Positions 1-64,000 of a stretch of 64,000 nucleotides of DNA are shown here, one piece after another (the first letter of the stretch is position 1; each line of letters begins with the position of its first letter). This DNA is from Chondrosia reniformis (Eukaryota; Porifera; Demospongiae; Chondrillida; Chondrillidae): assembly GCA_947172415.1 (NCBI GenBank), contig OX359193.1:8271501-8335500 (forward strand). The letters run 5' to 3'. Under the pieces are notes generated by a model. That model ran no database searches, was not told the origin of the DNA, and saw only the letters and a list, made by a program, of their open reading frames with translations. Both the position numbers and the translations under genes were made by a program.

Positions 1-3000
1 CATGTCTGTGAATGCTGACACCAAGTGTTAGCATCAAATCTTTCCATTTGACAGAGTTATAGCACCAAATGTACATTACAGTACAGGAATACGAAATTAA
101 TGTATGGTAAGAGATAGGGCAAATGTAAAGATTTATTAAAAAACTTATAACTTATTGCAAATGTTTCATACATGTTTGTGAATACTGACACCAAGTTTTA
201 GCATCAAATCTTGACATTTGACAGAGTTATAGCACCAAATGTACATTACAGTACAGGAATACGAAGTTAATGTATGGTGAGAGATAGGGCAAATGTAAAG
301 ATTTATAAAAAACTTATAACTTATTGAAAATGTTTCATACATGTTTGTGAATACTGACACCAAGTTTTAGCATCAAATCTTGACATTTGACAGAGGTATA
401 GCACCAAATGTACATTACAGTACAGGATTACGAAATTAATGTATGGTGAGAGATAGGGCAAATTTTAAGTTCCATGGAAATTTCAAAAACCCATTAGACA
501 TGCTCTATAGGTGTCTGTGAATGCTGATACAAAGTCACAGCTTCATAGCTTTCCATTTGATAGAGTTACAGCCCTCAATGTAAATTAAATTCTCGTTTAC
601 TAAGTTAATGTATGGTGAGATATAGGGCAAATGTAAAGATTTATAAAAGTTTCAAAGACTCATTGAAAATGTTTCATACATGTCTGTGAATGCTGACACC
701 AAGTTTTAGCATCAAATCTTTCCATTTGACAGAGTTATAGCACCAAATGTACATTACAGTACAGGAATACGAAGTTAATGTATGGTGAGATATAGGGCAA
801 ATGTAAAGATTTATAAAAATTTCAAAAACTCATTGAAAATGTTTCATACATGTCTGTGAATGCTGACACCAAGTTTTAGCATCAAATCTTTCCATTTGAC
901 AGAGTTATAGCACCAAATGTACATTACAGTACAGGAATACGAAATTAATGTATGGTAAGAGATAGGGCAAATGTAAAGATTTATAAAAAAGTTATAACTT
1001 ATTGAAAATGTTTCATACATGTTTGTGAATACTGACACCAAGTTTTAGCATCAAATTTTGACATTTGACAGAGGTATAGCACCAAATGTACATTACAGTA
1101 CAGGAATACGAAATTAATGTATGGTGAGAGATAGGGCAAATGTAAAGATTTATAAAAGTTTCAAAGACTCATTGAAAATGTTTCATACATGTCTGTGAAT
1201 GCTGACACCAAGTTTTAGCATCAAATCTTTCCATTTGACAGAGTTATAGCACCAAATGTACATTACAGTACAGGAATACGAAGTTAATGTATGGTGAGAG
1301 ATAGGGCAAATGTAAAGATTTATAAAAGTTTCAAAGACTCATTGAAAATATTTCATACATGTCTGTGAATGCTGACACCAAGTTTTAGCATCAAATCTTT
1401 CCATTTGACAGAGTTATAGCACCAAATGTACATTACAGTACAGGAATACGAAATTAATGTATGGTAAGAGATAGGGCAAATGTAAAGATTTATAAAAAAA
1501 CTTATAACTTATTGAAAATGTTTCATATATGTTTGTGAATACTGACACCAAGTTTTAGCATCAAATCTTGACATTTGACAGTGGTATAGCACCAAATGTA
1601 CATTACAGTACAGAAATACGAAATTAATGTATGGTGAGAGATAGGGCAAATTTTAAGTTCCATCAAAATTTCAAAAACCCATTAGACATGCTCTATAGGT
1701 GTCTGTGAATGCTGATACAAAGTCACAGCTTCATAGCTTTCCATTTGATAGAGTTACAGCCCTCAATGTAAATTAAATTCTGGTATACAAAGTTAATGTA
1801 TGGTGAGATATAGGGCAAATGTAAAGATTTATAAAAGTTTCAAAGACTCATTGAAAATGTTTCATACATGTCTGTGAATGCTGACACCAAGTTTTAGCAT
1901 CAAATCTTTCCATTTGACAGAGTTATAGCACCAAATGTACATTACAGTACAGGAATACGAAATTAATGTATGGTAAGAGATAGGGCAAATGTAAAGATTT
2001 ATAAAAGTTTCAAAGACTCATTGAAAATGTTTCATACATGTCTGTGAATGCTGACACCAAGTTTTAGCATCAAATCTTTCCATTTGACAGAGTTATAGCA
2101 CCAAATGTACATTACAGTACAGGAATACGAAATTAATGTATGGTAAGAGATAGGGCAAATGTAAAGATTTATAAAAGTTTCAAAGACTCATTGAAAATAT
2201 TTCATACATGTCTGTGAATGCTGACACCAAGTTTTAGCATCAAATCTTTCCATTTGACAGAGTTATAGCACCAAATGTACATTACAGTACAGGAATACGA
2301 AGTTAATGTATGGTGAGATATAGGGCAAATGTAAAGATTTATAAAAATTTCAAAAACCCATTGGAAATGTTTCATACATGTTTGTGAATGCTGACACCAA
2401 GTTTTAGCATCAAATCTTTCCATTTGACAGAGTTATAGCACCAAATGTACATTACAGTACAGGAATACGAAATTAATGTATGGTAAGAGATAGGGCAAAT
2501 GTAAAGATTTATAAAAAACTTATAACTTATTGAAAATGTTTCATACATGTTTGTGAATACTGACACCAAGTTTTAGCATCAAATTTTGACATTTGACAGA
2601 GGTATAGCACCAAATGTACATTACAGAACAGGAATACGAAATTAATGTATGGTGAGAGATAGGGCAAATTTTAAGTTCCATCAAAATTTCAAAAACCCAT
2701 TAGACATGCTCTATAGGTGTCTGTGAATGCTGATACAAAGTCACAGCTTCATAGCTTTCCATTTGATAGAGTTACAGCCCTCAATGTAAATTAAATTCTG
2801 GTATACAAAGTTAATGTATGGTGAGATATAGGGCAAATGTAAAGATTTATAAAAGTTTCAAAGACTCATTGCAAATGTTTCATACATGTCTGTGAATGCT
2901 GACACCAAGTTTTAGCATCAAATCTTTCCATTTGACAGAGTTATAGCACCAAATGTACATTACAGTACAGGAATACAAAATTAATGTATGGTAAGAGATA

Positions 3001-6000
3001 GGGCAAATGTAAAGATTTATAAAAGTTTCAAAGACTCATTGAAAATATTTGATACATGTCTGTGAATGCTGACACCAAGTTTTAGCATCAAATCTTTCCA
3101 TTTGACAGAGTTATAGCACCAAATGTACATTACAGTACAGGAATACGAAGTTAATGTATGGTGAGATATAGGGCAAATGTAAAGATTTATAAAAGTTTCA
3201 AAGACTCATTGAAAATATTTGATACATGTCTGTGAATGCTGACACCAAGTTTTAGCATCAAATCTTTCCATTTGACAGAGTTATAGCACCAAATGTACAT
3301 TACAGTACAGGAATACGAAGTTAATGTATGGTGAGATATAGGGCAAATGTAAAGATTTATAAAAGTTTCAAAGACTCATTGAAAATATTTGATACATGTC
3401 TGTGAATGCTGACACCAAGTTTTAGCATCAAATCTTTCCATTTGACAGAGTTATAGCACCAAATGTACATTACAGTACAGGAATACGAAGTTAATGTATG
3501 GTGAGATATAGGGCAAATGTAAAGATTTATAAAAATTTCAAAAACCCATTGGAAATGTTTCATACATGTTTGTGAATGCTGACAACAAGTTTTAGCATCA
3601 AATCTTTCCATTTGACAGAGTTATAGCACCAAATGTACATTACAGTACAGGAATACGAAATTAATGTATGGTAAGAGATAGGGCAAATGTAAAGATTTAT
3701 AAAAAAACTTATAACTTATTGAAAATGTTTCATATATGTTTGTGAACACTGACACCAAGTTTTAGCATCAAATCTTGACATTTGACAGAGGTATAGCACC
3801 AAATGTACATTACAGTACAGAAATACGAAATTAATGTATGGTGAGAGATAGGGCAAATTTTAAGTTCCATCAAAATTTCAAAAACCCATTAGACATGCTC
3901 TATAGGTGTCTGTGAATGCTGATACAAAGTCACAGCTTCATATCTTTCCATTTGATAGAGTTACAGCCCTCAATGTAAATTAAATTCTGGTATACAAAGT
4001 TAATGTATGGTGAGATATAGGGCAAATGTAAAGATTTATAAAAATTTCAAAAACCCATTAGACATGCTCTATAGGTGTCTGTGAATGCTGATACAAAGTC
4101 ACAGCTTCATAGCTTTCCATTTGATAGAGTTACAGCCCTCAATGTAAATTAAATTCTGGTATACAAAGTTAATGTATGGTGAGATATAGGGCAAATGTAA
4201 AGATTTATAAAAATTTCAAAAACCCATTAGACATGCTCTATAGGTGTCTGTGAATGCTGATACAAAGTCACAGCTTCATAGCTTTCCATTTGATAGAGTT
4301 ACAGCCCTCAATGTAAATTAAATTCTGGTATACAAAGTTAATGTATGGTGAGATATAGGGCAAATGTAAAGATTTATAAAAGTTTCAAAGACTCATTGAA
4401 AATGTTTCATACATGTCTGTGAATGCTGACACCAAGTTTTAGCATCAAATCTTTCCATTTGACAGAGTTATAGCACCAAATGTACATTACAGTACAGGAA
4501 TACGAAATTAATGTATGGTAAGAGATAGGGCAAATGTAAAGATTTATAAAAGTTTCAAAGACTCATTGAAAATATTTGATACATGTCTGTGAATGCTGAC
4601 ACCAAGTTTTAGCATCAAATCTTTCCATTTGACAGAGTTATAGCACCAAATGTACATTACAGTACAGGAATACGAAGTTAATGTATGGTGAGATATAGGG
4701 CAAATGTAAAGATTTATAAAAGTTTCAAAGACTCATTGAAAATATTTGATACATGTCTGTGAATGCTGACACCAAGTTTTAGCATCAAATCTTTCCATTT
4801 GACAGAGTTATAGCACCAAATGTACATTACAGTACAGGAATACGAAGTTAATGTATGGTGAGATATAGGGCAAATGTAAAGATTTATAAAAATTTCAAAA
4901 ACCCATTGGAAATGTTTCATACATGTTTGTGAATGCTGACAACAAGTTTTAGCATCAAATCTTTCCATTTGACAGAGTTATAGCACCAAATGTACATTAC
5001 AGTACAGGAATACGAAATTAATGTATGGTAAGAGATAGGGCAAATGTAAAGATTTATAAAAAAACTTATAACTTATTGAAAATGTTTCATATATGTTTGT
5101 GAACACTGACACCAAGTTTTAGCATCAAATCTTGACATTTGACAGAGGTATAGCACCAAATGTACATTACAGTACAGAAATACGAAATTAATGTATGGTG
5201 AGAGATAGGGCAAATTTTAAGTTCCATCAAAATTTCAAAAACCCATTAGACATGCTCTATAGGTGTCTGTGAATGCTGATACAAAGTCACAGCTTCATAT
5301 CTTTCCATTTGATAGAGTTACAGCCCTCAATGTAAATTAAATTCCGGTATACAAAGTTAATGTATGGTGAGATATAGGGCAAATGTAAAGATTTATAAAA
5401 ATTTCAAAAACCCATTAGACATGCTCTATAGGTGTCTGTGAATGCTGATACAAAGTCACAGCTTCATATCGTTCCATTGGATAGAGTTACAGCCCTCACT
5501 GTAAGTTAAATTCTGGTATACAAAGTTAATGTATGGTGAGATATAGGGCAAATGTAAAGATTTATAAAAGTTTCAAAAACTCATTGAAAATGTTTCATAC
5601 ATGTCTGTGAATGCTGACACCAAGTGTTAGCATCAAATCTTTCCATTTGACAGAGTTATAGCACCAAATGTACATTACAGTACAGGAATACGAAGTTAAT
5701 GTATGGTGAGAGATAGGGCAAATTTTAAGTTCCATCAAAATTTCAAAAACCCACTACACATGCTCTATAGGTGTTTGTGAATTCTGACACAAAGTCACAG
5801 CTTCATAGCTTTCCATTTGATAGAGTTACAGCTCTCAATGTAAATTAAATTCCGATAAACAATGTTAATGTATGGTGAGAGATAGGGCAAATGTAAAGAT
5901 TTATAAAAAAATTATAACTTATTGAAAATGTTTCATACATGTTTGTGAATACTGACACCAAGGTTTAGCATCAAATCGTGACATTTGACAGAGTTATAGC

Positions 6001-6168
6001 ACCAAATGTACATTACAGTACAGGAGTACGAAATTAATGTATGGTGAGAGATAGGGCAAATTTTAAGTTCCATCAAAATTTCAAAAACCCATTAGACATG
6101 CTCTATAGGTGTCTGTGAATGCTGACACAAAGTCACAGCTTCATAGCTTTCCATTCGATAGAGTTACA
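1..6168 (+). repeat. Satellite array 1 (about 170-bp monomers), 5' end outside the window
   Basis: Uninterrupted head-to-tail tandem repeats with a period of about 169-170 bp. Two main monomer classes alternate irregularly. Type A contains ACACCAAGTTTTAGCATCAA and TGTACATTACAGTACAGGAA. Type B contains GATACAAAGTCACAGCTTCA and ACAGCCCTCAATGTAAATTA. A sub-variant of A has an ATAACTTATTG segment with GACATTTGACAGAGGTATAG. All share TTAATGTATGGTGAGAGATA or a close variant. The array starts before base 1, because base 1 matches the interior of array 2 at 7,790. Short minus-strand open frames of 65-84 codons recur once per monomer and are by-products of the repeat, so no genes are called here. Confidence 0.97.
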
Positions 6169-7429
6169 GAACTCTAGTTAATGTATGTATTGTTAGAGAA
6201 AATTGCGTAATACCATATTATATGGCCGACCGTTAGAAGGTGCATATAAAGACTAAATTCGATACTATATCCGAAAATCTAGAATGCTTTCTAAATTTTA
6301 TTATACATTGGGAAATGCACTGTGTAGTAATTGATTGTTATTGAAGCACCATCTATCCATATAGAAGATATGGATCTCGTTAAAGTAAAATTTCGTCAAT
6401 CGACAGCCAACGAAACTCCAAAGAAAAAAAGTTGGACCATACCGAACGCTACCATCCACGACGCTCAGAGGCCGGGATCGTTGGTAACGTTCAACTTATC
6501 GAATCTGCCGAAGCAAATTACTGCCGAGTTGAGCATTGGGTGTCACTTGCGTGAGAAGAACCAGCTCTTCTCGATATGGCCGACTCATATGAATCCTAAG
6601 ATATCAGATGCCAATCCCACATTACGTGGAACCCCCCCGAAATCCGGATTATTGGTGAGCACGTCTCTATGGCACCAACCGATTAGGAGACAGCTTCAGA
6701 GTCTAAGCGCTACCAACCTCTATGGGAACCGCAACCACCATAGAGATGTGTCCAGGTAGGCCTACTATATAAGGTTTTTCGCTTCTATTTATATAAAGTT
6801 TTGCCCAAAGAAAACGGTTGTGGTTGGGGCTTTTTTATATATTTCTCGTTATTTCCAGATCAGTGAATTGTTCCAAGGAAATTTAAAGACATAGCCAGTA
6901 TTTGTGGATCATCTGAAAACTGGGGAAAGCGGAAAAAATCCTGTAAGTGTCTTGATGGGCCGAGGAGAACGACGTTTCTGATCCCAATTATTTTCGAGAA
7001 ATCGTCAATTTATTCCACTCTAATTCCAGACCAGTGAATCGTTCCAAGCAATTTTACACACATACGCAGTATTTCCAATACATCTCAAAACTGTGGCAAA
7101 TGGATAAAAGCCTGTATGTGTCTTGGTGGAGGGAGGAGAACGACTTTTTATGATACAGAAAACTAGAGATAGTGCGAGGTCCGATATTTATCGCCTGTAC
7201 TATATTAATGCCTATGATCGATATTTTAACTAGGCCGGCTGTATTCTAAGTCAAATTCCTAACTCCAGAGAAGATAATGTATAGATAAAATTTGCTAAAT
7301 AAGGTTTTTAAAGCAACTGTAGCTCCATAAATTATTTTTATATAATTTATTGTAGGATATACTCTGTATATACATACATGCATATGTGGTGAGAGATAGG
7401 CAAATATGAATAAAAATAAAAATCACGAA
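6169..7429. other. Unique inter-satellite cassette, copy 1
   Basis: Non-satellite segment of about 1.26 kb, clearly richer in GC and CpG than the flanking arrays. It holds an open frame (6370-6759). Downstream come two diverged direct modules starting at 6859 and 7030, 171 bp apart, each preceded by a polypyrimidine-CAG signal. An AT-rich tail runs up to an inverted satellite monomer. The same cassette recurs at 16,161 and 28,027. I recognise no transposase, terminal repeat or RNA gene in it. Confidence 0.85.
6370..6759 (+). CDS. Hypothetical open frame in cassette 1 (129 aa from first ATG)
   Basis: I do not recognise this frame. The reading frame is open from 6331, directly after an in-frame TAA. 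The first ATG is at 6370 (MDLVKVKFRQS), and it stops at 6757-6759. The protein is basic and Ser/Thr/Asn/Pro-rich, with a KKK cluster near its start, no signal peptide and no membrane segment. A GTAGGC donor-like site overlaps the stop codon (CAG|GTAGGC), with a candidate acceptor at 6856-6858. Splicing there would replace the last residues with about eight new codons before a stop. The frame is identical in the three cassette copies, but the DNA around it is identical too, so coding selection is not shown. It could be a fossil exon or a chance frame. Confidence 0.35.
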   Translation: MDLVKVKFRQSTANETPKKKSWTIPNATIHDAQRPGSLVTFNLSNLPKQITAELSIGCHLREKNQLFSIWPTHMNPKISDANPTLRGTPPKSGLLVSTSLWHQPIRRQLQSLSATNLYGNRNHHRDVSR

Positions 7430-7529
7430 AATTCTTTGGAAATCTTTCACAGAATTTAATGTACATTGAGGGCTGTAACTTTTTCAAATGGAAAGATATA
7501 GAGCTACTGCTCTCTTTCAGCATTCAGAG
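7430..7529 (-). repeat. Single satellite monomer in inverted orientation at cassette edge
   Basis: The reverse complement of this stretch reads like a diverged type-B monomer: GAATGCTGA, then ATCTTTCCATTTGA, GTTACAGCCCTCAATGTACA and TTAAATTCTG. All surrounding satellite is in the opposite orientation, so strand polarity flips here for about 100 bp. The same inverted piece occurs at 17,420-17,521 but is absent after cassette 3. Confidence 0.85.
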
Positions 7530-10500
7530 GAATCTGGTATTAAAAGTTAATGTATGGTGAGAGATAAGGCAAATTTAAAGTTCCATCAAAATTTCAAAAA
7601 CTCATTAGACATGCTCTCTAGGTGTCTGTGAATGCTGATACAAAGTCACAGCTTCATAGCTTTCCATTTGATATAGTTACAGCCCTCAATGTAAATTAAA
7701 TTCTGGTATACAAAGTTAATGTATGGTGAGATATAGGGCAAATGTAAAGATTTATAAAAATTTCAAAAACTCATTGAAAATGTTTCATACATGTCTGTGA
7801 ATGCTGACACCAAGTGTTAGCATCAAATCTTTCCATTTGACAGAGTTATAGCACCAAATGTACATTACAGTACAGGAATACGAAATTAATGTATGGTAAG
7901 AGATAGGGCAAATGTAAAGATTTATTAAAAAACTTATAACTTATTGCAAATGTTTCATACATGTTTGTGAATACTGACACCAAGTTTTAGCATCAAATCT
8001 TGACATTTGACAGAGTTATAGCACCAAATGTACATTACAGTACAGGAATACGAAGTTAATGTATGGTGAGAGATAGGGCAAATGTAAAGATTTATAAAAA
8101 ACTTATAACTTATTGAAAATGTTTCATACATGTTTGTGAATACTGACACCAAGTTTTAGCATCAAATCTTGACATTTGACAGAGGTATAGCACCAAATGT
8201 ACATTACAGTACAGGATTACGAAATTAATGTATGGTGAGAGATAGGGCAAATTTTAAGTTCCATGGAAATTTCAAAAACCCATTAGACATGCTCTATAGG
8301 TGTCTGTGAATGCTGATACAAAGTCACAGCTTCATAGCTTTCCATTTGATAGAGTTACAGCCCTCAATGTAAATTAAATTCTCGTTTACTAAGTTAATGT
8401 ATGGTGAGATATAGGGCAAATGTAAAGATTTATAAAAGTTTCAAAGACTCATTGAAAATGTTTCATACATGTCTGTGAATGCTGACACCAAGTTTTAGCA
8501 TCAAATCTTTCCATTTGACAGAGTTATAGCACCAAATGTACATTACAGTACAGGAATACGAAGTTAATGTATGGTGAGATATAGGGCAAATGTAAAGATT
8601 TATAAAAATTTCAAAAACTCATTGAAAATGTTTCATACATGTCTGTGAATGCTGACACCAAGTTTTAGCATCAAATCTTTCCATTTGACAGAGTTATAGC
8701 ACCAAATGTACATTACAGTACAGGAATACGAAATTAATGTATGGTAAGAGATAGGGCAAATGTAAAGATTTATAAAAAAGTTATAACTTATTGAAAATGT
8801 TTCATACATGTTTGTGAATACTGACACCAAGTTTTAGCATCAAATTTTGACATTTGACAGAGGTATAGCACCAAATGTACATTACAGTACAGGAATACGA
8901 AATTAATGTATGGTGAGAGATAGGGCAAATTTTAAGTTCCATCAAAATTTCAAAAACCCATTAGACATGCTCTATAGGTGTCTGTGAATGCTGATACAAA
9001 GTCACAGCTTCATAGCTTTCCATTTGATAGAGTTACAGCCCTCAATGTAAATTAAATTCTGGTATACAAAGTTAATGTATGGTGAGATATAGGGCAAATG
9101 TAAAGATTTATAAAAGTTTCAAAGACTCATTGAAAATGTTTCATACATGTCTGTGAATGCTGACACCAAGTTTTAGCATCAAATCTTTCCATTTGACAGA
9201 GTTATAGCACCAAATGTACATTACAGTACAGGAAAACGAAGTTAATGTATGGTGAGATATAGGGCAAATGTAAAGATTTATAAAAATTTCAAAAACTCAT
9301 TGAAAATGTTTCATACATGTCTGTGAATGCTGACACCAAGTTTTAGCATCAAATCTTTCCATTTGACAGAGTTATAGCACCAAATGTACATTACAGTACA
9401 GGAATACGAAATTAATGTATGGTAAGAGATAGGGCAAATGTAAAGATTTATAAAAATTTATAACTTATTGAAAATGTTTCATACATGTTTGTGAATACTG
9501 ACACCAAGTTTTAGCATCAAATTTTGACATTTGACAGAGGTATAGCACCAAATGTACATTACAGTACAGAAATACCAAATTAATGTATGGTGAGAGATAG
9601 GGCAAATTTTAAGTTCCATCAAAATTTCAAAAACCCATTAGACATGCTCTATAGGTGTCTGTGAATGCTGATACAAAGTCACAGCTTCATAGCTTTCCAT
9701 TTGATAGAGTTACAGCCCTCAATGTAAATTAAATTCTGGTATACAAAGTTAATGTATGGTGAGATATAGGGCAAATGTAAAGATTTATAAAAATTTCAAA
9801 AACTCATTGAAAATGTTTCATACATGTCTGTGAATGCTGACACCAAGTTTTAGCATCAAATCTTTCCATTTGACAGAGTTATAGCACCAAATGTACATTA
9901 CAGTACAGGAATACGAAATTAATGTATGGTAAGAGATAGGGCAAATGTAAAGATTTATAAAAGTTTCAAAGACTCATTGAAAATATTTGATACATGTCTG
10001 TGAATGCTGACACCAAGTTTTAGCATCAAATCTTTCCATTTGACAGAGTTATAGCACCAAATGTACATTACAGTACAGGAATACGAAGTTAATGTATGGT
10101 GAGATATAGGGCAAATGTAAAGATTTATAAAAGTTTCAAAGACTCATTGAAAATATTTCATACATGTCTGTGAATGCTGACACCAAGTTTTAGCATCAAA
10201 TCTTTCCATTTGACAGAGTTATAGCACCAAATGTACATTACAGTACAGGAATACGAAATTAATGTATGGTAAGAGATAGGGCAAATGTAAAGATTTATAA
10301 AAAAACTTATAACTTATTGAAAATGTTTCATATATGTTTGTGAATACTGTCACCAAGTTTTAGCATCAAATCTTGACATTTGACAGTGGTATAGCACCAA
10401 ATGTACATTACAGTACAGAAATACGAAATTAATGTATGGTGAGAGATAGGGCAAATTTTAAGTTCCATCAAAATTTCAAAAACCCATTAGACATGCTCTA

Positions 10501-13500
10501 TAGGTGTCTGTGAATGCTGATACAAAGTCACAGCTTCATAGCTTTCCATTTGATAGAGTTACAGCCCTCAATGTAAATTAAATTCTGGTATACAAAGTTA
10601 ATGTATGGTGAGATATAGGGCAAATGTAAAGATTTATAAAAGTTTCAAAGACTCATTGAAAATGTTTCATACATGTCTGTGAATGCTGACACCAAGTTTT
10701 AGCATCAAATCTTTCCATTTGACAGAGTTATAGCACCAAATGTACATTACAGTACAGGAATACGAAATTAATGTATGGTAAGAGATAGGGCAAATGTAAA
10801 GATTTATAAAAGTTTCAAAGACTCATTGAAAATGTTTCATACATGTCTGTGAATGCTGACACCAAGTTTTAGCATCAAATCTTTCCATTTGACAGAGTTA
10901 TAGCACCAAATGTACATTACAGTACAGGAATACGAAATTAATGTATGGTAAGAGATAGGGCAAATGTAAAGATTTATAAAAGTTTCAAAGACTCATTGAA
11001 AATATTTGATACATGTCTGTGAATGCTGACACCAAGTGTTAGCATCAAATCTTTCCATTTGACAGAGTTATAGCACCAAATGTACATTACAGTACAGGAA
11101 TACGAAGTTAATGTATGGTGAGATATAGGGCAAATGTAAAGATTTATAAAAATTTCAAAAACCCATTGGAAATGTTTCATACATGTTTGTGAATGCTGAC
11201 ACCAAGTTTTAGCATCAAATCTTTCCATTTGACAGAGTTATAGCACCAAATGTACATTACAGTACAGGAATACGAAATTAATGTATGGTAAGAGATAGGG
11301 CAAATGTAAAGATTTATAAAAAACTTATAACTTATTGAAAATGTTTCATACATGTTTGTGAATACTGACACCAAGTTTTAGCATCAAATTTTGACATTTG
11401 ACAGAGGTATAGCACCAAATGTACATTACAGCACAGGAATACGAAATTAATGTATGGTGAGAGATAGGGCAAATTTTAAGTTCCATCAAAATTTCAAAAA
11501 CCCATTAGACATGCTCTATAGGTGTCTGTGAATGCTGATACAAAGTCACAGCTTCATAGCTTTCCATTTGATAGAGTTACAGCCCTCAATGTAAATTAAA
11601 TTCTGGTATACAAAGTTAATGTATGGTGAGATATAGGGCAAATGTAAAGATTTATAAAAGTTTCAAAGACTCATTGCAAATGTTTCATACATGTCTGTGA
11701 ATGCTGACACCAAGTTTTAGCATCAAATCTTTCCATTTGACAGAGTTATAGCACCAAATGTACATTACAGTACAGGAATACGAAATTAATGTATGGTTAG
11801 AGATAGGGCAAATGTAAAGATTTATAAAAGTTTCAAAGACTCATTGAAAATATTTCATACATGTCTGTGAATGCTGACACCAAGTTTTAGCATCACATCT
11901 TTCCATTTGACAGAGTTATAGCACCAAATGTACATTACAGTACAGGAATACGAAGTTAATGTATGGTGAGATATAGGGCAAATGTAAAGATTTATAAAAG
12001 TTTCAAAGACTCATTGAAAATATTTGATACATGTCTGTGAATGCTGACACCAAGTTTTAGCATCAAATCTTTCCATTTGACAGAGTTATAGCACCAAATG
12101 TACATTACAGCACAGGAATACGAAGTTAATGTATGGTGAGATATAGGGCAAATGTAAAGATTTATAAAAGTTTCAAAGACTCATTGAAAATATTTGATAC
12201 ATGTCTGTGAATGCTGACACCAAGTTTTAGCATCAAATCTTTCCATTTGACAGAGTTATAGCACCAAATGTACATTACAGTACAGGAATACGAAATTAAT
12301 GTATGGTAAGAGATAGGGCAAATGTAAAGATTTATAAAAAAACTTATAACTTATTGAAAATGTTTCATATATGTTTGTGAACACTGACACCAAGTTTTAG
12401 CATCAAATCTTGACATTTGACAGAGGTATAGCACCAAATGTACATTACAGTACAGAAATACGAAATTAATGTATGGTGAGAGATAGGGCAAAGTTTAAGT
12501 TCCATCAAAATTTCAAAAACCCATTAGACATGCTCTATAGGTGTCTGTGAATGCTGATACAAAGTCACAGCTTCATATCTTTCCATTTGATAGAGTTACA
12601 GCCCTCAATGTAAATTAAATTCTGGTATACAAAGTTAATGTATGGTGAGATATAGGGCAAATGTAAAGATTAATAAAAATTTCAAAAACCCATTAGACAT
12701 GCTCTATAGGTGTCTGTGAATGCTGATACAAAGTCACAGCTTCATAGCTTTCCATTTGATAGAGTTACAGCCCTCAATGTAAATTAAATTCTGGTATACA
12801 AAGTTAATGTATGGTGAGATATAGGGCAAATGTAAAGATTTATAAAAATTTCAAAAACCCATTAGACATGCTCTATAGGTGTCTGTGAATGCTGATACAA
12901 AGTCACAGCTTCATAGCTTTCCATTTGATAGAGTTACAGCCCTCAATGTAAATTAAATTCTGGTATACAAAGTTAATGTATGGTGAGATATAGGGCAAAT
13001 GTAAAGATTTATAAAAGTTTCAAAGACTCATTGAAAATGTTTCATACATGTCTGTGAATGCTGACACCAAGTTTTAGCATCAAATCTTTCCATTTGACAG
13101 AGTTATAGCACCAAATGTACATTACAGTACAGGAATACGAAATTAATGTATGGTAAGAGATAGGGCAAATGTAAAGATTTATAAAAGTTTCAAAGACTCA
13201 TTGAAAATATTTGATACATGTCTGTGAATGCTGACACCAAGTTTTAGCATCAAATCTTTCCATTTGACAGAGTTATAGCACCAAATGTACATTACAGTAC
13301 AGGAATACGAAGTTAATGTATGGTGAGATATAGGGCAAATGTAAAGATTTATAAAAGTTTCAAAGACTCATTGAAAATATTTGATACATGTCTGTGAATG
13401 CTGACACCAAGTTTTAGCATCAAATCTTTCCATTTGACAGAGTTATAGCACCAAATGTACATTACAGTACAGGAATACGAAGTTAATGTATGGTGAGATA

Positions 13501-16160
13501 TAGGGCAAATGTAAAGATTTATAAAAATTTCAAAAACCCATTGGAAATGTTTCATACATGTTTGTGAATGCTGACAACAAGTTTTAGCATCAAATCTTTC
13601 CATTTGACAGAGTTATAGCACCAAATGTACATTACAGTACAGGAATACGAAATTAATGTATGGTAAGAGATAGGGCAAATGTAAAGATTTATAAAGAAAC
13701 TTATAACTTATTGAAAATGTTTCATATATGTTTGTGAACACTGACACCAAGTTTTAGCATCAAATCTTGACATTTGACAGAGGTATAGCACCAAATGTAC
13801 ATTACAGTACAGAAATACGAAATTAATGTATGGTGAGAGATAGGGCAAATTTTAAGTTCCATCAAAATTTCAAAAACCCATTAGACATGCTCTATAGGTG
13901 TCTGTGAATGCTGATACAAAGTCACAGCTTCATATCTTTCCATTTGATAGAGTTACAGCCCTCAATGTAAATTAAATTCTGGTATACAAAGTTAATGTAT
14001 GGTGAGATATAGGGCAAATGTAAAGATTTATAAAAATTTCAAAAACCCATTAGACATGCTCTATAGGTGTCTGTGAATGCTGATACAAAGTCACAGCTTC
14101 ATAGCTTTCCATTTGATAGAGTTACAGCCCTCAATGTAAATTAAATTCTGGTATACAAAGTTAATGTATGGTGAGATATAGGGCAAATGTAAAGATTTAT
14201 AAAAATTTCAAAAACCCATTAGACATGCTCTATAGGTGTCTGTGAATGCTGATACAAAGTCACAGCTTCATAGCTTTCCATTTGATAGAGTTACAGCCCT
14301 CAATGTAAATTAAATTCTGGTATACAAAGTTAATGTATGGTGAGATATAGGGCAAATGTAAAGATTTATAAAAGTTTCAAAGACTCATTGAAAATGTTTC
14401 ATACATGTCTGTGAATGCTGACACCAAGTTTTAGCATCAAATCTTTCCATTTGACAGAGTTATAGCACCAAATGTACATTACAGTACAGGAATACGAAAT
14501 TAATGTATGGTAAGAGATAGGGCAAATGTAAAGATTTATAAAAGTTTCAAAGACTCATTGAAAATATTTGATACATGTCTGTGAATGCTGACACCAAGTT
14601 TTAGCATCAAATCTTTCCATTTGACAGAGTTATAGCACCAAATGTACATTACAGTACAGGAATACGAAGTTAATGTATGGTGAGATATAGGGCAAATGTA
14701 AAGATTTATAAAAGTTTCAAAGACTCATTGAAAATATTTGATACATGTCTGTGAATGCTGACACCAAGTTTTAGCATCAAATCTTTCCATTTGACAGAGT
14801 TATAGCACCAAATGTACATTACAGTACAGGAATACGAAGTTAATGTATGGTGAGATATAGGGCAAATGTAAAGATTTATAAAAATTTCAAAAACCCATTG
14901 GAAATGTTTCATACATGTTTGTGAATGCTGACAACAAGTTTTAGCATCAAATCTTTCCATTTGACAGAGTTATAGCACCAAATGTACATTACAGTACAGG
15001 AATACGAAATTAATGTATGGTAAGAGATAGGGCAAATGTAAAGATTTATAAAAAAACTTATAACTTATTGAAAATGTTTCATACATGTTTGTGAACACTG
15101 ACACCAAGTTTTAGCATCAAATCTTGACATTTGACAGAGGTATAGCACCAAATGTACATTACAGTACAGAAATACGAAATTAATGTATGGTGAGAGATAG
15201 GGCAAATTTTAAGTTCCATCAAAATTTCAAAAACCCATTAGACATGCTCTATAGGTGTCTGTGAATGCTGATACAAAGTCACAGCTTCATATCTTTCCAT
15301 TTGATAGAGTTACAGCCCTCAATGTAAATTAAATTCTGGTATACAAAGTTAATGTATGGTGAGATATAGGGCAAATGTAAAGATTTATAAAAATTTCAAA
15401 AACCCATTAGACATGCTCTATAGGTGTCTGTGAATGCTGATACAAAGTCACAGCTTCATATCGTTCCATTGGATAGAGTTACAGCCCTCACTGTAAGTTA
15501 AATTCTGGTATACAAAGTTAATGTATGGTGAGATATAGGGCAAATGTAAAGATTTATAAAAGTTTCAAAAACTCATTGAAAATGTTTCATACATGTCTGT
15601 GAATGCTGACACCAAGTGTTAGCATCAAATCTTTCCATTTGACAGAGTTATAGCACCAAATGTACATTACAGTACAGGAATACGAAGTTAATGTATGGTG
15701 AGAGATAGGGCAAATTTTAAGTTCCATCAAAATTTCAAAAACCCACTACACATGCTCTATAGGTGTTTGTGAATTCTGACACAAAGTCACAGCTTCATAG
15801 CTTTCCATTTGATAGAGTTACAGCTCTCAATGTAAATTAAATTCCGATAAACAATGTTAATGTATGGTGAGAGATAGGGCAAATGTAAAGATTTATAAAA
15901 AAATTATAACTTATTGAAAATGTTTCATACATGTTTGTGAATACTGACACCAAGGTATAGCATCAAATCGTGACATTTGACAGAGTTATAGCACCAAATG
16001 TACATTACAGTACAGGAGTACGAAATTAATGTATGGTGAGAGATAGGGCAAATTTTAAGTTCCATCAAAATTTCAAAAACCCATTAGACATGCTCTATAG
16101 GTGTCTGTGAATGCTGACACAAAGTCACAGCTTCATAGCTTTCCATTCGATAGAGTTACA
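7530..16160 (+). repeat. Satellite array 2 (about 8.6 kb, roughly 51 monomers)
   Basis: Same monomer classes and polarity as array 1. It aligns to array 1 at offset 7,789 near its start, 8,805 in the middle and 9,992 toward its end. Array 2 therefore carries two extra blocks of about 1,016 and 1,187 bp, equal to six and seven monomers. The right half (from about 13.3 kb) is almost base-for-base identical to array 1. Confidence 0.97.
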
Positions 16161-17419
16161 GAACTCTAGTTAATGTATGTATTGTTAGAGAAAATTGCGT
16201 AATACCATATTATATGGCCGACCGTTAGAAGGTGCATATAAAGACTAAATTCGATACTATATCCGAAAATCTAGAATGCTTTCTAAATTTTATTATACAT
16301 TGGGAAATGCACTGTGTAGTAATTGATTGTTATTGAAGCACCATCTATCCATATAGAAGATATGGATCTCGTTAAAGTAAAATTTCGTCAATCGACAGCC
16401 AACGAAACTCCAAAGAAAAAAAGTTGGACCATACCGAACGCTACCATCCACGACGCTCAGAGGCCGGGATCGTTGGTAACGTTCAACTTATCGAATCTGC
16501 CGAAGCAAATTACTGCCGAGTTGAGCATTGGGTGTCACTTGCGTGAGAAGAACCAGCTCTTCTCGATATGGCCGACTCATATGAATCCTAAGATATCAGA
16601 TGCCAATCCCACATTACGTGGAACCCCCCCGAAATCCGGATTATTGGTGAGCACGTCTCTATGGCACCAACCGATTAGGAGACAGCTTCAGAGTCTAAGC
16701 GCTACCAACCTCTATGGGAACCGCAACCACCATAGAGATGTGTCCAGGTAGGCCTACTATATAAGGTTTTTCGCTTCTATTTATATAAAGTTTTGCCCAA
16801 AGAAAACGGTTGTGGTTGGGGCTTTTTTATATATTTCTCGTTATTTCCAGATCAGTGAATTGTTCCAAGGAAATTTAAAGACATAGTCAGTATTTGTGGA
16901 TCATCTGAAAACTGGGGAAAGCGGAAAAATCCTGTAAGTGTCTTGATGGGCCGAGGAGAACGACGTTTCTGATCCCAATTATTTTCGAGAAATCGTCAAT
17001 TTATTCCACTCTAATTCCAGACCAGTGAATCGTTCCAAGCAATTTTACACACATACGCAGTATTTCCAATACATCTCAAAACTGTGGCAAATGGATAAAA
17101 GCCTGTATGTGTCTTGGTGGAGGGAGGAGAACGACTTTTTATGATACAGAAAACTAGAGATAGTGCGAGGTCCGATATTTATCGCCTGTACTATATTAAT
17201 GCCTATGATCGATATTTTAACTAGGCCGGCTGTATTCTAAGTCAAATTCCTAACTCCAGAGAGGATAATGTATAGATAAAATTTGCTAAATAAGGTTTTT
17301 AAAGCAACTGTAGCTCCATAAATTATTTTTATATAATTTATTTTAGGATATACTCTGTATATACATACATGCATATGTGGTGAGAGATAGGCAAATATGA
17401 ATAAAAATAAAAATCACGA
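16161..17419. other. Unique inter-satellite cassette, copy 2
   Basis: Near-identical to the cassette at 6,169. The few differences I see lie outside the open frame: one fewer A in a poly-A run near 16,925, single substitutions near 16,887, 17,264 and 17,343, and one in the adjoining inverted monomer region. It has the same internal layout of open frame, two 171-bp-spaced modules and AT-rich tail. Confidence 0.85.
16362..16751 (+). CDS. Hypothetical open frame in cassette 2
   Basis: Second copy of the 129-codon frame, identical at nucleotide level to the copy at 6370-6759. The start is the first ATG after the upstream in-frame TAA. It has the same donor-like CAG|GTAGGC at the stop. Function unknown, and whether it is translated is unknown. 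Confidence 0.35.
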   Translation: MDLVKVKFRQSTANETPKKKSWTIPNATIHDAQRPGSLVTFNLSNLPKQITAELSIGCHLREKNQLFSIWPTHMNPKISDANPTLRGTPPKSGLLVSTSLWHQPIRRQLQSLSATNLYGNRNHHRDVSR

Positions 17420-17521
17420 AAATTCTTTGGAAATCTTTCACAGAATTTAATGTACATTGAGGGCTGTAACTTTTTCAAATGGAAAGATATAGAGCTACTG
17501 CTCTCTTTCAGCATTCAGAGG
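17420..17521 (-). repeat. Inverted satellite monomer at edge of cassette 2
   Basis: Copy of the inverted monomer at 7,430-7,529 with the same junction to direct-orientation satellite. It differs by one visible base at the right junction (AGGCATCTGG here, AGGAATCTGG in copy 1). Confidence 0.85.
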
Positions 17522-20500
17522 CATCTGGTATTAAAAGTTAATGTATGGTGAGAGATAAGGCAAATTTTAAGTTCCATCAAAATTTCAAAAACTCATTAGA
17601 CATGCTCTCTAGGTGTCTGTGAATGCTGATACAAAGTCACAGCTTCATAGCTTTCCATTTGATATAGTTACAGCCCTCAATGTAAATTAAATTCTGGTAT
17701 ACAAAGTTAATGTATGGTGAGATATAGGGCAAATGTAAAGATTTATAAAAATTTCAAAAACTCATTGAAAATGTTTCATACATGTCTGTGAATGCTGACA
17801 CCAAGTGTTAGCATCAAATCTTTCCATTTGACAGAGTTATAGCACCAAATGTACATTACAGTACAGGAATACGAAATTAATGTATGGTAAGAGATAGGGC
17901 AAATGTAAAGATTTATTAAAAAACTTATAACTTATTGCAAATGTTTCATACATGTTTGTGAATACTGACACCAAGTTTTAGCATCAAATCTTGACATTTG
18001 ACAGAGGTATAGCACCAAATGTACATTACAGTACAGGAATACGAAGTTAATGTATGGTGAGAGATAGGGCAAATGTAAAGATTTATAAAAAACTTATAAC
18101 TTATTGAAAATGTTTCATACATGTTTGTGAATACTGACACCAAGTTTTAGCATCAAATCTTGACATTTGACAGAGGTATAGCACCAAATGTACATTACAG
18201 TACAGGAATACGAAATTAATGTATGGTGAGAGATAGGGCAAATTTTAAGTTCCATCAAAATTTCAAAAACCCATTAGACATGCTCTATAGGTGTCTGTGA
18301 ATGCTGATACAAAGTCACAGCTTCATAGCTTTCCATTTGATAGAGTTACAGCCCTCAATGTAAATTAAATTCTGGTATACAAAGTTAATGTATGGTGAGA
18401 TATAGGGCAAATGTAAAGATTTATAAAAGTTTCAAAGACTCATTGAAAATGTTTCATACATGTCTGTGAATGCTAACACCAAGTTTTAGCATCAAATCTT
18501 TCCATTTGACAGAGTTATAGCACCAAATGTACATTACAGTACAGGAATACGAAATTAATGTATGGTAAGAGATAGGGCAAATGTAAAGATTTATAAAAAA
18601 CTTATAACTTATTGAAAATGTTTCATACATGTTTGTGAATACTGACACCACGTTTTAGCATCAAATTTTGACATTTGACAGAGGTATAGCACCAAATGTA
18701 CATTACAGTACAGGAATACGAAATTAATGTATGGTGAGAGATAGGGCATATTTTAAGTTCCATCAAAATTTCAAAAACCCATTAGACATGCTCTATAGGT
18801 GTCTGTGAATGCTGATACAAAGTCACAGCTTCATATCGTTCCATTTGATAGAGTTACAGCCCTCAATGTAAATTAAATTCTGGTATACAAAGTTAATGTA
18901 TGGTGAGATATAGGGCAAATGTAAAGATTTATAAAAGTTTCAAAGACTCATTGAAAATGTTTCATACATGTCTGTGAATGCTGACACCAAGTTTTAGCAT
19001 CAAATCTTTCCATTTGACAGAGTTATAGCACCAAATGTACATTACAGTACAGGAATACGAAGTTAATGTATGGTGAGATATAGGGCAAATGTAAAGATTT
19101 ATAAAAATTTCAAAAACTCATTGAAAATGTTTCATACATGTCTGTGAATGCTGACACCAAGTGTTAGCATCAAATCTTTCCATTTGACAGAGTTATAGCA
19201 CCAAATGTACATTACAGTACAGGAATACGAAATTAATGTATGGTAAGAGATAGGGCAAATGTAAAGATTTATAAAAAACTTATAACTTATTGAAAATGTT
19301 TCATACATGTTTGTGAATACTGACACCAAGTTTTAGCATCAAATTTTGACATTTGACAGAGGTATAGCACCAAATGTACATTACAGTACAGGAATACGAA
19401 GTTAATGTATGGTGAGAGATAGGGCAAATGTAAAGATTTATAAAAAACTTATAACTTATTGAAAATGTTTCATACATGTTTGTGAATACTGACACCAAGT
19501 TTTAGCATCAAATCTTGACATTTGACAGAGGTATAGCACCAAATGTACATTACAGTACAGGAATACGAAATTAATGTATGGTGAGAGATAGGGCAAATTT
19601 TAAGTTCCATCAAAATTTCAAAAACCCATTAGACATGCTCTATAGGTGTCTGTGAATGCTGATACAAAGTCACAGCTTCATAGCTTTCCATTTGATAGAG
19701 TTACAGCCCTCAATGTAAATTAAATTCTGGTATACAAAGTTAATGTATGGTGAGATATAGGGCAAATGTAAAGATTTATAAAAGTTTCAAAGACTCATTG
19801 AAAATGTTTCATACATGTCTGTGAATGCTGACACCAAGTTTTAGCATCAAATCTTTCCATTTGACAGAGTTATAGCACCAAATGTACATTACAGTACAGG
19901 AATACGAAATTAATGTATGGTAAGAGATAGGGCAAATGTAAAGATTTATAAAAAACTTATAACTTATTGAAAATGTTTCATACATGTTTGTGAATACTGA
20001 CACCAAGTTTTAGCATCAAATTTTGATATTTGACAGAGGTATAGCACCAAATGTACATTACAGTACAGGAATACGAAATTAATGTATGGTGAGAGATAGG
20101 GCAAATTTTAAGTTCCATCAAAATTTCAAAAACTCATTAGACATGCTCTATAGGTGTCTGTGAATGCTGATACAAAGTCACAGCTTCATATCGTTCCATT
20201 TGATAGAGTTACAGCCCTCAATGTAAATTAAATTCTGGTATACAAAGTTAATGTATGGTGAGATATAGGGCAAATGTAAAGATTTATAAAAGTTTCAAAG
20301 ACTCATTGAAAATGTTTCATACATGTCTGTGAATGCTGACACCAAGTTTTAGCATCAAATCTTTCCATTTGACAGAGTTATAGCACCAAATGTACATTAC
20401 AGTACAGGAATACGAAGTTAATGTATGGTGAGATATAGGGCAAATGTAAAGATTTATAAAAATTTCAAAAACTCATTGAAAATGTTTCATACATGTCTGT

Positions 20501-23500
20501 GAATGCTGACACCAAGTGTTAGCATCAAATCTTTCCATTTGACAGAGTTATAGCACCAAATGTACATTACAGTACAAGTATATGAAATTAATGTATGGTA
20601 AGAGATAGGGCAAATGTAAAGATTTATAAAAAAAGTTATAACTTATTGAAAATGTTTCATACATGTTTGTGAATACTGACACCAAGTTTTAGCATCAAAT
20701 CTTGACATTTGACAGAGGTATAGCACCAAATGTACATTACAGTACAGGAATACGAAATTAATGTATGGTGAGAGATAGGGCATATTTTAAGTTCCATCAA
20801 AATTTCAAAAACCCATTAGACATGCTCTATATGTGTCTGTGAATGCTGATACAAAGTCACAGCTTCATATCTTTCCATTTGATAGAGTTACAGCCCTCAA
20901 TGTAAATTAAATTCTGGTATACAAAGTTAATGTATGGTGAGATATAGGGCAAATGTAAAGATTTATAAAAGTTTCAAAGACTCATTGAAAATGTTTCATA
21001 CATGTCTGTGAATGCTGACACCAAGTTTTAGCATCAAATCTTTCCATTTGACAGAGTTATAGCACCAAATGTACATTACAGTACAGGAATACGAAGTTAA
21101 TGTATGGTGAGATATAGGGCAAATGTAAAGATTTATAAAAGTTTCAAAGACTCATTGAAAATGTTTCATACATGTCTGTGAATGCTGACACCAAGTTTTA
21201 GCATCAAATCTTTCCATTTGACAGAGTTATAGCACCAAATGTACATTACAGTACAGGAATACGAAGTTAATGTATGGTGAGATATAGGGCAAATGTAAAG
21301 ATTTATAAAAATTTCAAAAACTCATTGAAAATGTTTCATACATGTCTGTGAATGCTGACACCAAGTGTTAGCATCAAATCTTTCCATTTGACAGAGTTAT
21401 AGCACCAAATGTACATTACAGTACAAGTATATGAAATTAATGTATGGTAAGAGATAGGGCAAATGTAAAGATTTATAAAAAAAGTTATAACTTATTGAAA
21501 ATGTTTCATACATGTTTGTGAATACTGACACCAAGTTTTAGCATCAAATCTTGACATTTGACAGAGGTATAGCACCAAATGTACATTACAGTACAGGAAT
21601 ACGAAATTAATGTATGGTGAGAGATAGGGCATATTTTAAGTTCCATCAAAATTTCAAAAACCCATTAGACATGCTCTATATGTGTCTGTGAATGCTGATA
21701 CAAAGTCACAGCTTCATATCTTTCCATTTGATAGAGTTACAGCCCTCAATGTAAATTAAATTCTGGTATACAAAGTTAATGTATGGTGAGATATAGGGCA
21801 AATGTAAAGATTTATAAAAGTTTCAAAGACTCATTGAAAATGTTTCATACATGTCTGTGAATGCTGACACCAAGTTTTAGCATCAAATCTTTCCATTTGA
21901 CAGAGTTATAGCACCAAATGTACATTACAGTACAGGAATACGAAGTTAATGTATGGTGAGATATAGGGCAAATGTAAAGATTTATAAAAGTTTCAAAGAC
22001 TCATTGAAAATGTTTCATACATGTCTGTGAATGCTGACACCAAGTTTTAGCATCAAATCTTTCCATTTGACAGAGTTATAGCACCAAATGTACATTACAG
22101 TACAGGAATACGAAGTTAATGTATGGTGAGATATAGGGCAAATGTAAAGATTTATAAAAATTTCAAAAACTCATTGAAAATGTTTCATACATGTCTGTGA
22201 ATGCTGACACCAAGTGTTAGCATCAAATCTTTCCATTTGACAGAGTTATAGCACCAAATGTACATTACAGTACAAGTATATGAAATTAATGTATGGTAAG
22301 AGATAGGGCAAATGTAAAGATTTATAAAAAAAGTTATAACTTATTGAAAATGTTTCATACATGTTTGTGAATACTGACACCAAGTTTTAGCATCAAATCT
22401 TGACATTTGACAGAGGTATAGCACCAAATGTACATTACAGTACAGGAATACGAAATTAATGTATGGTGAGAGATAGGGCATATTTTAAGTTCCATCAAAA
22501 TTTCAAAAACCCATTAGACATGCTCTATATGTGTCTGTGAATGCTGATACAAAGTCACAGCTTCATATCTTTCCATTTGATAGAGTTACAGCCCTCAATG
22601 TAAATTAAATTCTGGTATACAAAGTTAATGTATGGTGAGATATAGGGCAAATGTAAAGATTTATAAAAGTTTCAAAGACTCATTGAAAATGTTTCATACA
22701 TGTCTGTGAATGCTGACACCAAGTTTTAGCATCAAATCTTTCCATTTGACAGAGTTATAGCACCAAATGTACATTACAGTACAGGAATACGAAGTTAATG
22801 TATGGTGAGATATAGGGCAAATGTAAAGATTTATAAAAGTTTCAAAGACTCATTGAAAATGTTTCATACATGTCTGTGAATGCTGACACCAAGTTTTAGC
22901 ATCAAATCTTTCCATTTGACAGAGTTATAGCACCAAATGTACATTACAGTACAGGAATACGAAGTTAATGTATGGTGAGATATAGGGCAAATGTAAAGAT
23001 TTATAAAAATTTCAAAAACTCATTGAAAATGTTTCATACATGTCTGTGAATGCTGACACCAAGTGTTAGCATCAAATCTTTCCATTTGACAGAGTTATAG
23101 CACCAAATGTACATTACAGTACAAGTATATGAAATTAATGTATGGTAAGAGATAGGGCAAATGTAAAGATTTATAAAAAAAGTTATAACTTATTGAAAAT
23201 GTTTCATACATGTTTGTGAATACTGACACCAAGTTTTAGCATCAAATCTTGACATTTGACAGAGGTATAGCACCAAATGTACATTACAGTACAGGAATAC
23301 GAAATTAATGTATGGTGAGAGATAGGGCATATTTTAAGTTCCATCAAAATTTCAAAAACCCATTAGACATGCTCTATATGTGTCTGTGAATGCTGATACA
23401 AAGTCACAGCTTCATATCTTTCCATTTGATAGAGTTACAGCCCTCAATGTAAATTAAATTCTGGTATACAAAGTTAATGTATGGTGAGATATAGGGCAAA

Positions 23501-26500
23501 TGTAAAGATTTATAAAAGTTTCAAAGACTCATTGAAAATGTTTCATACATGTCTGTGAATGCTGACACCAAGTTTTAGCATCAAATCTTTCCATTTGACA
23601 GAGTTATAGCACCAAATGTACATTACAGTACAGGAATACGAAGTTAATGTATGGTGAGATATAGGGCAAATGTAAAGATTTATAAAAGTTTCAAAGACTC
23701 ATTGAAAATGTTTCATACATGTCTGTGAATGCTGACACCAAGTTTTAGCATCAAATCTTTCCATTTGACAGAGTTATAGCACCAAATGTACATTACAGTA
23801 CAGGAATACGAAGTTAATGTATGGTGAGATATAGGGCAAATGTAAAGATTTATAAAAATTTCAAAAACTCATTGAAAATGTTTCATACATGTCTGTGAAT
23901 GCTGACACCAAGTGTTAGCATCAAATCTTTCCATTTGACAGAGTTATAGCACCAAATGTACATTACAGTACAAGTATATGAAATTAATGTATGGTAAGAG
24001 ATAGGGCAAATGTAAAGATTTATAAAAAAAGTTATAACTTATTGAAAATGTTTCATACATGTTTGTGAATACTGACACCAAGTTTTAGCATCAAATCTTG
24101 ACATTTGACAGAGGTATAGCACCAAATGTACATTACAGTACAGGAATACGAAATTAATGTATGGTGAGAGATAGGGCATATTTTAAGTTCCATCAAAATT
24201 TCAAAAACCCATTAGACATGCTCTATATGTGTCTGTGAATGCTGATACAAAGTCACAGCTTCATATCTTTCCATTTGATAGAGTTACAGCCCTCAATGTA
24301 AATTAAATTCTGGTATACAAAGTTAATGTATGGTGAGATATAGGGCAAATGTAAAGATTTATAAAAGTTTCAAAGACTCATTGAAAATGTTTCATACATG
24401 TCTGTGAATGCTGACACCAAGTTTTAGCATCAAATCTTTCCATTTGACAGAGTTATAGCACCAAATGTACATTACAGTACAGGAATACGAAGTTAATGTA
24501 TGGTGAGATATAGGGCAAATGTAAAGATTTATAAAAGTTTCAAAGACTCATTGAAAATGTTTCATACATGTCTGTGAATGCTGACACCAAGTTTTAGCAT
24601 CAAATCTTTCCATTTGACAGAGTTATAGCACCAAATGTACATTACAGTACAGGAATACGAAGTTAATGTATGGTGAGATATAGGGCAAATGTAAAGATTT
24701 ATAAAAATTTCAAAAACTCATTGAAAATGTTTCATACATGTCTGTGAATGCTGACACCAAGTTTTAGCATCAAATCTTTCCATTTGACAGAGTTATAGCA
24801 CCAAATGTACATTACAGTACAGGAATACGAAGTTAATGTATGGTGAGATATAGGGCAAATGTAAAGATTTATAAAAATTTCAAAAACTCATTGAAAATGT
24901 TTCATACATGTCTGTGAATGCTGACACCAAGTGTTAGCATCAAATCTTTCCATTTGACAGAGTTATAGCACCAAATGTACATTACAGTACAAGTATATGA
25001 AATTAATGTATGGTAAGAGATAGGGCAAATGTAAAGATTTATAAAAAAAGTTATAACTTATTGAAAATGTTTCATACATGTTTGTGAATACTGACACCAA
25101 GTTTTAGCATCAAATCTTGACATTTGACAGAGGTATAGCACCAAATGTACATTACAGTACAGGAATACGAAATTAATGTATGGTGAGAGATAGGGCATAT
25201 TTTAAGTTCCATCAAAATTTCAAAAACCCATTAGACATGCTCTATATGTGTCTGTGAATGCTGATACAAAGTCACAGCTTCATATCTTTCCATTTGATAG
25301 AGTTACAGCCCTCAATGTAAATTAAATTCTGGTATACAAAGTTAATGTATGGTGAGATATAGGGCAAATGTAAAGATTTATAAAAGTTTCAAAGACTCAT
25401 TGAAAATGTTTCATACATGTCTGTGAATGCTGACACCAAGTTTTAGCATCAAATCTTTCCATTTGACAGAGTTATAGCACCAAATGTACATTACAGTACA
25501 GGAATACGAAGTTAATGTATGGTGAGATATAGGGCAAATGTAAAGATTTATAAAAATTTCAAAAACTCATTGAAAATGTTTCATACATGTCTGTGAATGC
25601 TGACACCAAGTGTTAGCATCAAATCTTGACATTTGACAGAGTTATAGCACCAAATGTACATTACAGTACAAGTATATGAAATTAATGTATGGTAAGAGAT
25701 AGGGCAAATGTAAAGATTTATAAAAAAAGTTATAACTTATTGAAAATGTTTCATACATGTTTGTGAATACTGACACCAAGTTTTAGCATCAAATCTTGAC
25801 ATTTGACAGAGGTATAGCACCAAATGTACATTACAGTACAGGAATACGAAATTAATGTATGGTGAGAGATAGGGCAAATTTTAAGTTCCATCAAAATTTC
25901 AAAAACCCATTAGACATGCTCTATAGGTGTCTGTGAATGCTGATACAAAGTCACAGCTTCATATCTTTCCATTTGATAGAGTTACAGCCCTCAATGTAAA
26001 TTAAATTCTGGTATACAAAGTTAATGTATGGTGAGATATAGGGCAAATGTAAAGATTTATAAAAGTTTCAAAGACTCATTGAAAATGTTTCATACATGTC
26101 TGTGAATGCTGACACCAAGTTTTAGCATCAAATCTTTCCATTTGACAGAGTTATAGCACCAAATGTACATTACAGTACAGGAATACGAAGTTAATGTATG
26201 GTGAGATATAGGGCAAATGTAAAGATTTATAAAAGTTTCAAAGACTCATTGAAAATATTTCATACATGTCTGTGAATGCTGACACCAAGTTTTAGCATCA
26301 AATCTTTCCATTTGACAGAGTTATAGCACCAAATGTACATTACAGTACAGGAATACGAAGTTAATGTATGGTGAGATATAGGGCAAATGTAAAGATTTAT
26401 AAAAATTTCAAAAACCCATTGGAAATGTTTCATACATGTTTGTGAATGCTGACACCAGGTTTTAGCATCAAATCTTGACATTTGACAGAGTTATAGCACC

Positions 26501-28026
26501 AAATGTACATTACAGTACAGGAATACGAAATTAATGTATGGTGAGATATAGGGCAAATGTAAAGATTTATAAAAGTTTCAAAGACTCATTGAAAATATTT
26601 CATACATGTCTGTGAATGCTGACACCAAGTTTTAGCATCAAATCTTTCCATTTGACAGAGTTATAGCACCAAATGTACATTACAGTACAGGAATACGAAG
26701 TTAATGTATGGTGAGATATAGGGCAAATGTAAAGATTTATAAAAATTTCAAAAACCCATTGGAAATGTTTCATACATGTTTGTGAATGCTGACACCAAGT
26801 TTTAGCATCAAATCTTTCCATTTGACAGAGTTATAGCACCAAATGTACATTACAGTACAGGAATACGAAATTAATGTATGGTAAGAGATAGGGCAAATGT
26901 AAAGATTTATAAAAAAACTTATAACTTATTGAAAATGTTTCATATATGTTTGTGAATACTGACACCAAGTTTTAGCATCAAATCTTGACATTTGACAGAG
27001 GTATAGCACCAAATGTACATTACAGTACAGGAATACGAAATTAATGTATGGTGAGAGATAGGGCAAATTTTAAGTTCCATCAAAATTTCAAAAACCCATT
27101 AGACATGCTCTATAGGTGTCTGTGAATGCTGATACAAAGTCACAGCTTCATAGCTTTCCATTTGATAGAGTTACAGCCCTCAATGTAAATTAAATTCTGG
27201 TATACAAAGTTAATGTATGGTGAGATATAGGGCAAATGTAAAGATTTATAAAAATTTCAAAAACCCATTAGACATGCTCTATAGGTGTCTGTGAATGCTG
27301 ATACAAAGTCACAGCTTCATTTCGTTCCATTTGATAGAGTTACAGCCCTCACTGTAAATTAAATTCTGGTATACAAAGTTAATGTATGGTGAGATATAGG
27401 GCAAATGTAAAGATTTATAAAAGTTTCAAAAACTCATTGAAAATGTTTCATATATACATGTCTGTGAATGCTGACACCAAATGTTAGCATCAAATCTTTC
27501 CATTTGACAGAGTTATAGCACCAAATGTACATTACAGTACAGGAATACGAAGTTAATGTATAGTGAGAGATAGGGCAAATTTTAAGTTCCATCAAAATTT
27601 CAAAAACCCACTACACATGCTCTATAGGTGTTTGTGAATTCTGACACAAAGTCACAGCTTCATAGCTTTCCATTTGATAGAGTTACAGCTCTCAATGTAA
27701 ATTAAATTCCGATAAACAATGTTAATGTATGGTGAGAGATAGGGCAAATGTAAAGATTTATAAAAAAAATTATAACTTATTGAAAATGTTTCATACATGT
27801 TTGTGAATACTGACACCAAGGTTTAGCATCAAATCTTGACATTTGACAGAGTTATAGCACCAAATGTACATTACAGTACAGGAGTACGAAATTAATGTAT
27901 GGTGAGAGATAGGGCAAATTTTAAGTTCCATCAAAATTTCAAAAACCCATTAGACATGCTCTATAGGTGTCTGTGAATGCTGACACAAAGTCACAGCTTC
28001 ATAGCTTTCCATTCGATAGAGTTACA
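17522..28026 (+). repeat. Satellite array 3 (about 10.5 kb, roughly 62 monomers)
   Basis: Same monomer family. Its beginning matches array 2 at offset 9,991 and its end at offset 11,866, so it is about 1.9 kb (11 monomers) longer than array 2. Unlike arrays 1 and 2, its centre is organised as a regular higher-order repeat (see 20,300-25,740). Confidence 0.97.
20300..25740 (+). repeat. 849-bp higher-order repeat (five monomers) inside array 3
   Basis: The marker ACAAGTATATGAAATTAATG replaces the usual CAGGAATACGAA form in one monomer per unit. It appears near 20,573, 21,422, 22,271, 23,120, 23,968, 24,988 and 25,668. Most intervals are about 849 bp, five monomers in the order A, A, marker A, ATAACTTATTG-type A, B. 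One interval is about 1,020 bp (an extra A) and the last about 680 bp (one A missing). Full units appear almost identical, whereas adjacent monomers within a unit differ clearly, which is the signature of a recently amplified higher-order repeat. Confidence 0.9.
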
Positions 28027-29149
28027 GAACTCTAGTTAATGTATGTATTGTTAGAGAAAATTGCGTAATACCATATTATATGGCCGACCGTTAGAAGGTG
28101 CATATAAAGACTAAATTCGATACTATATCCGAAAATCTAGAATGCTTTCTAAATTTTATTATACATTGGGAAATGCACTGTGTAGTAATTGATTGTTATT
28201 GAAGCACCATCTATCCATATAGAAGATATGGATCTCGTTAAAGTAAAATTTCGTCAATCGACAGCCAACGAAACTCCAAAGAAAAAAAGTTGGACCATAC
28301 CGAACGCTACCATCCACGACGCTCAGAGGCCGGGATCGTTGGTAACGTTCAACTTATCGAATCTGCCGAAGCAAATTACTGCCGAGTTGAGCATTGGGTG
28401 TCACTTGCGTGAGAAGAACCAGCTCTTCTCGATATGGCCGACTCATATGAATCCTAAGATATCAGATGCCAATCCCACATTACGTGGAACCCCCCCGAAA
28501 TCCGGATTATTGGTGAGCACGTCTCTATGGCACCAACCGATTAGGAGACAGCTTCAGAGTCTAAGCGCTACCAACCTCTATGGGAACCGCAACCACCATA
28601 GAGATGTGTCCAGGTAGGCCTACTATATAAGGTTTTTCGCTTCTATTTATATAACGTTTTACCCAAAGAAAACGGTTGTGGTTGGGGCTTTTTTTATATA
28701 TTTCTCGTTATTTCCAGATCAGTGAATTATTCCAAGCAAGTTTAAAGACATAGTCAGTATTAGTGGTTCATCTGAAAACTGGGAAAAGCGAAAAAATTCC
28801 TGTAAGTGTCTTGATGGGCCGAGGAGAACGACTTTTCTGATCCCAATTATTTTCGAGAAATCGTCAATTTATTCCACTTTAATTCCAGACCAGTGAATCG
28901 TTCCAAGCAATTTTACACACATACGCAGTATTTCCAATACATCTCAAAACTGTGGCAAATGGATAAAAGCCTGTATGTGTCTTGGTGGAGGGAGGAGAGC
29001 GACTTTTCATGATACAGAAAACAAAAGATAGTGCGAGGTCCGATATTTATCGCTAGTACGATATTTAATGTCTATGATCGATATTTCAACTGCCTTACTC
29101 GTCAAATTTCTAACTCAAGAGACAATAATGTATTGCTAAATAATGTTTT
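28027..29149. other. Unique inter-satellite cassette, copy 3 (diverged right half)
   Basis: Matches cassettes 1 and 2 without visible change through about 28,650. It then accumulates substitutions, for example in the module at 28,718-28,815 and in the tail after 29,010. The inverted monomer at the right edge is missing, and the cassette runs directly into diverged direct monomers. This is the outermost cassette, facing the gene-bearing part of the window. Confidence 0.82.
28228..28617 (+). CDS. Hypothetical open frame in cassette 3
   Basis: Third copy of the 129-codon frame, identical in sequence to the other two even though DNA about 50 bp downstream has diverged. The start is the first in-frame ATG after the TAA at the head of the frame. 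Product unrecognised. Confidence 0.35.
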   Translation: MDLVKVKFRQSTANETPKKKSWTIPNATIHDAQRPGSLVTFNLSNLPKQITAELSIGCHLREKNQLFSIWPTHMNPKISDANPTLRGTPPKSGLLVSTSLWHQPIRRQLQSLSATNLYGNRNHHRDVSR

Positions 29150-29511
29150 TGGACGTGCTCTATACTTGTCTGTGAATGCTGACACAAAGTATTAGCTTCA
29201 TATCTTTCCAATTGATAGAGTTAGAGCCCTCAATGAACATTAAATTCTGATATACAAAGTTAATGTATGGTGAGAGATAGGGAAAATTTTAAGTTCCATC
29301 AAAATTTCAAAACCTCTTTGGACCTGCTCTATAGGCATCTTTGAATGTTAACACAAAGTTACAGCTTCATATCGTTCAGTTTGATAGAGTGTCAGCCCTC
29401 ACTGTACATTAAATTATCGAATGCAAAGTTAATGTATGGTGAGAGATAGGGCAAAATTTCAAAAACTCTTTGGCGATGCTCTATAGATGTCTGTGAATGC
29501 TGACACAAATT
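29150..29511 (+). repeat. Diverged satellite monomers at the array boundary
   Basis: About two and a half degraded type-B monomers (TGCTGACACAAAG, GATAGAGTTAGAGCCCTCAA, TTAATGTATGGTGAGAGATA twice), with many substitutions and a shortened last unit. This is the usual picture at the edge of a satellite array, where homogenisation fails. Satellite similarity stops about 29,511. Confidence 0.9.
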
Positions 29512-29653
29512 CCAAAACAGGGGTGATGTGTATGGCTTAGCCATGGCGTATCCATGGAGTCGTATATCTATGATGGAGCAATGCAAGTTACAGAACATGT
29601 GACTCTATGAATATATTTAGAAGCTAATGAATATCATTAAGTACTGCACTATC

Positions 29654-31192
29654 ATGAGAGGAAGGCTAATTTGTCGTTTTCTGCTTCTTTTCTCGATCGT
29701 CTTTGGTGCGCCCAAAGGAGAGGATGTTATACTTAAACCGGAAAAGAAAGGTAATTTGGATATTGCTCTAATTTACATTCAAGGAGCGGAAATCAAACCC
29801 GAAGCCTATGTACCACTTGCAAAGGCTATTCAGCTAGCAACACTGTTTCCAGTATGGATAGGAATTCCCCAGTTCCCTTTAGATATACCCGAACCGCTGG
29901 TGTTAGAGGGAGGAATTAAAAGAATTTTGGAGAAATTAAAGGAAGCAGGAATGAACACTACGAAAGTCTTTTACGCAGGTCATTCGCTGGGAGGTGCAAT
30001 CTTACAGGAGTATGTGAAGAGTAAACCAACGAACGTAGAAGGACAGATATTAATGGGCTCCTTTTTGTCGAGGAAGTATCGCAATGTGAGCTACCCCGTT
30101 TCTACACTAACTGTAAGTGGCGAATTGGACGGATTGTGCAGAGTGACCAGGATAATGGAAGAGTATTTCCACAGAATCACCCAGAGCAGTGGTGCTCCAT
30201 TTAAGTTTCCAGTAGTTGTGATTGTAGGTATGAATCACTTTGAGTTTGCATCAGGGACGATGCCTCTTTTAGTGAAAGAACGAGACTTAAAAGCAGAAAT
30301 CAGTTTTGATGTTGCTCACAGTCAAGTTGCTAGCTACATCTCCTACTTTATCTCAGCTCACTTTGGGAACAGTACAGCTGAAGCTTTACTGACAAAGGTA
30401 GTGGAAGCCACAGGTCTCTTTGTTCAACCGCTGATAACAGCATACCACATGGAGGGCTCCTATCATTTTAAAGAACCTTGCTATGATAACCCTCCAAGCT
30501 CATTGTGCACACTGAGCTGTCCCTGGTCCTCGGTGGCAGCATCCATGATGGGAAAATTAGAGAGAGGAACTGTGAAGGACAAGGATGAATTTCACCCTGT
30601 CAGCCAGATTGATCCAGTTCATCTTCCTCATATTCTTAAGAATTGTTCCACACCTTCCACCTCATGTGTTGTGGAGACTTCCACAGTTAGTGAAAACATG
30701 TATGAGTTAGGAGACAAACCTGACACTGGCTTCTTTTCAAATTCAGCAAGTGAAATCAGAATAAAGATAAAATCAAGACAGATCATTACAGAAGCTGCTG
30801 GTTATAAGAATGTGTCCTTTAATGTCACTGATGGCCCCTACAACTGTGCAGACATCAATCAAGCCAGCTACAACTGGTCTCTTAGCCATGCTGGTTTGAG
30901 GACTCTTAGTCGCTTCAGGCAGTGGGGCGTTCCCATGGTGATGGCTAAGGATAGGGGACCTTACAATGCTGGTCCATTGTGGATTCTAAGTTGGCTTCAG
31001 TACAAATCAGCTAAGAATTCAACAGGTGGGGAAATCCAGGAGGTAGCATCTGCTACACTAGTCACACCTCAAGAATACTTCATAAAGGCAGCCGCTGGAA
31101 TGCATTATTGCAAACTCCTTTCCCCAGCTAGAGCCATGGAGTGGATCTACGTTGATGGTCTAAGATATTACTATTCTGTCAAAAGTGGATAG
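29654..31192 (+). CDS. Secreted or lysosomal alpha/beta-hydrolase, single exon
   Basis: Intronless gene. An in-frame ATG also exists at 29,627, but the ATG at 29,654 puts an Arg-rich start directly before a hydrophobic core (LICRFLLLFSIVFGAP), a good signal peptide, so I prefer it. Counting from 29,627, the nucleophile elbow GHSLGG has Ser120, SGELDG supplies Asp168 and GMNHFEF supplies His204, a complete Ser-Asp-His triad in the expected order. The C-terminal half (about residues 260-521) has several cysteines and N-glycosylation sequons (NCS, NVS, NVT, NWS, NST) and matches no domain I know. Substrate unknown; lipase or esterase activity is the generic expectation. It lies about 140 bp from the satellite edge and shows no disruption. 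Confidence 0.85.
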   Translation: MRGRLICRFLLLFSIVFGAPKGEDVILKPEKKGNLDIALIYIQGAEIKPEAYVPLAKAIQLATLFPVWIGIPQFPLDIPEPLVLEGGIKRILEKLKEAGMNTTKVFYAGHSLGGAILQEYVKSKPTNVEGQILMGSFLSRKYRNVSYPVSTLTVSGELDGLCRVTRIMEEYFHRITQSSGAPFKFPVVVIVGMNHFEFASGTMPLLVKERDLKAEISFDVAHSQVASYISYFISAHFGNSTAEALLTKVVEATGLFVQPLITAYHMEGSYHFKEPCYDNPPSSLCTLSCPWSSVAASMMGKLERGTVKDKDEFHPVSQIDPVHLPHILKNCSTPSTSCVVETSTVSENMYELGDKPDTGFFSNSASEIRIKIKSRQIITEAAGYKNVSFNVTDGPYNCADINQASYNWSLSHAGLRTLSRFRQWGVPMVMAKDRGPYNAGPLWILSWLQYKSAKNSTGGEIQEVASATLVTPQEYFIKAAAGMHYCKLLSPARAMEWIYVDGLRYYYSVKSG

Positions 31193-31460
31193 ATTGACTG
31201 TAAAAGACATTGTGATATATATTTGTGTATTTGAGGCTTATTTTTGTGTGTCTTCATAACGACATTGTACAAAGAGTGAATCTGTACCAGTTTATATAGT
31301 ATTGAGCTGTCAAATAATTTCAGAGATGAGAAAGGTGTTCTATAGGGTAAGTATATATAATCTCGGACTCTATATATGTACAGACTATAGTGTTACTGTT
31401 AAATTGCAATAGATTTATGCTGGGCTGGGGCCATGGGGAGCACTTGCAGGTTTCTGCTCT

Positions 31461-31470
31461 TCACGTGACC
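31461..31470. promoter_or_regulatory. CLEAR/E-box element upstream of hexosaminidase copy 1
   Basis: TCACGTGACC lies 26 bp before the start codon. It contains the palindromic CACGTG core with flanks matching 9 of 10 positions of the TFEB/MITF CLEAR consensus GTCACGTGAC. An identical element sits at the same place in copy 2. HEXA and HEXB are established CLEAR-network targets in vertebrates. Use of this site here is inference. Confidence 0.6.
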
Positions 31471-31496
31471 ATGAGGCGACCAGGTCAGAATTTAAA

Positions 31497-34400
31497 ATGG
31501 CTACCATTAAGTTGCTTCTCTTCCTCTCTAGCTATTACCTGGCGAGTGGCGAGACGCCTGACCCGCGTCTACAGCTGTGGCCACTGCCATTGTCATACTC
31601 GTTCAGTGATCCGATGATTCCTAGCTATTCGAAGAACTTTCAGTTTATTGGCGATGGAGCAGGGGGGCAAAGCTCAATATTGAAGGCTGCCTTTCGAAGG
31701 TACAAGGACTACAATTTCGACCAAGGAGAAGCGACAAGTGAAGAAGGTCTCCAAGGACTTGTGGTATACGTAGCTTCAAACGACGAAACGTTGAATTTAG
31801 ACACGGATGAATCATGTAAGCAAATAAATTAATATGAAGAGACCAATTATTATTAGGAGCTAGTCTTTGAGTGTATTTAGTAGCTTATGTATTGTATATT
31901 GAGATTGTACTTTACTGAGCAAGTAATGCAGTAAGTAAATAGCAACTATAATTTAAACAGTCTTAGCTGTCATCGACTGACAGATCCTATTGCGAGTCTT
32001 CAGTTTCAGATGTGTTAGGTGTCTTTTGTAATACTTTATTTGTTATTTGAAACTAGATACTCTTTCAATTGACTCCACTTCAACCAAGACTACGGCCATT
32101 GTGAATGCTCAAACAGTCTATGGAGCATTGCGAGGTAACATCTTCACTGATATAGTCCACTGAAGTGCTGATAACTTTCATACTGTATTACAAACCAGAC
32201 TTCACTCCAACAAGCATGCTCTTTGATAAGACCAGTTCTGTTATAATGTACTTAAAAAGAGACTTTGTGTATACTTTAAGAATGTTTCTGATTTCCTTTC
32301 TCCAACCATTACTCTTCAGGTATGGAAACCTTTAGCCAGATCATCTTCTTTGATGGTACACAGTATTACGTCCCCAAAACCTCCATAAAGGACTCTCCAA
32401 GATTTAGCCACAGAGGGTTCATGATTGACACTGCCAGACACTTTGTTGAAATGGACATTATCCTCAAGTTTATTGTAAGTGATCCTCTTTGCTTCTTATA
32501 GCCTCACCCTTTAGCCCCTCCCTTGGCCCCTCCCTTTAGCCCCTCCCTTGGCCCCTCCCTTGGCCCCTCCCTTGGCCCCTCCCTTGGCCCTCCCTTGGCC
32601 CCTCCCTTGGCCCTCCCTTGCCCCTCCCTTGGCCCTCCCTTGGCCCCTCCTTTAGCCCCTCCCTTGGCCCCTCCCTTTAGCCCCTCCCTTGGCCCCTCCC
32701 TTTAGCCCCTCCCTTGGCCCCTCCCTTGGCCCTCCCTTGGCCCCTCCCTTGGCCCTCCCTTTAGCCCCTCCCTTGGTCCTCCCTTTCTGTAGGAAGCAAT
32801 GTCCTTTAACAAGTTCAATGTTCTTCACTGGCACATTGTGGATGACCAGTCCTTCCCCTACGAGAGTACAACCTATCCCAGTCTGAGTGAGAAGGGAGCT
32901 TATGATCAGAATCACGTCTACTCACAAAAGGACATCAGCACTGTCATTCAGTATGCCAAAGAGAGAGGAATCAGAGTTATTCCAGAGTTTGACACTCCTG
33001 TAGGCTACCACATTTCCAATTTCCTTATATGATAATATGGGGATATTCCTGTAATAAATATCTGCATTTAGGGACACACCCTTGCTTGGGGTCTGGGTAT
33101 TCCTGGTCTTAGCACTGCTTGTTATGACAACTCCACTCTAAAGCCAACTGGACAGTGAGTTATCTACCACTGATGTTATGCAATAATATTATAATATTAT
33201 GCAATCATGCAAGTAGACTTAACTTTTCACTCAACTGCATCAGTCCTTATATGTGTGTGTGTTTGTATTGTGTTGTAAGGTACGGACCCATTGACCCAAC
33301 CAATGAAAACAACTGGGTTTTTATGACTAATCTCTTGAGGGAGCTAGCTGGAGTATTTCCTGACCAGTACATCCACCTCGGAGGAGATGAGGTGTCCTTC
33401 TCCTGTTGGTATGTCCACCTCTTCTAGACTGTACTTTGCTCCATTGCCAGGAGTCACTATATTGTGTTAGGTCTACCAACCCTGCTATTCAGAAGTGGAT
33501 GATTGAACATAATATCAGTGGTAGATATGACCAGTTGGAACAATATTATGAAACTAGGTTTGTAATATCCACCCATCCACTCATACATCCACCCACCCAA
33601 CAAACCATCTACTCATCCATTCCATCTATCAGGTTACTGGCCATTGCAGAGAACGAAACAGACAGTTATATTGTCTGGGAGGAGATTTTTGACAATGGAC
33701 TGAAGGTGTCTTATCTTCATGTGATCTTGTACTTGTAGTGGAACTGTTCATATAGTATTCTATACTATGCAGGTGAAGCCGGACACTGTTATAGAGGTTT
33801 GGAAGTCAAGCCAGGCCAATCTGGGTAATATAACCAAGGCAGGGTTTAGGGGCATTTTTTCGACCTGTTGGTATCTTAACTACATCTCCTATGGGCAGGA
33901 CTGGATTAAGGTGAGTGCTCCGACTGTACAGCTGTGACAGGACATGCACCATGTATGTACCTCTTGAACTGTTTTGCAGTACTATAAATGTGATCCTTTG
34001 GACTTTAATGGTGAGCTTTAATTAGAAGCTTTACTGCTCCACTTGTAATGTTTTTACATTTTTTGACACTTTTGATGAATTTACTCATTTCAGGCACCGA
34101 GTCACAGAAGAAGCTAGTCGTGGGAGGGGAGGGGTGCTTGTGGGCGGAGTATGTTGATGGTACCAACCTCATCTCAAGAGCCTGGTGAGCAGAACATGTG
34201 ATAAAGTGGAACTCTTGGCACAGGATTGTGCAATATCTCATATATAGTACAATTTCTTCATTGTCTGTGTATACGTATTTCATATGTAGTTTTATTATTT
34301 ACATGTCTGTAATGTTAAAGATTGGAGTTGTGGTTGTTCATAATCCACTTTACACTGTTTTGGTTCTTACTGAAGGCCCAGAGCTGGTGCTGTAGCTGAG

Positions 34401-34648
34401 AGGCTGTGGAGCCAACAGAATGTGACTGACGTAGAGGATGCAGCTGAGCGATTGCACAATCAACGTTGCCGCATGGTCAGGTATGTTGGTGGAGTTACCC
34501 AGGCAGTGATATCGCAATCCTTTCACTAGTTTGAGTCAGCCTGCTACATATCCTTTAGCTGTGGTGTTTGTATGTTTGTAGGCGTGGCATAGAGGCTGAA
34601 CCTTTCAACGGCCCAAGCTTTTGTCCAACTGTATACAAGGAATCCTAG
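31497..34648 (+). CDS. HEXB: Beta-hexosaminidase, tandem copy 1 (520 aa, 13 exons)
   Basis: Lysosomal GH20 enzyme that removes terminal beta-linked GlcNAc/GalNAc from glycoconjugates and gangliosides. Exons: 31497-31815, 32057-32134, 32320-32474, 32793-32999, 33072-33154, 33280-33408, 33471-33557, 33633-33705, 33773-33910, 33980-34010, 34094-34184, 34376-34480, 34582-34648. All junctions are GT-AG and the phases close to 521 codons (human HEXA is 529 aa). A signal peptide ([18 protein letters not shown]) comes first, then an N-terminal GH20b-like domain. The TIM barrel contains [32 protein letters not shown] (catalytic Asp317-Glu318), [20 protein letters not shown] and [14 protein letters not shown]. 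The last of these gives the pocket Trp450, equivalent to human HEXA Trp460. Complete and probably active. A neighbouring paralogue lies 4.4 kb downstream. The upstream ATG at 31471 is out of frame. Confidence 0.93.
32513..32782 (+). repeat. Intron 3 minisatellite of hexosaminidase copy 1 (about 12-13 bp unit)
   Basis: Tandem CCCCTCCCTTGG / CCCTCCCTTTAG units on the sense strand, ending immediately before the true acceptor CTTTCTGTAG at 32,783-32,792. Several units read as polypyrimidine followed by TTTAG and so resemble 3' splice sites. The template strand is a dense run of GGG/GGGG tracts. Confidence 0.95.
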
Positions 34649-34882
34649 TGGAACAACAGTTTTAGGATCTAATATATGCATACATGAATGAAGACTTTTA
34701 ATATGACTTAGCTTTGTCCTTGATGGAGTTAAGATTTAAAGTAATTGATCTATAGACATGTGATCTGTTATGTTTATTAGACTGTTACAAGTTTGAGATG
34801 AATGAATGTGCATATGTATAGTGTGTGTAGCAAGTTAAACCCTTTACAGCATACTATAGCTTTTAAGAGAACTACAGACCCT

Positions 34883-35433
34883 AAATTTTCTACCGTACTT
34901 TAACATTCAGATTAGGATGGTAAAGGCTCCATGATCGTTAAGACTACGACTGTATAAAGGCCCTGCAAAGCGACTAAGTAATTCGATCGCGGGGGCGGCA
35001 GTACCTCCAATCTTTCTAACTCGAGTTATAGAGAGAATTTGAAACTTAATTAAAAATGGCGTTCGAAGAGGCCCTAAATTTGGCACTTTCAAAAGTAACA
35101 CGCTTCGGATAGAGCGCGTTGAAATCTAGGGTAGCCTATTCCCTAGTTCGGAAACATTAATGACGATTTAGTACTTGTGTGTACCTACGTAAGTTCGCAT
35201 GTTAGCGCTAGCTCATTTGAAAAAAGAAGAAAAAATGAGGAATTTCAGAATTTGGCCTATTTCGGTTTTACCACTTTGCGAAGGTTGTAGAGCATCGAAA
35301 CATATTTTGGCTTTTAGAAAAGCATGCAAAAACGACTGCAAACACTCGAATACAACCGAAAATCCTATCGTTGTTGAATTACGAGGTGTTAATTGATAAT
35401 ACATTGGATAGGGCGGCAATGTTTTTTTTTCGG
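34883..35433. other. Non-duplicated spacer between the hexosaminidase copies
   Basis: The hexosaminidase duplication runs from about 31,378 to 34,882 and resumes at about 35,754. This spacer is not part of it. It contains CpG-rich patches (near 34,980) and short open frames on both strands that look like neither genes nor spliced exons. I see no recognisable gene here. Confidence 0.6.
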
Positions 35434-35513
35434 CCATCCCTACTTATAGAGTACTACCGTACTCTCTGCTGATAGAGTACGGTAGTACGGTAGTACTCTA
35501 TAAGTAGGGATGG
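35434..35513. repeat. Perfect 30-bp inverted repeat (hairpin 1)
   Basis: The left arm starts CCATCCCTACTTATAGAGTA (35434-35463) and the right arm (35484-35513) is its exact reverse complement. A loop of about 20 bp itself repeats the GTACGGTA motif. This is typical of a foldback or MITE-type element. No coding potential. Confidence 0.9.
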
Positions 35514-35525
35514 TCGAAAAACTTA

Positions 35526-35597
35526 ACCATACACTTCTGTGTTTGGGCGCACCATTCCTACTTGAGGTTAGTGCGCCCAAACACAGAAGTGTATGGT
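35526..35597. repeat. Perfect 27-bp inverted repeat (hairpin 2)
   Basis: The left arm (35526-35552) begins ACCATACACTTCTGTGTTTG and the right arm (35571-35597) is its exact reverse complement. The loop is 18 bp, and the arms extend a few more bases with one mismatch. It sits 12 bp after hairpin 1, so the two may be parts of one compound foldback element. Confidence 0.9.
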
Positions 35598-35852
35598 CAA
35601 GTTACTTAAATTTCAGTATATATGCAACTTCTGTATGATTAGCCTTATCATATAATTACTGTCTTGTTTCGATACTTTTTGCTGATGTATTAGTGAACAC
35701 TGCCATTCCTACTTCTAGCATCATTTTTGTAAATGTTTTTTATTTACTTGCATATGTACAGACTATAGGTATACATAGTGTTACTGTTAAATTGCAATAG
35801 ATTTATGCTGGGGTCATGGGGAGTACTTAAAATTGTTGCAAATTTCTGCTCT

Positions 35853-35862
35853 TCACGTGACC
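35853..35862. promoter_or_regulatory. CLEAR/E-box element upstream of hexosaminidase copy 2
   Basis: TCACGTGACC, identical to the copy 1 element and 28 bp before the copy 2 start codon. The DNA around it differs between copies by small indels and substitutions, for example an AAATTGTTGCAAA insertion just upstream, but the element is unchanged. Confidence 0.6.
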
Positions 35863-35890
35863 ATGAGGCGACTAGGTCAGTATTTTTATA

Positions 35891-38800
35891 ATGGCTTCCA
35901 TTAAGTTGCTTCTCTTCCTCTCTAGCTATTACCTGGCGAGTGGCGAGACGCCCGACCCACGTCTACAGCTGTGGCCACTGCCATTGTCATACTCGTTCAG
36001 TGATCCGATGATTCCTAGCTATTCGAAGAACTTTCAGTTTATTGGCGATGGAGCAGGGGGGCAAAGTTCAATATTGAAGGCTGCCTTTCGAAGGTACAAG
36101 GACTACAATTTCGACCAAGGAGAAGCGACAAGTGAAGAAGGTCTCCAAGGACTTGTGGTATACGTAGCTTCAAACGACGAAACGTTGAATTTAGACACGG
36201 ATGAATCATGTAAGCAAATAAATAAATATGAAGAGACCAATTATTATTAGGAGCTAGTCTTTGAGTGTATTCAGTAGCTTATGTATTGTATATTGAGATT
36301 GTACTTTACTGAGCAAGTAATGCAGTAAGTAAATAGCAACTATAATTTAAACAGTCTTAGCTGCCATCGACTGACAGATCCTATTGCGAGTCTTCAGTTT
36401 CAGATGTGTTAGGTGTCTTTTGTAATACTTTATTTGTTATTTGAAACTAGATACTCTTTCAATTGACTCCACTTCAACCAAGACTACGGCCATTGTGAAT
36501 GCTCAAACAGTCTATGGAGCATTGCGAGGTAACATCTTCACTGATATAGTCCACTGAAGTGCTGATAACTTTCATACTGTATTGCAAACCAGACTTCACT
36601 CCAACAAGCATGCTCTTTGATAAGACCAGTTCTGTTATAATGTACTTAAAAAGAGACTTTGTGTGTACTTTAAGAATGTTTCTGATTTCCTTTCTCCAAC
36701 CATTACTCTTCAGGTATGGAAACCTTTAGCCAGATCATCTTCTTTGATGGTACACAGTATTACGTCCCCAAAACCTCCATCAAGGACTCTCCAAGATTTA
36801 GCCACAGAGGGTTCATGATTGACACTGCCAGACACTTTGTTGAAATGGACATTATCTTCCAGTTTATTGTAAGTGTAACTGATCCTCTTTGCTTACTGCA
36901 CTGTGTTGTATATGCTTCAAACACTCTTTAGAACTCCAGTGTCACAGCTTAACCCCCTCCCTTTAGCCCCTCCCTTGGCCCCTCCCTTGGCCCTCCTTTA
37001 GCCCCTCCTTTAGCCCCTCCTTTAGCCCCTCCCTTGGTCCCTCCTTTAGCCCCTCCCTTGGCCCCTCCCTTTAGCCCTCCCTTGGCCCCTCCTTTAGCCC
37101 CTCCCTTTAGCCCTCCCTTGGCCCTCCCTTGGCCCTCCCTTGGCCCCTCCTTTAGCCCCTCCCTTTAGCCCTCCCTTGGCCCTCCCTTGGCCCCTCCTTT
37201 AGCCCCTCCCTTGGCCCCTCCCTTGGCCCCTCCTTTGGCCCCTCCCTTGGCCCTCCCTTTAGCCCCTCCCTTGGTCCTCCCTTTCTGTAGGAAGCAATGT
37301 CCTTTAACAAGTTCAATGTTCTTCACTGGCACATTGTGGATGACCAGTCCTTCCCCTACGAGAGTACAACCTATCCCAGTCTGAGTGAGAAGGGAGCTTA
37401 TGATCAGAATCACGTCTACTCACAAAAGGACATCAGCACTGTCATTCAGTATGCCAAAGAGAGAGGAATCAGAGTTATTCCAGAGTTTGACACTCCTGTA
37501 GGCTACCACATTTCCAATTTCCTTATATGATAATATGGGGATATTCCTGTAATAAATATCTGCATTTAGGGACACACCCTTGCTTGGGGTCTGGGTATTC
37601 CTGGTCTTAGCACTGCTTGTTATGACAACTCCACTCAAAAGCCAACTGGACAGTGAGTTATCTACCACTGATGTTATGCAATAATATTATAATATTATGC
37701 AATCATGCAAGTAGACTTAACTTTTCACTCAACTGCATCAGTCCTTGTATGTGTGTGTGTTTGTATTGTGTTGTAAGGTACGGACCCATTGACCCAACCA
37801 ATGAAAACAACTGGGTTTTTATGACTAATCTCTTGAGGGAGCTAGCTGGAGTATTTCCTGACCAGTACATCCACCTCGGAGGAGATGAGGTGTCCTTCTC
37901 CTGTTGGTATGTCCACCTCTTCTAGACTGTAATTTGCTCCACTGTCAGGAGTCACTATATTGTGTTAGGTCTACCAACCCTGCTATTCAGAAGTGGATGA
38001 TTGAACATAACATCAGTGGTAGATATGACCAGTTGGAACAATATTATGAAACTAGGTTTGTAATACCCACCCTTTCACTCATCTACCCATCCACCCTTCC
38101 ATCTACTCATCCATTCCATCTACCCATCCACTTACCCAACAAACCATCTACTCATCCATCCACCCATCCATCTACTCATCCATTCCATCTATCAGGTTAC
38201 TGGCCATTGCAGAGAACGAAACAGACAGTTATATTGTCTGGGAGGAGATTTTTGACAATGGACTGAAGGTGTCTTATCTTCATGTGATCTTGTAGTGGCA
38301 CTGTTCATATAATATTCTATACTATGCAGGTGAAGCCGGACACTGTTATAGAGGTTTGGAAGTCAAGCCAGGCCCATCTGGGTAATATAACCAAGGCAGG
38401 GTTTAGGGGCATTTTTTCGACCTGTTGGTATCTTAACTACATCTCCTATGGGCAGGACTGGATTAAGGTGAGAGCTCCGACTGTACAGCTATGACAGAGC
38501 ATGCACCATGTATGTACCTCTTGAACTGTTTTGCAGTACTATAAATGTGATCCTTTGGACTTTAATGGTGAGCTTTAATTAGAAGCTTTACTGCTCCACT
38601 TGTAATGTTTCTACATTTTTGGACACTTTTGATGAATTTCAGGCACTGAGTCACAGAAGAAGCTAGTTGTGGGAGGGGAGGGGTGCTTGTTTGCAGAGTA
38701 TGTTGATGGTACCAACCTCATCTCAAGAGCCTGGTGAGCAGAACATGTGATAAAGTGGAACTCTTGGCACAGGATTGTGCAATATCTCATATATAGTACA

Positions 38801-39195
38801 ATTTCTTCATTGTCTGTGTATATGTATTTCATATGTAGTTTTATTATTTACATGTCTGTAATGTTAAAGATTGGAGTTGTGGTTGTTCATAATCCACTTT
38901 GACTGTTTTGGTTCTTACTGAAGGCCGAGAGCTGGTGCTGTAGCTGAGAGGCTGTGGAGCCAACAGAATGTGACTGACGTAGAGGATGCAGCTGAGCGAT
39001 TGCACAATCAACGTTGCCGCATGGTCAGGTATGTTGGTGGAGTTACCCAGGCAGTGATATCGTAATCCTTTCACTCTTTTGAGTCAGCCTGCTACATATC
39101 CTTAGCTGTGGTGTTTGTATGTTTGTAGGCGTGGCATAGAGGCTGAACCTTTCAACGGACCAAGCTTTTGTCCAACTGTATACAAGGAATCCTAG
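35891..39195 (+). CDS. HEXB: Beta-hexosaminidase, tandem copy 2 (520 aa, 13 exons)
   Basis: Paralogue of the gene at 31,497 with the same exon lengths and phases. Exons: 35891-36209, 36451-36528, 36714-36868, 37291-37497, 37570-37652, 37778-37906, 37969-38055, 38196-38268, 38330-38467, 38537-38567, 38643-38733, 38924-39028, 39129-39195. The catalytic Asp317-Glu318 pair and the [14 protein letters not shown] and [12 protein letters not shown] segments are intact. The main functional change is in exon 11: the active-site motif reads [14 protein letters not shown], so the pocket Trp450 is Phe. Exon 3 also differs (IIFQF against IILKF). Introns are highly similar to copy 1 except in the repeat tracts, so the duplication is recent or has been converted. 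Probably functional, perhaps with altered substrate preference. Confidence 0.93.
36953..37279 (+). repeat. Intron 3 minisatellite of hexosaminidase copy 2
   Basis: Same CCCCTCCCTTGG / CTCCTTTAG family as copy 1, but about 60 bp longer and differently ordered, with more TTTAG-bearing units. The true acceptor follows at 37,281-37,290. The difference from copy 1 shows the tract has changed since the gene duplication. Confidence 0.95.
38066..38190 (+). repeat. CATC/CACC-rich simple repeat in intron 7 of copy 2
   Basis: Imperfect repeats of ACCCATCCA / TCTACTCATCC just before the exon 8 acceptor. The matching intron of copy 1 (33,558-33,632) has a much shorter version, so this tract expanded in copy 2 or contracted in copy 1. 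Confidence 0.8.
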
Positions 39196-39297
39196 TGGAA
39201 CAACAGTTTTAGGATCTAATATATGTATACACGTATGAAGACTTTTAATATGACTTAGCTTTGTCCTTGATGGAGTTAAGATTTAAAGTAATTAAGT

Positions 39298-39505
39298 AAA
39301 GCTCTTTAGTATAATAATGTTATTACTGTTACCATCTTTCGTGCACACTTACATTTCTGCCTTTGGGGGAGTGAACATTAGCCATTCCCTTACCTGGTAA
39401 GTGTGCGTGATCATCATGTATGCGTAAGAAAAGTATGTACTTTATACGTATATATAATTATTAGCAGAGAGAAACAAATGGCTAACAAAATCAGTAAGAA
39501 GTCAG
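39298..39505 (+). repeat. Dispersed repeat, copy a (inserted in the 3' flank of hexosaminidase copy 2)
   Basis: Starts AAAGCTCTTTAGTAT, contains GTGCACACTTACATTTCTGC and GGGGGAGTG, and ends AGAAACAAATGG / AACAAAATCAGTAAGAA. The flanking sequence (TTTATTAGACTGTTAC, ATGAATGAATGTGCATATG) is continuous in the 3' flank of copy 1 at 34,770-34,820. This block of about 250 bp is therefore an insertion specific to copy 2, or was lost from copy 1. Confidence 0.75.
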
Positions 39506-39684
39506 ACTAAATGTATAGAAGTACAAAGTTATGTCTTATAGGGATGCATTTGTTTATTAGACTGTTACGAGTTTGAGATGAATGAATGTGCATATGTATA
39601 GTGTGCGTAGCAAGTTAAACCTTTTACAGCATACTATAGCTTTTAAGAGAACTACAGACACCTTGTAGATTACAAGACTCTGCA

Positions 39685-39872
39685 TGACTAAGCTCTTTAG
39701 TATCATATTAATCCTATCTTTTGTGCACAGATGCATTACTCCCACACATTTCTGAATATATAGGCTTGGGGGAGTGTGTGATCTTATGATCTTATATACA
39801 TATATATTTATATTAGCAAATTTAATATTATCTTAGCTAAGAGAAACAAATGGCGAACAAAATCAGTAAGAA
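39685..39872 (+). repeat. Dispersed repeat, copy b
   Basis: Diverged second copy of the element at 39,298, in the same order: TAAGCTCTTTAGTAT, TTTTGTGCACAG, ACACATTTCTG, GGGGGAGTGTG, AGAGAAACAAATGG, AACAAAATCAGTAAGAA. It lies about 390 bp downstream in the same orientation. No coding capacity; probably a short non-autonomous mobile element. Confidence 0.7.
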
Positions 39873-40517
39873 ATCCGTTATTATATTGGATGTACATACG
39901 AATTTTTATTCTGTGTCGTATATATTTTCATACTGTATATATACGTAAATCACGAAAGCACCATAGCGGCACTCGAACGATGAACCGTTGCATAATTGGT
40001 TAGGAATTCGCTCTGTGATAGATCTATTGCGTCGCAAATTCTATCTATTCAGTTCCGTTACCAAAAACAGATCGACTCAGTCACTTCACCTCTATATTTT
40101 AACCCCAAATTAGACCGGTCTAGACTTATTGTGGTAATGTAGTATTACGTAATTTCTTATACTCAAAAATGTATTCTTCTAGTTTAATAAACGTTCTAGC
40201 TGAATTTATAGACTAATTTACAATAAGGAGCGCGACAGGGCTCATTAAACGGACTTCTGCCCAAACACGCTATATACTGCGCGCATGTTGTACGTAGTTA
40301 TATGCTTATTCAATATATACCTGCCAATTATGGTCCACACCAGGTTTTAAACTGCATATGTATAGAGAACCTTTATTAGCTAGGTGTGAAAGCCACTCAG
40401 CCTATAACTTATTGCAATACTCTATTCATATATAGTTTACCGTTTATACAGTAATAGAAAAAGTTGCATTGATTGTAGCCATCTATCTGTGGCTACCTAA
40501 TTATATGTTTTGTACAG
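39873..40517. other. Intergenic region / 5' part of the CARD gene
   Basis: AT-rich, with no open frame that reads as a gene. The first coding exon of the downstream gene must lie here or further upstream, because the exon at 40,518 needs one carried base. Possible short starts are an ATG at 39,981 with a G|GTTAGG donor, and an ATG at 39,419 with a C|GTAAGA donor. I cannot choose between them. Confidence 0.5.
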
Positions 40518-43002
40518 GACAGCAATCCATAAAAGGAAATGTACAATCTCTACAAAGCACCTTGGAGGAGAGTAAGAGTATAATATCTAGCTATATCAAG
40601 TTTGATCTACTAAATCTAGCTGCAGAGGAATTAAATGTCTACACCAAAGTAGAGGGCAACTATTTGTCATCACTTTCCAACGAGCAGGCTGTGGCCATGT
40701 TGCTGAATATGCTGGCAGTAAACAACGCTCAGAACCAATTTCTGGAGGCCTTACGTCATTCTGTAACTCTTTCATCATACCCAGATAAGTCACATTTAGA
40801 TTCACATGCTTTTCTGGTTGAAGATCTGGAAGAGAGGTTGAAAGTAAAACCAAAAAAGAATAAAAAAAGAAAAGATAGGAAAAATTCCCTGAGTGTCGAA
40901 GTGAAGGTCAAATGCTTACATGATTATCGCTGTATTGCTTTTGAGTATATATACTTATTATACATATTTGAATATATAGATTATCTCATGCACTGGTATA
41001 TATATAATATGCAGATAATATAAAGGGTACATAAATGTATAGATAGTGTACATTTCCACAGCCTAATATGTATTCGTGTCAGCCATATGTATGCACTGCA
41101 GCTGCCAGGGTTCAGATGGTACAATCAGCAGGATGCATTCTCAGGTAGTGGTGAAAACAATCAATTGGACAAGGTTCAATTAGATGCTACTCATGAGGTA
41201 TACACATACATATATACACAGGTCATCTAACCAGGCATGCATGCCTTAAATATATACCAAGTGTTTGGAAAAATCTGGTTCTCTTAATTAAGTACGTATT
41301 AAATTGATCAAAGATTTTTGGTCAGAATAACATTTCTTGTTAATTAAGATGAATCAGATATCAACCCTTCAATAAACATTTGGATTTTGTGTTTGGTTCA
41401 ATATGTAGGATCAAGGCTTGAGATCCTCCAGACGGGTGCTTCCTATAAAATACATACTACGCCACTCCAAATCTGAGGATGAAGTATTTAAGGTATATAT
41501 TATACATGTATATTTTTCTGACAGTGTATGTCACAATAAAGAAATCTATAGTATGGAACATGTATAATACATGTACATTTAAGGCCAATAATTAGTTAAA
41601 ATTTTTAGTGTCAATATATAAACTTGCATTGTTATTTATGTCATTGTATTTACATTATATAGGAGTTAACTGTTCCTTACTTTCCAGAGCACGAAGCTCT
41701 TGCTTCTGCAACTGATTATTTGAGGACAAAAATCCCTATTGAACTCATTCTTCCTTCCCTAAGAGCACACAATGTTGTGAATGATGCAGAAGAGAGCATA
41801 TTAAAGAATGAAGCTAAGTCTAAGGTTGACAAAAGTGAAAGGTTGTTGGAAATGCTGAGAAAAAAGGATCCGAAATTCACCCACAAATTTTGTGATCTTC
41901 TACAAGGCTATGATTCAGAATCAGATAGCTACGGTTACTTGGCAACCTATATAGAAGATAAAATTCAGAAATTTGAAGAAGACATGTACAGCTATCATGT
42001 ATGTATCACATATGCAACTACATGTATGCACTGATTCCTTAATCCAATTAAATAAAACTATATGTATTAATATGCATAGCTGCAAAGACGTCGATGGCAT
42101 TCTGAGAAATGTAGTAGTTCTAGGCGACATGAAAGTCAAGTTAGTCCATACAGCATGCATCTTGCACTATGTATGCAGCTTTACTTCCTACGTACTGCAC
42201 AGACTTATAGATTTAGATATTATTCAGAAGGGACTAAATCTAACAGAGCTAGTAAGAAGAAAGCAATTGCAAGGGACAGTAAAGTAAATGACTGTGTTTT
42301 GTATGCATTATATAGGAGTATATATAATCACTGGAAATTAAAGTAGTATACACATATATGTAGGGGCTCATATATATTATGTTAATTGGACTGGAACATA
42401 TACATGTTACACATTATGATTATAAACAATTATGTTATTAGCTAAATAAACATGTGTATACATCTATGCACATGCAGGATCCAATGGAGCCAGATCTTGA
42501 AACTGCAACCTTTGATTCTGTACCAAGTGTGGATAGTAAAACTAAAGATCAGAAATCGAGAGAGCTTGAAATTGATAGAACCACAGATAATGCTTGTCCA
42601 CAGCACTTGCAAGAACTGAATCAACTTAAACACACTGTTCAAGAGCTTAAAGATGAGAATGCCAGACTATTGAAAGGAATGGACCACCTTCAAGAGACTA
42701 TTAAGGAACTAAAAACAGATCATCAAATGCATGAAGAGGAGATTTCTGAACTCAAAAGAAGACATTTATCTGCTGAGGACCTGAAAACAGAAAATGCATT
42801 ACTGAAGGTAATGCTATCCCTCGAAAAGAAAATGCACCATCTTGAAGAGTCAGTCACTGATTTAAAGGCAGAAAACCAACTGCTAAAAATGAAGATATCT
42901 GCACCTGATAGTGGAAAACTAGCTAGTACACAACTGAGAGAGGATAATCAGATACTAAAAAGAACCCTTCTTAACATGTATGATAAAGAAAGTACATGTT
43001 GA
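40518..43002 (+). CDS. CARD-CARD-coiled-coil protein, innate-signalling adaptor candidate (5' exon not found)
   Basis: Exons: 40518-40906, 41102-41197, 41409-41492, 41663-41998, 42080-42139, 42203-42283, 42478-43002; phases close over about 523 codons. Exon 1 here encodes a death-fold-like helical segment (IISSYIKFDLLNLAAEELN, then SNEQAVAMLLNMLAVNNAQN and FLEALRHS) followed by a Lys-rich patch (KPKKNKKRKDRK). Exon 4 encodes a clearer CARD: DYLRTKIPIELILPSLRAHN, KVDKSERLLEMLRKKDPKFT, HKFCDLLQGYDSE. The last exon is a long heptad-repeat coiled coil (LQELNQLKHTVQELKDENAR, SLEKKMHHLEESVTDLKAEN). CARDs nucleate filaments in NF-kB, inflammasome or apoptosis signalling. CARD9/CARMA proteins have one CARD before a coiled coil; here there appear to be two. 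The first CARD call is weaker than the second. The first donor (AAG|GTCAAA) is weak. Confidence 0.75.
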
Positions 43003-43207
43003 TTTACTGGAATTCTTTATATTTGGTTGGCAATATAGCTGATGTACATTTATAATTATAGAATAACTCTCATCAGAGATGTCTGGATAATCCTTCAAAC
43101 ATTCTAGAGTTAAGTAGTCTTAATTTTCCAGGCCATATATTGATAAGGATGTCAACAGATGCAATTATAAGATTTTCTCTAATTTATATGTACAATAACT
43201 AATAAAG

Positions 43208-44461
43208 TTATGCGTATAAATGAAGCAAACTATTCAACAACAACTCATGATCGTCTAGTTTTTCCACAATGTAGTCTACATTTGTGGGGTCTTTTGCAGA
43301 AGCTTGGATGCAGAGAATGATTGCCTGAGTCAACCTCCCAATGATCACATACATTAGCAGGTCCAGCTCCACCTGAGGCAATGGATTATGCTGGCAGTAG
43401 CCCTTAATCACAGGATCAATCTGCTCCTTGATGGAACCAGTTAAATCTTTGAGGAAATCAATGGACATTATTGCTAGTTCAACAACAAATGGAGCTCTTC
43501 TGAGGTCATTAAAATCAACGATATTCAGAATGTTAGAGTCTTTCTCAATGATGATATTACAAACGTGAAAATCTGAATGAATTAGTCCAGATTGGAGAGT
43601 ATGGTAAACTGGATGTACCCTCTCCTCATACACACAAATTCCTCTGACTAGTGTACTTTGAAGATCCGGATTCCTAATGTCACTCAAGAGATGTTTTTGA
43701 TTGGGCAGTTTAGTAAGGTCGCATTCATCATGACTCTCATCAGAGATGCCTGGATGACTAAAATTCTACAGTTGTAAGTATAATGTTAAATATCCGTATA
43801 TAGTTAGATCACAATAGATAACATGATATATATTAACATGAACAACAACTTTATCAATACTATAAGAGAATACAGTGATATTCTGAGAAACCGTTTTGTT
43901 GTATCCATCTAAACGCACCAGCCACAATGAGTCTAGCTTGCCTGCCAAGCTGCCATACTGATACAAGAGGTCCTTAGGGTGTGGAACCTTTGACATATCT
44001 ACTCCAGAGATATAGCTCATTACTACCATGTGACATACGGCAGAGTGTCCCTCGCTGTCCACTTCTGTTCCCTCACAAGCACCCTCTTTTCTTTCACAGG
44101 ATGTGTTGATCAAATCACTGGTCCTAACTGCAGCAAAGAGTTGGCCAACTTCGGAGGGAATGAGTTTGGGGCATGGGATGCCGTGACTGTAGGCATGACT
44201 CATTGCTGCTGTAACTAAGTCAGTACGCAAGTTCAAACTAGAATCCTTTGGGTTCATGATCTTTAGAACGTAATTTGTGCTGGCGCATTCTTCTTTGTCC
44301 ACAGCGTTACTTGAAACGGTGAAGAGGTAGTTTTTGTCGACAAATCCTGACAATTCTTTGATAATCTCAATTTTGCTATTTTTGAAGGGATAGTGATCCG
44401 AAAGGACACGTTTCAGGGCAGGAATAGAAAGAGAATTGCGTACTATGAACCAACAAGCCAT
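43208..44461 (-). CDS. HYKK: Hydroxylysine-kinase-like phosphotransferase, copy A (intact)
   Basis: APH/choline-kinase fold enzyme related to HYKK/AGPHD1, which phosphorylates 5-hydroxylysine with GTP; the substrate here is inferred from family only. Exons (minus strand): 44461-43874 and 43765-43208, giving 381 aa (human HYKK is 373). An upstream in-frame ATG at 44,473 would add four residues. N-lobe: NYVLKIMNPKD holds the ATP-lysine strand, then GIPCPKLIPSEVGQL and VVMSYISGVDM (hinge). C-lobe: catalytic loop IHSDFHVCNIII (Asp, Asn) and metal-binding NIVDFNDL. The gene is convergent with the CARD gene (205 bp apart). With about 150 bp of 3' flank it is duplicated at 45,072-46,334. Exon 1 contains a Cys/Glu-rich insertion (TSCERKEGACEGTEVDSEGH). 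Confidence 0.85.
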
Positions 44462-44503
44462 TAGAGGGAGCATCTTACGTAATACATAGTAGGCTATATA
44501 TTA

Positions 44504-44874
44504 GGCCTATGATCTCAACCCACAAAACCTCATCTGTAAATCAGAATTTACTGAAAGAACCAGTGGGGAAATAAAGAGGGAGCATTTGAGAGATTTTACG
44601 GCCAAAATGTGTGGATTTGTTGACTATGATGATATAGCATATGGCCCTTACATGTTTGATCTAGCAATTGCTATTATACATGAGTTGTCGGAATATTTTG
44701 ATTGTAGCAGAAAGCTTACGACATCAATAGCATTGCCGATCATTGAAGGTTGTGATGTCTGCTAGATTGGTACAAATATACTTGGGACTGCTTGTAACCA
44801 TCGGTAACACATCAGACAATGAAAAGTACAAGATGGAAGAGGAGAAAATGTGTCAATTTATACCAGTTTTTTTT
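44504..44874 (+). pseudogene. Truncated fragment of the plus-strand kinase (copy C) between copies A and B
   Basis: Matches 47,881-48,312 of the intact plus-strand gene, starting at GATCTCAACCCACAAAACCT. It lacks the N-lobe exon and the catalytic His, and carries an internal deletion of about 62 bp (GAAGGT joined to TGTGATGTCTGC), which breaks frame. The last coding residues are replaced by the flank shared with copies A and B (GGTTGGCAATATAGCTGATG). A dead remnant of a duplicated gene. Confidence 0.85.
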
Positions 44875-45071
44875 GGTTGGCAATATAGCTGATGTACATT
44901 TATAATCTCATCAGAGAGGTCTGGATAATCCTTCAAACATTCTAGAGTTAATTAATCTTAATTTTCCAGACCATATATTGATAAGGATGTTAACAGATGC
45001 AATTATAAGATTTTCTCTAATTTATATGTACAATAAGATAATTGTAATCAAATAACATTTACTAAATTAAG

Positions 45072-46334
45072 TTATGCATATAAATGAAGCAAACTATTCA
45101 ACAACAACTCATGATCGTCTAGTTTTTCCATAATGTAGTCTACATTTGTGGGGTCTCTTGCGGCAGCTTGCATGCAGAGAATGATTGCCTGAGTCAACCT
45201 CCCAATGATCACATACATTAGCAGGTCCAACTCCACCTGAGGCAATGGATTATGCTGGCAGTAGCCCTTAATCACAGGATCAATCTGCTCCTTGATGGAA
45301 CCAGTTAAATCTTTGAGGAAATCAATGGACATTATTGCTAGTTCAACAACAAATGGAGCTCTTCTGAGGTCATTAAAATCAACGATATTCAGAATGTTAG
45401 AATCTTTCTCAATGATGATATTACAATCGTGAAAATCTGCATGAATTAGTCCAGATTGGAGAGTATGGTAAACTGGATGTACCCTCTCCTCATACACACA
45501 AATTCCTCTGTCTAGTGTACTTTGAAGATCCGGATTCCTAATATCAGTCAAGAGATGCTTTTGATTGGGCAGTTTAGTAAGGTCCCATTCATCATGACTC
45601 TCATCAGAGATGCCTGGATGACTAAAATTCTACATAGACAGTGAAACATTGCAGTTGTAAGTATAATGTTAAATATCCATATATAATTAGGTCACAATAG
45701 ATAACATGATATTAACATGAACAAGAACTTTATCGAGAATACAGTGATATTCTGAGAAATTGTTTTGTTGTATCCATCGAAACGCACCAGCCACAATGAG
45801 TCTAGCTTGCCTGCCAAGCTACCATACTGATACAAGAGGTCCTTAGGGTGTGGAACCTTTGACATATCTACTCCAGAGATATAGCTCATTACTACCATGT
45901 GACATACGGCAGAGTGTCCCTCGCTGTCCACTTCTGTTCCCTCACAAGCACCCTCTTTTCTTTCACAGGATGTGTTGATCAAATCACTGGTCCTAACTGC
46001 AGCAAAGAGTTGGCCAACTTCGGAGGGAATGAGTTTGGGGCATGGGATGCCGTGACTGTAGGCATGACTCATTGCTACTGTAACTAAGTCTGTACGCAAG
46101 TTCAAACTAGAATCCTTTGGGTTCATGATCTTTAGAACGTAATTTGTGCTGGCGCATTCTTCTTTGTCCACATCGTTACTTGAAACGGTAAAAGAGGTAG
46201 TTTTTGTCGACAAATCCTGACAATTCTTTGATAATCTCAATTTTGCTATTTTTGAAGGGATAGTGATCCGAAAGGACACGTTTCAGGGCAGGAATTGAAA
46301 GAGAATTGCGTACTATGAACCATATTGAATCCAT
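45072..46334 (-). pseudogene. HYKK: Hydroxylysine-kinase-like copy B with N-lobe frameshift
   Basis: Near-duplicate of copy A. Exons 46334-45743 and 45629-45072; the start codon (MDSIWFIVRN) is at 46,332-46,334. Near 46,189 there is one extra base relative to copy A (plus strand GGTAAAAGAGG against GGTGAAGAGG). This shifts the frame about 50 codons in, so N-terminal and downstream sequence are in different frames. The rest is open and the catalytic loop reads IHADFHDCNIII with NIVDFNDL. It is either a recent pseudogene or a homopolymer sequencing error. If the indel is an error, this is a second functional gene. Confidence 0.75.
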
Positions 46335-46615
46335 TGACCAAAAATTAGTACGTACTAAGAGGAAACCATACTAAGGGGCTTCTGTATGTGCTGATAGTTA
46401 AGTATCACTATTCTAGGGAGAATCCCTAGTGGATTAACTGACCCACAGTACGTATATTTTGTCTTTAGCAACGTTAACTGTCGTCTACCCACCGAACGTT
46501 CTTTGTCGGATCACCCCAACTCATAGTGTTATAGTCTGTCTATACACTATCAATAGTACAGTTTTCCTCTCGTAAATTGTTCCAGTTTCTGAAAGCAAGT
46601 TAATCTCGTAGAAGA
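46335..46615. promoter_or_regulatory. Divergent promoter region between kinase copies B and C
   Basis: 281 bp separate the start codons of the minus-strand copy B and the plus-strand copy C. No open frame or repeat is seen. Head-to-head spacing this short suggests a shared promoter. I recognise no specific motif. Confidence 0.5.
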
Positions 46616-48360
46616 ATGCTTTGCAAGAACTTTAATAATGAGTTATTTATTCAAACTGTTCAAACACAATATAATGTTTCTGACGTGAAAGCTATTTCTA
46701 CACTGGAGCCATATCCTGGTGAAGTAGTCATATTCTTTGAAGCTTTTTATCAAGAAGAAAAATGGCAATTGGTAGCTAAATCTTTTGAATCAAACTTTAG
46801 TTGTGTAGATGAGGACATTTTAAAGGAAACTGTCAAAGCAATGAGACATACCATAAATATGGAAATTTATGGACCAGAGCCCCTGTCATTGAGAAATGGC
46901 AGCTATGTATACTTGTGTGAGAGTGTGCGCTCTCCTAATGCAGGAAATCCAGTTGCTGGTGATTGTGTTGATTCTGTGACCTCCCACTCTTCCGCTAAAA
47001 GGAGGAAACATGTCCAGCTAACATTTATGTATTTAATGACTCGACTACCAGGAAAACCCTTTTCTGAGATTGAGAATCGAAACTCTAGCATGCGATATTG
47101 TCTTGGCTATGCGGCAGGTATCTTATGCAAGGGATTTGAGGTATGTGTCGGACTGTCCTTCTGGGCCGTGCAACAGTTGCTAATGAATTGCTGACTAATA
47201 TCCAAACCACCTAATCTATACATAAAAATTATATATTTTCAAAAAGATATAAATGCATATAAAATATTAAATTTTAAAATTACATGTGTTTTTACGTGTT
47301 ATTTACTATGAAGCTGATACTTGGTGTCAGCACTCAGACATCCATCTTAAGAGTTTTTATTAAGTTTGAAAGTAAAATAAAATTTGACCTATATGCATGT
47401 ATATATATCTTACCATACATTGTTATCAGTGGCTAGTATGGGAATGTGGACCGACACTTATACGTATATATTAATATACTAGTCTTTCACTGCTCCCTTA
47501 TACGTATTAATTAATTGATATGGGAGTCACTTGTGCAGTGTTTGTACAAAGGCTATTGTATATGGGAAATAATCACTCTTACCAGACATGCTGCAGGATA
47601 TAAGACTTTGGTCATACACTTGGGTATATAGTTTGGTGTTACTGTAATAATTATTCATAACATTGTCTTATATTTTATCCTTTTGTATCTATAGTCATTT
47701 CAAAGTCTTGTAATTAAAAAGCAGAGAGGCTTCTATGACCTTCAATATTTTATGGATTTGCAGAGATACCTTAAGCAGTGTTCTGACCAAAAGTTGAGGA
47801 AGCAGATGATGGCAGTTTTTAAAAGGTTTGATAGCTCTGTAGTGCCTCACATCCCAGTGCTGAGGACAGGTGTCAGACATAACGATCTCAACCCACAAAA
47901 CCTCATCTGTAAATCAGAATTTACTGAAAGAACCAGTGGGGAAATAAAGAGGGAGCATTTGAGAGATTTTACGGCCAAAATGTGTGGATTTGTTGACTAT
48001 GATGATATAGCATATGGCCCTTACATGTTTGATCTAGCAATTACTATTATACATGAGTTGATGGAAGATTTTGAATGTAGCAGAAAGCTTATGACATCAA
48101 TAGCATTGCCGATCATTGAAGGTTTTTTTGATGCTTTTCCAATCACGAGTGACAAACTAGAGCTTGAATTAAGTTTACTATATCCTGTGATGTCTGCTAG
48201 ATTGGTACAAATATACTTGGGACTGCTTGTAACCATCGGTAACACATCAGACAATGAAAAGTACAAGATGGAAGCGGAGAAAATGTGTCACTTTATGCCA
48301 GTTTTTTTCAAGGAAGGCAATGCTGATTTTTGTGAAATGCTTTATGCAAGTTTAAAGTAA
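46616..48360 (+). CDS. APH-fold kinase paralogue, copy C (396 aa, 2 exons)
   Basis: Exons 46616-47140 and 47695-48360, phase 0, 396 aa. It has the same two-exon architecture and fold order as the HYKK-like genes beside it but is strongly diverged. N-lobe: EVVIFFEAFYQ, WQLVAKSFESNF. Hinge region: FMYLMTRLPGKPFSEI. Catalytic loop: VRHNDLNPQNLI (His237, Asp239, Asn244). Metal-binding CGFVDYDDI (Asp276). All key phosphotransferase residues are present, so it is probably an active small-molecule kinase of unknown substrate. It is divergent from copy B and convergent with the RhoGEF gene, whose stop codon lies 138 bp away. A truncated copy lies at 44,504. Confidence 0.85.
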
Positions 48361-48498
48361 ATATGTACAATTCAAAATTAATGGAACAAATGGAACACAT
48401 TCCCAATGATTTGACAATAATATTTACAGAATCATGCAGAAGTAACTTTTAATTGTAATATGTTTACAGAAATATACGTATAGATATGTACATTATAT

Positions 48499-51400
48499 TT
48501 ATTTAGTCAACTTCAGATGGTTCTGAGGTATCCATAATTCTACTTTTCTAGATATGGATTTGACTCGACATTTCTTGTTCTTCCTTTCAACTACAACTAC
48601 CTCTTCTCCGGATTTCAGTTCCATCCCATCCTTCTGGTGTTTCTTCAATACCTTGTAGGTTTGTTCCTCAGCAACGCTAGTCTCATCTTGGTCCGGACTG
48701 CTGGACGGCTCAGGAGACGTACCATTGCTATTCACCTGCAGAACAGATGACATTTAAATAGAATTATTAAGTCTTCAAATAATGTGTTTACTAGTGCATG
48801 TATACACATGCAGATTATATGCAAACCATTACAAATTGAGAGTAACTATAAAAAAGAAAATTGAGATTTTATAACTTGTGAAATATAAGTTCAAGTGAAA
48901 ATGTATTATTATTTATATACATCCCATATCACTTTAGTATGAAGTGTAATATATTACGTAAGTATCACTGCCCATCATCAAATCCAATCATTTGATATGT
49001 CAGCTAATACGGCAGTTGTGTAAGTAACATTAACCTTTGTTGTATCTTCACTTACTGCACTGTTGACTGAAAGCTGGTGAGGCAAGGAGGTACTAGTAGG
49101 CAGACTGGAGGTGAAACGGCCATCATCGTACCCTCCTAGACTAGACACACCAAATGCAAGGTGACCTGGAAGTAAATAACATGCAGACGTCAGCTAACTA
49201 GACCAATTGGATACAGTAACACTCAGTGACTCTTACTTTTCTGATGTAATACCTGAGATGAGTGCAGCCTTGGAACAGTCTCTACAAGAATAAGAAGGGA
49301 AATCAAAGAAAATGTAAAACACCATTTTCCTATTGACGTCAGTATGAGGATAGGAAAATACAAATAGAATTATTAAGAAAAGTGTCAACCTCTTGGACAA
49401 GTGAGAGGTCAAGTGATGTCTCTTCACAGAGATACAAGTGGAGCTGCACATTATGTAGAGGTTGTATCATACTGTAGCCTATCTAAGAAAGAAAACAATT
49501 CATTGGGTGATTTTAGGGCTGCAAACCTCGACATCGAAGTAGTTCTTCCTGTAACAATTTTCTTAATTGCTCTACCCAGTCATTTCTATTCTTTTCTGAT
49601 GTAGTCTACATAAGTTAAGAACTTAGAAACCATACATACATCTTGCAGCTTTAATATGCAAGACTGCAGTATTGAAATAGTATATAGTATAGTATAGTAT
49701 AGTATACTGCTGGTTAACCAGTATTGTGAAACGTTATTACTTCGAAGATGTAGTCCTTTTTGTCTTTCTTTCCTGCATGCAGGTTCAGTGTTATGGAGAA
49801 TTGAAGGGAAGATCCTTGAACAGCCTGTGGTACAGCCATTTCTGATACCTACACACAGGACAGACGATAAATAAGTTTCACTGTACAACAGAATACGAGG
49901 ATAAACAGGTTTTTACAGTCTTTCAAAGGGTTTAATCTCTTTTGAGCATCTAAAGACACAGTTAAGGGTTTGAAAGTTCTTGTCAGATGTCTTGATTCTG
50001 GTGATCAAGATAAGAACTCCAAACCAAATACTGTATCTTTACAAGCTCAAAGGAAATTGAAAGATGCACGATATCATCAAGCTCTTACAGGAATAACGGC
50101 CTTCTCTTCTTCACTTTGATCAAAGGTTCTTTTTAGAGAAGTTTCAGCTGCAATTTTGTAGATTGAGAGTGCTCGTTCATAAAGGACAACATGCCTCTCC
50201 TTGAAGGCTGAAAGTTTTAGTCCTTTTGTGGGAATTTTAACCTTCATTATCTCCTGTAGGGCAAGTAATGTGTCCATGATGTACGTAGGTATGCATCTTC
50301 ATGGTAACCAGGTCATTAAATTGAAAACTACTACAGTACACCATAAAGCATAAAGCTGGATATATTGGCTTAAATGATATTGGGCAGAATGCTTGAATAA
50401 TGGATTTGGCACAATTTGCTGGCTGTTGGTTCATAATAACAGGTTACAATACTTCCAGACATTGTGGTGGTTAATTAAATAACAGTTAATTCTCTAAACT
50501 GCCAAATCTCCAAAAGCAATGCTACATCAATCAATATGTCCAGCTATGCATACAGTAAATTTAATGGAGCTAGGATAGATAATCTGAATGTATTAATACT
50601 TACATCTAGTTTTGTGTTGCCATGTTTCTGTTTGACTTGTATATCTACAGCCTTGATGACATTGTCCATCAGGTTGATGGCGATCTAATATGAGACATGT
50701 GCCAATACACATATATCACTGCTACATCAATGTGAACGTGTGACCTACTGCAATCTCATCCTTGCCAGCCTTATTGGTTGCCTTGGGAACCATATTACAC
50801 AAGAGCTGCCTGTAGACCATCAACCTCTTGCAGGGCGTGGCAAGCATGGCAGACAGGGGCTGGACCTGGTGGAGCTCGATCTTCATTTTCTACATTCAAT
50901 TTGAAACAGGTACTTTATCACTAATCGCATGATATGATAGTGCACAGAGTGTATACACTGCTGTGTGTTCACAGCGGAATATGACGGAGTACTCACTCTG
51001 TAAAACTCTTGCTCAGCTTGTGAATCTCCATTGATGATATCCTGATGGTTATTATAATGTCTGCAGTAGTCACTATAGCCAACCTCCATCCTCTTAGCCT
51101 AGAAGGGATTAGATCTTTGTAACCATCAGAGAAAACTATTTTGCAATATTGCATCATGACACACTTACAAACTCGCCAAATATTTCTCTTATTAATCTTG
51201 GATTACATCCAGCTGCCCTCAGCTTCGGTAAGAGCTCACTGCATACATAAATACACACACATATTTACATATACATGCAGGTACGTATATATATCAGATT
51301 TAGAAATATCTGGCAATGCTAGTCTTATTAATACCTATGAATTTCAAAGATTTCTTCAACGTTCCCAAAGAGCTCATTCACTCCTTCACTGATCCTCACT

Positions 51401-54400
51401 GGCACATCACTCCCTCTCTCCCTGATAGCGGGATAATAGTCCTGTATACAATAGGGACATTGTCAACACAACAAGGAGGACAGAGTCGACATACAATACA
51501 CCATTATCCTTACTTGCTATACATCTACTTTAGAGTTAAAGGCCATAGGGAACTAAATCTTGCTAAGCTATGAATGAGGATACAAGAGTTTTCTCTTATT
51601 ACTTTTCTTCTTCTCCACTGGACCAGAAAGCTGTTTCTGGGAATTCCACCCTTCATCAGTGACCCTGGGAATCTTTGTCTTCTTCTTGATCTTCTGTGAG
51701 CCCTTGTTACAATTACATGTTATGTTACAAAAACAGAATTTAGTAACTTGATAAAGTGTTCGGTTCATCAGTAAAGCACTGTAGCACCTCCAACAGATGC
51801 ATAAGAAGGAGTTATTGCTAATTAAGACTCACTTTGAAGACTACGGATAACACTTCTACATATTTCTCTTCTCCGTCCAGCAGTTCATCATAAACATGCT
51901 CCATACCAGCCCCATCGGTGCTCTCAGGGGAATACCCCCAGGCTTTCAGCTGTTTCTCCAACCTTGTTGAGGCCTATCAGTGCACAACAGAATATCAAGA
52001 CTACAAATGGTGTTCCTAGATCATAAGACTGACTATAAATAACAACTAACAAATGCACCACATATTAACATACTACAAGTGTAATCGGTAGGTCTTCATA
52101 TGTAACTGCCAAATACTAGAAAAACTGGCAGACAGCTTGTGTACCAATACACTGAATGCTTCAGAAGTAGTGATTTCTATAGTACGTACTTCTTCAACTT
52201 TAAGGCTGACTTCCTGTACAACGGGAGTGAAGATATTTAGCAATCTTGGGTTGCCTCTCAGTGCATCATTGTTCAGTTTGGGTCTCTTGCGATAAGTTCT
52301 CATTAAATCTTGAATTAGTTCACTCTTTTTGGACTTGTCCTGACCGCCATACACACAGGCTTCAGCTAGCACTGCTGTTGATCCTTCACACCAAAGATCA
52401 CACTACAAAGGAAGGGAGACGGGTACACTACACTCTCTCTCTGACACACCCCCTGCCACTCCCATCCACTGACACGCCCCTGTCACTCCCATCCACTGAC
52501 ACGCCCCTGTCACTCCCACCCACTGACACACCCCCTGCCACTCCCATCCACTGACACGCCCCTGCCACTCCCATCCACTGACACTCCCCTGTCACTCCCA
52601 TCCACTGACACACCCCTGCCACTCCCATCCACCGACACGCCCCTGTCACTCCCATCCACTGACACACCCCTATCACTCCCATCCACCGACATGCCCCTGT
52701 CACTCCCATCCACTGACACAAACACATGTACATCATTCACAGGTAAATACTGTACCTCTCTCATAAATCTGTGAATTGCAAATGATCTCTCAATAAGTGA
52801 CAGCTTCTCTGAACATTTATCAGTTGTTTCAAAAGAAAATTCTTCAAATTTGCTGAGTTCCTCTTTCAATAAGGAGCTAGTTTTCTGAGTAAGTAGTGCA
52901 AATGACACCAAGACATTCACCCTATTTATATCCAATACCTACCTCAGCAAAGTCTCTACTACTCTCTTGATCCTTGGGAATAGTGCCAATGAATTGGAGC
53001 ATTTCGTGTTTCACACAGCTCAAACATATCTATAAATAGGATGATGTAGTGTGATGTAGGATGATGTATGTGATGTAGTGTATCTATTGCTAGCAGCATG
53101 GATGCACTCATATGAGAGTAACAGGGCTTTTCACGGACCTCTAATTCATCAGTGTAGGGTATAGTGACAAATTCTCTGATACCCTTTAGAAATCCACGAT
53201 ACTTCTGAAGGCTGCTCTTTAGCATTGAAAGCTTCAAAAACTCTTCATCAGAGTTGCTGAAGAATGTGACCTTCTCCTCAAAATTTTCTTTGATCTAAGA
53301 ATTTAAGTAGAAGTTTACCTCAAACACCTGATTGAGACAAGACATAGTAATTATTCATTTTAACTCAGAAGATTCAAAGCAACAATTAGACCTGCTTCAT
53401 CAATATGAATACACTCTAGAGGGTAATAAGGAGAAGCAATTACTGGAACTTGACATTCTGTAGGATAATTGGAATTAGCACCTTCTAGATAGTACTTATT
53501 GAAATGTGCAAAATTGTTTAATCAATGGCTGTGTGTGTATAATATAATTTAGGAGTTGGTTCAAGGAAAACAATGCTGACACAATCTTACATGTTAGTAC
53601 TTTACTTGTATATACAGTGTGCAATCTAATTACCAAAAGTGGAATGTACGATTATATTACATAACACTAAAATTGTCACTTTGACCTGTTAACTATAAAG
53701 TCAAATAACAGGAATTCAAAAATGTAAATTGCTGATAGCAATAAAGAGGTGCTAATGAAAAACATAAAACTGATAAATATTATTCAGGCTTTAAACAGTC
53801 AACAGTAAGTAGTGCTTCAGGTTTGAGTGCTGAAGATGTCAGATCAGTTGAATATCTCCTTCAATAACACTGCCTATCCTACGAATGTGACCAGTGTCCT
53901 TGGACCAGCTGGACATATTGCTCTAAATGTGGTTCTCATTTTAGTCTTCATTGTGCCAGCGCTTGTGTTCAACATTCTGCTGATTGCAGCAATCATCTTG
54001 GACAAGTCAAATCTAGCAGCCACTCGCATAGCTCTGGTGAACAGCATCGTGGGTAGCACAGTCACAATATTGACAACCTTCTTCTACGACTTTCCTCTGA
54101 TTGCTAGGATAGCTGGAACACTGGACCGTGGAACAGATGATTCTCTGGGAAGGTTCTGTTATTATTTGTTGCTGTGTTCAGGACTGCTACGTTCTGTAGC
54201 CGTAGCCATTTATTCTGTGGTTGTTTTTCTGATTATCAAAAAAGGTTCCAAGAAAGTCAAAGCCTGGCCGGTAGCAGTGGCTACAGTGGCAGTTTGGATA
54301 ATCATTGTCATCATTGCCTTTCCAACAGTATTTGAGTTTATAATAAGAGACACCCATTTTGTTGACAAATACGTTCTACAAATAGGTATCACAACAGCAG

Positions 54401-57400
54401 GATACATTTATATTTATCTCCTGATAACAATCGTTGAGGTGCCTGCAAAAGTCCTCTCCATCTCCTTACTGGTAGCCATTTTGATGTATATTAAGAGGAA
54501 CACCATTACTGATGGAAAACGTACCAAAAAGGCTATGGTTAAATTTCTTTTTTGGTTCACAATTATCAACATATTTACCACTCTTTTAAATGTGTTTATA
54601 CCTCTGCTTGGCGCACAGAATTACACTGACCCAACGATCGCGTTGGTTAATGCTCTGTTTAAAAACATATTTGGGCACATCTTCTTTGCAGGAATGTCAG
54701 TCTTGTTTGGAGTGCTACTTCTCTGTCAATTTGCAAAGATTAGGAAGTCTTTTATAAGAGTGGCAACCTGTGCTTGTCTTACCAAGGGGAACACCATCCT
54801 GTCAAATTCTTCAGTTCAGGCACAAAGCAGAGCTACATTAACCAAATCCACACAGTGAAACACACTCTAACTCTTTAAATCATTTGTTTTGTAAGTGCTA
54901 TTCCGGGAAGGAGTGTTTTGCCATTTTCATATAACTTATCATAATTAAGAACTCTAGCTACTGTTTGTATACGTAATCATTCTAATGAATCAAATGTGGC
55001 TAAATATCTCTCCCAAGTCCATATCAAGTATATCAGGATTGTTCTTAGAATCAACATAGTCTACAAACTACCTTTTTATTCATTCATTCATACATATACA
55101 ACAGAGGAATTATAATATAACACCAATAGTATACGTATATGTAGTTAAGAGTACTAACTTGGAAGAATTATTTTATAAAGTTACAACAATTATTTAAAAG
55201 GTAATACGTACATAATCTACTAAACATTTTTGTCAAATAGACACGCATGCAATTGCTACTCTTACTGATTTAATTTTATTCATTGCAACTCAAACAGGTT
55301 AAAAAGAAAACATCATTCTTGTTGTTGTTTTTCAAACAAATTCTTTTTAAAAACATTTACATACACATGAATAGTGCAGTCATCTAAAAATAACACCAAG
55401 ACTATATGCAAGGTTCCAGCTGCTTTAACTACGTATGTGAGGAACGTAATATATTGTGAAAACTCCCATTATTGTAACGGAGCCTCCTAAACTGCTTACA
55501 AATATGATACAATTGGCAAGCAAAGTATTTTTATCCAAAATCACTGCTGGAATCAGAACAAGGTCGAGGAGCAGTACTGGAAGTTCTATCAAGGATACAG
55601 CATTCAGAGCAATGTGTCCAGCTGGTCCAAGAATACTGATTATATCACTAGTATTGTCAGTAGAGAGGTAGGAGAGATTCATTTGAATGAATTGATTCAT
55701 TGCTAAACATTTCACCCTTGGAGCACTGACATGACACTGATTTATTGAGCCTTAAACATACGTACATACATATATTTAGGTTTATTTATTAACACTGTGG
55801 GCAATACTTAATACAGTTGAAAGCTACTTTGAATTACGACAGCTATAATAGTGCTAATTTGGAAGAAATATTTAATAAAGGTACAACAATCAGATCAATT
55901 ATTTTAGAAAATAATTTAATCTGCTAAACAATATTGGCAAATATACACGCATGCAACTGCTACCATTGGCACATTATCTTTTTTCTTTCTTTCATTACAA
56001 TATAAGGAAGTTTAAGAGAGCATTACGTATAATATTGTTGTGTTGCAGACAATCCCCTTTTTGAAACATTATATACATATTAGTTATACCACGGCACCGG
56101 AGGTGTATATGGATTTTAGACCCATGAGTCACAAGGGCGAGTGAGCCTAAAATCTGTATACACCGAAGAGCCATGGTATGAGTGATATATACTCTGTCGC
56201 CGGGACTTTTATCACTGTTTTGGCAGGACTTTCGAACAAATTCAGGATGGCCCAGCTAGCGTCTGGTTGTTTTGCTTGTACACAGACAACTAAGTAAGCT
56301 TGGTGCTGTGTTTACTTCAGCTTCATGAAATCACTTATCACCTTCCATATTTGGGCAGGGATATAACAAGCCAGGCAGGTATATAACTTCTTATTGCAGT
56401 TATATCCTGGTTACAAACTTTAACCACATGCAGTTGCCCCGGCAATAGAGTATATACTAATATATAGTGCATCACAAAAGCTAGTACCATATTTACATGA
56501 TTTAGCTTTTCAAAGAGGTTTCAAGCTAGTGCAAATGAAGTAGATTTCAAATAACATAAGATTGTCTGGCCTCAATATGCGTAGCCATACTTGGGACAAA
56601 ACTATCTGTATTCAGTCAATATATGCACCACAACTATTTCATTGTAGGCCACTGCATACGTCCACTGTATTTGTATCCACTATACCATGAGCATAAACTT
56701 AGTGTTAAAAGTACTTCTATCTGCATGCATAAACAGTGTAAGATGTAATATCAATAATCATTCTGAAATGTCTACAAAATAACTGTAAGCAAGGCCATGA
56801 ACAGCTATAAAATCACCATTGTGGTAGAAGTATTTTCAGTTTGCTTTAGGTTGAAGACCTACTGCTGATGGTGAGGTTTGTGGCACCCGAGGTACCTGGT
56901 GATGCAATCAATCGAAGAATAAAACAGCTGCAAATCATCTTTTTAAAAGAAGATCTGATGCTTGAAAACTGACACAGTAGAATCAATGGCAAACACCCTG
57001 AGGATACCATAATGATAGAATGGGTGGAAAAGTAATTGACCAGAACCTGTCCCAGAGGTATATCGCCTGAATCATCATTAGCACCGATTGCAGCCACTAC
57101 AATATTCAGCAGGGTAGTTAAGAAGTTGACAATGGAGAACCACACTAGAAACTTTATCATCGATCTCTTAATTTGAACTCCATCAGTGATTGTATTCTTC
57201 TTGACATACACTAGAATAGCTACCAGTAGAGTGATGGATACAATCTTGGCCGGAATCTCTACTAGGAATATCAGAGAAATGACTAGGATAAAACCAATGG
57301 ATGTCAACCCAGTACGCAAGATGTATCCATCTGCAAACACAGGTTTTACATGGGCTAACTTAAGCACTACTGGAATTGCAATGATGATAATGATTATCCA

Positions 57401-60400
57401 AACTGTCACTGTAGCCACTGCTACCGGCCAGGCTTTGACTTTCTTGTAACCCTTCTTGATAATCAGAAACACAACCACAGAATAAATGGACAGTGTTAGG
57501 GAGCGTATCAGTCCTGATGACACTAACAAGTAATAACAAATTCTCCCCAAAATGTCATGAGTACGAACATCAAATACTCCTGCTGCCTTTGCAATGTGAG
57601 GAATGTCATAAAATGCCAACAATCCGACAGTTGTAGTTGAGCCCCCTAAACAACTTGCAAATACAATACGAATAGCAAGCAAAGTATTTTTGTCCAAGAT
57701 CACTGCTGGAATCAGAATGAGGTTGAAGATAAAAACTGGAAGCATCCACACTGTAAAGGATACAGCATTTAGAGCAATGTGCCCAGCTGGTCCAAGAATA
57801 GTAATTATATCACTAATATTCTCAGTGAAATTGGAGGACAGATTGGAATTAATCAAATTCAACATGATGCAATGGGACAGCTAAAATTTGACAAGCTTTA
57901 GTGAGCTTTAGCTTTTATAGTTAAAAAATCCATTACAGTCCAACAGTATATAATCTAATATAAGCTACCAAATTACCACTTTGAGGTGCCATTTAAACAG
58001 CCACATTAATAAGTGTGAAATTTGAATAAAGAACAGGTTTTCATAACAATTGGGTTTCATTAACAATGTATAGGTAAGTTCACACTAAAAAGGAATAAGA
58101 TGACTTCCACTTTCACTAAAATAAGATGGCTTACCTTATTGAGCTGTGCTACAAATGAAAAAGAGGCAGCTTTCCAGTCCATCCACATTTTGTATCTCTG
58201 CCATTTGGAAGTAAATGCCATTTTAGAATCTTCCAGGCTCTTATTACAATTTGAAGCCATTTGAGTGATGGTCCATCCATCGCTTAATACACTCAAAGAC
58301 TTTGGTATTGCTCTGTCACACAGACAACACAAATAAAGGACTCTATAAGTACTGTATATAGCATTATAGAGACTGTGCATGATAGGCTTACTAATGTTAC
58401 AAGTGCCAAATCTAGTACAAATGTTCAATATATAAATGAAGAGAGTCACATATTCTGAACATACTTGATTACTTTATCGATTTTTGTAGACATTTCTTTG
58501 AATTTCTTCATCATTTCTTTTCTTATTTGACTCTGATCTGTTTGGAGTGCTTTAAAGGCTTTAGCAGATAGGTCATCACTACAAGGTTCTAGTTTTACCA
58601 GGAGTGCCTTAACCTTTTCAGTTATCTCCTTAGATTCGTGAAAAACAACCTCAAGTTGCTAAATTTTAGAAAGAAGTGTAGTTTATATATATAGTCACAG
58701 TCTTTGATCTAATGTTCTAATGTAACCTTTCTCTGGCTTATCCATTCTTTGTGTTGACTGACGGAATATGCCATCTTCCCATCATACTCCCTACTTATGT
58801 ACTTGCGATCTACCAAACCCTTGAATTCACCAGCTTTAGAGATCCTATGAATCTGTAAAGGATAAAGTAAACAAGTAAACAGGTGAGGAAATAGAGAGGT
58901 AAACAGTAAATAAACAAGTAAACAGGTGAGGAAATAGAGGGGTAAACAGTAAATAAACAAGTAAACAGGTGAGGAAATAGAGGGGTAAACAGTAAATAAA
59001 CAAGTAAACAGGTGAGGAAATAGAGGGGTAAACAGTAAATAAACAAGTAAACAGGTGAGGAAATAGAGGGGTAAACACTAAGTAAACAAGTAAACAGGTG
59101 AGGAAATAGAGGGGTAAACAGTAAATAAACAAGTACACAGGTGAGGAATGGACATACAAGTTTATATAGTACTTACATTTATTGGAGATGTTGGTATTAC
59201 ACTATCTTTCAAAAGCAAAATAAAATGACACTTTTCTCCAAACACTCCCTGCAGAATGTATACAGTACAACCATTAAAAAATGGAACATTTTTTACATAA
59301 ACTCCCTATGAAGTGACACACCCTTTTTGAGGTGACACACCCTTTTTGAGGCAACACACCCTTTTTGAGGTGACACACCTTTTTGAGGTGACACACCTTT
59401 TTGAGGTGACACCTTTTTGAGGTGACACACCCTTTTTGAGGTGACACACCTTTTTGAGGTGACACACCCTTTTTGAGGTGACACACCTTTTTGAGGTGAC
59501 ACACCCTCCTTAAGTGTTGTGAAGGTGATACACTTCCTTTAATTACTAATGTTACTAATTTTTCTATCTTTTGATATACATAATTGATAAATATGTGTGT
59601 ACTTGCAGAAGCTCTAAAACACCAGGTGAGGTTGAAAATGAACAGTAGCTGATAATCCAGACTATCACTAAATTAGAGATAACGGGTGTAATACCAGGGA
59701 GTGAGAGTTACCCAAGCTAAGAGTAAACGGGTAGGCCTCCAGACATGGCCAAGTGAGCCCCATTTGAGAAGTGATTAGGTACAGGCTACTATTTACCGGG
59801 TGACATTAGCTTCTGTACTGCCATTCAGCCATTTCTCATAACTAACTATAAGTGATAATCAAACCACAAGTAATTACAGTCAAATGTCATGAAGAGGAAA
59901 ACACCCAATTTTCAACTGATCTCCGTTGCTAAGCAGATATGACAACTCACTGCTACAAGTTCCAGCACATATTCCACTTGTGTCTTGTTTAGTGTTTTTG
60001 CCTTTAAAAGTACATATGTTTCTTCGGTAGAACTTCTCTGACTGCAATCAAGGGATATAGAAAACAATATGCAATCTTCTCCTTAGGACTTGAATGCAAG
60101 TAAGACAGTCATCAGTAAATATAGAATACAAATATTAAAATGTAGATAGGCTATCGCAGTTACCATAGTAACCAATGCCATTTGATGTGTACAACTTCTA
60201 CCTTGAACAATATTGGAGAAATCTCAAGTTTTCTTCAAAAGCAATTTGAAATTCTTTTCCCTTGATGAACTTAGCAATTGACTCTGCAATACACACAATC
60301 AAATGAGGACATCCGTGGTCACCTACATGATACACAAACATGTCACCTACGTGATACACAAACATGTCACCTACGTGATACACAAACATGTCACCTACGT

Positions 60401-61963
60401 GATACACAAACATGTCACCTATATGATACACAAACATGTCACCTACATGATACACATCATCTACACTTAAAGTTACACAATGGAATGCTACTATACATAC
60501 ACTAGGTCACAAATTTCATAATGTACAAGAGCAGTTGAAAGCTAAACTGAAATGCAGTTAGAACAAAAACCATATGACTACAAGTTGCATTAAGTAACAG
60601 AAGCCAGTAAAATCACTTATTAGGATAGTGTGTTCTCAATAAGGTGCTGATCTGTTAGCACAAGTACAAAGAAGCGGAGCACAGACAAATACAGCAGACT
60701 TATAGTGTCATTGTCTACACACTAGTTTATGAACAGTGATACTTGCCATGCTAATACAACATATACAATATATATGTACACATATGGTCAGTAAAGTATA
60801 CTTGTATATATGTCACTCTAATATGATATCAATGGATGCTTAATTAATATAAATACTACTATATTTAGACATCCTATCTATAAACAATTGAAAAAAATCA
60901 CTGGGTTGAGGAGTACCAGTTTAATTAATGCTTCAACCCTGTGTGAAGTCTTTAGAAACAATGATTTATTGAAGCTGTTTAACTAATCACAATTACAGCA
61001 ACTTACACTACATGTCAAAATTAACCAATATCCTCATTATCCTGAATAAGGTGGGAAAAGGTGTCTATAAAAGGACCACTGAACATCCTATCAATCAGTT
61101 GCTGATGAAGACCCTTAGGGTTGAAATGTTTGACCAAAGATTTAGCAAGCCAAACTGCGTTTTTAGACACTCAAAGAGTCAAAAGATAAAAGATATTCTC
61201 ATTACATTACACATTTATATGGATATCCTCATAGCTGGCATTACAATTGTAATATGGCTTGTTTCTCAGAGAAATCAAAATGGTCTTGGTTCAGAGGTGT
61301 CCACTCCGTGTGATTCACTCTACATGTACCCAAAAGGTTAATGAGCTATCTACTGAACACTTGCACACTTCAGGTTTGTCTTTCAATGTCAGTTCAATTA
61401 TAATTATAAGAATCTACCTTATAATACTGTCCAGTAGAGCTACATGACTCATTCTTTACTGAAACTGCAGTCTAACCAAAATACTGAGACTACCACAGCA
61501 AGACATAATTCGATTACAAAACCAAACTATGCGTCAAAGTCAAAATAACCCATTTACATATACTAAAGTATAAGAATGCAAGCCACATGCAAACAAAAGT
61601 ACGCTAATGACTCAAAGGGATGCGGTTTCCGTCTCCATGTGGTACGACATGTCAACGGAATATAACCATCGTTTATTGGCTATGATTGGTTAAATTAGCA
61701 CTAATTGGCCTCGCTAGACGAATGGTACGCATTCATAGTTATGAATGGCGTACAATTTACATAACATCACCGGGTGTAACCACCTTTTGTACTTACCACC
61801 GAAATATGCATACTGCTTCGCTAGGACCTCCCATGTACGCGGGCCGGGCTTGTACACTACGTGAAAAGAACCACATGAATCCATCCCATTGTAAAGAGTG
61901 GCAAACACATAATTCCATTATCACAAGAACAAGTTTCGACTTACGTTCTTCCTTCGCTGCCAT
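48499..61963 (-). CDS. MCF2L: DBL/DBS/Trio-class RhoGEF: Sec14-like, spectrin, DH, PH, SH3-like (899 aa, 23 exons)
   Basis: Guanine exchange factor for Rho GTPases. Exons (minus): 61963-61945, 60283-60202, 60041-59951, 59248-59177, 58852-58727, 58658-58465, 58312-58135, 53294-53139, 53029-52943, 52884-52756, 52402-52190, 51973-51833, 51441-51335, 51238-51169, 51098-50997, 50889-50749, 50684-50604, 50253-50089, 49848-49741, 49590-49527, 49279-49253, 49165-49056, 48735-48499; phases sum to exactly 900 codons. Exons 20-21 are the least certain. Residues 7-105 resemble a shortened Sec14 domain (KCHFILLLKDSVIP). About 105-450 is a helical spectrin-like region. 474-655 is DH (HVYDELLDGEEKYVEVL, ELFGNVEEIFEIH, LSAMLATPCKRLMVYRQLLC). 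664-775 is PH (KERHVVLYERALSIYK, NRNDWVEQLRKLLQEE). 845-899 is a degenerate SH3. Intron 7 (4.8 kb) hosts 7TM genes. An AATAAA signal overlaps the stop codon. Confidence 0.87.
52440..52725 (-). repeat. 27-bp minisatellite in RhoGEF intron 10
   Basis: About ten tandem units with plus-strand core CACTCCCATCCACTGACACG and a period of 27 bp. A period divisible by three keeps one frame open on the gene's sense strand (repeating VDGSDRGVS), continuous with exon 10. Confidence 0.95.
53836..54858 (+). CDS. 7TM receptor-like protein 1 (340 aa, intronless)
   Basis: The start is the ATG at 53,836. The N-terminus carries sequons (NIS, NNT, NVT), then seven hydrophobic segments: about 27-52 (IALNVVLILVFIVPALVFNI), 63-90, 105-135, 145-165, 185-220, 235-262 and 275-305. 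The TM3 end reads IYSVVVFLIIKKG instead of DRY, the TM4 start AWPVAVATVAVW, TM6 FWFTIINIFTTLLN, and TM7 lacks NPxxY. The cytoplasmic tail is Ser/Thr-rich. The topology fits a GPCR, loosely class A, but the signature motifs are missing, so it is probably a lineage-specific 7TM family. Ligand unknown. It lies inside intron 7 of the minus-strand RhoGEF on the opposite strand. A paralogue lies at 56,846. Confidence 0.82.
   Translation: MSDQLNISFNNTAYPTNVTSVLGPAGHIALNVVLILVFIVPALVFNILLIAAIILDKSNLAATRIALVNSIVGSTVTILTTFFYDFPLIARIAGTLDRGTDDSLGRFCYYLLLCSGLLRSVAVAIYSVVVFLIIKKGSKKVKAWPVAVATVAVWIIIVIIAFPTVFEFIIRDTHFVDKYVLQIGITTAGYIYIYLLITIVEVPAKVLSISLLVAILMYIKRNTITDGKRTKKAMVKFLFWFTIINIFTTLLNVFIPLLGAQNYTDPTIALVNALFKNIFGHIFFAGMSVLFGVLLLCQFAKIRKSFIRVATCACLTKGNTILSNSSVQAQSRATLTKSTQ
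55425..55700 (-). pseudogene. N-terminal fragment of a 7TM receptor-like gene
   Basis: About 90 codons matching the first two membrane segments of the neighbouring 7TM gene (ISILGPAGHIALNAVSL, LIPAVILDKNTLLA, SSLGGSVTIMGVFTIYYVPH). It then ends in a stop with no sign of TM3-TM7 downstream. The first ATG is at 55,698-55,700. It is closer to the minus-strand gene at 56,846 than to the plus-strand gene. A truncated, probably dead duplicate. Confidence 0.82.
55716..56082. other. Intronic/intergenic AT-rich DNA
   Basis: Non-coding stretch between the 7TM fragment and the foldback element. It partly resembles sequence 3' of the plus-strand 7TM gene (GGAAGAA, TTATTTAATAAAG, ACAACAAT, and CACGCATGCAA near 55,240 and 55,945), suggesting the duplications carried flanking DNA. 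No gene seen. Confidence 0.5.
56083..56460. repeat. Foldback / MITE-like element in RhoGEF intron 7
   Basis: Two nested inverted-repeat pairs. GTATATGGATTTTAG (near 56,108) pairs with CTAAAATCTGTATAC (near 56,150), flanked by imperfect extensions TACCACGGCACCGG and GAAGAGCCATGGTA. GATATATACTCTGTCGCCGG (56,184) pairs with CCGGCAATAGAGTATATAC (56,439) around a 235-bp interior. There is no open frame. Probably one or two non-autonomous elements. Confidence 0.6.
56846..57865 (-). CDS. 7TM receptor-like protein 2 (339 aa, intronless)
   Basis: Paralogue of the gene at 53,836. It shares ILGPAGHIALN before TM1, LDKNTLLAIRIVFASCLGGS, GRICYYLLVSSGLIRSLTLS, IYSVVVFLIIKKGYKKVKAW (nearly identical TM3-ICL2-TM4), VEIPAKIVSITLLVAILVYV, KKNTITDG and LLCQFSSIRSSFKK after TM7. 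N-terminal sequons (NLS, NFT, NIS) suggest an extracellular N-terminus. DRY and NPxxY are absent as in its paralogue, while the ICL2 and ICL3 sequences are the best conserved, as expected if they contact a transducer. It is on the same strand as the RhoGEF and inside its intron 7. Ligand unknown. Confidence 0.82.
   Translation of the reverse strand: MLNLINSNLSSNFTENISDIITILGPAGHIALNAVSFTVWMLPVFIFNLILIPAVILDKNTLLAIRIVFASCLGGSTTTVGLLAFYDIPHIAKAAGVFDVRTHDILGRICYYLLVSSGLIRSLTLSIYSVVVFLIIKKGYKKVKAWPVAVATVTVWIIIIIIAIPVVLKLAHVKPVFADGYILRTGLTSIGFILVISLIFLVEIPAKIVSITLLVAILVYVKKNTITDGVQIKRSMIKFLVWFSIVNFLTTLLNIVVAAIGANDDSGDIPLGQVLVNYFSTHSIIMVSSGCLPLILLCQFSSIRSSFKKMICSCFILRLIASPGTSGATNLTISSRSST
58873..59150 (+). 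repeat. 43-bp minisatellite in RhoGEF intron 4
   Basis: About 6.5 units with core AAGTAAACAGGTGAGGAAAT. Units are nearly identical, with single-base variants. It begins about 20 bp upstream (on the gene's sense strand) of the exon 5 acceptor, so the repeat abuts the splice site. Confidence 0.95.
59313..59508 (+). repeat. 18-20-bp minisatellite in RhoGEF intron 3
   Basis: About ten units of CACACCCTTTTTGAGGTGA with length variation in the C and T runs. AGGTG and CACCT in each unit make it partly self-complementary. Confidence 0.95.
60320..60455 (-). repeat. 24-bp minisatellite in RhoGEF intron 1, next to exon 2
   Basis: About 5.7 units with plus-strand core CACCTACGTGATACACAAAC. On the gene's sense strand it encodes an open octapeptide repeat (YHVGDMFV) that runs in frame into exon 2 without a stop. 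Confidence 0.95.
60460..61944. other. Remainder of RhoGEF intron 1
   Basis: AT-rich intron. A 109-codon plus-strand frame at 61,012-61,341 (starting MSKLTNILIILNKVGKG) has no recognised domain and no clear homology. It may be a decayed mobile-element fragment, and I do not call it a gene. No other feature seen. Confidence 0.5.
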
Positions 61964-62021
61964 TATTGATAATGATAGACAGTTTTTCTAGGACTTCGGG
62001 CTATTGCGTAAATCTATAAAA
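61964..62021. promoter_or_regulatory. Bidirectional promoter between RhoGEF and TIMM23
   Basis: Only 58 bp separate the ATG of the minus-strand RhoGEF (61,961-61,963) from the ATG of plus-strand TIMM23 (62,022-62,024). Both starts sit in similar contexts (AATAATGGCAGC and AAAAATGGCGTC). The 5' UTRs must be very short or overlap, so core promoter elements may extend into transcribed sequence. No TATA element is obvious in either direction. Confidence 0.6.
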
Positions 62022-63696
62022 ATGGCGTCCTACAGTGGCAGTTCTTCAAGTTTTGATACCAGCTATCCCAGTTCGGGCCGTACTTCTGGTAAGTTTGTCA
62101 TGAGGTCGCAAATTTATGTCACCAAACAGATATAGAGAGTGCGTAGTATTAACATCTTGTATGTGTTTATTTGACACGTGTTGAAACCACGTGGGCTTTC
62201 AGAGATGACTTTTTATTGACCTTCTCCACACAGACGTGCCTAGTTTTGGGCGTAATACAAGTCTATCACCTTACGACATCGATCCGAAGTACTTACCAGC
62301 TGTGAGTCACGCAGTACAGTACTCTTATTCAGTATAATACTAGGTGTCCAGTGTATGAGTATCATGTTTGGCTGTCAGTATCGCTAGGTGTCTTGTATTG
62401 GAATAAATTATATCCTTATTCAGTAAATGTTTATAAATATTTACTGTTTATTGATAAACATGTGTGTCCTCTGTATCTTGTCAAACAATCAAGAAAGACA
62501 CTCCACCGCAAGTCACTATCTTTGCTGTTCAGTCTGATGTTCCACTTTTACTCTCTCTTATTTTAGAATCCTGAGTTCATCTTTCCAATTGAGCAGCAAC
62601 AAAACTCATACGGTACCAAGTTATTTGATGCAGTTGGTACCTCTTATTTAGGGGGGCTCAGTGTGGGAGGAGTTTGGGGATTTGTGGAGGGTGTGAGGAA
62701 GGCTGGGGGAATGAGTCGGAAGCTGTACTGGAATACCATCCTCAATGGCTGCACTAAAAGAGGACCATTCCTTGGGAATACCCTCGGAGTGCTAGGTATG
62801 TACTCACATAGTGTAACCTTATATAGGAGACTGCCCCACATAGTGTAACCTTATATAGGAGACTGCCCCACATAGTGTAACCTTATATAGGAGACTGCCC
62901 CACATAGTGTAACCTTATATAGGAGACTGCTCGACATAGTGTAACCTTATATAGGAGACTGCCCCACATAGTGTAACCTTATATAGGAGACTGCCCCACA
63001 TAGTGTAACCTTATATAGGAGACTGCTCCACATAGTGTAACCTTATATAGGAGACTGCCCCACATAGTGTAACCTTATATAGGAGACTGCCCCACATAGT
63101 GTAACCTTATATAGGAGACTGCCCCACATAGTGTAACCTTATATAGGAGACTGCCTCACATAGTGTAACCTTATATAGGAGACTGCTCCACATAGTGTAA
63201 CCTTATATAGGAGACTGCCCCACATAGTGTAGCCTTATATAGGAGACTGCCCCACATAGTGTAACCTTATATAGGAGACTGCTCCACATAGTGTAACCAT
63301 TACACCAAATGATCAGTTTACGTTAAAGTCATTGAACATTGTATTATTTGAGGGCCTATTTAGTAGTGTTGCTCTCATTTCAGCTGTGTTGTATGCAAGC
63401 TGGGAGCATGTACTGTGCAAGGTAACAAAGAAGGAGGACAGTGTTGTCAACAAGATGGCAGCTGCAACTCTAACTGGAGCCATCTTCAAGTCAACTGGTA
63501 AGCCTGGTTTTCACAGTAGTGGCCGGATATTTATGTATTACCTGTGTGGATGTGTGTTTCTGTAGCTGGAGTGCGTTCACTTGCCATCGCTGCCTCCCTG
63601 GGAGCTGCCGTCAGTGGTAGTTACTTTGTTGTGATGTACATGACTGGAAGAGGCAGAATGGGCACTTTTGGAAGAAAAAGCAGCATATACAGCTAA
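62022..63696 (+). CDS. TIMM23: Mitochondrial import inner membrane translocase subunit TIM23 (202 aa, 5 exons)
   Basis: Channel subunit of the TIM23 presequence translocase in the inner mitochondrial membrane. Exons: 62022-62088, 62234-62301, 62567-62795, 63384-63497, 63566-63696; phases close to 203 codons (human TIMM23 is 209 aa). The hydrophilic N-terminal domain (about 1-70) is Ser-rich and contains SLSPYDIDPKYL. The Tim17/22/23 membrane domain follows: SYLGGLSVGGVWGFVEGVRK (TM1 with glycine motifs), then RKLYWNTILNGCTKRGPFLG and NTLGVLAVLYASWEHVL (TM2). NKMAAATLTGAIFKSTAGVR (TM3) and SLAIAASLGAAVSGSYFVV (TM4) complete it. Intron 3 contains a 32-bp minisatellite. Complete, with no abnormality. 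Confidence 0.95.
62806..63298 (+). repeat. 32-bp minisatellite in TIMM23 intron 3
   Basis: About 15-16 near-identical units with core ATAGTGTAACCTTATATAGG and a period of 32 bp, starting 10 bp after the exon 3 donor. Variants are mostly one base (CCCCAC, CTCCAC, CTCGAC, CCTCAC). The repeat makes up most of this 588-bp intron. Confidence 0.96.
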
Positions 63697-64000
63697 TTCA
63701 GATTTGTAACATTTTACTATCAATGTGAACTTTGTTTTAAATGGTGCATCTCAGTCTCTATTATATATATACTATATAGAAATATTTATTTGCATAATAT
63801 AATAATACAAATATTCACTTTCTGCTGAGGAACACTAGTTTTGTAAATATTGGATAATTATGTATACAGTATGCCTACAATTTGTCAGTGCTAGATTTAA
63901 ACAATCCTCCTATATAATGGAGCTATAAGAATGTTTGTGTCCTATCTCCTCTCGTGCCGTTGCAGCAAACGAGACGAAACGTGAGTTTTTCTTACACAGA
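63697..64000. other. Downstream flank of TIMM23
   Basis: AT-rich 3' flank with several TATATA tracts. Near 63,965 a TTGCAG acceptor-like and a CGTGAGT donor-like signal lie close together at the window edge, which is too little to call a gene. Confidence 0.5.

Follow-up and report, generated by a model that had tools for sequence, protein, structure and literature searches.

The window (the whole stretch of DNA analysed, 64,000 nucleotides of Chondrosia reniformis) opens inside an array of 170-bp tandem monomers on chromosome C5, about 0.5 Mb from one end. The array, an AT-rich satellite of about 32% GC, takes up bases 1-28030 apart from two interruptions, and a third, starting at 28031, borders its right end; it thus reaches beyond the 20300..25740 described in an earlier note. 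Each interruption is a copy of a core that is not made of monomers, and cores 1 and 2 define a larger repeat of 9992 bp. The features are as follows:

1..6172, + strand: 170-bp monomer array, continuing leftwards out of the window (relatives directly left of it)
6173..7350, + strand: core copy 1, not monomer-derived, holding a conserved island at about 6400-6765
6370..6759, + strand: open frame of 129 aa covering the island of core copy 1 (shifted in all 20 cores that were chosen independently)
6400..6765, no strand assigned: conserved island in core 1 (from divergence among 21 cores)
7450..16164, + strand: 170-bp monomer array joining core 1 to core 2, the first ~100 bp partly inverted or degenerate
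16165..17341, + strand: second core copy, offset by 9992 bp from the first
17441..28030, + strand: 170-bp monomer array between cores 2 and 3, containing the higher-order repeat (HOR) tract
20260..25740, + strand: HOR tract of 849-bp five-monomer units plus one six-monomer and one four-monomer unit (from marker positions, lag-849 identity, unit identity and monomer clustering)
28031..29150, + strand: core copy 3
29149..29512, + strand: final degenerate monomers, then gene-bearing sequence

Lying in the array that joins cores 2 and 3, the HOR tract measures about 5.5 kb and is built of ~170-bp monomers in HORs with near-identical units. Its marker ACAAGTATATG occurs seven times in the window, all within 20574-25678, against a chance expectation of 0.15 matches (seven or more in 0 of 100 dinucleotide shuffles). 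The spacings are 849, 849, 849, 849, 1019 (six monomers) and 679 bp (four monomers), the two irregular units adding up to two regular ones (1019 + 679 = 2 x 849). The top autocorrelation lag of 20400-25740 is 849 (0.953). Between about 20260 and 23830 lag-849 identity stays at 100%, and four consecutive 849-bp units match one another at 100.00%. The earlier note had described a HOR in a nucleosome-length satellite, with a marker every 849 bp, one six-monomer and one four-monomer unit and near-identical units, and all of this was borne out, the monomers measuring 169 or 170 bp and five of them making up the 849-bp unit. Its remark that monomers differ inside the unit was only partly right, because two of the five are mutually identical and one is 96% like that pair; it does apply to the remaining two, which are 71-91% like the rest. 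One further array was checked, a 5-kb run of pure monomers on C7 (L049), and it showed no multimer period; the HOR is local to the window tract. Taken alone, the 849-bp HOR is ordinary young satellite amplification.

The 170-bp family itself forms tandem arrays at many loci. A monomer-anchor pattern gave 15,837 matches genome-wide (8358 forward, 7479 reverse) and its reversed control none, while a 36-mer from the core island gave 880 at up to three mismatches; monomer and island patterns had zero exact matches in viral contigs. At least 83 clusters were mapped, with at least one on each of the 14 chromosomes, at least 22 on C1, at least three on 12 of the 14 and at least one each on C12 and C13. 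Because cluster positions come from the matches listed, the map under-represents every chromosome but C1, with a single cluster for C12 and another for C13. By tenths of the chromosome, the 83 mapped clusters are distributed as 17,10,4,0,0,2,10,11,13,16 and Helitron copies as 0,0,3,34,58,22,2,0,0,0. All 83 lie outside the central Helitron range of their own chromosome, where 13.9 would be expected if clusters were uniform; some of these ranges are wide (38% of C2; 27% of C6, via one outlying copy). One isolated exact monomer match falls within the range on C1, at 5,015,882, and is left out of the cluster count. RVT_1, tried as a second centre marker, was unusable: with 150 of 1688 candidates scored, it turned up on the arms as well as in the centre.

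The arrays are locally homogenised. Among the matches listed for a 350-base HOR query (150 of 291, with 39 of 1611 candidates scored), the closest relatives, at 92-98%, are neighbours no more than about 0.6 Mb away on C5, and no listed copy from another chromosome is more than 88% alike. Other clusters show core-bearing periods of their own, 2466, 3195 and 2295 bp twice each and 2472 bp once.

Eight stretches were sampled inside the Helitron ranges, and none held the 170-bp monomer or the core. Six of them, 5 kb each and placed blind to sequence, consist to 89-100% of other tandem repeats with 13- and 123-bp units; the other two, beside Helitrons, are not filled with tandem repeats.

The island within the core, about 365 bp long, behaves differently from its flanks: over 210 pairs of 21 cores, mean divergence is 0.9% in the island versus 8.8% in the 5' flank and 4.7% in the 3' flank, and it is still 1.1% in the 14 pairs whose 5' flanks differ by 15-30%. 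The first core set comprised 31 rows from 30 distinct places (window core 1 appearing twice), picked by overall BLAST score; of ten further loci, exact or one-mismatch island matches supplied eight (L040-L043 and L045-L048), a core end supplied L044 and monomers L049. Both the BLAST-score and the island-match routes favour conserved islands. For this reason a second set of 20 cores was selected with a 3'-end pattern that lies outside the island, and the contrast persisted in it. In the BLAST-score set, 27 of 31 rows, mostly close relatives of the window copy, keep the 129-aa frame open. The frame is probably not the selected product because it is shifted in all 20 independently chosen cores (a 29-nt deletion in 19, a 22-nt deletion in one), and a protein-coding core was rejected. 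The frame had no Pfam match at E up to 0.01, a chance-level PDB match only (E 0.78) and zero relatives in viral contigs. The 29-nt-deleted form has 750 genome matches at up to two mismatches, a set that overlaps the 880 island matches and is not identical with them. A known RNA was likewise rejected as the island product: no Rfam family reached its gathering score over the window (SNORD47, in part of the HOR, scored 18-19 bits, far below its gathering score of 50), the core had no Rfam match at E up to 5, and a tRNA search found none. The predicted RNA fold of 6500-6800 is not decisive (z = -2.12; 2 of 100 shuffles equally good). The island poses a separate question, namely how scattered copies stay near-identical while their flanks diverge.

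We hold, with a probability of roughly 85%, that the tract is a young local HOR within a dispersed composite arm satellite family and not a centromeric satellite. A five-monomer block of the 170-bp satellite would have been amplified in tandem inside one C5 array, with unequal exchange, as we infer, or replication slippage as the engine. The host array belongs to a composite family, made of the core plus a variable number of 170-bp monomers, that sits in arm clusters on all 14 chromosomes and is homogenised cluster by cluster.

Primate alpha satellite consists of ~170-bp monomers amplified as multimers, with near-identical units and partly divergent monomers inside the unit, and the sponge HOR is like it in all three respects. 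It is unlike alpha satellite, however, in being one ~5.5 kb tract of a family that is scattered over the arms and has a non-repeat core, in lacking a CENP-B-box match in the window and in its absence from the central stretches sampled. That the 170-bp satellite and its HOR are a centromeric repeat acting like alpha satellite, as the earlier note had proposed, would agree with the nucleosome-length monomer, the real HOR, the AT-richness (~32% GC) and the presence of the family on all 14 chromosomes, yet the genome-wide map makes it very improbable. Rather than one major location per chromosome at the centromere (centromere positions here being themselves deduced), at least 22 clusters occupy both arms of C1; none of the mapped clusters falls in a central Helitron range, the six central samples are filled by other satellites, the HOR occurs in one tract and not in the C7 array, and a CENP-B-box motif had 0 matches at up to three mismatches in the 64-kb window. 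Where chromosomes are polycentric or holocentric, however, even a dispersed satellite can be centromeric. The 170-bp family probably lacks centromere function; HOR structure and nucleosome-length monomers alone would have indicated the wrong centromere, and the genome-wide map indicates elsewhere. An assembly artefact behind the exact 849-bp periodicity is scarcely credible: assemblers can miscount copies where units are perfectly identical, but the primary assembly has a HiFi depth of ~70-fold and a consensus quality of 69.8, and the ~5.5 kb tract is shorter than the mean read implied by 10.31 Gb in 0.80 million reads (PMC12181767).

A transposon origin has a close published parallel. In the oyster, the Cg170/HindIII satellite and the Cg_HINE Helentron show genome-dispersed arrays of 140-180 bp monomers tied to constant non-repeat modules (PMC7492417). 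The oyster elements carry the array between a left and a right module, and they have subterminal inverted repeats as well as a palindrome. The sponge arrays, similarly dispersed and tied to a constant module, may be the central repeats of such a non-autonomous rolling-circle element (HINE/Helentron) whose transposition seeded the clusters, which we think possible but rather unlikely. The spread over all chromosomes and both strands, the ~170-bp monomer and the abundance of Helitron Rep domains (Helitron_like_N, 133 genome matches) speak for it, as do the left edges of L026, L034, L036, L043 and L044, which by eye start in a similar part of the monomer and could mark a defined end. However, unlike the oyster modules, the sponge core lies between monomers on both sides instead of forming left and right flanks, and it holds a strongly conserved island. 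Right ends fall at varied points, and the few ends inspected had neither a shared terminal module nor a target duplication: no recurrent terminal module emerged from 24 edges read by eye (one place twice, some of them core boundaries, several left edges similar) or from three isolated units compared at both ends for shared short matches. DINE-1/HINE elements are dispersed and non-coding and may carry tandem repeats, and their defining termini (PMC4067079) were not found in the few sponge ends inspected. Helitron Rep copies, moreover, sit in the central ranges that the mapped clusters avoid, and six Helitron loci with 1.5 kb flanks contained zero monomer or core. Equally doubtful is the view of the island as a multi-copy functional RNA gene (or promoter) with the 170-bp arrays as its spacer, like rDNA or 5S units. 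The low divergence of the island relative to both flanks would suit it, together with a donor-like motif where the island ends and the first acceptor-like motif beyond, both invariant across all 21 cores; but later splice-like motifs are exact in just 15, 16, 13 and 17 of the 21, the Rfam and tRNA searches were negative, the genome holds side by side islands with a 29-, a 22- and a 4-nt deletion, and gene conversion could yield the same pattern.

The 123-bp, 145-bp and 13-bp families nearer the chromosome centres are better centromere candidates than the 170-bp family. Among the matches listed, 123-bp repeats lie at compact loci on at least 12 chromosomes (two of these resting on one row each), their halves inverted wherever both strands are among the matches listed, and in the three loci examined, all three had a 145-bp array at the axis of the inverted halves. 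Examples of the 123/145-bp loci lie at 4.25-4.27 Mb on C1 and 3.65-3.67 Mb on C9. The length of 145 bp is that of the nucleosome core. With slightly less than an even chance, in our estimate, the true centromeres would be compact, each chromosome having roughly one such locus that spans tens of kb and in which inverted (convergent) 123-bp arrays flank about a dozen 145-bp repeats amid 13-bp satellite and Helitrons, the 170-bp HOR family being confined to the arms with its strongly conserved, possibly transcribed island. The candidate layout resembles that of fission yeast and Candida tropicalis, whose centromeres have a central core with inverted flanks; to our knowledge, it has not been described as a standard animal centromere plan. 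The map supplies candidate centromere coordinates on 12 of the 14 sponge chromosomes (two from one row each), and therefore centromere identity becomes directly testable in an early-branching animal lineage.

The satellite array in the left part of the window (positions 8271501-8335500 of chromosome C5, which has 8,804,818 bases) is made of 169/170-bp monomers and of cores, modules of about 1.1-1.2 kb that are not monomer sequence.

1-28030: 170-bp monomer array, with two core interruptions (6173-7350, 16165-17341) and a third core at the right edge (28031-29150)

The marker ACAAGTATATG, expected 0.15 times on average in shuffled sequence, has seven copies in the window, all of them in the tract 20260-25740 (20574, 21423, 22272, 23121, 23970, 24989, 25668). 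The spacings, 849 bp four times, then 1019 bp (six monomers) and 679 bp (four monomers), reproduce the 849-bp recurrence with one six-monomer and one four-monomer unit claimed in the earlier note, and the last two add up to two normal units. The near identity of units claimed there proved to be complete, four 849-bp units agreeing letter for letter, with 100% identity at lag 849, the top lag of the tract, from about 20260 to 23830. Clustering of 149 monomers points the same way, divergence within the tract being 2.9% at lag 5 and 3.0% at lag 10 versus 10 to 14% at the remaining lags shown. That the monomers within a unit differ holds in part, since one pair among the five match exactly and another monomer shares 96% identity with that pair. 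Cores 1 and 2 lie 9992 bp apart, and for about 3 kb to their left identity at this lag reaches 98-100%, so that the 849-bp higher-order repeat (HOR) is nested within a larger repeat of core plus monomers.

The family is by no means confined to this array. In the genome searched (117,379,552 bases in 15 contigs, the smallest of 17,451 bases; the genome paper gives 117.37 Mb, 14 chromosomes and a mitochondrion of 17.45 kb, PMC12181767), a 23-base monomer anchor, three mismatches being allowed, was found at 15,837 places (8358 forward, 7479 reverse) and its reversed control at none, while a 36-mer of the core island (6400-6765), a short-form island pattern and the core 3' end were found at 880, 750 and 125 places, respectively. 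The clusters, positioned from the 100-150 matches listed per pattern, bear their own diagnostic changes and their own core-to-core periods (for example 2466, 3195 and 2295 bp, each seen twice), which indicates local homogenisation; in the sole other pure-monomer array checked, a 5-kb stretch on C7, no multimer period beyond 170 bp was found. Local tandem gain and loss, through unequal exchange or slippage, would account for the perfect units, the complementary six-monomer and four-monomer units and the cluster-specific variants. As to how clusters reach new places, it is possible that they are carried by rolling-circle transposition, for which oyster HINE elements offer a parallel (PMC7492417; PMC4067079); several left array edges do start at a similar position within the monomer, although neither the module order nor the termini of the HINE type were seen in the array ends inspected. 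At one fetched locus (L017, about 840-891) 170-bp monomers give way, at an inverted junction, to monomer sequence that is diverged and runs the other way. On C5, a reverse transcriptase domain (6702346/6709469) and a satellite core end (6704051/6711174) each occur twice, 7,123 bp apart, which probably reflects amplification of a retroelement together with the satellite unit.

The earlier note had proposed the HOR as a candidate centromeric satellite, and the distribution of the family bears directly on this. Helitron_like_N domains (133 matches on all 14 chromosomes, best 150 of 153 candidates scored) delimit one central range per chromosome, spanning 7-38% of it, which served as a proxy for the chromosome middle. 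Of 83 satellite clusters mapped from the matches listed, alongside 119 Helitron places, none lies within its own chromosome's range, against 13.9 expected under uniform placement (nominal probability 2e-7, clusters treated as independent). C1 carries 22 of them; elsewhere, among the matches listed, there are at least one each on C12 and C13 and at least three to 11 on the others. Short-form island clusters on C1 lie at 0.07 to 3.0 Mb and 6.0 to 10.3 Mb (complete at one mismatch or fewer), with additional cores at 5.68 Mb among the island 36-mer matches listed; an isolated exact monomer match at 5,015,882, inside the C1 range, was left out of the cluster count. Three Helitron Rep domains of equal score on C5 (4589442, 4601407, 4613372), spaced by exactly 11,965 bp, represent tandem Helitron copies.

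Eight stretches were fetched inside Helitron ranges, and none contains the 170-bp monomer or core. Six were of 5 kb, at positions picked before any sequence there was seen (C1, C7, C8, C9, C12, C14), and consist of tandem repeats to 100, 100, 99, 100, 89 and 96%; the two C5 stretches between tandem Helitron copies do so to 1 and 22%. The 123-bp unit makes up the C7 stretch and most of that of C9, and a 13-bp unit occurs in the C1, C8, C12 and C14 stretches and at the start of that of C9, occupying most of four of the six.

L078, L080, L082, L083 and start of L081 (fetched loci): 13-bp satellite, unit ACATACAACTAGT, about 64-70% unit match

Searched with a 39-mer, the 13-bp family gave 4597 places; the 100 exact matches listed (C1-C6) lie at 0.27 to 0.59 of chromosome length, apart from seven that overlap one another at C3 7.0035 Mb. 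For the 123-bp family, a 56-mer with up to two mismatches gave 165 places; the 100 matches listed, complete to one mismatch (the remaining 65 have two), are grouped compactly at a single locus per chromosome on 12 chromosomes, C4 and C6 having none among them.

123-bp loci and the 145-bp arrays between their halves
C1 4.249-4.274 Mb, both strands
C2 5.662-5.676 Mb, both strands
C7 3.80-3.84 Mb, both strands
C8 3.116-3.137 Mb, both strands
C9 3.650-3.671 Mb, both strands
C11 3.200-3.227 Mb, both strands
C13 3.150-3.168 Mb, both strands
C3, C5, C10, C12, C14: single-strand or single-row loci
L084 216-1878 (C1), L085 309-2285 (C9), L086 1-598 (C2): 145-bp array between inverted 123-bp arrays

Of these 12 loci from the 56-mer, eleven are inside the Helitron range, and that of C3 (2.57 Mb) lies 0.3 Mb outside it, within the interval covered by the 13-bp matches listed. 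Wherever both strands are listed (C1, C2, C7, C8, C9, C11, C13), the monomers are inverted, plus then minus, the C8 plus half and the C7 minus half being one row each and C7 having one further plus row beyond; among the matches listed, C3, C5, C10, C12 and C14 are single-strand, with one row each on C3 and C5. On C10, a longer query (best 10 of 130 candidates scored, its own C7 source absent from the matches listed) added a locus at 3.19 Mb to the one at 3.33 Mb, and more loci may exist. The axis of the inverted halves holds a 145-bp repeat array on all three examined, with 11.5 copies on C1, 13.7 on C9 and the same family in a 600-base sample of C2. Neither the window nor any of the loci L001-L075 was matched by the 13-, 123- or 145-bp queries, and the essential-base CENP-B motif was found in neither of two 123-bp samples. 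Judged by sequence and position, the compact central 123-bp loci are the best centromere candidate. The fission yeast centromere is of the inverted-repeat type. Such a centromere is described for Candida tropicalis (PMC4741521). Among the open-licence papers listed, judged by their listings, there is no description of a centromeric or HOR satellite in sponges, and no paper came up on a Porifera centromere with CENP-A; 'centromer', 'satellite' and 'telomer' are absent from the main text of the genome paper (PMC12181767), and passages of PMC7385117 and PMC10232365 mention centromeres only with regard to an assembly split or unicellular relatives.

Within the core of this arm satellite, the island (window 6400-6765) is strongly conserved. 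Across 21 cores (210 pairs, gaps left out), namely the first of the window and 20 chosen with a pattern that lies outside the island, mean pairwise divergence drops from 8.8% in the 5' flank to 0.9% in the island and is 4.7% further 3', and one copy with an approximately 30% diverged 5' flank, itself selected from exact island matches, shows 0-3 differences per 40 bases in bins 6413 to 6772. In all of the 20 cores so chosen a deletion, of 29 nt in 19 and of 22 nt in the other, shifts the 129-aa frame that the window's copy has. Coding is therefore less likely than constraint at the nucleotide level or preferential gene conversion. No RNA family matched the island or core. A donor-like CAG/GTAGGC and the first acceptor-like TTATTTCCAG are invariant in 21 of 21 cores, but the four splice-like motifs that follow are found unaltered in only 15, 16, 13 and 17 of them.

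To the right of 29.5 kb the window bears genes. Two minisatellites about 4 kb apart there (32514-32785, 36954-37283) share a 12-bp unit (CCCCTCCCTTGG in rotation), and two neighbouring minus-strand genes (43208-44500 and 45072-46282) have frames nearly alike by eye; in the former, the one gene compared with protein families, one frame scores above the cut-off for the APH phosphotransferase family, and the frame after it scores below.
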